The notes beneath the pieces were generated by a model. The model was given only the letters and a program-made list of their open reading frames with translations, made no database searches and was not told the DNA's origin. DNA of 37,255 nucleotides from Ignavibacteria bacterium. Its GTDB lineage: Bacteria > Bacteroidota > Ignavibacteria > UBA10030 > F1-140-MAGs086. Below, piece after piece: positions 1-37,255 of the stretch. Position 1 is the stretch's first letter. Each line of letters starts with the position of its first letter. A program made the translations under genes and the position numbers. The DNA lies in contig VGWC01000020.1 of the NCBI GenBank assembly GCA_016873775.1, forward strand, positions 1 to 37,255, read 5' to 3'.

Positions 1-327
1 AAAATAAATTCCGCTCTGAAAATTCTCTGCGTTCCATTCATGGTGTGTTTGCCTGCTTGCATTTCCTTATTGTCAAAAAGTAAGGAAACTTCCTTGCTGG
101 AATCTGTAACTTAAAGCCTGCTCTACCTTGTGCCATTTTAAAGTTACCTGTGCAGGCAACCATCGATTGAATCCGACCGCCCAACCGTTTAATATGTCGG
201 TAAAATAAATATCTACAACAGGACCAGCCGAAGGTTTTGATGGAAAATACGCTTTTTCCCACTCCCCATTTATTGACACTACCCAGAGAGTCAATAAAAA
301 AGTTAATAATATAATTATTCGTTTCAT
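1..327 (-). pseudogene. Decayed T9SS-cargo gene (signal peptide, YCF48-like fragment, sorting-domain remnant), runs off left edge
   Basis: An ATG at 327 opens a frame with a good signal peptide (MKRIIILLTFLLTLWVVSING) and then a YCF48/BNR-like motif, DIYFTDILNGWAVG. That frame stops at 73. Sorting-domain coding continues in another frame: around 95-15 the minus strand reads VTDSSKEVSLLFDNKEMQAG, then KHTMN. After a one-base shift the last bases give WNAENFQSGIYF, a classic T9SS type A pattern (KEMxAGKH...NAENxxSGIYF). The propeller body that should separate the two parts is missing, so I infer an internal deletion plus at least two frameshifts. The remaining C-terminus lies beyond position 1. 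Sequencing error could explain the frameshifts but not the missing body. Confidence 0.6.
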
Positions 328-364
328 TTGATTTCTAAAAGCTATTGTTGAACATACTGATGTA

Positions 365-384
365 CTCGTTTCACGTGAAACGAG
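365..384. promoter_or_regulatory. parS: parS-like centromere site 1 (ParB/Spo0J binding)
   Basis: CTCGTTTCACGTGAAACGAG is a perfect 20-bp palindrome. Its central 14 bases, GTTTCACGTGAAAC at 368-381, match the core of the conserved bacterial parS consensus (TGTTTCACGTGAAACA). It lies in the non-coding gap between mnmG and the decayed gene at the left edge. mnmG is often close to oriC and parAB, which supports the reading. No ParB gene is visible here, so binding is inferred from the motif. Confidence 0.75.
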
Positions 385-394
385 TCATTATCTT

Positions 395-440
395 ACGCAA
401 AGCCGCAAAGAAAATATTTTTCTACTTTGCGTCTTTGCGT
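395..440. repeat. Inverted repeat of the CGCAAAG type, possible hairpin downstream of mnmG
   Basis: Arms 395-410 (ACGCAAAGCCGCAAAG) and 425-440 (CTTTGCGTCTTTGCGT) pair over 16 bases with one mismatch, around a 14-base AT-rich loop. It begins 12 bases past the mnmG stop codon, so it could end or protect the mnmG transcript. However, no U-run follows on the minus strand, so it is not a textbook intrinsic terminator. The unit itself is a direct repeat (GCAAAG n GCAAAG), which suggests an interspersed repeat rather than a gene-specific signal. Confidence 0.55.
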
Positions 441-452
441 GAGCAAAAAAAA

Positions 453-2342
453 TCATCTATGCAAATACACGAGCAGCACAGAAATATCCGATGGAGTAAC
501 TCCACTTATCCGCGATGCTTGCCCAAGTGTTTGCGGTCGTATGTGTGAGAGTTTTTCTTTTCCCTCCGCTGAAAGCGAGCGAACACGCGTGTAATCAAAA
601 CTTTCCGGCACGGTTATATTCTCTGACTTTTCAAATTTCTCTACATCAATTTTCTGGCGAGAGATGTAGCCGTCGTATTTTAAGTCTATTTCTACTTGCT
701 CAATGGATTCTTTTTCGATACGACCTTTTAAGTGTAGTCCACTTTCAAAGTGGGCTACACTTAGCAAATCCACCAACTTCACATTCGAGCGTTTTACAAG
801 TTTTGCAATTGGTTCTCGCTGTGTAATCGGCATTTCGTTTTGAGACTTTAGATAATCGTTGACTTCCTCCGGGGCAATTGTATTTTCATTTACGAACTGC
901 GAAAGTCGAGTTATCATTTCTTCTTTTTTGTCTAATCGTTGTTTTGCCACTTCATCAACAAGCCCAATGTTGTAACCAATTTTTGTCAATCTTCTATCCG
1001 CATTATCCTGTCGCAACAGCAAACGATACTCCGCACGCGAAGTGAACATTCGATACGGCTCGTCAATAAGCAAGTTCACCAAGTCGTCAATCAAAACTCC
1101 GATATATGCTTCGCTGCGCTTCAAGATAAACGGCTCTTTGTTGTGAACATAGTGCGCCGCGTTTATACCGGCAATCAATCCCTGTGCCGCCGCTTCTTCG
1201 TAACCGGAAGTTCCGTTGATTTGTCCCGCATGAAAAAGTCCACCAACAAGTTTTGTTTCCAGAGAAAGTTTGAGTTGATATGATGGAAAGTAATCGTATT
1301 CCACAGCGTAACCGTGACGAAGCATTTTTACGTTTTCCAACCCTGCAATTGTTCTCATTCCGTACAGTTGAATTTCTTGTGGAAGACTTGTGGAAAATCC
1401 GTTGACATAAACGAAGTTAGTTTTATATCCTTCCGGCTCAAGAAAAATATGATGACTTCCTTTGTCAGAAAATCGCGCAATTTTATCCTCAACTGATGGA
1501 CAATATCGTGGACCTTTTCCTTTGATAATTCCTGTAAAGAGTGGCGAACGTTCAAATCCTTTGCGTAAAATTTCGTGCGTTTTTTCGTTCGTATGTGTCA
1601 AATACATCGGAATTTGAGCATTTATTATTTTCTCTGTTTGAAAAGAAAAAGGTTGCGGATTATCATCTCCCGGTTGCAACTCGATGCTTGAAAAATCTAT
1701 TGAATCAATATCAATGCGAGGTGGGGTTCCAGTTTTCAATCTACCGATTTCAAAGCCAAGTTTTTCGAGCGATGGAGAAATTCCAGAAGACGACTTTTCC
1801 CCAAATCTTCCACCAACTGTTTGTGAAAAGCCAGTGTGCATCAAACTTCGTAGAAATGTTCCTGCGCAAATAACAAGCACAGAGCAATTTATTTGCCCGT
1901 GATAAGTAGTAGTAATTCCAGTAATTTTTCTTTCTTCGTTCGAATACTCTGAAAGAATTTCATCCACAGAATCCTCGAGTAAATCGAGATTTGTTTGAGA
2001 TAGAATAAGTTCTCGTGCTTTTCGTGCATAAAGTTCTCTATCATTTTGAGAACGCGGCGACCAAACAGCCGGACCTTTTGACGTGTTCAACATTCGGAAA
2101 TGAATTCCTGATAAGTCTGCAAGTTTTCCCATTACTCCACCGAGGGCATCAACTTCTCGTGCAAGTTGCCCTTTTGCGGTTCCGCCGATTGAAGGATTGC
2201 ACGACATTCTTCCAATCGAATCTTTTGACATTGTAACGAGCAATGTTTTGCAACCAAGTTTCGCTGAAGCAATTGATGCTTCGATGCCGGCATGTCCGCA
2301 ACCGATTACGATGATATCGTATTTATTTTTTGTTTGTTTCAC
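453..2342 (-). CDS. mnmG: tRNA uridine-5-carboxymethylaminomethyl(34) synthesis enzyme MnmG (GidA)
   Basis: FAD-dependent partner of MnmE, which together install the (carboxymethyl)aminomethyl group on wobble U34 of tRNAs in the cytoplasm. At 629 residues it is full length. Visible motifs are the dinucleotide fold GCGHAGIEA (residues 14-22), GGTAKGQLAREVDALGG, LKTGTPPRID, CPSVEDKIARF, the family signature GQINGTSGYEEAAAQG, TSRAEYRLLLRQDNADRR, and the C-terminal QVEIDLKYDGYISRQ and QASRISGVTPSDI. The start is GTG at 2342: an in-frame TAG lies nine bases upstream and the FAD motif begins 13 residues in, so no other start fits. The start codon is the centre of a parS-like palindrome. mnmE lies directly upstream with a 6-bp gap. 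Residues 527-538 are encoded by a 35-bp near-palindrome (729-763), an oddity in an essential-type enzyme. Confidence 0.97.
   Translation of the reverse strand: MKQTKNKYDIIVIGCGHAGIEASIASAKLGCKTLLVTMSKDSIGRMSCNPSIGGTAKGQLAREVDALGGVMGKLADLSGIHFRMLNTSKGPAVWSPRSQNDRELYARKARELILSQTNLDLLEDSVDEILSEYSNEERKITGITTTYHGQINCSVLVICAGTFLRSLMHTGFSQTVGGRFGEKSSSGISPSLEKLGFEIGRLKTGTPPRIDIDSIDFSSIELQPGDDNPQPFSFQTEKIINAQIPMYLTHTNEKTHEILRKGFERSPLFTGIIKGKGPRYCPSVEDKIARFSDKGSHHIFLEPEGYKTNFVYVNGFSTSLPQEIQLYGMRTIAGLENVKMLRHGYAVEYDYFPSYQLKLSLETKLVGGLFHAGQINGTSGYEEAAAQGLIAGINAAHYVHNKEPFILKRSEAYIGVLIDDLVNLLIDEPYRMFTSRAEYRLLLRQDNADRRLTKIGYNIGLVDEVAKQRLDKKEEMITRLSQFVNENTIAPEEVNDYLKSQNEMPITQREPIAKLVKRSNVKLVDLLSVAHFESGLHLKGRIEKESIEQVEIDLKYDGYISRQKIDVEKFEKSENITVPESFDYTRVRSLSAEGKEKLSHIRPQTLGQASRISGVTPSDISVLLVYLHR
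729..763. repeat. 35-bp near-perfect palindrome inside mnmG
   Basis: TAAGTGTAG (729-737) pairs with CTACACTTA (755-763), and CCACTTT (739-745) pairs with AAAGTGG (747-753). There is a single mismatch (738/754) and one central base, so 16 of 17 arm positions pair. In the mnmG frame it encodes LSVAHFESGLHL (527-538), in the variable linker just before the conserved QVEI..KYDGYI motif. Such long symmetry is not expected from coding constraint. It is most likely a small palindromic repeat element that inserted in frame. Confidence 0.75.
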
Positions 2343-2350
2343 GTGAAACT
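2335..2350. promoter_or_regulatory. parS: parS-like centromere site 2, overlapping the mnmG start codon
   Basis: TGTTTCACGTGAAACT matches the parS consensus at 15 of 16 positions and has the same perfect 14-bp core (2336-2349) as the site at 368-381. It spans the mnmE stop codon (its last base, position 2349), the 6-bp intergenic gap and the first codons of mnmG. The mnmG GTG lies in the central CACGTG. Two copies 1968 bp apart (centre to centre) and none elsewhere in the window argue against chance. Confidence 0.75.
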
Positions 2351-3854
2351 ATTTTCCAATACAAAATTTTGAAAATATGTTATTCAGAATTTCTTCGGTT
2401 GTAACTTCGCCTGTAATTTCGCCAATGAAGTTAAGTGCGCTTCGTAAATCAAGGACAATCAACTCTGTCGTTTTCTCTTCAGAAACTCCATTCAGCGCGT
2501 TCTTGATGCACTCTTGTATTTTCCCGAAAAGTTCTTTATGGCGAGTATTGGTAAGCACAGAAACGTTTGCAATTTCTCCATTTTCATAAACTGTAAGTTC
2601 GAGAATTTTTTTTTGTAGTTCGATAATTCCTAAATGTGTTTTTGCTGATACAAAAACGTAATCTAAGTTTGTGTGTTCTATTTCTGTGCGAAGTTTATTT
2701 TGCCGCTCATCTGATAACAAATCTACTTTATTGAAAACAGTTATTTGCTTTTTTGTTTCAAAATTAAAATCAGATAATTTTGCAGTATCTCGAATAATTC
2801 CATCTGCGGTCATGCACGAAATCCACGGGAGACTGTTTTCCGCAGATTTTGCAAATTGCCGTTGATGAGTAATATTAGGTATGTTGATTTTTGAAACATC
2901 ACTACAATCATTTGTCGCGTCGGTAGAATCATTCACAATTAATGTTAAATCCGCCGCCGCCATTTTCTCATAACTTCTTCGAATTCCTTCTTCTTCAATG
3001 ATGTTTTTCGTTTCTCTAATTCCAGCAGTATCAAAGAAGCGAAAGAGAATGCCATCAAGAAGTAATTCACCTTCTACAACATCTCTTGTCGTGCCAGGAA
3101 TTTCCGTAACAATTGCCTTGTTTTCTTGGAGCAAGGCGTTGAGCAAACTCGACTTGCCAACATTCGGTATTCCTGAAATTACAACGTTTACTCCATCTCT
3201 ATAAAATCTGCCAATTTTATATGAGGCAAGCAAATTTTCTATTTTGCCAATCAAAAAATTTAATTCTGATACTATTTTTTCCTTTGTGGCAAACTGATAA
3301 TCTTCTTCAACGAAATCAAGTTCTAGTTCCAGCATACTGCATAAATCTAATATCTTGCCACCAATTTTTTTTGTTTGGCTTGATAATTCCCCTTTGATTT
3401 GCGAAAATGAACATTTTTGTGCAATCTCAGAATTTGCCTTTATTAAATCCGCAACCGCCTCTGCTTGTGGCAAGTCAATCTTGCCATTTAAGAATGCTCT
3501 TTTGGTAAATTCTCCTGGTTCTGCAAGCCGAATCTTGTTTGTGAGCAAAATTTCTAAAATTTTTCTTGCCACAAAAATGCTTCCGTGGCAAGATATTTCT
3601 ACTACGTTTTCCCCCGTGTAAGATTTTGCGGAAAGAAAAATTGTAGTTACAACTTCGTCAATAACATTTCCTTTTCCATCGGTAAAGTTACCAAAATGAG
3701 CAGTATGTGTTTTCGCTAGGGAAAGCTTTTGTTTTCCATCGAAAAATTTTTCCACGGAAGTAATTGCATTTTTTCCACTTACACGAAGAACGGCTAATCC
3801 TCCTTCGCCAAGCGGAGTTGCAATTGCGGCGATTGTATCTTCTAACGAATACAT
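2349..3854 (-). CDS. mnmE: tRNA uridine-5-carboxymethylaminomethyl(34) synthesis GTPase MnmE (TrmE/ThdF)
   Basis: Potassium-activated GTPase that works with MnmG on U34 of tRNA. The N-terminal folate-binding domain (residues 1-120, with GEGGLAVLRVSG and AEPGEFTKRAFLNGKIDLPQAEAV) is followed by a helical domain and an inserted G domain. G-domain motifs are G1 GIPNVGKSS (228-236), G2 EIPGTTRD, G3 DTAG (275-278) and G4 NKVD (375-378). The C-terminal FCIGK carries the catalytic Cys. At 501 residues it is longer than the usual ~450-460. The excess is an unusual segment of about 35-38 residues between G3 and G4 (residues ~322-358). Start ATG at 3854, no clear Shine-Dalgarno. First gene of a two-gene unit with mnmG. 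Confidence 0.97.
   Translation of the reverse strand: MYSLEDTIAAIATPLGEGGLAVLRVSGKNAITSVEKFFDGKQKLSLAKTHTAHFGNFTDGKGNVIDEVVTTIFLSAKSYTGENVVEISCHGSIFVARKILEILLTNKIRLAEPGEFTKRAFLNGKIDLPQAEAVADLIKANSEIAQKCSFSQIKGELSSQTKKIGGKILDLCSMLELELDFVEEDYQFATKEKIVSELNFLIGKIENLLASYKIGRFYRDGVNVVISGIPNVGKSSLLNALLQENKAIVTEIPGTTRDVVEGELLLDGILFRFFDTAGIRETKNIIEEEGIRRSYEKMAAADLTLIVNDSTDATNDCSDVSKINIPNITHQRQFAKSAENSLPWISCMTADGIIRDTAKLSDFNFETKKQITVFNKVDLLSDERQNKLRTEIEHTNLDYVFVSAKTHLGIIELQKKILELTVYENGEIANVSVLTNTRHKELFGKIQECIKNALNGVSEEKTTELIVLDLRSALNFIGEITGEVTTEEILNNIFSKFCIGK
2781..2885. repeat. Probable in-frame insertion in the mnmE G domain
   Basis: This stretch encodes the extra segment of MnmE (including ITHQRQFAKSAENSLPWISC) between G3 and G4. 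It does not resemble any part of the G domain I know, and the protein is longer than the family by about this amount. It carries an inverted pair, ATCTGCGG (2802-2809) and CCGCAGAT (2840-2847), with a 30-base loop. I infer an inserted repeat-like element that keeps the frame open. The exact edges are uncertain. Confidence 0.45.
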
Positions 3855-3883
3855 AGTTAAAGGAAATAATACAAAAATAAATT

Positions 3884-3914
3884 TTCACCATCAAATATTT
3901 GAATGCTATAAAAT
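3884..3914 (+). promoter_or_regulatory. Possible promoter of the lipid A acyltransferase unit
   Basis: In the 79-bp divergent gap between mnmE and the acyltransferase gene, TATAAAAT (3907-3914) looks like a -10 box. TTCACC lies 17 bases upstream as a weak -35. The start codon follows at 3934. Only the -10 is convincing. Confidence 0.3.
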
Positions 3915-3933
3915 GATTTTGTAATTTTTACTT

Positions 3934-4809
3934 ATGCGTTATCAATTAGAATTTCTCGGATATAAATTTCTTGAGGTTATATTAAATAAAATACCGATTT
4001 CTTCAGTACAAGTGATTGGAAAAATTTGCGGAAGGTTTTTTTATCATCTCCTTTCTTCAAGAAAAAAAATTGCCGAGAAAAATTTACAAACTGCATTTCC
4101 TGAAAAATCAAAGAACGAAGTTCGCATTCTCACCCGCTGCTCATTTGAAAATATTGGAATGACGATATTCGAATTTTTACGTTTAAAAAAAACATCCATC
4201 GAACAACTTGAAAAAACTATTCTATTTGACGATAGCAATTTCTTTTCGAAAATTCATAGCAAGAAGAATGGAGCGGTATTATTATCGGGACATATTGGAA
4301 ATTGGGAATTGCTTGCCGCAAGAGTTGGGGTGTCTCTTTCGCATCCATTAATTGTAATAATAAAAACGCAGCACAATGAGAAAGTAAACAAGGAAATAAA
4401 TCGTATTCGTACAAAATTTGGAAATGAAGTAATCCCAATGGAACACGCAATAAAAGTTGCAATGAGAACCTTGAATGAACAAAAAGTTCTTGCGCTACTT
4501 TCGGACCAAAGCGCGCCAAAAGAAAGCGTATATGTAAATTTTTTTGGAAGGAGCGTAGCCACTTTTAAGGGCCCTGCGGCATTTTGTTTGAAAACGAGAG
4601 CACCATTATTTATGTTATTTTGTATTCGACAGAAAAATTTTTCGTATAAAATATATTATGAAGAAATTGAGTACGACGACCTGAAAGAATACACAGACGA
4701 AAATATTCAAATCCTCACCCAGCGACATACGACGATACTCGAAAAAGTAATACGTCAATATCCCGAGCAGTGGCTATGGATGCACCGAAGATGGAAAAAC
4801 GTGCAATGA
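3934..4809 (+). CDS. LpxL/HtrB-family lysophospholipid (lipid A) acyltransferase
   Basis: 291 residues, normal for the Kdo2-lipid A / lauroyl acyltransferase family, which adds secondary acyl chains to lipid A at the inner face of the cytoplasmic membrane. The catalytic HX4E motif is clear: GHIGNWE with His120 and Glu125. Further family motifs are LLSDQSAPKESVYVNFFG, the FKGPAAFCLKTRAPL segment and the terminal EQWLWMHRRWKN. The N-terminus (LEFLGYKFLEVILNKIPISSVQVIG) is amphipathic/membrane-associated, as in the family. ATG at 3934 is the first start after the divergent gap. The stop overlaps the next start (ATGA), so translation is probably coupled to the glycosyltransferase that follows. 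Whether it is LpxL, LpxM or another acyl specificity cannot be read from sequence alone. Confidence 0.9.
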   Translation: MRYQLEFLGYKFLEVILNKIPISSVQVIGKICGRFFYHLLSSRKKIAEKNLQTAFPEKSKNEVRILTRCSFENIGMTIFEFLRLKKTSIEQLEKTILFDDSNFFSKIHSKKNGAVLLSGHIGNWELLAARVGVSLSHPLIVIIKTQHNEKVNKEINRIRTKFGNEVIPMEHAIKVAMRTLNEQKVLALLSDQSAPKESVYVNFFGRSVATFKGPAAFCLKTRAPLFMLFCIRQKNFSYKIYYEEIEYDDLKEYTDENIQILTQRHTTILEKVIRQYPEQWLWMHRRWKNVQ

Positions 4810-5849
4810 AAATCCTTATCATTCAAACTGCGTATATCGGGGATGCTGTGCTTACGCTTCCGTTAGTTCAGGCAGTAAAACAATGGTTTCCCAATGCTAC
4901 TGTTGATGTTGTTGTAATTCCATCAACCGTGAACGTATTAGAAAATCATCCGTTAATTTTTGAAACAAAAGTTTTTGATAAGCACAAGAAAGATTCTGGA
5001 TTTCTAGGGCTGCTCCGAACCGCGAAGAACTTGCGAAAAATGTGTTACAACATTGCACTTATCCCGCATCGTTCGTTGCGAAGTTCGTTGCTTGCGCTGG
5101 TTGCACAAATACCGAAACGCATTGGTTTTTCTACAAGTAGTGGAAAGTTTTGGTTGACAAATATCGTTGAGTGTGAAAAAAATATTCACGAAATAGAGCG
5201 CAACTTGCTGTTACTTGAGCCATTGGGATTTTCAACGAAAGAAAAAATTCTTCCCAATCTTTTTCCTTCTGAACGTGATAAAAAAACCGTCTCAGATTTT
5301 TTTATTCAACAGAACATTCCTGCGGAAAGAACCATCATAGCCATTGCACCGGGAAGCGTTTGGAACACGAAGCGTTGGTTGAAAGAGCATTTCATTTCTC
5401 TTTCAAAAAAATTTTCGGAAAAAAACTTTTCTATTATTTTTGTTGGGGGAAAAAACGATGAGCGCCTTTGTGCAGAAATACAACGTTCTGTATCAGAAAA
5501 AAACATTTTCAATTCTGCTGGAAAATTTACTCTTCTTCAATCTTCAGAAATTATTCATCGAAGTAGCGTTCTCGTAAGCAATGATTCGGCGCCGATGCAT
5601 TTGGCGGTAGCAATGCGAACTCCTGTGGTAGCAATATTCGGGGCGACAATTCCCGAGTTCGGTTTTGCGCCGAACGGAGAATTTGATTCCATTATCGAAA
5701 TGAAAAGTCTTTCGTGTCGCCCGTGTGGAATTCACGGTGGAAATGTTTGCCCAATTCAAATGTTTGATTGTATGAAAAATATTTCCGCAGAAATGGTTTT
5801 TGATGCAACAATTTCAGTGTTGAAAAAAATACCAATGAAAAAGTCTTAA
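4806..5849 (+). CDS. Glycosyltransferase family 9, ADP-heptose:LPS heptosyltransferase (WaaF-like)
   Basis: I place the start at 4806 (MKILIIQTAYIGD), where ATG overlaps the upstream TGA. The frame is open upstream to an ATG at 4770, but the GT9 fold begins exactly at MKILII. The 347-residue protein has the N-terminal Rossmann motif IIQTAYIGDAVLTLPLV, the central APGSVWNTKRWLKEHF nucleotide-sugar loop, SNDSAPMHLAVAM and VVAIFGATIPEFGFAP. A C-terminal Cys-rich stretch (CRPCGIHGGNVCPIQMFDCM) resembles that of WaaF. Predicted role: transfer of heptose to the LPS inner core on the cytoplasmic side. The neighbouring lipid A acyltransferase supports an LPS role. Confidence 0.88.
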   Translation: MKILIIQTAYIGDAVLTLPLVQAVKQWFPNATVDVVVIPSTVNVLENHPLIFETKVFDKHKKDSGFLGLLRTAKNLRKMCYNIALIPHRSLRSSLLALVAQIPKRIGFSTSSGKFWLTNIVECEKNIHEIERNLLLLEPLGFSTKEKILPNLFPSERDKKTVSDFFIQQNIPAERTIIAIAPGSVWNTKRWLKEHFISLSKKFSEKNFSIIFVGGKNDERLCAEIQRSVSEKNIFNSAGKFTLLQSSEIIHRSSVLVSNDSAPMHLAVAMRTPVVAIFGATIPEFGFAPNGEFDSIIEMKSLSCRPCGIHGGNVCPIQMFDCMKNISAEMVFDATISVLKKIPMKKS

Positions 5850-5865
5850 CATTCATCGTATTGTT

Positions 5866-6387
5866 ATGTCATCATACTCACCCGAACAAATTCACAAGTG
5901 TTTCTCCGAATCGAATGATTTCGACGAAATCTTTGATGCATTTGAAAGTGCTTTGCTTCAACAGATTGACGATATTGGGATGTATAGCCAATTGTTTTGG
6001 AATCCATCACTTTCACCAGAAGAATTATGTTTGTTCGGAGAAAAACTTGCGAAAGAATTTTCCCATATTTCCTACGATGTATACTTCTGGCTCGCATCCG
6101 TTTTTGAAACTACATATGCGCAAAAAGATAATTACGAACTTGCGTTCACATATTACAGAAAGGCGGCGAAAGTAAATGCAAATGAAATTGCGCCGTACGT
6201 AAAACTGTGCGATTGTTTCGACCCGATTGTCAATCTTCCACCAATTGATGATTTGATTTCATTTCTTGTTGAAGGTATTGAAGTTGTTTCCGAGCCGAAA
6301 CAATTGTTCGAATGGTTAATTCGTTTGTACGAAATCAAAGGAGAAGGAGAGAAAGGAGAGATGTATGCAAGAAGACTAAGAGAATAA
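5866..6387 (+). CDS. Small helical-repeat (TPR-like) protein of unknown function
   Basis: 173 residues, acidic, no signal peptide or membrane segment. The sequence is all-helical in character. A TPR-like pair is suggested by DVYFWLASVFETTYAQKDNY followed by ELAFTYYRKAAKVNANEIAP, and the C-terminus (FEWLIRLYEIKGEGEKGEMYARRL) resembles another TPR helix pair. It starts 16 bp after the heptosyltransferase stop and ends 7 bp before the convergent GT4 gene, so it is probably the last gene of the lipid A acyltransferase unit. I do not recognise a specific family. A scaffolding role is possible but unsupported. Confidence 0.7.
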   Translation: MSSYSPEQIHKCFSESNDFDEIFDAFESALLQQIDDIGMYSQLFWNPSLSPEELCLFGEKLAKEFSHISYDVYFWLASVFETTYAQKDNYELAFTYYRKAAKVNANEIAPYVKLCDCFDPIVNLPPIDDLISFLVEGIEVVSEPKQLFEWLIRLYEIKGEGEKGEMYARRLRE

Positions 6388-6394
6388 GTATGGT

Positions 6395-7522
6395 TTAAAG
6401 AATTTCTTTCATCAATTCCTCCACCCGACGAAAAAAATGTTCCCTGTCAAAATCTGAAAATCGTTTGCGAGCATAGAGAGAAATTTCATTTCTTAAATTT
6501 TCATTGGAGGCAACCTCGAGCGTTTGCCTTTTCAAATCAGTAGTTGTTTCCCACAAAAATCCGTTCATTCCATTTTGCACAATTTCTTTTTGCCCACCTT
6601 TATTTACAACTATCGGAACAGCATTTGCGGACATTGCTTCAAGCGTTGACATCCCAAAATGTTCCGCGCGCTCGGGAAATTTTTCTTCATCAACTTCATA
6701 ACCGGCTGCATGCCAAAATATTGAAGCGCGATTGTACCATTCTTTCAGTTTTGCATACGGTTCATTGAAATGAAAGTGAACGGGAAAATTTTGGTTTTCT
6801 TTTTGCAGTTGCTCAACCATTTTTTTTGTCCTTACATCTCCCGCAACGCTTCCAACGATATGATATTCCCAATCGTGCAAATCTTTTTTTGAAAGTTCTC
6901 GAAACGCTTTTGTCGTAATATCATATCTCTTTTGATTGTATAATCCTGCAAAAATTCTTCCGACACTTAAAATTATTTTTTCTTTCTTTATTCCTGCAAG
7001 AAAAAAATCATCAATTGGGGGAGAAAGAATAAAACTATTTCTGTTGTGATGATGAAGTAAAGAATTCCGCACGTATTCGGAATACACGGCAACGAGAGAA
7101 ATATTTTTGCTTCGTTTCAGTAGTTGCATTCGGAATAAATCTTTCACGCTTTCTTTTGCTTTCCCTCTTGCAAATTTTTTAATTGCGCTTGTAACATTGA
7201 TTTTTCCGTACGGTGCTTGCAAAATAAAAACTGTCGCTTTGGCGTTAGAGGGAATTGCGCGAAAATTTGTAAGAGCAAACAACACATCACACTGTTTTGA
7301 AATCGCCTTCACTTCAGAAAGATTTTTTATTTGTTGCGACTGAACATTCGACAAATCAGCGTTGTAATACATTGCTAACTTTTCTGTTGAAAAATTTTCT
7401 TCCGCATACAGAAATGTAACGTTCGTAGTTTTATTTTTCGACAAAACCTCACCAAGAATCGTAACAACTTTTTCTCCGCCGCCGAGCGAAGACCAATATG
7501 GATTATAAATTGCGATGTTCAT
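6395..7522 (-). CDS. Glycosyltransferase family 4 (group 1)
   Basis: About 375 residues, GT-B fold. The N-terminus MNIAIYNPYWSSLGGGEKVV carries the GGGE acceptor-side loop. The C-terminal half has SVGRIFAGLYNQKRYD, the E-x7-E motif in EHFGMSTLE and a VVNKGGQKEIVQNGMNGFLW nucleotide-sugar pocket, all standard for GT4. I choose ATG 7522 because it overlaps the FkbM stop (ATGA). A TTG at 7531 is the alternative and adds three residues. Last gene of the minus-strand polysaccharide operon. Likely adds one sugar to a lipid-linked oligosaccharide in the cytoplasm; donor and acceptor are unknown. Converges on the helical-repeat gene with no room for a terminator. Confidence 0.88.
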   Translation of the reverse strand: MNIAIYNPYWSSLGGGEKVVTILGEVLSKNKTTNVTFLYAEENFSTEKLAMYYNADLSNVQSQQIKNLSEVKAISKQCDVLFALTNFRAIPSNAKATVFILQAPYGKINVTSAIKKFARGKAKESVKDLFRMQLLKRSKNISLVAVYSEYVRNSLLHHHNRNSFILSPPIDDFFLAGIKKEKIILSVGRIFAGLYNQKRYDITTKAFRELSKKDLHDWEYHIVGSVAGDVRTKKMVEQLQKENQNFPVHFHFNEPYAKLKEWYNRASIFWHAAGYEVDEEKFPERAEHFGMSTLEAMSANAVPIVVNKGGQKEIVQNGMNGFLWETTTDLKRQTLEVASNENLRNEISLYARKRFSDFDREHFFRRVEELMKEIL

Positions 7523-8388
7523 CTCTCGCAAATAAGGTTTGTTGTTCCGTCAATGCTTGCAACAGAAAAAATTTCCTCGTCGTTTGCCTTGTAGATTTTT
7601 TTCTTTTCCTCGTCAATAATGGAAAGTGAAAAGCCAATTGCGCGAAGTTCGTTCAAATATTGTTGGGGAGAAAAACCGCATTGCTCAATCATTGTTGGAT
7701 AAAATTCTGTGACCAATTTCAGCTGTGGATTTGCGGCAAACGTTTGTTTCATTCCTTTCAACGCATACATTTCCGCTCCTTCAATATCAATTTTCAACAA
7801 ATCAATTTTCGTGTTTTGGTTTTGAAAAAACTCATCTATGGAAATTGTTTCGACTTGAACTGATTTCGACTTCAAGCCGGAATTAAAAATTTGATGTCCG
7901 CCGGAAAGATGTTCATCCATAAATAATTCTAATGTTCCTTTTTTATCTGAAACTGCTTTTTGAACAGCAGTAATATTTCGCGCATTGTTCGCAACAATAT
8001 TTCTTTGCAAGAAAGAAAAATTTGAAGGAGCAGGTTCAAAACAAAATACTTTTCCTTTTTCTCCAACGCATTTCGATGCGAGAATTGAATAATAACCAAT
8101 GTTTGCGCCAATATCTACAAGCGTCATCCTCGATTTCAAAATTGATTTTATTAAATCGGTTTCTGTTGGTTCGTAGCGTGTATGTACAAGAAATAATTTT
8201 CCAATCGCTTCGTCTTCCGGGTCAACGAAAAGTTTTATTCCTTCAATTTCAATTTGTGTTACGGATTTTGGGCGGAAAAGGTTGTAGATGAAGTCGCGAA
8301 GTTTTTTTAGAAACGGAATTTTCCCAAGTCCGCTTCCTTTGAGTATGCGCTGAAAAAATCTGAAGAGTGAGAAGAAGAGTTGTTTCAT
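7519..8388 (-). CDS. FkbM-family SAM-dependent methyltransferase
   Basis: 289 residues. The methyltransferase core shows motif I VDIGANIGYYSILASKCVG, the acidic motif FCFEPAPSNF, and FkbM-specific LLKIDIEGAEMYALKG. The basic N-terminal ~45 residues (FFSLFRFFQRILKGSG) may associate with membrane. FkbM enzymes O-methylate sugars and other metabolites, and inside a glycan operon the target is probably a hydroxyl of the nascent saccharide. Its stop overlaps the GT4 start, and it begins 3 bp after the flippase stop. Confidence 0.88.
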   Translation of the reverse strand: MKQLFFSLFRFFQRILKGSGLGKIPFLKKLRDFIYNLFRPKSVTQIEIEGIKLFVDPEDEAIGKLFLVHTRYEPTETDLIKSILKSRMTLVDIGANIGYYSILASKCVGEKGKVFCFEPAPSNFSFLQRNIVANNARNITAVQKAVSDKKGTLELFMDEHLSGGHQIFNSGLKSKSVQVETISIDEFFQNQNTKIDLLKIDIEGAEMYALKGMKQTFAANPQLKLVTEFYPTMIEQCGFSPQQYLNELRAIGFSLSIIDEEKKKIYKANDEEIFSVASIDGTTNLICER

Positions 8389-8391
8389 TGC

Positions 8392-9729
8392 TTATTCTTT
8401 TGAAAAGATTTTTTTAGAAAACGAAACTGCATCTTTGTACCGGAGAACAACATTTACAAGTTTCACCTGAACTTTTCCAAAGCGAACAAGCGTAAACGAA
8501 TACGTGAACATCATCAAAACAGAAGTGAGAACAATGGAAATTGCTCCCCCGATAATTCCGCTGAATAAAATTCCGAGATAAAACAACGCGATTGCAACAA
8601 ATACATTTATTGTGCTTGCAACAAATACTTCCTTCATTTTTCCGATTCCATAGAGAAAACTCGAAGCAACTCCAATTGTTGGAATACATATTCCGGCAAC
8701 AGCAAGAATACGAAGAACCGGAATCGCTTCGGGATATTTGTCAACATATAAAAGAGAAATTATTTGCGGGGCAAAAAACCAAAAGAATAGCGCTACGGGA
8801 AAAACAAGCACAGTAAAAACGAACATTGATTTTTCTGCAAGAGCAAGAAGTTCGGAAGAATTATTTTGCGCTGAAAGTTTTGAAGATGTTGGCATTAAAA
8901 ACGTAATGATGACTTGTAACACGACATCAAAAACGCGTGTGAAAATTTTTGCGGCATTGTACACCGCAACAGAAATTGGTCCGAGGACGGTTGCAAGAAT
9001 AAAACTATCCGCTTGTGTGTATAGCGTATATGTTGCCGACGCACCGAAAGAATATTTTCCATAATGCCAAAACTTTTTCGCTGTTTCTTTTTCGATGCTC
9101 AATTGAAATAAACTTTTCAATATTCCTTTGCGAAAAGAAAACGGAACAATAACTATTGCAAGTAATGAAGACAATGCAAGTGTGATTGTGTTAATTAACA
9201 ATATTGTGAACGCGGTTTGGTTCGCAATGTTTTGAAAAGCAAATGCGATAAGAAGCAACGAGCCGAGAAAATACACGGCATTTATCCAAAACATTTGCTT
9301 GATTTGTATTTTCGATTGGAACAAATATAAAATTACTGTTCGCAGCGAAGAAAGAATTAGCATTAAGGGAAGAAACCACGCAAGCAATGAAAACGATGGA
9401 GAATGAAAAAGTTGCGCAAATTGCTCTTTCAACACTGCAATGAGTGCTCCAAAAATAACAACGAAGGATACATACATCCAATTTCCCGTTGTTACAATTT
9501 CGGAAATCTCTTCTGTTTCGGCGGCATATTTTACCATTGGCTGCAACGCAAAACTCGAACCAGCCGCAACAAGAAGAAGAAACAAATTTTGAATCAGCAC
9601 GTACGTTCCGAACTCTTCTTTTGGTAAAACGCGTATAACAAGAAACACAAAACCAAGCCCGTAAATTGCAGGCAAACTTTTATCTGCAAATCCCCAAAAA
9701 CCTTTTTTGAGATGTTTACCGAATTCCAT
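8392..9729 (-). CDS. Wzx-like polysaccharide flippase (MOP superfamily)
   Basis: 445 residues with about 12 hydrophobic segments spread over the full length, as in Wzx/PST transporters that flip lipid-linked O-units across the inner membrane. Typical family features are the N-terminal GLGFVFLVIRVLPKEEFGTYVLIQ and the central YGKYSFGASATYTLYTQADSFILATVLGP followed by VAVYNAAKIFTRV. It abuts the upstream GT2 stop with no gap (ATG at 9729 next to TAA at 9732-9730). Position within a set of glycosyltransferases supports a repeat-unit flippase. No wzy polymerase is seen in the window. Confidence 0.88.
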   Translation of the reverse strand: MEFGKHLKKGFWGFADKSLPAIYGLGFVFLVIRVLPKEEFGTYVLIQNLFLLLVAAGSSFALQPMVKYAAETEEISEIVTTGNWMYVSFVVIFGALIAVLKEQFAQLFHSPSFSLLAWFLPLMLILSSLRTVILYLFQSKIQIKQMFWINAVYFLGSLLLIAFAFQNIANQTAFTILLINTITLALSSLLAIVIVPFSFRKGILKSLFQLSIEKETAKKFWHYGKYSFGASATYTLYTQADSFILATVLGPISVAVYNAAKIFTRVFDVVLQVIITFLMPTSSKLSAQNNSSELLALAEKSMFVFTVLVFPVALFFWFFAPQIISLLYVDKYPEAIPVLRILAVAGICIPTIGVASSFLYGIGKMKEVFVASTINVFVAIALFYLGILFSGIIGGAISIVLTSVLMMFTYSFTLVRFGKVQVKLVNVVLRYKDAVSFSKKIFSKE

Positions 9730-10572
9730 TTACATTCCTAATTCTTTCGATTCACGTTTTGCGCGAATGTAAGTTGTGAACACGCCAAGAGGAAATGTAA
9801 ACGGAATGATGAACCAATAATACCAATCTGCATATCGCCACAGTAAACGCAGATTGCTTTTGAGTTTGTTCCAATTTTTAAACCAAGAAAAATTTCCGCC
9901 AGAACTTACAGAAACTTTATGATACGCAACCGAAGAAGGAGCATACATCAATTTGAAACCAACTTTCTTTGCGCGTAAACACCAATCTGCGTCTTCGCCG
10001 TAAATAAAATATGATTCGTCTAACATTCCGATTTTATCTATGACTTCACGTTTTACGAGCATACAACAGCCCGTGATATAGCCAACTTCTTCTTCGTTAT
10101 TGAATTGTCCCACGTCAATAGTACGAATTCCCCGATGCTTTGTTATTCCCGTTTTCAAATTAATAGTTCCACCAGCGAACCAAATTCTTTTATTGTCTGT
10201 GTAGTAAAAAATTTTTGCGCCGACAATTCCAATTTCATTTTGATTTCCTGCAACGATTATGAGTTCGGAAAGAAAATTTGGTTCGACTGTTGTATCGTTG
10301 TTGAGAAGTAAAATGTAGTCTGCATTGTTTTGTAAAGCGTATTGTATTCCAATATTATTTCCACCGGCAAAACGTAAATTCTCTTTATTGACGAGTAATT
10401 CTACGTTTGGAAAATCAGTACGAATTGCCTCAACGCTTCCATCGTGCGAAGCATTATCTACAACAAGAATTTTGAAATTTGAATACGAAACTTTCTGCAG
10501 CGAAGACAAACATTCAAGCGTATCGTTTTTCCCGTTCCAATTGACAAGAATTATGTAAACGAGTGGAGACAA
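9730..10572 (-). CDS. Glycosyltransferase family 2 (rhamnosyltransferase-like)
   Basis: 280 residues. GT-A fold with VYIILVNWNGKNDTLECLSSL at the N-terminus, VVDNASHDGS, the NLRFAGGNNIGIQYAL loop, LLLNNDTTV (DxD-like metal site) and the acceptor-region YFIYGEDADWCLRAKKVG motif (ED..W) typical of WbbL/rhamnosyltransferase-type enzymes. A hydrophobic segment (WYYWFIIPFTFPLGVFTTYI) near the C-terminus suggests membrane association. The only start consistent with the fold is TTG at 10572, 2 bp after the gmd stop. No ATG is available nearby, so a weak, coupled start is likely. Confidence 0.88.
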   Translation of the reverse strand: MSPLVYIILVNWNGKNDTLECLSSLQKVSYSNFKILVVDNASHDGSVEAIRTDFPNVELLVNKENLRFAGGNNIGIQYALQNNADYILLLNNDTTVEPNFLSELIIVAGNQNEIGIVGAKIFYYTDNKRIWFAGGTINLKTGITKHRGIRTIDVGQFNNEEEVGYITGCCMLVKREVIDKIGMLDESYFIYGEDADWCLRAKKVGFKLMYAPSSVAYHKVSVSSGGNFSWFKNWNKLKSNLRLLWRYADWYYWFIIPFTFPLGVFTTYIRAKRESKELGM

Positions 10573-10574
10573 AA

Positions 10575-11546
10575 TTATATCAATTGTTTTTTTATTCGTT
10601 CACAATCAGCATCCACCATCATTATTACAAGATTTTCAAACGATGTTTTCGCATTCCATCCAAGATTAGTAAATGCTTGAGAAGCGTTTCCAAGCAAACG
10701 AAATGTATCCGTTTTCCGGAAAAATTTGGGGTCGCTTACTACGTGATTATGCATTTCCAATCCAACACGATGGAATGCAATTTCGCAAAAATCTTTTACG
10801 CTATGGGAAACACCCGTTGCAATAACATAATCTTGCGGCGTTTCTTGTTGTAGCATTAACCACATTGCTTCGACATAATCTCCGGCAAATCCCCAATCGC
10901 GTTCAGCGGATAAATTTCCAAGAACAATGTTATCGTCAAGCCCGCACTTAATTCGCGCTACGCCGTTTGTAATTTTTCTTGTAACAAATTCAAGCCCGCG
11001 GCGTGGCGATTCGTGGTTATAAAGAATTCCGGAAACAGCGAAAAGGTTATAGTTCTCACGATAGTTTACCGTTACAAAATGTCCGTACGCTTTTGCCGCA
11101 CCGTATAGCGTTCGCGGAGAGAACGGAGTGCGTTCGTTTTGTGGAACATCGTGGACGTTGCCGAACATTTCACTGCTGCTCGCTTGATAAAAACGAATCT
11201 TCTTGTTCACGAGACGCACAGCTTCCAACATTTTTGTTACACTGATTGCGTTGAAATCCGCGCTCAATATCGGTTGCGTCCACGATGTAGGAACAAATGA
11301 ATGTGAAGCAAGATTGTAAATTTCATCAGGGTTTGCTTCTTCCAGTAGTCTGATAATAGAAAGTTGGTCAAGCAAATCCGCTTTACGCAAAATGAGTTTG
11401 TCGCGGATGTGTTCAATGCGTTCAAATTTTTCCGTAATGTCGTGGCGAACCATTCCATAAACAGTGTAGTTTTTATGCAATAATAGTTCGGCAAGGTAGG
11501 ACCCGTCTTGTCCAGAAATACCGGTTATGAGTGCAGTTTTCACCAT
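10575..11546 (-). CDS. gmd: GDP-mannose 4,6-dehydratase
   Basis: 323 residues, extended short-chain dehydrogenase. NAD(P)-binding TGISGQDGSYLAELLL at the N-terminus, catalytic ASSSEMFG and YGAAKAYGH (YxxxK), then NHESPRRGLEFVTRKI, LGNLSAERDWGFAGDYVEAMW and the C-terminal PKFFRKTDTFRLLGNASQA stretch are diagnostic of Gmd rather than other dehydratases. Converts GDP-D-mannose to GDP-4-keto-6-deoxy-D-mannose, the precursor of GDP-fucose, GDP-D-rhamnose, perosamine and colitose. No reductase or aminotransferase to finish the sugar is present in the window. Second gene of the operon, 14 bp after the methyltransferase stop. Confidence 0.95.
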   Translation of the reverse strand: MVKTALITGISGQDGSYLAELLLHKNYTVYGMVRHDITEKFERIEHIRDKLILRKADLLDQLSIIRLLEEANPDEIYNLASHSFVPTSWTQPILSADFNAISVTKMLEAVRLVNKKIRFYQASSSEMFGNVHDVPQNERTPFSPRTLYGAAKAYGHFVTVNYRENYNLFAVSGILYNHESPRRGLEFVTRKITNGVARIKCGLDDNIVLGNLSAERDWGFAGDYVEAMWLMLQQETPQDYVIATGVSHSVKDFCEIAFHRVGLEMHNHVVSDPKFFRKTDTFRLLGNASQAFTNLGWNAKTSFENLVIMMVDADCERIKKQLI

Positions 11547-11560
11547 AGAGAATTATGAAA

Positions 11561-12463
11561 TCATTCAGAATTATTTTTTTGTGCAATCATTGTTATTCTG
11601 TCTCCGAACACATTGAGCGTGCGTGTTAATACGTAATTGGGATATTGAAAAAATTTCTTTGCAAGATTATGAAGTAATGAATTTCTCAAAGCTATTTCCG
11701 ACGGCTTCATCGCAGTACTTTGTATCTCAACAACGGTAAATCCATTTTGTATAAGTAAATATTTTATGCTTGTCGGACGAAATTCCAACAAATGATACGG
11801 CGGAAGATTTACCGTTGCATTTTTTCGTAGAATGCGATAAGCAAAAAAGCCAAAGCGTGAAAATAGCGTGTTCGTCTGTGTTGGGCATAATATAATAACA
11901 CGGGCATTCGGTTTTGAAATGCGATGAATTTCTTTCATTACAGAAACGGGATTGGGAATATGTTCAAGTACGTCGCCTATGAAAACGGTATCGAAAAAAT
12001 TCTGTTCATAGTTTGCAGAAAGTACATCACCGGTAATCACGTTGAGTCCGAACTTATTTCTCGCATTTTGAGCTGCTTCATCGGAAAGTTCAACGCCGTA
12101 CGTTTCGTAACCTTTTTCACGGACTGCGTTCAGGAGATGCCCGCTTGCGCATCCAACATCCAAAAACGTTCCACGGGGTTGCTGTCGAGAAATTTTTTCA
12201 AGAAGTTCATGGCTAATTATTCGTTCACCTTCTTCTTCAAAACAATTTCCCGCGTGACCACAACGATATTCTCCGCGTTCAAAATAATCACGCGAGTATA
12301 ATTCAACAAGTTCTTGCGATGTTGGTTGCGGATGAATGAAAATCATTCCGCACTGTTTGCATTTCATTGCTTGAAGCCATTTTTTTTTGAACTTGTAACC
12401 AAAAGGAATTTGATGGATGGAGCATGACGAACAAAGGATGCAAGAAATATTTTTTTCACTCAT
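11561..12463 (-). CDS. Zinc-ribbon class I SAM-dependent methyltransferase
   Basis: 300 residues from ATG 12463 (MSEKNISCILCSSC). The frame is open further upstream through low-complexity AT-rich sequence, but that would run into the terminator region. An N-terminal four-Cys ribbon (CILC near residue 8 and CKQC near 37) precedes the methyltransferase core: FLDVGCASGHLLNAVREKGY (motif I), YGVELSDEAAQNAR, FIGDVLEHIPNPVSVMKEI and PNARVIILCPTQTN. This architecture is common in sugar C- or O-methyltransferases of O-antigen clusters. It is the first gene of the polysaccharide operon, immediately downstream of the terminator at 12526-12557. Confidence 0.85.
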   Translation of the reverse strand: MSEKNISCILCSSCSIHQIPFGYKFKKKWLQAMKCKQCGMIFIHPQPTSQELVELYSRDYFERGEYRCGHAGNCFEEEGERIISHELLEKISRQQPRGTFLDVGCASGHLLNAVREKGYETYGVELSDEAAQNARNKFGLNVITGDVLSANYEQNFFDTVFIGDVLEHIPNPVSVMKEIHRISKPNARVIILCPTQTNTLFSRFGFFAYRILRKNATVNLPPYHLLEFRPTSIKYLLIQNGFTVVEIQSTAMKPSEIALRNSLLHNLAKKFFQYPNYVLTRTLNVFGDRITMIAQKNNSE

Positions 12464-12525
12464 AGAAATAAAACAAGAAAAATATAATGATTTACTATTT
12501 TGGAATTTTATTTTGTGAAAAATAA

Positions 12526-12557
12526 AAAAAGGGCGCAGCAAACGCCGCGTCCTTTTT
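12526..12557 (-). terminator. Rho-independent terminator of the T9SS propeller gene
   Basis: Read on the minus strand, AAAAAGG-A-CGCGGCG pairs with the downstream TGCTGCG-C-CCTTTTT around a short loop, with one A/C mismatch and two G-T pairs. It is followed by more T residues (plus-strand A run 12524-12530). It begins 21 bp past the stop codon at 12579 and separates the T9SS genes from the polysaccharide operon. Confidence 0.85.
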
Positions 12558-12578
12558 CGTTCGGGAAGAATTCTGATA

Positions 12579-15098
12579 CTATTTTACCAGCATCATTTTT
12601 TGCGTTGAAACGAAACTCCCTGCAGAGAGTTTGTAAATGTATGTGCCCGAAGGTAGATTTGACGCATCAAATTCTATGGTGTAGTATCCTGCATCTTGTG
12701 TTTTGTTGATTAACGTACGGATTTCTCGTCCAAGAATGTCGTAGATTTTCAACGTTACCAACTGCGTTCCTGCGAGCGAATACTGAATTTTCGTCGCTGG
12801 GTTAAACGGATTAGGATAATTTTGCAAAAGCACGTATTGAGAAGGAGCAGAAGAATTATTGTCCCTTACTCCAACAATACCATCTACAAAATTCAATGCA
12901 CCAATGACAAAGCGTTCAACGGGTGAACCGGGAGGACTATCAATAGCAGGTCGTAATGAACTAATATCAACACCAAACGTAGCAACGGTAAAATTATCGG
13001 TTAAATTACCAATTGCATTTAAACTATCAAGTCCGCGGAATTGATACAATGGCACCCAATTGGTTCCGATGTATGGTCCTAAAACTTCAGGATAGACACC
13101 AATGGTACTGTCTGCGATGCCGGAATTAATTTCGACACCAACTAATCCTTGATTTGCACCTGATGTTGGACGGTCTGCAAGATAGTCAACGCCTAAATAA
13201 TTGTTCAAGAAATCTAAATCAAGATTTGATGAACCGGGACGTCCGTGTTGCCATCCAATATCTTCCGAAAAAACAATTAGTTTTGATTTCATACCGGAAG
13301 TACCGCCGCTTAAATATGCTTTGATAGAGTCGCGTTGTACAGCAGATGCAGTGCTCGTATTTTCACCTAACCAAATTACTTTTTTGAAATCGCGTAATGA
13401 AAAAGAAATAGTTGAACTTATTGTGCCGCGATTCATAATTTCGTATGTAATGCCATATCTTGCAAGAACTGCGGTTACAGAATCAAGACTTGTTCTGCTA
13501 TCCGTAATTGTTGAATCGTATGTTACTAATACTTCGCCACGCCCCTGACGTTTCAGCGTGAGGTCAAACGTTTGCGCCGATTTCAACGAATCGTTGCCCG
13601 CATAGCCCCACACAGCCCATTGACCGATAACGGAATCTCCGGGATTTAATCCGAAACTTGCTAACGTTGCGTCAACTTCGTAGTTCTTCATAGTCATCAT
13701 CGTATCCAATCCATCATTGTTAGAAATCATTGTGAACACGGGGGTAGCAATGGATGGAATTCCAAATTTCCATTGATACATAACTCCCGGACCCGAAGAA
13801 CCCCAGTTAATCATTACCGTTGAGGAATTGTTGGAAGACGTTACAAGTGTTGCGCCCGATGGAGGGGAATACAAATTAAACGGCGAAAGAGTAGGAAGTT
13901 CGCGTTTCAACGTAATCGCGCGTGGACCGTTGGTAGATTTTAATGAGTCATTTTCTGCATTGTTTCTGTACGCCCAAATGTCCCAAGACCCAACGAGTGA
14001 TTCACCTTGAGCAACGCCTGCATCATTTAGGATTTCATCTAATTCTCCCAATGTCATCGTCAAAGAATTAGTTGAGGAAAATTGCGTAAGTAATCGTTGC
14101 GGCAACGCTGTTCCGAATACCCAATTGTATGTTGCTCCTGCTGCTGCGGTATCCCAAGCAAACGTGATGTCGTCGTGAGAACCGGGAAATGTTGTTACGG
14201 TTATTCCGGCTTCGGGAGAATTTATGACAAAAGGATTGAGCGGACCTGATTCGGTATTTGCTAATTCCAATCCGAATAATCTATCGGGAGCTCCTTGAAA
14301 TACGCCGCCAAGTGTTGCTTTTCCCATAGCCAATCCTTTGGTGATGAATAAACCGCCTGCAATTGCATTTGCTCCTGCTGTAGTAATTTTCGTTTTGATG
14401 TCAAACGTTACCCCTGTTGCTTGAAGCGTTGTCAAATCAAATTGATGAATCAGCTGGGGAAAACCTTGTCCTTGACTTTGGTCCCATACCCACAAAAACG
14501 GACCTTCGGGGGTATAGGGGTCGTACGCAGAACCATATTTTGCTGTTAATACATTGGTCATCGTTGCAATAACTGTTCCGGTTCTGCTTACACAAGTGAG
14601 AGCATCATTCCAACCGCTTACCCAAAATCCGTCGCGAATCTGGTCATAAGCAATAGAGCGGATACTCGCAACAGACGTTGTAATTGTGCTAATAACTGAC
14701 ATTATTGTCGGGTCAATAACAGCAATCATATTTCCTGCGGCAATTCCTCCGTATAAATATTGACCATCCCACGCTAAATCCCGAACGCCGGTTGCGCCGG
14801 AATAATTACCTAATGGCAATGAATCTATAAATGTTCCGTCGGATGCGAAACGCAAGAACATATTTCTGTTCCATTTGGTAACATAAAATATGTCGCCGGC
14901 ATATTCTGCTCCGGCGCTTCCTAAACCTGAAAGCGCTTGTAAATCATAATCAAACTGAACATCCCATTGTTCTTCTGAAAACTGACTTGAAGAAATAGGA
15001 ATATCCGTTGGTTTGAACGGGCTTCTCTCTGCTTCCTGAGCAAATAACTTTATTCCAGAAAAAAGCACGAGAACGAAAAGTAAATAACGATACAACAT
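12579..15098 (-). CDS. T9SS-exported multidomain protein (beta-propeller, Ig-like modules, flavodoxin-like domain, sorting domain)
   Basis: 839 residues from ATG 15098, which starts a clear signal peptide (MLYRYLLFVLVLFSGIKLFAQ) with AAGGAAAA upstream. An open extension to 15170 is rejected. Residues ~40-270 look like a YVTN-type beta-propeller (GDIFYVTKWNRNMFLRFASDG, DLAWDGQYLYGGIAAGN, AYDQIRDGFWVSGWND). Residues ~290-510 hold two related Ig/FnIII-like modules of the form 'TW/NWGxxxxGxxYxWxFG...GxWxxWxYxxNDSLKS'. Residues ~515-740 form an alpha/beta region (VTYDSTITDSRTSLDSV, KKVIWLGENTSTASAVQRDS, KLIVFSEDIGW) without a recognised catalytic motif. Residues ~759-839 are a T9SS type A domain (QNYPNPFNPATKI, IYDILGREI, SGTYIYKL). 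Likely secreted or cell-surface; ligand unknown. Confidence 0.88.
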   Translation of the reverse strand: MLYRYLLFVLVLFSGIKLFAQEAERSPFKPTDIPISSSQFSEEQWDVQFDYDLQALSGLGSAGAEYAGDIFYVTKWNRNMFLRFASDGTFIDSLPLGNYSGATGVRDLAWDGQYLYGGIAAGNMIAVIDPTIMSVISTITTSVASIRSIAYDQIRDGFWVSGWNDALTCVSRTGTVIATMTNVLTAKYGSAYDPYTPEGPFLWVWDQSQGQGFPQLIHQFDLTTLQATGVTFDIKTKITTAGANAIAGGLFITKGLAMGKATLGGVFQGAPDRLFGLELANTESGPLNPFVINSPEAGITVTTFPGSHDDITFAWDTAAAGATYNWVFGTALPQRLLTQFSSTNSLTMTLGELDEILNDAGVAQGESLVGSWDIWAYRNNAENDSLKSTNGPRAITLKRELPTLSPFNLYSPPSGATLVTSSNNSSTVMINWGSSGPGVMYQWKFGIPSIATPVFTMISNNDGLDTMMTMKNYEVDATLASFGLNPGDSVIGQWAVWGYAGNDSLKSAQTFDLTLKRQGRGEVLVTYDSTITDSRTSLDSVTAVLARYGITYEIMNRGTISSTISFSLRDFKKVIWLGENTSTASAVQRDSIKAYLSGGTSGMKSKLIVFSEDIGWQHGRPGSSNLDLDFLNNYLGVDYLADRPTSGANQGLVGVEINSGIADSTIGVYPEVLGPYIGTNWVPLYQFRGLDSLNAIGNLTDNFTVATFGVDISSLRPAIDSPPGSPVERFVIGALNFVDGIVGVRDNNSSAPSQYVLLQNYPNPFNPATKIQYSLAGTQLVTLKIYDILGREIRTLINKTQDAGYYTIEFDASNLPSGTYIYKLSAGSFVSTQKMMLVK

Positions 15099-15141
15099 TG
15101 AATTGTTTTCCTTATGAATTTGTGAAAAAAAATTATTGCTT

Positions 15142-15170
15142 AATATATCGGAATATGAATTGTAATTCAA
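15142..15170 (-). promoter_or_regulatory. Probable sigma-70-like promoter of the gene starting at 15098
   Basis: On the minus strand TTGAAT (15170-15165) is followed after exactly 17 bases by TATATT (15147-15142), about 45 bases upstream of the ATG. It lies in the only non-coding gap (106 bp) between the two minus-strand T9SS genes, suggesting they are transcribed separately. Confidence 0.5.
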
Positions 15171-15204
15171 AGGTAAAGAAAAAAAATTTAGATAAATTCA
15201 TTTG

Positions 15205-17742
15205 TTATTTAAGCACTACGAACTTCTTCGTTTCTGTGTTGCACAACTTACCATGTTGTGTAACGAATATGCGATAAACATACATTCCGCTTGTTAAAGC
15301 ACTTGCATCAAACTCAACTTCGTGTTTCCCCGCTTCTTTTGTTTCGTTATTTAATAGTGTTGCCATTTCTCTTCCGAGAATATCGAATACTTTCAGCGTA
15401 ACATTACTAATTGCCAACATCGAAAAGCCAATAGTCGTTTTCGGATTGAACGGATTCGGATAGTTTTGCGAAAGTGAAACCGCAGAAGGAATGTTATTAG
15501 AAATTTCTTGCGCACCCATAATTATATTGTACGAAAACGCAGACCGTCCATGAGTAAACGCAACAAGTTTTCGCGTCGGTGAATGAAGCGTTAAATCGTG
15601 AACGGAAACATCGGGAAAATTTTCGCCGAGAATATTCCACGTTTCTCCTACATTTGTTGTGAACATAACGTTCAAATCCGTTGCGATATAAAGATGCGAA
15701 CGATTTTGCTCGTCCACAATGACATCATTGATAGGAATATCGGGGAGCGATTCGCCGATGTTGCTCCACGTTGCACCGAAATTGGTTGTTCGAAAAATAT
15801 GTCCTCCAAAATCATACACATTGAAACCGGAAAGAGTTACATACGCAATGTTTGCAGATTCCGGGTCAACGCTTACACGCGTTGCCCAACGATTCGGAAG
15901 CGAGTCGTCAATGTTTACCCAGTTTGTTCCGCCGTTGGTTGTTACCCACACGCGCGAGTCATCTGTTCCGACATAAATAACATTCGAATCCGTTTGCGAA
16001 ACATCAATCGTAGAAATTGTTCCCACTCGTCCACCGTTCCCGTATGTTAAATCGCCGCTGATGGCAGTCCAGTTTTGCATATTATCTTTTGTACGATACA
16101 CGCGTTGCGTTCCTACGTATAATGTTTTGGGATGCTGCAAATCCATTGCAATCGGTGTTGACCAATTAAATCTGTCGTTGGCGCCTATTCCGTTCGTTCC
16201 GTCCTCAAACGAATTTCCGCCATCGGTAGAAAATCCTAAACCACCGTTTTGATATTCTGCATAAACAAAATTAGAATCCGTCGGGTCAACGAGACAGTAA
16301 AAACCATCGCCTCCATAAATTTCAGACCAACTACTGTGGGTGCTATTGCTTGTTCTCAATGTTCCGTTATCCTGCGTTCCGCCAAGAAGTTTATTCGAAA
16401 ACTGAAAATCTATTGTTCCCGCATAAAACTGTGTTATCGGAAGATTCAATGATTTATTCCACGATGTTCCTCCGTTGGTTGAAACAAAAATTCCGCCGTC
16501 GTTTCCCAAAACAATTTTATTCGGATTCGATGGAGCGTATTCCATAGCGTGTTGGTCAACGTGTACATCAAATGAAAGAATGTCTGAAAATGAAGTTCCT
16601 CCGTTCGTGGATTTGTAAAACGAAGTCATTCCTAACCAAACGACGTTCGCATTGGTCGGATGAACAACGATAATATTATTGTACCACACCTGCGACTCGA
16701 ACATTTCCGCGCCATCATTAACCTGATGCCAATCATTTCCTCCATTCGTAGATTTGTAAACTCCTTTTACGTTCACACCGTCTGCAACAAGCGCAAATAT
16801 CGTATTTGGGTTTGAAGACGAAATTGCAAGCGAAATTCTTCCAAGATTTTCATCGTTATTTGGAAATCCGGCTGTTACTTGCGTCCAGTTCTCTCCTCCG
16901 TTGGTTGAAAGAAAAAGTCCGCTTGCAACACCGGAAATAACACTGTACCGCGGCGTTCGGTACCGTGTCCACATTGCCGCAAACATTCTGCTCGAATTCA
17001 TTGGATGAAAAACAATATCTGTTGCTCCCGTCGTATCGTTGAGAAAGAGAACGCGATTCCAGTTTGCACCTCCGTTGGAAGACTTGAACACTCCGCGCTC
17101 TTGTGTTTTTCCGCGATACAAACCAAGCGCGGCAACAAAAATTTCTTGCGGATAATTGGGATTGACAACTATTTTTCCGATGTGTCCCGTGCTTTCCAAA
17201 CCAATGTTTGCCCACGTTTCACCGCCGTTGGTTGTTTTCCATACGCCGTTTCCGGGATACGTTGCAACTCCCGCAGGATTCGCTTCTCCCGTTCCGACAT
17301 AGATACAATTAGGATTTGTCGGGTCGAACGAAAGCGCGCCGATGGAAAAATGTTCGTTGAAAATATTTGTCCACGTGTTCCCATTATCTGTTGTTTTCCA
17401 TACGCCGCCGGAAGCAGAGCCGGCGAAAAAAATATTTTCGTTTGTCGGATGAATAATAAGCGATGTAATTCTCCCGCCAATGTTTGTTGGTCCGGCAAGC
17501 GTCCACATTCCTGACGTTTTTTTATTTGCAAAGCGTGTGTTCATTTCGCTTTTTGCGTTTTCCAAAACTTGGAAAGGAATATCTTCGCGCGGAAAACTTC
17601 GTTGTGTAATAAACCAATCGTTATCGAGGTTTTCCTGTTCTTTAAAAAATCCGTTATCGTTGTTATGGTGATACGTTATAAAAAAATATGCAATGAAAAA
17701 CGGAAGAGAAAGAGAAATTGCAAATGCGAATTTGGGCTTCAT
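15205..17742 (-). CDS. T9SS-exported BNR/sortilin-like beta-propeller protein
   Basis: 845 residues. N-terminal hydrophobic segment (FAFAISLSLPFFIAYFFITY) is an export signal without an obvious cleavage site. The body opens with MWTLAGPTNIGGRITSLIIH and carries about 13 'x(K/S)(T/S)(T/N)xGGxxW' Asp-box/BNR blades (e.g. VWKTTDNGNTWTNI, LFLSTNGGENWTQV, VWVTTNGGTNWVNI) alternating with 'P(T/S)NPNxIYVGT' strands, the pattern of sortilin/VPS10-like and glycoside-hydrolase-like propellers. This suggests two propellers in tandem. Residues ~758-845 are a type A sorting domain (SQNYPNPFNPKTTIGF, VFDILGREMATLL, SGMYVYR). No catalytic residues were identified, so hydrolase activity should not be assumed. 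A damaged inverted copy of its sorting-domain sequence lies at 17860-18003. Confidence 0.9.
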   Translation of the reverse strand: MKPKFAFAISLSLPFFIAYFFITYHHNNDNGFFKEQENLDNDWFITQRSFPREDIPFQVLENAKSEMNTRFANKKTSGMWTLAGPTNIGGRITSLIIHPTNENIFFAGSASGGVWKTTDNGNTWTNIFNEHFSIGALSFDPTNPNCIYVGTGEANPAGVATYPGNGVWKTTNGGETWANIGLESTGHIGKIVVNPNYPQEIFVAALGLYRGKTQERGVFKSSNGGANWNRVLFLNDTTGATDIVFHPMNSSRMFAAMWTRYRTPRYSVISGVASGLFLSTNGGENWTQVTAGFPNNDENLGRISLAISSSNPNTIFALVADGVNVKGVYKSTNGGNDWHQVNDGAEMFESQVWYNNIIVVHPTNANVVWLGMTSFYKSTNGGTSFSDILSFDVHVDQHAMEYAPSNPNKIVLGNDGGIFVSTNGGTSWNKSLNLPITQFYAGTIDFQFSNKLLGGTQDNGTLRTSNSTHSSWSEIYGGDGFYCLVDPTDSNFVYAEYQNGGLGFSTDGGNSFEDGTNGIGANDRFNWSTPIAMDLQHPKTLYVGTQRVYRTKDNMQNWTAISGDLTYGNGGRVGTISTIDVSQTDSNVIYVGTDDSRVWVTTNGGTNWVNIDDSLPNRWATRVSVDPESANIAYVTLSGFNVYDFGGHIFRTTNFGATWSNIGESLPDIPINDVIVDEQNRSHLYIATDLNVMFTTNVGETWNILGENFPDVSVHDLTLHSPTRKLVAFTHGRSAFSYNIIMGAQEISNNIPSAVSLSQNYPNPFNPKTTIGFSMLAISNVTLKVFDILGREMATLLNNETKEAGKHEVEFDASALTSGMYVYRIFVTQHGKLCNTETKKFVVLK

Positions 17743-18161
17743 AAAAAAACGGATACCGAATAATGAAAAAGTTGCATCAACATAGTTAAAACAAGTGTTT
17801 GAAAAAAAAACTTCACGGGTTCCGCAAGTATTGAATGTTTAACTTCTGTATTTTCTACTTCGCAAAACTATCCGAATCCGTCCAATTCGAAAACGACTAT
17901 TGGCTTTTGGCTGTAGGCAGTTAGTAAAGTATTCGGCATTCTTGGGGGAGAAATGGCAACGCTTTTAAATAACGAAACGCAAGAAGCAAGGAAACATAAA
18001 TAGTAATAAAAAGAGGTAAGATATTTTAGTGAATCTTTGAGAATCTCGAGAATAGATGTACCAAATATTTTTTTTGCCGTGATATGAATCAATAGAATTT
18101 CTATTATGAATTTCCTATTTTTTACAAGAATTATATATCATCTTTTTCACAAGAGTATTTT
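17743..18161. other. 419-bp divergent intergenic region between two T9SS genes
   Basis: Apart from the sorting-domain fragment at 17860-18003, the region holds AT-rich sequence that must contain divergent promoters for the BNR gene (minus) and the giant gene (plus). I could not identify either with confidence. AAGAG a few bases upstream of ATG 18162 is a weak ribosome-binding candidate. No RNA gene or complete ORF is supported. Confidence 0.5.
17839..18003 (+). pseudogene. Decayed T9SS sorting-domain fragment, inverted relative to the adjacent gene
   Basis: In one plus-strand frame 17860-18003 reads SQNYPNPSNSKTTIGFWL, a TAG, AVS, then KVFGILGGEMATLLNNETQE and ARKHK, ending in TAG. It aligns residue for residue with the sorting domain of the minus-strand gene at 15205 (SQNYPNPFNPKTTIGFSMLA... 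KVFDILGREMATLLNNETKE AGKHE), with a 12-bp in-frame deletion and an internal stop. By eye close to nine bases in ten are identical to ~15320-15471 on the opposite strand. There is no start codon or body, so it cannot encode an exported protein. Confidence 0.8.
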
Positions 18162-21100
18162 ATGCGTATTCAAAACTATCTAAAAATATGTTTGGGTCTT
18201 TCAATGTTAATTACAATGTCTGTTTTTTCCCAAACTTCAACATCGTGGATTGGAGGAAGCACGAATTGGAGCACTTCGTCTAACTGGACAAACGGCGTTC
18301 CCAATTCGGCGGTAGATGCGATTATTGGAGATGCAAGTTTTACAGGTTCCAATCAACCGAACTTAAGCGCGTCCTCATCGTGTAAATCGCTAACTATTGG
18401 CAATGGAACGAAAACTTCAACTCTTACATTAGACCAAACGCTTACGGTTTCCGGAAATGTGTTAATAGGAACAAATGGTACAATTAATCATTCCAACGGT
18501 GTAACGTTTTCGTTATCAGGCGATTGGACAAAGTACGGAAACTATACTACGTTGAGTACCAGCGACCAAGTAACGTTTAACGGAACAACACAATCCATAA
18601 ACGGCGGAACGGCGTTTCGAAAACTTACAATCAATGCAGGAAGCACGGTTACGTTGAACGCGAACATTTCTGCGTCAAGAGCCGTGGCGATAAGCGGAAC
18701 ATTCAATCCGAATGAATCTCCAACATATTTGTTCACGGGAAGCAATACATTGACCGTGAACAACGGTGGAAAACTTCTTGTCAAAGCGGAATTGTACTCA
18801 CAAAATTTTACAGGATTTTCCGGGACAACATTTAATACAGGAAGCACTGTTGAATACGCTTCAACAACAACAAACCAAACAATAAGCAGTTCATACACGT
18901 ATTCAACACTTCGAATCAGCGGCGCAACAACAAAATCGTTAAGCGCAAACCTCAACGCACTTTCTTCGGTAAATTCTTCCGACGGAAATATCGTCGTTAC
19001 GGAAGGAACATTCGACCTTTCTTCGTACACAGCCAACAGAGGAACAACGGTTGCCGGCGGAACTCTTACTGTCTCCAATGGAGCAACTCTGAAAGTTGCG
19101 GGAACAAAGTCTCTTCCTTCCAATTACGCAACACATTCGTTTGGGGGAACCAGCACGGTTGAATACTCCGGAGCGGACCAAACAATTGATTTAGAATCAT
19201 TCGGAAATTTATCCTTAAGCAGCAGTGGAGGTTCGGCAATAAAAACGCTTCCTTCGACATCAATGACAATTGGCGGAAATTTTTCGACAAGTATTGGAGG
19301 CGGAACAAGCGTATCAGTAATAGCAAATGCGGCTCTAACGATAAACGGAAATGTGTCTCTCGGTTCTTCCACAACTTTTGATGGCAGTTCTTTCACGCAT
19401 AATATTATAGGGAACTGGACGAACAATGGAACATTTACGGGAAATACGAGCACGATAAATTTTTCCGGAACGAATGCAGTAATTAGCGGAACAGGGAATA
19501 ATAATTTCAATAATGTCGTAATTTCCGGAAACGGGGTAACTTCAAATTCGGTAACGAATATAAATATTGATGGAAATATTTCCACAAGCGGCACAGGAAC
19601 ATTTTCTCACGCTGCTGGTGACGGAATTCTTACAATGTCCGGCGCATCAAAAACAATTTCCGGAACAGGAATTACGTTTGGAAATCTTACCATCACTAAT
19701 TCGGTTACGACAACAACCTCATTTTCTATTGCAGGAAACTTCGTTGTGAACGGAACGTTTTCTGCCTCCTTAGGAACAATGACGATAAGTGGGAGTTCAA
19801 AATCAATTAGCGGAAGCGGAACAATTACAATGAATGCAATCAATGTTACGGGAACGATTTCTACATCGGCAAGTTTTTCACTCAATTCGTATCTCACGGT
19901 GAGTGGTTCTCTCTCCGCAACATCGGGCGCCGTTACGTTTTCTGGAACAACAACTCTTTCGGGAACGGCAAATCTTTTCAATGTTATTTTAAACGGTACA
20001 AAACTTCAACTTGGAACCGGATCTGTGTTGGGAGTTGCGGGAAGTTTAACATTGAGCGCGGGAACTTTCGACGTTACCTCTACGACACCAAATACGGTTG
20101 ATTTCAACTCGACTTCTTCGCAATCAGTGATTGGAACGACATACAACAACGTAAGTTTTTCTGGGAACGCGACAAAAACCGCAGGAAGCGCATTGACGGT
20201 GAACGGAGATATTTCGATAAATGCCGGAGCAACATTTAATGCGAGTTTCTATACGCATTCCTTGTATGGAAACTGGACAAACAACGGCACATTTACCGCA
20301 AGCACAAGCACGATTCAATTTGTTGGAGGAAACGACGCTGCAATTTCCGGCGCTTCAACATTCAATATTCTTACGGAAAACAAAAATTCTTCTTCAAACA
20401 ATATTTTATTAAACAGCAACGTATCCGTAGCAACACTCAATATGACCTCGGGAAAAATGACTACGGGAAACAATGCAGTAACCATTACCACGACAAGAAC
20501 CGGCGGAGGAATAATTTTGGGAACGATTTCACGAACGCATATTTTTTCGAACGGAACTTCGTATGCGTTTGAAGGTCCGTTCAATACGATAACTTTTGCA
20601 AGCGGCGGCGCGGGAATTTCTTCGGTAAGCGTTACTGTTACGAGTGGCGCCGTGAGTGATTTTCCGTTTGGCGGTTCTGTTAATCGTGAATATAATGTGA
20701 GCGTTACGGGAGGAGCATACAACGCAACATTACGCTTACACTATGATGATGCGGAGTTAAACGGCAATTCCGAAACTGCAATGTCATTATGGAAGTATTC
20801 CGGCTCATGGTCAAGCTCGGGAAAAACATCCAACAGTTCAACGGATAATTGGGTTGAACTCAATAGTTTAACGAACATTGGAACACGTTGGACATTATCG
20901 GAAGACGTCAATGCGGCGAGATGGAACGGTTCGGTAAGTTCTGCATGGGAAAATGTTTCAAACTGGACTGCAGTACAAGGAGTGCCGTCGCTTCCCCCTT
21001 CGGCAAATGATATTGCGCAGTTGGGAACGGTATCATTTGTCAATCAACCGATTATCAGTTCTGCTGTTTCCGTGAAGAGTATAAAATTCGGAAGCGTACA

Positions 21101-24100
21101 AGCAGCCGTTCTTTCAGTAAATTCCGGTTCACTAACTACTTCGGGAAATATTGGCGGAACGTGGAGCGCCGATGCAGCACATACTATCAGCATCGGTGCG
21201 CAATCTATGTCAATTGGCGGAGATATAGATTTGAGTGATGGAACAACCGGTCGAACAATCAGTTTAAGCGCAAGCACAGGAACAATAACAATTTCCGGTT
21301 CGCTTACGCAATCGGGAGGAGCAGTGGTTTCGTTCACGGGCGCAGGAAATTTGAATATCGGAAGCAACTATAATTTTTCCAACGGAACTTTTTCTGCGAA
21401 TACCAGCACTGTAACCTATAATGGTGCAGGTACGCAAACAGTGGCGCCGGTAACATATTATCATCTAACTTTTGATAAAACACTCGGAACAGCAACGCTT
21501 TCGTCATCAGCGTCGGTGAATGGGAATTTTACTCTTTCTACCAATGGTACTTTTGAAGCAAATGCAAATCTCATCATCGCAGGAAATGTATCCATTGGCG
21601 CTGGCACTACGATGAATGGGAATGGTTCTACTATTTCGGTTGGCGGGGATTGGACAAACAACGGAACATTTACTGCAAGTACGGGAACTGTTGTTTTTAA
21701 CGGAAGCAGCAGTCAAGCAGTTTCTACAACAACATTCAATAATCTTACTGTGAATAAAACCGCTGGAATACTTTCTCCTTCGGGAAATTTAACCGTGAAT
21801 GGTGATTTTTCATTTTCTAACGGAACAGTTAACCTTGCCTCGTATTCTCTCTCCAGAAGTTCCATTGGCGGCACATTTTCTCTTGCTTCGGGAACAACTT
21901 TGAACGTCGGGGGCGCGAATAATTTTCCTTCCAATTTTGCAACGAATAGTTTAGCAAGTTCAAGCACGGTGGAATACAACAGCACAGTTTCGCAATCCGT
22001 TGCGGCTATGACGTATGGAAATCTTTCGTTTTCCAATGGTGGAAGCAATGCAAAAACATTATTGGGATCTTCGACCGTTGCAGGTAACTTTGTGATAAAC
22101 TCCGGAGCATCGTTCAATGCAGGTTCGTATTCGCTTTCAATACAGGGAAACTGGTCAAATAACGGAACGTTTACACCATCAACAAGTAGTATTGCGCTTA
22201 GCGGAACTTCGAAAACATTGAATGGAAATTCTACGTTCAACAATTTAAATGTTACTGGAGTTTATACTGCTACGGATAACGTTACCGTGAACGGAACAAT
22301 GGATAATGACGGAACATTTACGACGGGAAATACAACGTTTGTTTCATCGGGAGATTTTTTAAATTCCGGCAATTTTTCGAACAGCGGAACCGTTACGTTT
22401 TCTGGCACTAATGCGCAAACGATTGTCTTAAATTCCGGTTTCACAAGTTCCGGAACAGTTAATTTTAACGGAACAAGCGCGCCCACGATGAGTGGAACAT
22501 CTTCGCCAAATTTAACAAACGTCAACATCAATAACACCAGCGGCGTTGCTGTCGAAGTGAATTGGACTATTGGCGGTAATTTTTCTGTTGGAAGCGGAAC
22601 AACATTTTCCGGCGGAAGTTCATCGCACACGTTTCAAAGTAATTTTACGAACAACGGAACAGTAACAAGTAATGGAACAATCAATTTTTCGCCCACGGGT
22701 TCGGTAACGCTTACACTTTTGGGAACTTCTTTTTCTAGCGCGGGAACTGTTAATTTCTCAGGAATAGGATTAATCGCATTAACCGGGGGAAATCCGAATT
22801 TCGCACAAGTCAATGTTTCCAACACGAATATTTCAGGCATCGTACTTGTTTCCAATTGGAACGCAAGCGGAAGTGTAACGATTGAAAACGGTGCGTTGTT
22901 GAATGCCGGCTCCAATTTAACGCATACGATTTCCGGAAATTTCACGAACAACGGAACATTTACCGCAAATTCTTCTACGATTGTCTTAAACAGCGGAACA
23001 AGCGCAAATATTACCGGAACAAGCACAACAACGTTTAATAACATAACGATTGCAGGAGCGATTGATGCCGTTGTTGATTTCAATGTCGTTGGAAATTTTA
23101 CGAACAATGGAACGTTTAATGCTGCCGGAACTACCGTTACGTTTTCTGGTTCTTCTCCTTCAATCATTTCGGGAAGCACTTCTCCGACGCAGTTTTACAA
23201 TCTTGATATTTCAAAAACTTCCTCGTCGGTTACGTTGAATGTTCCTCTTACCGGAATCTCATCGCTTAATGTTTCGAACGGAACATTTGACATTTCTTCA
23301 TTCACTGTTTCGCAAAGCGGAAGTGGAACGTTAACGTTAGCTTTAGGAACATTCCTGAAAATAGGAGGAACAAATTCTCTTCCAACTTTTGATACGTACG
23401 CGTTGAGCAATAACAGTACTGTCGAATATTATGGAACAGGAACACAAATAATTTCTGCTGTTAATTATGGAAATCTGACGAGCAGTAATTCTGGAAATCG
23501 AATTCTCGCATCGAGCGGAACAATCGGTATTGCAAGAACATTTACACCCGGAACAAATTCATACACCGTTACTGGAAGCACAATAGATTTTAACGGAAGT
23601 GAAGCGCAAACAATTCCGCTATTCCATTACAATAATCTTACGAGCAGCAACTCCGGAAACCGAATTCTTGCATCGAGTGGAACAATCGGTATTGCGGGAA
23701 CATTTGCACCGGGAACAAATTCGTACACCATCACCGGAAGCACGATAGATTTCAACGGCAACGGAGCGCAAACAATTCCGGGGTTTGTATTCAATAATTT
23801 TTCTACAAGCGGAAGCGGTACAAAAACTCTTTCGGCAAATACGACGGTGAATGGAACAATAGCGCTCACTTCTGGAAGTTTCGATGTTGCTACTTTTATA
23901 TTAACAGCAAAAGGAGATGTGGAAAACGATGATGCGGTTGTCGGTTCGGGAAAAATTTTATTGAGCGGAAGTACCGCGGCACATTCTCTTTCAGGAAATG
24001 GTTCGTTCACAAATCTTGAATTGAACGATGCAAACGGCGCAACGTTCTCTTCTGACGTTACCGTGAACGGAACGATGACAATGATGAACGGTAATATCAC

Positions 24101-27100
24101 GACCAATGCCAACAAACTTGTTATGTCATCTTCGGGAAATCTTTCACGAACAAGCGGGCATATCATTGGTAATTTGCAAAAAAATATTCCAACAGGTTCT
24201 CCTTCCGTTTCGTTTGAAATCGGTGATGCAACATACTATACGCCTGCAACAATAACGTTTGCAAACGTAACTTCTTCAGGAAATTTGACAATGAAAACAA
24301 CGCCAAACGACCATTCCGACATTGCAAATTCCGGAATAAAAACCGAGAAAAGCGTCAACCGTTTCTGGACGCTCACGAACAATGGAACTATTTTTGACTC
24401 GTACAACGCAGTGTTTAATTACGTAGCAAACGATGTTGACGCGGGTTCCAACACCAATTTCTTTATTGCAAAAAATTACAACGGCGTTTTATGGTCTTCT
24501 GTTTTCCTGGGAACTGTTACCGCTACTTCGGCGCAAATTTCGAACGTAACTTCGTTCGGCGATTTTCAAATCGGCGAATCAACGAACAATCCTGTTCCTT
24601 CGATTACTACCATTTCTCCGACAAATAAAAATGTTGGCGGTTCCGGATTTATGCTAACAGTAACGGGAAATAATTTTGTCTTCGGTTCTGTTATTCGTTT
24701 CAACGGAAGCGACAGAACAACAACGTACACAAGCGTTACTGAAATTTCTGCACCAATTCTTGCGAGCGATTTGGATAGTGCGGGAACGTTTTACATTACT
24801 GTTTTTAACCCCGCGCCCGCAGGCGGAACTTCGAATGCGGAGCCATTTACCGTCAATGGCGGAACAATCAGCGGAACAGTGTTCGACGATGTTGATGGAA
24901 ACGGAATAAAAGATGTTGGCGAATCAGGACTTCAAAACTGGAAAATAAAAATTTCTGGCGCAGGCGTTGATTCGCAACTTACGGATATTTCTGGAAATTA
25001 CTCTTTTTCGGATTTACATTCCGGAACATTTTCCGTTTCAGAAGAATTGCAAAACGGATGGATTCAAATAATGCCAAGTTCTCCATCGTCATATTCAATT
25101 TCACTCGGCGGCGCAACGATAAATTTTTCGGGAAATAATTTCGGGAATTTTCATCTCGGAACAATTAGCGGAACAACATTCAATGACTTAGATGGCGACG
25201 GAACAAAAGATATCGGCGAACCCGGTTTGGAAAGTTGGAGAATGCGTCTTGCTGGACCAGTAACAGATTCAATGTTCACGGATGCGAACGGAAATTATTC
25301 GTTCGGCAACATAACCGTTGGAAATTATACAATCACGGAAGCGTTGCAAAACGGATGGATTCACACAATTCCTGTTTCTCCTTCGTCGTATTCGATTTCG
25401 GTTTCGAGCGGAACCAATGCAACGAATAGAGATTTCGGAAATTATCAGATAAGTTCTATCAGCGGAAATGTATTTAACGATTTAGATGGAGACGGAACGA
25501 AAGACCTTGGTGAACCTGGACTTTCCAATTGGAAAATAAAAATCAGTGGCGCGGCAAGCGATTCTGTCTATACCAATGCAAGCGGAAATTTTTCGTTCAA
25601 TAATTTGTTGGCGGGAAATTATACGTTGTTTGAAGACCTGCAAAGCGGATGGAAGCAAACGATTCCTGTATCGCCAACGAGTTATCCGATACTTATTACG
25701 AGCGGAACCAATGCAACGAATAGAGATTTCGGGAATTTTCAACTTGTGGGAATCAGCGGAACAACATTCAACGACGAAAACGGAAATGGTCTGAAAGATG
25801 CGGGTGAATCGGGGCTCTCGAACTGGAAAATAAAACTTTCCGGCGCAAAGGTTGATTCGCAACTTACCGACGGAAACGGAAATTATGCGTTCACCAATTT
25901 AGTTTCGGGAAATTATTCCCTGAGTGAAGTGGCGCAAAACGGATGGATTCAAACGCACCCATCGTCGCCGGGAACATATTCGTTTTCGGTTTCGAGCGGA
26001 ACAAATTATCCGAATACGAATTTCGGAAATTATCAACTTGCAGGTATTAGCGGGCAAGTGTTCGATGACGTCAACGGAAACGGGAGTAAAGATGACGGTG
26101 AAAACGGATTGCAAAACTGGAAAATAAAAATCAGTGGCGTTGCAACGGATTCCGTATTTACCAATGCGAGTGGAAATTTTTCGTTCACGAATTTACTTGC
26201 GGGAAATTATACGGTGAGTTTTGTGATACAAAGCGGATGGATACAAACAATGCCAATTGCGCCGGGAACATATTCGCTGACAATTACAAGCGGACAAAAT
26301 GCAACAGCAAAAGATTTCGGCGCGTTTCAACTTGGAACTATCAGTGGAACGAAATTTTTAGATGCCGATGGCGACGGAGTGAAAGATCTTGGAGAAAGCG
26401 GTATCGTGAACTGGAAAATAAAAATTTCTGGCGCAAAGAACGATTCTGTTCTTACGGATGCAAACGGAAATTTTTCATTCACGAGTTTAAACGTTGGAAA
26501 TTATTCCGTGAGTGAAGTGGCGCAAAACGGATGGTTGCAAACGCTTCCTGTTTCGGGAGGTTCATATTCCGTAACGATTACGAGCGGAACAAATGCTACG
26601 GGAAAAAATTTCGGAAATTTTCAATATGGAATTTTGAGCGGTCAAACATTTAACGACGCGGATGGCGACGGAGTGAAAGATCTTGGAGAAAGCGGTATCG
26701 TGAACTGGAAAATAAAAATTTCTGGCGCAAAGAACGATTCTGTTCTTACGGATGCAAACGGAAATTATATGTTCAGTACGCTCACGTATGGAAATTATAC
26801 CGTAAGCGAAGTTCAGCAAATTGGATGGTCGCAAACATTTCCCGTTGCAGGAACATATTCCATTTCTGTTGCAAGTGGAAGCGTTTTTTCGGGAAAGGAT
26901 TTTGGTAATTTCCAACATCCGGTAATCGGCGGAATGAAATTTAATGACATCAATGGAAATGGAATTAAAGAGGAAAACGAATCGGGACTGGCAAACTGGA
27001 AAATAAAAATTTCCGGTCCGGAGAATGATTCGATGTTCACTGATGCGGGAGGAAACTATTTGTTTTCCGATTTATCAGCAGGAACGTACACGATTAGCGA

Positions 27101-29468
27101 GGTTCAGCAAAACGGATGGACGCAAACGTACCCACTTTCAACAACGTATACCGTTTCACTTTCTTCCGGAGTAAATACAACCGGAAAAGATTTTGGGAAT
27201 TTTAAACTCGGAACGATTTCCGGAATTTTATTTAATGATTACAACGGCAACGGAATTCGCGAAGGCGGCGAAAGCGGTATTGTAAGTTGGAAAATATATT
27301 TGTACAAGACCGATACGCTAACGCTCATTGATTCTGCAATTACATCAGATGAAGGATATACTTTCGCAAACGTAACCGTCGGAACGTATTATGTTCGGGA
27401 GAAAGTGCAAAGTGGATGGATGCAAACGTCGGCACATCCTTCGGCAATTATCATTACGAGCGGAACAAATTCCGCGAGCAATAATTTCGGAAACTTTCAA
27501 TTGGGAAATATCGGCGGAATGAAATTCAGCGATGCAAACGGTAACGGTGCTAAGGATGTTGGTGAAATCGGTTTGCAAAATTGGGTGATAAAAATTTCCG
27601 GACAAAAAAACGATTCGGTAATTACGGATGCAAACGGAAATTATCTGTTTTCAGGTTTATCTGCGGGAACGTACACGGTGAGTGAAGTTGCACAAAGCGG
27701 ATGGACGCAAACGATGCCGTCGTTTCCGGGAACATATTTCGTTACGATAACTTCGGGTTTCGGTGCAACGGGAAAAGATTTCGGTGATGTGCAACTGGGA
27801 AGTATCAGCGGGCAAAATTTTAACGATTCCGATGGTGATGGAATGAAAGATGCAGGCGAAGTTGGACTTCAAAACTGGAAAATAAAACTTTCGGGAGGCA
27901 AATCAGATTCTGCATTAACCGACGTGAACGGAAATTATTCATTCATCAATTTATTACCGGGCGCATACATCTTACAGAGAGAACAGCAAAGCGGATGGTT
28001 AATTACCGCGCCGGTAAATCCATCTTTGTATGTTGTGTTTCTCTCTACGGGACAAAGCGCCACAAATTATGACTTCGGAAATTTTCAATACGGAACAATT
28101 AGCGGAACAACGTTTGACGATGCGAACGGAAACGGGACGCGCGATGTTGGAGAACAATCGCTCGATAGTTTTTACGTGAGTATTTCCGGCGCGCAATCGG
28201 ATACCGTGATGACGGATTCAAGCGGAAACTATGTATTCTCGGAACTTACACCGGGAACATATACGGTTTCGGAAATTTCTCGTGTTGGATGGGCGCAAAC
28301 ATATCCGACAAATCCGAACACGTATTCCGTTGTTATGACCAGCGGAGGAATTTTTACGGGAAAAGATTTCGGGAATTACAATGGCTCGTTGAAGTTCCGT
28401 ACGTTTACTATTTCGGAAATAACCGGAAAAGCCGCCAAGTTGAAGTTCGGGAAAAATGATGTTCTTAAAGAATTACCGAATCAGATGACGGCGGTTGCGA
28501 ATGTGTTTGTAAAAATCGGAAAATCGGGAGCGACGTTTTTAGGTCTTGCTCAAACAGAAAAAGATTCTGCGAAAAAATACGGATGGATTCACTACAAAAA
28601 TGCAGCCGCGATCGTAAAACTTTATACATCATCGCATTCGGGAACGGCGTATCCAATTGATTATCTACGTATTCCCGGGAAAAAGAATAAAAAATTAAGC
28701 AAAGCAATAAATGCAAGCAGAATGCAATACGATAATTCTGCGTGGGAGCAAGGCGTTTTGTTTAATTTAAATTTGAAAGCGAGTGAGAAGAAAGTAACAC
28801 CGGAATACTTTGGCGATTTATTGTTAGATACAACGTTTATATTGATGGGAAAACAGTTATACGGAATGTCGCTGACGAACATGGGAAAATATCTTGATAG
28901 CATTATGACATATTATGAAAAATTCGGAGTAACAAACGATGCGGCGTATGACGAAGTGAGGTTGTTTGTTAGCAAAGTACTGAAACCTATCAACGCTGGA
29001 TTTGCAACAACGTTCAGTATTTCCAATAGTTGGATAGACACAACGAAAGTAAAAAATCAGCGGCTTGCGTATGAGATAACCTTGTTAGGAATTAAAACTG
29101 CGGGGAACGTTGGAATTGTAAAACAGTTGCCGACAAAACCGAATGATGAAAACATTGGAATTGGCGAGTATGATTATTTTCCGTCGGGAATATCGCTGGA
29201 GCAAAACTATCCGAATCCGTTTAATCCGACAACAACGATTCGATTTGAAATTCCCGTAGGGGCAATTCATGAATTGCCCTTACAAACAACGTTGAAAGTG
29301 TACGATGTTCTTGGAAGAGAAGTTGCAACGTTATTAAACAACGAACCAATGGAAGAAGGCGAACACGAAGTTCAGTTCGATGCAAACGGATTAACGAGCG
29401 GTGTGTATTTCTATCGTCTTCAAACGGAAAATATTGTTCAAACGCGAAAGATGATTCTTCTGAAATAG
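18162..29468 (+). CDS. Giant T9SS-exported adhesin-like surface protein (3768 aa) with SdrD-B-like repeats
   Basis: Signal peptide residues 1-24 (MRIQNYLKICLGLSMLITMS then VFSQ). Residues ~25-2140 are Asn/Thr/Ser/Gly-rich beta-repeat sequence of the parallel beta-helix/autotransporter type. Two 'WxGxxxxxWxxxSNWT' modules occur (near 29 and 917), and variants of GNWTNNGTFTASTSTI recur near 417, 703, 1163, 1330, 1493, 1592 and 1645. A TIG/IPT domain follows (~2145-2233; ITTISPTNKNVGGSGFMLTV). Residues 2234-3406 are twelve ~98-residue repeats with acidic calcium-loop motifs such as FNDxDGDGxKDxGE, as in SdrD B / Cna-B-like modules. Residues ~3407-3675 are an unrecognised, Lys-rich domain. Residues ~3676-3768 are a type A sorting domain interrupted by a palindrome-encoded VGAIHELPLQ. 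Predicted: a long calcium-stiffened stalk for adhesion, inferred from architecture only. The frame is intact over 11.3 kb, so it is probably functional. Confidence 0.92.
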   Translation: MRIQNYLKICLGLSMLITMSVFSQTSTSWIGGSTNWSTSSNWTNGVPNSAVDAIIGDASFTGSNQPNLSASSSCKSLTIGNGTKTSTLTLDQTLTVSGNVLIGTNGTINHSNGVTFSLSGDWTKYGNYTTLSTSDQVTFNGTTQSINGGTAFRKLTINAGSTVTLNANISASRAVAISGTFNPNESPTYLFTGSNTLTVNNGGKLLVKAELYSQNFTGFSGTTFNTGSTVEYASTTTNQTISSSYTYSTLRISGATTKSLSANLNALSSVNSSDGNIVVTEGTFDLSSYTANRGTTVAGGTLTVSNGATLKVAGTKSLPSNYATHSFGGTSTVEYSGADQTIDLESFGNLSLSSSGGSAIKTLPSTSMTIGGNFSTSIGGGTSVSVIANAALTINGNVSLGSSTTFDGSSFTHNIIGNWTNNGTFTGNTSTINFSGTNAVISGTGNNNFNNVVISGNGVTSNSVTNINIDGNISTSGTGTFSHAAGDGILTMSGASKTISGTGITFGNLTITNSVTTTTSFSIAGNFVVNGTFSASLGTMTISGSSKSISGSGTITMNAINVTGTISTSASFSLNSYLTVSGSLSATSGAVTFSGTTTLSGTANLFNVILNGTKLQLGTGSVLGVAGSLTLSAGTFDVTSTTPNTVDFNSTSSQSVIGTTYNNVSFSGNATKTAGSALTVNGDISINAGATFNASFYTHSLYGNWTNNGTFTASTSTIQFVGGNDAAISGASTFNILTENKNSSSNNILLNSNVSVATLNMTSGKMTTGNNAVTITTTRTGGGIILGTISRTHIFSNGTSYAFEGPFNTITFASGGAGISSVSVTVTSGAVSDFPFGGSVNREYNVSVTGGAYNATLRLHYDDAELNGNSETAMSLWKYSGSWSSSGKTSNSSTDNWVELNSLTNIGTRWTLSEDVNAARWNGSVSSAWENVSNWTAVQGVPSLPPSANDIAQLGTVSFVNQPIISSAVSVKSIKFGSVQAAVLSVNSGSLTTSGNIGGTWSADAAHTISIGAQSMSIGGDIDLSDGTTGRTISLSASTGTITISGSLTQSGGAVVSFTGAGNLNIGSNYNFSNGTFSANTSTVTYNGAGTQTVAPVTYYHLTFDKTLGTATLSSSASVNGNFTLSTNGTFEANANLIIAGNVSIGAGTTMNGNGSTISVGGDWTNNGTFTASTGTVVFNGSSSQAVSTTTFNNLTVNKTAGILSPSGNLTVNGDFSFSNGTVNLASYSLSRSSIGGTFSLASGTTLNVGGANNFPSNFATNSLASSSTVEYNSTVSQSVAAMTYGNLSFSNGGSNAKTLLGSSTVAGNFVINSGASFNAGSYSLSIQGNWSNNGTFTPSTSSIALSGTSKTLNGNSTFNNLNVTGVYTATDNVTVNGTMDNDGTFTTGNTTFVSSGDFLNSGNFSNSGTVTFSGTNAQTIVLNSGFTSSGTVNFNGTSAPTMSGTSSPNLTNVNINNTSGVAVEVNWTIGGNFSVGSGTTFSGGSSSHTFQSNFTNNGTVTSNGTINFSPTGSVTLTLLGTSFSSAGTVNFSGIGLIALTGGNPNFAQVNVSNTNISGIVLVSNWNASGSVTIENGALLNAGSNLTHTISGNFTNNGTFTANSSTIVLNSGTSANITGTSTTTFNNITIAGAIDAVVDFNVVGNFTNNGTFNAAGTTVTFSGSSPSIISGSTSPTQFYNLDISKTSSSVTLNVPLTGISSLNVSNGTFDISSFTVSQSGSGTLTLALGTFLKIGGTNSLPTFDTYALSNNSTVEYYGTGTQIISAVNYGNLTSSNSGNRILASSGTIGIARTFTPGTNSYTVTGSTIDFNGSEAQTIPLFHYNNLTSSNSGNRILASSGTIGIAGTFAPGTNSYTITGSTIDFNGNGAQTIPGFVFNNFSTSGSGTKTLSANTTVNGTIALTSGSFDVATFILTAKGDVENDDAVVGSGKILLSGSTAAHSLSGNGSFTNLELNDANGATFSSDVTVNGTMTMMNGNITTNANKLVMSSSGNLSRTSGHIIGNLQKNIPTGSPSVSFEIGDATYYTPATITFANVTSSGNLTMKTTPNDHSDIANSGIKTEKSVNRFWTLTNNGTIFDSYNAVFNYVANDVDAGSNTNFFIAKNYNGVLWSSVFLGTVTATSAQISNVTSFGDFQIGESTNNPVPSITTISPTNKNVGGSGFMLTVTGNNFVFGSVIRFNGSDRTTTYTSVTEISAPILASDLDSAGTFYITVFNPAPAGGTSNAEPFTVNGGTISGTVFDDVDGNGIKDVGESGLQNWKIKISGAGVDSQLTDISGNYSFSDLHSGTFSVSEELQNGWIQIMPSSPSSYSISLGGATINFSGNNFGNFHLGTISGTTFNDLDGDGTKDIGEPGLESWRMRLAGPVTDSMFTDANGNYSFGNITVGNYTITEALQNGWIHTIPVSPSSYSISVSSGTNATNRDFGNYQISSISGNVFNDLDGDGTKDLGEPGLSNWKIKISGAASDSVYTNASGNFSFNNLLAGNYTLFEDLQSGWKQTIPVSPTSYPILITSGTNATNRDFGNFQLVGISGTTFNDENGNGLKDAGESGLSNWKIKLSGAKVDSQLTDGNGNYAFTNLVSGNYSLSEVAQNGWIQTHPSSPGTYSFSVSSGTNYPNTNFGNYQLAGISGQVFDDVNGNGSKDDGENGLQNWKIKISGVATDSVFTNASGNFSFTNLLAGNYTVSFVIQSGWIQTMPIAPGTYSLTITSGQNATAKDFGAFQLGTISGTKFLDADGDGVKDLGESGIVNWKIKISGAKNDSVLTDANGNFSFTSLNVGNYSVSEVAQNGWLQTLPVSGGSYSVTITSGTNATGKNFGNFQYGILSGQTFNDADGDGVKDLGESGIVNWKIKISGAKNDSVLTDANGNYMFSTLTYGNYTVSEVQQIGWSQTFPVAGTYSISVASGSVFSGKDFGNFQHPVIGGMKFNDINGNGIKEENESGLANWKIKISGPENDSMFTDAGGNYLFSDLSAGTYTISEVQQNGWTQTYPLSTTYTVSLSSGVNTTGKDFGNFKLGTISGILFNDYNGNGIREGGESGIVSWKIYLYKTDTLTLIDSAITSDEGYTFANVTVGTYYVREKVQSGWMQTSAHPSAIIITSGTNSASNNFGNFQLGNIGGMKFSDANGNGAKDVGEIGLQNWVIKISGQKNDSVITDANGNYLFSGLSAGTYTVSEVAQSGWTQTMPSFPGTYFVTITSGFGATGKDFGDVQLGSISGQNFNDSDGDGMKDAGEVGLQNWKIKLSGGKSDSALTDVNGNYSFINLLPGAYILQREQQSGWLITAPVNPSLYVVFLSTGQSATNYDFGNFQYGTISGTTFDDANGNGTRDVGEQSLDSFYVSISGAQSDTVMTDSSGNYVFSELTPGTYTVSEISRVGWAQTYPTNPNTYSVVMTSGGIFTGKDFGNYNGSLKFRTFTISEITGKAAKLKFGKNDVLKELPNQMTAVANVFVKIGKSGATFLGLAQTEKDSAKKYGWIHYKNAAAIVKLYTSSHSGTAYPIDYLRIPGKKNKKLSKAINASRMQYDNSAWEQGVLFNLNLKASEKKVTPEYFGDLLLDTTFILMGKQLYGMSLTNMGKYLDSIMTYYEKFGVTNDAAYDEVRLFVSKVLKPINAGFATTFSISNSWIDTTKVKNQRLAYEITLLGIKTAGNVGIVKQLPTKPNDENIGIGEYDYFPSGISLEQNYPNPFNPTTTIRFEIPVGAIHELPLQTTLKVYDVLGREVATLLNNEPMEEGEHEVQFDANGLTSGVYFYRLQTENIVQTRKMILLK
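23475..23798 (+). repeat. 54-residue tandem duplication in the giant gene
   Basis: Two adjacent 162-bp units encode NLTSSNSGNRILASSGTIGI followed by near-identical sequence through STIDFNG..AQTIP. The second unit begins at about 23637. Differences are mostly synonymous or conservative (ARTFTPG versus AGTFAPG), marking a fairly recent internal duplication in the beta-repeat region. Confidence 0.8.
24861..28379 (+). repeat. Twelve tandem ~294-bp SdrD-B-like repeats
   Basis: Units begin near 24861, 25159, 25451, 25745, 26037, 26332, 26626, 26917, 27210, 27504, 27797 and 28092. The pattern is 'GxISGxxFxDxxGxGxKDxGExGLxNWKIKISG...DSxxTDxxGNYxFxxLxxGxYxVSExxQxGWxQTxPxxxxxYxxxxxSGxxxxxxDFGNFQL'. 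The D-x-(D/N)-G-(D/N)-G-x-K/R-x-x-x-E segment is a calcium-binding-loop pattern. Unit 9 departs most (SWKIYLYKTDTLTL replaces WKIKISG). Units 6 and 7 share a perfect 106-bp match. Confidence 0.92.
26367..26472 (+). repeat. 106-bp perfect direct repeat, copy A (copy B 26661-26766)
   Basis: Bases 26367-26472 and 26661-26766 appear identical, beginning GATGGCGACGGAGTGAAAGA, in phase at a 294-bp offset within repeat units 6 and 7. Flanking parts of the two units differ, so this is local gene conversion or unequal exchange rather than whole-unit duplication. Confidence 0.85.
29256..29283. repeat. 28-bp palindromic element inside the giant gene's sorting domain
   Basis: GGGCAATTCATGAATTGCCC (29260-29279) is a perfect 20-bp palindrome. 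Extending to GTAG...TTAC gives 28 bp with one mismatched pair. It encodes VGAIHELPLQ (residues 3699-3708) between IRFEIP and TTLKVYDVLGRE, where sorting domains normally have only a short turn. The reading frame is preserved. Confidence 0.75.
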
Positions 29469-29766
29469 CAAAGCATTCCTTGGTGTTGATTCTATACAAG
29501 AATTTACGGTGCTGAATCGTTTGCGTTCATTCCGTTAGGGCACCGCTCCTGCGACTTGTTGATGAAACTTTTGGAGCATCACTCGCATATTTCTTGAATC
29601 GAATGTAAGAAATTGTTGTTCGTTTATTGTAGAATCCTCGTATGAAAAAGTGAGTGAAAGTTAAAAATCGTGTGGTGAAAATACGGGGTAGTTGGGGAAA
29701 ATAGTAGAGAAGTAGAAATTTCCCCTCCGTCTTTTCTCCCCGAATAAATTTCAGTATCTTTTGCCC
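29469..29766. other. 298-bp intergenic region, no gene recognised
   Basis: Separates the giant T9SS gene from the GT2 gene, both on the plus strand. I find no convincing ORF, RNA gene or T-tailed hairpin. The only symmetry noted is a weak GGTGC/GCACC pair around 29509-29544. A promoter for the GT2 gene is expected here but not identifiable. Confidence 0.4.
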
Positions 29767-31188
29767 GTGTCAATAGAAAACGGAGAAAAAATCCAACAAC
29801 CGAGCCCTTCAGATTTCGATGCAAAACAAATGCTGCGCGAAAATTCATTTCCATCGGAAAAGCCCGCTGCAAAACAGATAGTCAACGACAATTCTGAAAG
29901 CAATCTTGCTTCAGAAGAGGAACGCACAAATCCTCTTCCATTGGCACAGGAGGAACAACCACGAGAAACAGAGACGAAAAAAGAAATACCGTGGGAACAG
30001 CGTATTCAACGAAGGGAACAAAGAAATTATGAAAAAACAAAGTCTCAGCAACAAGAAAAACGAAAACCATCAATGCAAGAGTTAGAAAAAGAAATACAGC
30101 AACGACAAGAAAAACGAGATGAGCCGCGGGAACGATTTCAAAAACCGCGACGCGAAGACCGACGCGACGAACGAAAAGACTATCGGAGAGATGAACGAAG
30201 AAACGGGAAAGATTTTCGAGAGCAACGCGAACGACAGCAACAGGAACGACAACGCAACAACGAATTTTCCATTTCCGTTGTCATTCCGCTATTCAACGAA
30301 GAAGAATCGCTCCGGGAACTTTCATCGAAACTGAAAGAAACACTTTCTTCATTCAATCGTTACGAAATTATTTTTATTGACGATGGAAGTACCGACAATT
30401 CTGCAAACATTTTGCGACAATTGCGAAATCAAGATCACCATATTAAGTATATCCGTTTTCGTCGCAACTATGGAAAATCTGCCGCGCTCTCCGTTGGTTT
30501 TGAACATGCCAAAGGCGACATCGTAATTACGATGGATGCAGATTTGCAAGACGAACCTTCAGAAATTCCGAAACTCATTTCGAAAATTAAAGAAGGAAAC
30601 GATTTAGTTTCCGGTTGGAAGAAAAAACGTTATGACCCGGTTTCCAAAACCGCGCCATCGAAGTTTTTTAATTTCATAACGTCGTTGATGTCGGGTGTAC
30701 ATTTGCACGATTTCAATTGCGGACTGAAAGCGTACAAAAGCGAAGTCGCAAAATCGCTTGAGATTTACGGAGAACTGCATCGGTATATTCCCGTGCTTGC
30801 TTTCCGCAATGGCTATAAAGTTACGGAAGAGGTCGTTGTTCATCGTCCGAGAAAATTCGGGAAATCGAAATTCGGCGCATCGAGATTTTGGCGCGGCTTT
30901 TTCGATTTGCTTACGGTGTTATTTACGACAAAATATTTTCGCCGTCCGTTGCATTTCTTCGGAACAATGGGGGCAATATCCACAACGCTTGGTTTTATCA
31001 TCAATGCAAAACTGACTTACGATTGGTTTCACAACGAACCGCTCAGTAATCGTCCCCTTCTTTTTGTAGGAATTTTGCTGATGATAGTCGGCGTTCAGTT
31101 ATTTTCCACCGGTCTTATCGGCGATATGATTACGAAATCACACTCATCCTCACCGAGGGAGTACGCAATACGGGAAAAGCATTTGTAA
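29767..31188 (+). CDS. GT2 polyprenyl-phosphate sugar synthase (DPM1/GtrB-like) with charged N-terminal extension
   Basis: About 473 residues. From residue ~170 it is a standard membrane GT2: SISVVIPLFNEEESLREL, IIFIDDGSTDNS, FRRNYGKSAALSVGFEHA, ITMDADLQDEP (DxD), HDFNCGLKAYK and two C-terminal transmembrane segments, like GtrB/ArnC enzymes that charge undecaprenyl phosphate with one sugar. Unusually, residues ~1-168 are a predicted disordered or coiled region of Glu, Arg, Gln and Lys, ending in runs such as RRDERKDYRRDERRNGKD. The family normally starts at the VVIP strand. Start uncertain: GTG 29767 chosen; TTG 29761 or ATG 29831-29833 region are alternatives, and no Shine-Dalgarno is evident. 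Followed by an intrinsic terminator. Confidence 0.85.
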   Translation: MSIENGEKIQQPSPSDFDAKQMLRENSFPSEKPAAKQIVNDNSESNLASEEERTNPLPLAQEEQPRETETKKEIPWEQRIQRREQRNYEKTKSQQQEKRKPSMQELEKEIQQRQEKRDEPRERFQKPRREDRRDERKDYRRDERRNGKDFREQRERQQQERQRNNEFSISVVIPLFNEEESLRELSSKLKETLSSFNRYEIIFIDDGSTDNSANILRQLRNQDHHIKYIRFRRNYGKSAALSVGFEHAKGDIVITMDADLQDEPSEIPKLISKIKEGNDLVSGWKKKRYDPVSKTAPSKFFNFITSLMSGVHLHDFNCGLKAYKSEVAKSLEIYGELHRYIPVLAFRNGYKVTEEVVVHRPRKFGKSKFGASRFWRGFFDLLTVLFTTKYFRRPLHFFGTMGAISTTLGFIINAKLTYDWFHNEPLSNRPLLFVGILLMIVGVQLFSTGLIGDMITKSHSSSPREYAIREKHL

Positions 31189-31210
31189 AGAGTAAATTGA
31201 TTAAAGAACG

Positions 31211-31247
31211 AAAAGCGATTCGAGTAATTGAGTCGCTTTTTCTTTTC
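31211..31247 (+). terminator. Rho-independent terminator after the GT2 gene
   Basis: AAAAGCGATTC (31211-31221) pairs with GAGTCGCTTTT (31230-31240) around an 8-base loop, with one T-G wobble, followed by TTCTTTTCC. It begins 22 bp past the stop codon at 31188. Confidence 0.85.
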
Positions 31248-31291
31248 CTTCAACAAAATTTTTCAGTATTTTTTGCACCATTAAAATACAA

Positions 31292-31320
31292 TTGAAAACG
31301 TACTCCGTTTAAATTATAGC
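31292..31320 (+). promoter_or_regulatory. Possible promoter of the second glycan operon
   Basis: TTGAAA (31292-31297), a 17-base spacer, then TATAGC (31315-31320), directly after the terminator and 8 bases before the ATG at 31329. The short leader and imperfect -10 keep this tentative. Confidence 0.3.
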
Positions 31321-31328
31321 GTTCATTG

Positions 31329-32459
31329 ATGCCACATCGTAATTCTCCGATTTCGCTTTCTTCTTTAAAAACCGATTGCAGGTTTTTTCGCGGCGACGTT
31401 CCGTGTAAACCGCATAAACAATTCGGCGTACATTGTTTTAACGAAAAAGGAAAAATTTGCTCGCACTATCAGCCAACAACGGAAAACATTCTCATTATCA
31501 AACTTGGCGCAATTGGGGATGTCATTCGCACAACGCCGTTGCTTCATTTGATCAAAAAGAAATTTCCCGGCGCAAAAATTTGGTGGCTTACACTCACGCC
31601 GGAAGTTGTTCCTTCGTTTGTTGATGTTGTATTGAAATGGAATCACGCAAGTTTAATTACGCTGCAACAAATTCCGTTCAGCAGAATTTACAATTATGAT
31701 AAAGACAGAGAAGCATCCGCGCTTGCAGGTTCTCTTTCTGCGAAAAAGAAATTCGGGTTTGTGTTGAAGAATGGAATTCCATCACCGGCAAATAAATTTG
31801 CCGAGCAGAAATATTTCACCGGCATTTTCGATGACGTGAACAAAGCAAACACGAAAAGTTATCTCGAAGAATTATTTGAAATCGCAGGAGAAAAATTTTC
31901 CGGCGAAAAATACATTCTCGATAATTTTGCAAGCGATGGTTACCAATGGAATTTTCCAAAAGGGAAAAAAATCATCGGCTTAAATACCGGTTGCGGCGGA
32001 CGATGGACTTCGCGTTTATGGGCGAACGAAAACTGGATTTCTCTTGCAAAGAATTTGAAAAAAGCAGGATACGTTCCGCTCTTGCTTGGCGGTGAACAAG
32101 AACACGAAAAGAATTTGTCGCTCGCAAAAAAATCCGGCGCATTGTATCTCGGACATTTTCCGTTGCGACAATTTATCAATCTCGTAGCGCAATGCGATTT
32201 GGTTGTAACCGCAGTAACAATGGCAATGCACATTTCGCTTGCGTTAAATAAGAAAATCGTGTTGTTCAATAACATTTTCAACAAACACGAATTTGAATTG
32301 TACGGTTTGGGAGAAATACTCGAACCTGATTTTGATTGCGAATGCTTTTTTTCTCCGACGTGCCCGAATAATTGTATGCACTATCTTTCTGTTGAACGCG
32401 TGAATGATTCAGTACTTCGTTTGATCAATTCCAAAACACCAAAACCAAATTTCAAATAA
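31329..32459 (+). CDS. Glycosyltransferase family 9 (heptosyltransferase-like) with N-terminal Cys-rich segment
   Basis: 376 residues from ATG 31329 (the preceding TTG adds one residue). The GT9 core starts at NILIIKLGAIGDVIRTTPLL and continues with GLNTGCGGRWTSRLWANENW and VVTAVTMAMHISLALNKKIVLFN. Ahead of the core is a ~50-residue Cys/His segment (DCRFFRGDVPCKPHKQFGVHC and ..KICSHY), and near the C-terminus a second cluster (CECFFSPTCPNNCMHY). These could bind metal together. In the core the usual 'SNDSG.MH' is VTAVTMAMH, so the donor or activity may differ from classical WaaC/WaaF. First gene of the YfhO/GT2 unit. Confidence 0.8.
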   Translation: MPHRNSPISLSSLKTDCRFFRGDVPCKPHKQFGVHCFNEKGKICSHYQPTTENILIIKLGAIGDVIRTTPLLHLIKKKFPGAKIWWLTLTPEVVPSFVDVVLKWNHASLITLQQIPFSRIYNYDKDREASALAGSLSAKKKFGFVLKNGIPSPANKFAEQKYFTGIFDDVNKANTKSYLEELFEIAGEKFSGEKYILDNFASDGYQWNFPKGKKIIGLNTGCGGRWTSRLWANENWISLAKNLKKAGYVPLLLGGEQEHEKNLSLAKKSGALYLGHFPLRQFINLVAQCDLVVTAVTMAMHISLALNKKIVLFNNIFNKHEFELYGLGEILEPDFDCECFFSPTCPNNCMHYLSVERVNDSVLRLINSKTPKPNFK

Positions 32460-32555
32460 AGTTCAAAACACTAATGACCAAATGTATTCAAGTTGGAATT
32501 TAAACTTTGGATTTTATTTGTCATTTGGAATTTGACATTTGTATTTTCCCCACTG
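32460..32555 (+). repeat. AT-rich CAAATTCCAAAT-type repeat at the gene junction
   Basis: The junction and its flanks carry repeated forms of CAAATTTCAAAT / GGAATTTGACATTTG on both strands. It gives the next frame an in-frame open extension with a hydrophobic look (FKLWILFVIWNLTFVF). Similar CCCAAATCCCAAATCC words occur near 34952-34970 and 35967-35990 at the following two gene junctions. Confidence 0.5.
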
Positions 32556-34979
32556 ATGGCAAAACAAGATAAAAAGAAAACTACCCAGCAACCGATTCGT
32601 CAAGAAAATACATTTTCTTTTCTACAAGATTGGCATTGTCTTTCCTTGCTCGCGCTGTTTGTCGTTATATTTTTTCATCAAGTAATTTTCGGAACATCAT
32701 TTTTCTGGGAAGATTTTCTCTTCTATTTTTATCCGGTTCGGAATTTTGCAACCGTATCGCTTTCCAACGGAGAAATTCCGTTGTGGAATCCCTTCACCTT
32801 TGGCGGAACGCCATTTCAAGCGGATATTCAAACAACCGTCTTTTACCTTCCGAATTGGCTTCTCATTCCATTCGTCTCCGATGGAACATTGAATGCGTGG
32901 TATAATGAAATGCTCATCATTGCACATTTTTTTCTCGCGGGCGTAACGATGTTTTATTGTGCAAAATCTTTTGGGCTCGCACGCATTCCCGCCGCGTTCA
33001 GCGCGCTTGCATATATGCTTTCCGGCTTCGCAATTGTACACACAATACATCAAGTAGTGATTGCACAAGTCGCGTGGTTTCCGCTGATTGTATTTCTTTT
33101 CAAAAGAACATTCGAAGAACGTTCGCTTCTTTGGATGGTTCTCTGCGGGTTTATCCTTTCGCTTGCCGTACTTGGAGGACATCCGCAATTCACGTTGTAT
33201 TTTTTCTTTTTCCTTTTCATTTTTTTTCTCTTTGAAATTTACAACACCATTCGCGATGCGCAATTCAACGCGCAGCCATTCCCCGCGAACATAATTTTTC
33301 AAACATCCGTTCTCGCCGCGGGCGTAATTCTTATCTCCATCGGACTTTCCGCAATTCAACTTTTGCCGACATTCGAACTTGCCAATCTTTCTGTTCGCGA
33401 AGAAATTACATACGCTAAATCATCCGAAGGACAACTTTCGTGGCAACAGTTGTTCACGCTTCTCATTCCTAAATTTTTCGGAACGGCGAATCATCTGCTC
33501 GCTGATAATCCGCTTCGGTATTGGGGACCGCAATCGTACTGGAACTTTTGGGAAACGTGTATTTATGTTGGCGTTGGCGTTCTTGCGCTTGCCTTGTTGT
33601 CGTTTTCACTTTTTAAAAGACAACGCTATGTCGCATTTTTTATTTGCTACGCTACCTTTGCGCTGTTGTACGCTCTCGGAGATAATTTTTTCGTGCATAA
33701 AATTTTCTACGAAGTTATGCCCGGCTTTGATAAATTCCGTTCGATGGGGCGATGGGGATTTTTCTTCACGTTTTCCTTTGCGCTGTTAAGCGGATTTGGT
33801 TTGCAGCAAATTCTTTCACGCAATAAAGAAATTACAATTTTCCCGAAAATTATTTTTTCTCTTGCGGGAATTTTGCTCCTTGTAATAATTTCAATTAAAA
33901 CAAATCTACTCGACGGATTTATTGGTTGGCAAGCGCGAACCGGCGGATTGAAAAATCTTTCGCCGCAAGAATCATTTTCCCTTGCGTTTCTCGTTGCGCA
34001 ATCGCAAGCAATCGGTTCGTTAATCATTGCACTGTTGTGCTGCGCTGTTCTATTCTTACTTTGGAAAAAAAACACATCACGGTTTTTCATTGCGTTACTC
34101 TTTGTTCTTCAGTTTATTGATTTTGCCGTTTTCGGATTTCTGCAAAACAATGGTAAAACTTCTCCGAAACAATATTTTACACAACGTGAACGGCTTGTAA
34201 GTTTTCTGAAAGAAGAAGGAAAAAAAAATTATTTTCGTGTCAATGCCCGTAACCGCGGAACAGTAATTATTGACCGCAATCAAGGAATGCTCGACCAAAT
34301 TTTTCTGATGGAAGGATATACGCCGCTTGCGTTACAACGAGTTCTCCCGCCTGTTGCAAATCCCGATGATGGTTATCGTCTACTCAACACACGATTTCGC
34401 GTTAAGATAGATACGGTGATGGTCGGAACGCAGGGGCGCCCGCAAATGCGTTTCGTGAACGATTCCATTTTTTTTCCGCGCGCTTTTTTTGTGTACAAAT
34501 CGCGTGTATTTTCTTCTGAACACGATGAAAGTCTTTTTGTTGCAAGCAAAAATTTTAGCCCGCGAGAACATGTTGTGCTTACCGAATCGCCGAATGTAAC
34601 AATCGAAGATTCTTCGCAACAAGGCGATTGGAACGCAACAATTGAATCGTATTCCAATAATTCTTTCACGGTAAAAGTTGAAACCCCGAAAAAAGGATTC
34701 CTTGTTTTAAGTGAAATTTTTTATCCCGGATGGAATGCATACGTAGATGGAAAACAAACAAAAGTATATCGCGCAGACTGGAGTTTGCGTGCGCTTGTTG
34801 TAGAAAAAGGCGAACATACTATCGAAATGAAATTTGAACCCGAGCCATTTTACAGCGGAATGAAAATTTCGCTTGCAACATTACTCCTTTGTGTCGCTAT
34901 CGGTGGATTCGATTATTATCGAAAACGAACATCAATCGGGAAACAAAACTCAAATCCCAAATCTCACAACGAACAATGA
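32556..34979 (+). CDS. YfhO-family multispanning membrane glycosyltransferase (GT-C-like)
   Basis: 807 residues from ATG 32556 (MAKQDKKKTTQQ). A TTG-started extension to 32493 only translates repeat sequence. About 12 transmembrane segments, starting at SLLALFVVIFFHQVIFG, followed by the family motif region DFLFYFYPVRNF and PLWNPFTFGGTPFQADIQ. After the last helices, a large extracytoplasmic C-terminal domain contains the YfhO signature LSEIFYPGWNAYVDGKQTKV and RADWSLRALVVEKGEHTIEM. A final helix (SLATLLLCVAIGGFDYY) closes it. In Firmicutes YfhO transfers a sugar from a polyprenyl-phosphate donor to a surface polymer. The overlap (ATGA) with a DPM1-like GT2 gene fits that role. The last residues (GKQNSNPKSHNEQ) derive from the junction repeat. 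Confidence 0.85.
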   Translation: MAKQDKKKTTQQPIRQENTFSFLQDWHCLSLLALFVVIFFHQVIFGTSFFWEDFLFYFYPVRNFATVSLSNGEIPLWNPFTFGGTPFQADIQTTVFYLPNWLLIPFVSDGTLNAWYNEMLIIAHFFLAGVTMFYCAKSFGLARIPAAFSALAYMLSGFAIVHTIHQVVIAQVAWFPLIVFLFKRTFEERSLLWMVLCGFILSLAVLGGHPQFTLYFFFFLFIFFLFEIYNTIRDAQFNAQPFPANIIFQTSVLAAGVILISIGLSAIQLLPTFELANLSVREEITYAKSSEGQLSWQQLFTLLIPKFFGTANHLLADNPLRYWGPQSYWNFWETCIYVGVGVLALALLSFSLFKRQRYVAFFICYATFALLYALGDNFFVHKIFYEVMPGFDKFRSMGRWGFFFTFSFALLSGFGLQQILSRNKEITIFPKIIFSLAGILLLVIISIKTNLLDGFIGWQARTGGLKNLSPQESFSLAFLVAQSQAIGSLIIALLCCAVLFLLWKKNTSRFFIALLFVLQFIDFAVFGFLQNNGKTSPKQYFTQRERLVSFLKEEGKKNYFRVNARNRGTVIIDRNQGMLDQIFLMEGYTPLALQRVLPPVANPDDGYRLLNTRFRVKIDTVMVGTQGRPQMRFVNDSIFFPRAFFVYKSRVFSSEHDESLFVASKNFSPREHVVLTESPNVTIEDSSQQGDWNATIESYSNNSFTVKVETPKKGFLVLSEIFYPGWNAYVDGKQTKVYRADWSLRALVVEKGEHTIEMKFEPEPFYSGMKISLATLLLCVAIGGFDYYRKRTSIGKQNSNPKSHNEQ

Positions 34980-35944
34980 TTTCCATCGTCATTCCACTCT
35001 ACAACGAACAAGAAACAATTCCCGAACTTCATCGCAGATTAACCGAAGCAATGAAGAACGTGAATATTCCGTACGAAATTATTTGGGTGAACGATAACAG
35101 TAAAGATAATTCGCTGAACGTAATGAAATCGTTTGCTGAAAAAGATGCGCACGTAAAAGTTCTTGACCTCGCGCGGAATTTTGGACATCAAGTTGGTATT
35201 ACAGCGGGAATTGATTCCGCAATCGGTGATGCGGTAATTTTGATGGACGGAGATTTACAAGACCCGCCGGAACTTCTTCCTGAAATGATTGCAAAATGGC
35301 AAAGCGGTTTTGAAGTCGTGTACACAATGAAAAAAAGCCGCAAAGAAAACGCGCTCAAACGTTTTGCATTTCACTCGTTTTATGAATTAATGCAGCGATT
35401 TTCTTCCATTCCGATTCCGATGGAAGCAGGAAATTTTTCGTTGCTCGATAGAAAAGTTGTTTCCGTGTTGCAATCTATGCCGGAACGCAATCGCTACATT
35501 GCGGGGATGCGCGCGTGGGTTGGATTTCGGCAAACAGGAATTTGGTTCGATAGAGAAGCGCGATTTGCCGGAAAACCGCAAATGACAATTTCGCGTTTGA
35601 TAAATTTTGCGCTCGATGGATTATTTTCATTTTCCAATGCGCCGCTTCGGCTCGCAACGTATGTCGGTTTTGGTTCTGCGTTTATTGCATTTCTCGGAAT
35701 GTTGTACGTTCTCTACGCAAAACTTTTTACTCAACAGGCATTACTCGGCTGGGCTTCGACAATCCTTTCCATTCTATTTATTGGCGGTATGATTCTTCTC
35801 ACGCTTGGTATTATTGGCGAATATGTCGGTCGAATTTATGACGAAGTGAAACAACGACCATTGTATGTGATTCGTGAGAAAATTGGTTTTGGAAAAGCAG
35901 GGAGTTCGGAGCAGGGTGCGCGGAGCATAGAGCATAGAGCATAG
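34976..35944 (+). CDS. GT2 polyprenyl-phosphate sugar synthase (DPM1/GtrB/CsbB-like)
   Basis: 322 residues starting at ATG 34976, which overlaps the YfhO stop (ATGA). A longer frame from 34889 is rejected because the fold begins at MISIVIPLYNEQETIPEL. Motifs: IIWVNDNSKDNS, LARNFGHQVGITAGIDSA, LMDGDLQDPPELLPEM (DxD), the acceptor-side SLLDRKVVSVLQSMPERNRYIAGMRAW region, and two C-terminal transmembrane segments (LATYVGFGSAFIAFLGMLYV and STILSILFIGGMILLTLGII) ending IGEYVGRIYDEVKQRPLYV. Predicted to make undecaprenyl-phosphate-sugar for the YfhO partner. The C-terminal tail SSEQGARSIEHRA is encoded by a short GAGCATA repeat, so the natural terminus was probably extended by repeat sequence. Confidence 0.9.
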   Translation: MISIVIPLYNEQETIPELHRRLTEAMKNVNIPYEIIWVNDNSKDNSLNVMKSFAEKDAHVKVLDLARNFGHQVGITAGIDSAIGDAVILMDGDLQDPPELLPEMIAKWQSGFEVVYTMKKSRKENALKRFAFHSFYELMQRFSSIPIPMEAGNFSLLDRKVVSVLQSMPERNRYIAGMRAWVGFRQTGIWFDREARFAGKPQMTISRLINFALDGLFSFSNAPLRLATYVGFGSAFIAFLGMLYVLYAKLFTQQALLGWASTILSILFIGGMILLTLGIIGEYVGRIYDEVKQRPLYVIREKIGFGKAGSSEQGARSIEHRA

Positions 35945-35946
35945 AG
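35922..35946 (+). repeat. Short GAGCATA tandem repeat at the 3' end of the GT2 gene
   Basis: GGAGCATAGAGCATAGAGCATAGAG contains three copies of a 7-bp unit (GAGCATA) spanning the stop codon. It is preceded by a GGAGTTCGGAGCAGGGTGCG word. It lies outside the conserved protein and looks like an interspersed repeat read into the coding end. Confidence 0.6.
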
Positions 35947-35997
35947 TTTTCCGTTTCATCTATTCCCATTACCCAAATCCCAAATCCCACATCATAA

Positions 35998-36726
35998 ATG
36001 GAAGAATTTCTTTATCCTCATTTCTACAAAATTGAAAACGAGCATTGGTGGTTTGCGGCGCGTCAGAAAATTTTGTGGAACTTCATTTCGAAAAATTTTT
36101 CTCTCAAGTCATCATCTAAAATACTTGATGTTGGTTGTGGAACCGGCGCAATACTCGATACGTTTTCAAAACATTTCGATGCGTACGGACAAGATGTTTC
36201 GCAGCAAGCGGTTGATTTTTGTAAACAGCGCGGATTAAAAAATGTGTTCCGCGGATTTTTGAATGAACTTCCCTCGTACTTAAACAATTTCGATTTAGTT
36301 ACTGCGTTTGATGTCGTGGAACATATTGACGATGATATTGGCGTATTGAAACAAATGAGTGCATTGCTGATGCCGAACGGAAAAGTTCTTGTAACCGTTC
36401 CGGCATTTCAGATTTTGTGGGGAGCGCACGACGTAGTAACACACCACAAACGACGCTACACAAAACGGTTGCTTCATTCCGTGTTTAACCAAGCAGGATT
36501 AGAAATTGAGCGCTCGTCCTATTTCAATTTCTTTTTATTTCCTGTTGCTGTCGCGCGGAGAATTCAAGCGAAGATTACGAACGTGGATGAAGCGAAAGAT
36601 TTGGATATGCCTTCGCCGCTTGTGAATCAAATCCTTCGTTCTGTGTTTGAAACGGAAAAATTTATTCTTCCCACGTTCAATTTTCCCATTGGTTTATCAC
36701 TCATTGCCATTGGAAAGAGAAAATGA
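35998..36726 (+). CDS. Class I SAM-dependent methyltransferase
   Basis: 242 residues. N-terminal YPHFYKIENEHWWFAARQKIL is the 'EHWWF..R' lead-in typical of methyltransferases in polysaccharide clusters. Motif I is ILDVGCGTGAILDTF, followed by AYGQDVSQQAVDFC, LVTAFDVVEHIDDD and GKVLVTVPAFQILWGAHDVV. The HHKRRYTKRLL segment and hydrophobic SYFNFFLFPVAVARRI near the C-terminus match a family that acts on membrane-linked substrates. ATG at 35998 lies about 50 bp after the GT2 gene, across a CCCAAATCCCAAATCCC repeat. Likely methylates a sugar or lipid-linked intermediate; substrate unknown. Confidence 0.85.
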   Translation: MEEFLYPHFYKIENEHWWFAARQKILWNFISKNFSLKSSSKILDVGCGTGAILDTFSKHFDAYGQDVSQQAVDFCKQRGLKNVFRGFLNELPSYLNNFDLVTAFDVVEHIDDDIGVLKQMSALLMPNGKVLVTVPAFQILWGAHDVVTHHKRRYTKRLLHSVFNQAGLEIERSSYFNFFLFPVAVARRIQAKITNVDEAKDLDMPSPLVNQILRSVFETEKFILPTFNFPIGLSLIAIGKRK

Positions 36727-36767
36727 TTTCTTGTTACGAATATGAGCAATTTCATTTCTTCAAAATC

Positions 36768-36810
36768 ATCAATGATTTTGCTGTACGAAGTAAGAATCCT
36801 AAAGGATTCT
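36768..36810. repeat. Pair of adjacent short palindromes in an intergenic region
   Basis: CAAAATCAT pairs with ATGATTTTG around a 2-base centre (about 36768-36787). Just after it AGAATCC (36793-36799) pairs with GGATTCT (36804-36810) around TAAA. Together they resemble a compact REP-like unit. No T-run follows, so neither is a standard terminator for the upstream methyltransferase. Confidence 0.55.
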
Positions 36811-36953
36811 CTCGTTAAAACCCAATTTATGGCTTGGAGTAAAAAGAGAGAATATGCTGTCATTTCAAAAAGATGTATTTCCGTAACATCGGTTACAAAA
36901 AAACAAGTGTGTAATTACCGATTTCTCTTGTAAACCGGCAAACCAACCAACGA

Positions 36954-37255
36954 ATGAACGTCATCATCATCGGAACTGCTTATCCGCTTCGCGGGGGAAT
37001 TGCGCATTACGTGGCACTGCTCGCAAAATATTTATTGAAGGCAAACCACAACGTTGAAATTATTTCCTTCAAGCGTCAGTATCCAAAAATTTTATTTCCC
37101 GGAAAAACACAAGTTGAAAATTCTGCGACCGGTGCAGAAAGTGGAGAAGAATTATTTTCCGTCAAAGCAGAAATGTTGATTGATTCGATTAATCCTTTCA
37201 ATTGGATATCCGTGGGAAATGAAATTCGAAAACGAAAACCGGATTTAATTTTATT
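36954..37255 (+). CDS. Glycosyltransferase family 4, N-terminal part (cut by window end)
   Basis: ATG 36954 opens a frame that stays open to the end of the window (100 complete codons). MNVIIIGTAYPLRGGIAHYV matches the start of GT4 enzymes, with the PLRGGIAHY loop binding the acceptor side. It continues LLAKYLLKANHNVEIISFKR and ends inside the first Rossmann domain (IRKRKPDLIL). The catalytic C-terminal half is beyond 37255. It follows the methyltransferase gene by 227 bp containing palindromes, so it may start a new unit. Confidence 0.8.
   Translation, partial: MNVIIIGTAYPLRGGIAHYVALLAKYLLKANHNVEIISFKRQYPKILFPGKTQVENSATGAESGEELFSVKAEMLIDSINPFNWISVGNEIRKRKPDLIL

Follow-up and report, generated by a model that had tools for sequence, protein, structure and literature searches.

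How did a nearly perfect palindrome come to lie in frame within the C-terminal ninety residues of a protein of 3768 residues, and why does the same palindrome recur in this genome? The palindrome, GTAGGGGCAATTCATGAATTGCCCTTAC, occupies positions 29256 to 29283 of the window, by which we mean the whole analyzed stretch of 37,255 nucleotides from the Ignavibacteria bacterium contig VGWC01000020.1. It is 28 bp long with one mismatch, and positions 29260 to 29279 form a perfect 20-bp palindrome. In the ORF at 18162 to 29468, the 28-mer is read as V-G-A-I-H-E-L-P-L(-Q), and both the sequence and the frame were confirmed as given in a first-pass annotation, which had placed VGAIHELPLQ within a T9SS sorting domain. 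The other two frames are interrupted, on each strand, by TAG in one case and by TGA in the other when read from the sequence, leaving VGAIHELPL as the sole translatable reading. As single-stranded DNA, the 28-mer gives one hairpin (z = -4.6). The following features of the window are referred to below.

18162 to 29468, plus strand: ORF of a giant secreted protein, 3768 amino acids, ending in the REP-carrying sorting domain.
29190 to 29465, plus strand: T9SS type A sorting domain with the REP (TIGR04183, PF18962, AlphaFold, 8qb1_A).
29256 to 29283, no strand assigned: double-foot GTAG REP (GTAGGGGCAATTCA/TGAATTGCCCTTAC), 28 bp, 3' foot TTAC instead of CTAC.
29256 to 29291, plus strand: loop between beta strands 1 and 2 of the REP-carrying sorting domain, 36 nt (the 28-bp REP plus 8 nt).
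12582 to 12830, minus strand: sorting domain without the REP, normal loop length (L207).
15262 to 15480, minus strand: sorting domain without the REP, normal loop length (L068).

Zero-spacer palindromes with arms of at least 10 numbered two in the real window versus 0.1 per simulated window. A single palindrome of such arm length is only mildly beyond chance, and it is the recurrence in the genome that decides. A search of the 2.54 Mb at up to 3 mismatches identified 19 copies of the element, of which 17 are exact and 2 differ at a single position, compared with 0 for the reversed control pattern; the results for the genome rest on searched patterns and retrieved stretches. The palindrome is thus not unique, and the earlier proposal of an inserted, repeated element holds. 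Eighteen of the 19 copies occupy a single position, exact to the base, within T9SS type A sorting domains, typically flanked by ATTCGATTTGAAATTCCC and AAACAACGTTGAAA, and the nineteenth, located terminally on contig C15, does not fall within any long reading frame of that region. Thirteen carriers were intact and well flanked and were used in the comparisons; the remainder are truncated at contig ends or, in C69, broken, and some of them are possibly two halves of one copy.

The REP-carrying domain of the window matches TIGR04183 (E value, 1.2e-11) and PF18962 (E value, 7.3e-12), both above the curated cut-off, and these matches, together with its C-terminal position and beta-sandwich fold, identify it as a T9SS type A sorting domain. 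The closest related solved structure was the mirolase C-terminal domain (8qb1_A; TM, 0.66/0.69), with a Foldseek E value of 5.5e-3 that is weak alone. In the AlphaFold model, the extra residues are located in the beta-hairpin turn between strands 14-21 and 31-38, in agreement with the turn suggested earlier. The block pLDDT is ~70 at this turn and the rest of the beta-sandwich is well predicted, which makes the turn a plausible neutral place; the insert would presumably be neutral for secretion. In this genome, the interstrand stretch is exactly 18 nt in 72 of the 75 measured non-carrier domains and 36 nt in the carriers, and the possibility, also raised earlier, that all related sorting domains have loops of equivalent length therefore fails. 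(The protein search gave 121 sorting-domain matches in the genome, fragments partly included.) The difference between 36 and 18 nt would most simply be read as 28 bp gained and 10 bp lost, with the frame kept.

The palindrome is a double-foot GTAG REP, of the nonautonomous 28-bp kind tied to subclass 2.4 TnpA_REP/RAYT. With GTAG at position 29256, a length of 28 bp, and one hairpin, it is similar to the members of the GTAG-tagged REP superfamily (Di Nocera et al. 2013, PMC3733652), which are repeated 20- to 40-bp palindromes with a GTAG foot and are also known inside genes. However, the described GTAG-tagged REPs are mainly intergenic, whereas 18 of the 19 copies found here are intragenic and share one site in one domain family; elsewhere, 93 of the 126 copies in other genomes lie outside long ORFs. 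The feet characteristic of double-foot REPs, GT[AG]G on the 5' side and C[TC]AC on the 3' side, were found in the copies in C2, C8, C31, and C69, which keep CTAC, and in the many-phyla copies with GTAG...CTAC. Most carriers have in common a silent substitution of T for C in the 3' foot, and the window copy differs from double-foot REPs in this mutated foot (CTAC to TTAC, changing CTA to TTA, both Leu). Double-foot REPs belong with TnpA_REP subclass 2.4, equivalent to RAYT group 4 (PMC6006769), and they resemble the present element in their GTAG/CTAC ends, in their long perfect stem, and, in other genomes, in their in-frame position within a RAYT gene. They differ in that the element is here nearly confined to sorting domains and that a RAYT with its core was not found in this genome.

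The exact 24-mer was identified in at least 115 genome-contig stretches from many phyla, including Cyanobacteria, Nitrospirae, Planctomycetes, Omnitrophica, Zixibacteria, Spirochaetota, and Ignavibacteria. These copies have unrelated flanks across phyla, and the 28-bp ends GTAG...CTAC are mostly retained. In several other genomes, the element lies in frame within a RAYT gene, just behind the HUH motif, and in three genomes (G153, G225, and G009), such a copy was the sole match to the search; in G264 and G340, the RAYT-internal core is identical to the common dispersed core. The RAYT ORFs bearing the element contain both an NH[VILF]H and a Y[IV]xNNP motif and are probably of subclass 2.4. Palindromes with arms of at least 10 were located behind the HUH motif in 41 of 71 RAYT ORFs of the class, compared with 9 for the parts before and after together, in a sample biased by a query that itself carried an insert. 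The 48 RAYT ORFs with internal palindromes (arms of 9 or more) contain 47 different palindromes. Palindromes inside RAYT genes were rejected as a new observation, since REPs located inside subclass 2.4 TnpA_REP genes were already reported by Quentin et al. (2018, PMC6006769).

Sorting domains were also found to contain the element elsewhere in the class. In family f21, sorting domains carry it at either of two turns, one following NPATDYIxVN and the other following YNVFGQTVLS, and in G313 a second GTAG-type peptide, VGANGRSPLQ, occupies the first of these turns. The f21 copies are separate insertions, and in this class the element has thus landed in sorting domains repeatedly, which may be owed to the number of sorting domains and to their tolerant turns.

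A relaxed search of the genome under study, of which the assembly is 97.7% complete, identified C81 and C14 as two RAYT-like genes that score slightly below the NCBIfam cut-off. The search for a REP-associated transposase proposed in the first-pass annotation thus did yield RAYT-like genes, but neither has the palindrome's core: AATTCATGAATT is absent from both genes, which contain other internal repeats, and no cognate RAYT with that core was found by the relaxed search. The C81 gene contains GTAG-footed palindromes of its own, built on a GACAA core, and its pattern AAGACAA...TTGTCTT occurs at that locus only and is not commoner than the control. The cognate RAYT could have been lost from the genome or overlooked, or it may never have resided there. 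Four Y1_Tnp genes are also present in the genome, with motifs such as YIHKQKEHH that are subclass-1.2-like; they were rejected as the source on the basis of this Y motif and of adjacent inverted repeats that do not match the element, and PMC6006769 does not link subclass 1.2 to REPs. The palindrome in mnmG, which had been regarded as unrelated, indeed has an unrelated core, but it also carries GTAG...CTAC feet, and the two palindromes therefore belong to one superfamily. The suggestion that at least two families of palindromes are entering coding DNA stands for the second family in mnmG and finds no support as to many separate entries, since 18 of the 19 copies are at one junction.

Did the element enter the sorting domains many times or once? 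The junctions are identical in every carrier. In a genome of the same genus, four sorting-domain copies were identified at the same coordinates with identical junctions, and three of them read GGGCGATTCATGAATCGCCC, with an altered core in which both arms are still paired. On a tree constructed from the flanks only, the carriers are clustered (4 changes versus 15.8 for shuffles), and a single carrier clade is not rejected (p-AU, 0.44) on this poorly resolved tree with weak support. The 200 bp upstream of the carrier domains are unrelated between host genes (ungapped identity, 0.30), indicating that whole genes were not duplicated. Diversity among the carriers drops to 0.024 within the palindrome and increases away from it in either direction, with third codon positions behaving alike. 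The near/far ratio of carrier diversity is 0.26, compared with values never below 0.64 in 5000 size-matched random sets of non-carriers and never below 0.77 in nearest-neighbor clusters, although assembly smoothing of near-identical stretches in short-read data could have deepened this valley. A diversity valley centered on the palindrome is the trace that short gene-conversion tracts round a shared insert would leave.

The 18 carriers are best explained by one insertion that was copied through recombination and not by repeated jumping. One REP copy would have been inserted once into the beta1-beta2 turn, probably through the action of a RAYT, before the two sampled species of the genus split. 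The insertion would have cost ~10 bp of the 18-nt loop, and the net gain of 18 nt would have kept the frame and lengthened the loop by six residues. The ~100 similar sorting domains are proposed to swap short tracts, either through ectopic recombination or through gene conversion, the latter being the presumed copying process, and because of this exchange the REP would have spread as a passenger. We consider this course of events, taken as a whole, to be probable. Several observations count against it: even the best flank tree, with its poor resolution, still needs the 4 changes; the different palindromic core of three same-genus copies also fits a second insertion; several copies lie at contig ends and could be halves of one copy; and a RAYT with the element's core was not found in the organism's own genome.

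Plain duplication of whole domains or genes, with no later exchange and with constraint keeping the middle of the domain alike, is unlikely; it would suit the clustering of the carriers on the tree and the few pairs that are alike over the entire domain, such as L001 and L046, but not the unrelated upstream sequences or the third-position diversity, which falls toward the insert in carriers and shows no such fall in non-carriers. Independent insertions by a transposase, repeatedly at one preferred site of different sorting domains, have their counterpart in the independent sorting-domain insertions at two turns in other genomes of the class and could account for the two core versions at one site in the same-genus copies. 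Such insertions are nevertheless distinctly unlikely here: each event would need the loss of an identical 10 bp, most carriers have one silent mutation of the element in common, and the carrier flanks are more alike than the non-carrier flanks, most so near the insert. We find it very improbable that selection favored the insert because the longer loop or an mRNA hairpin has a function. In favor of such selection, the 28 bp are nearly invariant, and the same-genus variant keeps its palindromy by paired changes; however, most sorting domains of the genome are without the insert, the same letters lie mostly outside genes in other phyla, and the low diversity reaches into the flanks. A chance palindrome or an assembly artifact has practically no probability, for although one such palindrome is expected per ~10 windows and several copies are at contig ends, the copy number is high against zero control matches and the element recurs independently in the same-genus assembly and in many phyla.

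There is a small but real chance that the palindrome is more than a passenger and promotes its own copying, its hairpin acting as a recombination hotspot around which sorting domains undergo conversion. This might allow a REP to spread within a gene family free of a transposase, with its arms kept matched by self-templated correction.

Palindromes within protein genes that keep the frame recall, by description, the Rickettsia palindromic elements (RPEs), and the intragenic REPs of R. conorii correspond to RPE-4 and RPE-6 (PMC3733652). By the same description, however, RPEs reside in various unrelated host genes and some are longer (RPE-1), whereas here one domain family holds nearly all copies. 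Searches of the open literature, whether for the element's presence in sorting domains or with its sequence, gave nothing relevant. The element itself is already known; its spread as a passenger of a recombining protein domain appears to be undescribed in the open literature searched. REPs are generally taken to arise by transposition, and here the copies are almost wholly explained by domain recombination, so that copy number alone is no proof of transposition. The REP insert shows that one turn of the sorting domain can accommodate six additional residues, and it is a natural marker of exchange among T9SS sorting domains, in tracts ranging from tens of bases to about a hundred.

The palindrome in mnmG carries GTAG...CTAC feet, as does the main REP. 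Two relatives of the mnmG palindrome lie on other contigs (C52 and C30) of the same genome.

Window 734-758: mnmG palindrome GTAGTCCACTTTCAAAGTGGGCTAC, with feet GTAG...CTAC
C52:9795-9819: relative (L275), a single intergenic copy
C30:1477-1501: relative (L276) with a GGAG foot, in frame within a gene

The host gene of the GGAG-footed copy reads like that for leucyl-tRNA synthetase. Two further features were identified in the window, the second of which is located directly upstream of the giant gene.

Window 364-385: perfect intergenic palindrome ACTCGTTTCAC/GTGAAACGAGT, with arms of 11
Window 17854-18006, forward strand: sorting-domain remnant with three stop codons

The genome also contains two RAYT-like genes with internal repeats.

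G000:C81: RAYT-like gene (L420) with clustered GTAG-footed palindromes that have a GACAA core
G000:C14: RAYT-like gene (L428) with the repeated peptide VTRTSVRED/VTRTLVRED

The palindrome cluster of the former and the peptide repeat of the latter occupy the same position behind the HUH motif. The four Y1 transposase genes (L016 to L019) have a Y motif resembling that of subclass 1.2, and L016, L017, and L019 have their own short inverted repeats close by.

At a Brocadia locus (L131), an ORF of 1,278 residues with several GAIHELP-like peptides lies beside a RAYT gene containing the same element. Internal palindromes were found among the RAYT genes of this locus and of L105, L140, L183, L295, L301, L302, L303, L304, L336, and L345 to L414. 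GTAG-footed palindromes inside RAYT genes have already been published for subclass 2.4 (PMC6006769). Those seen here have many differing cores at one position behind the HUH motif, and this variety at a fixed RAYT position is striking.
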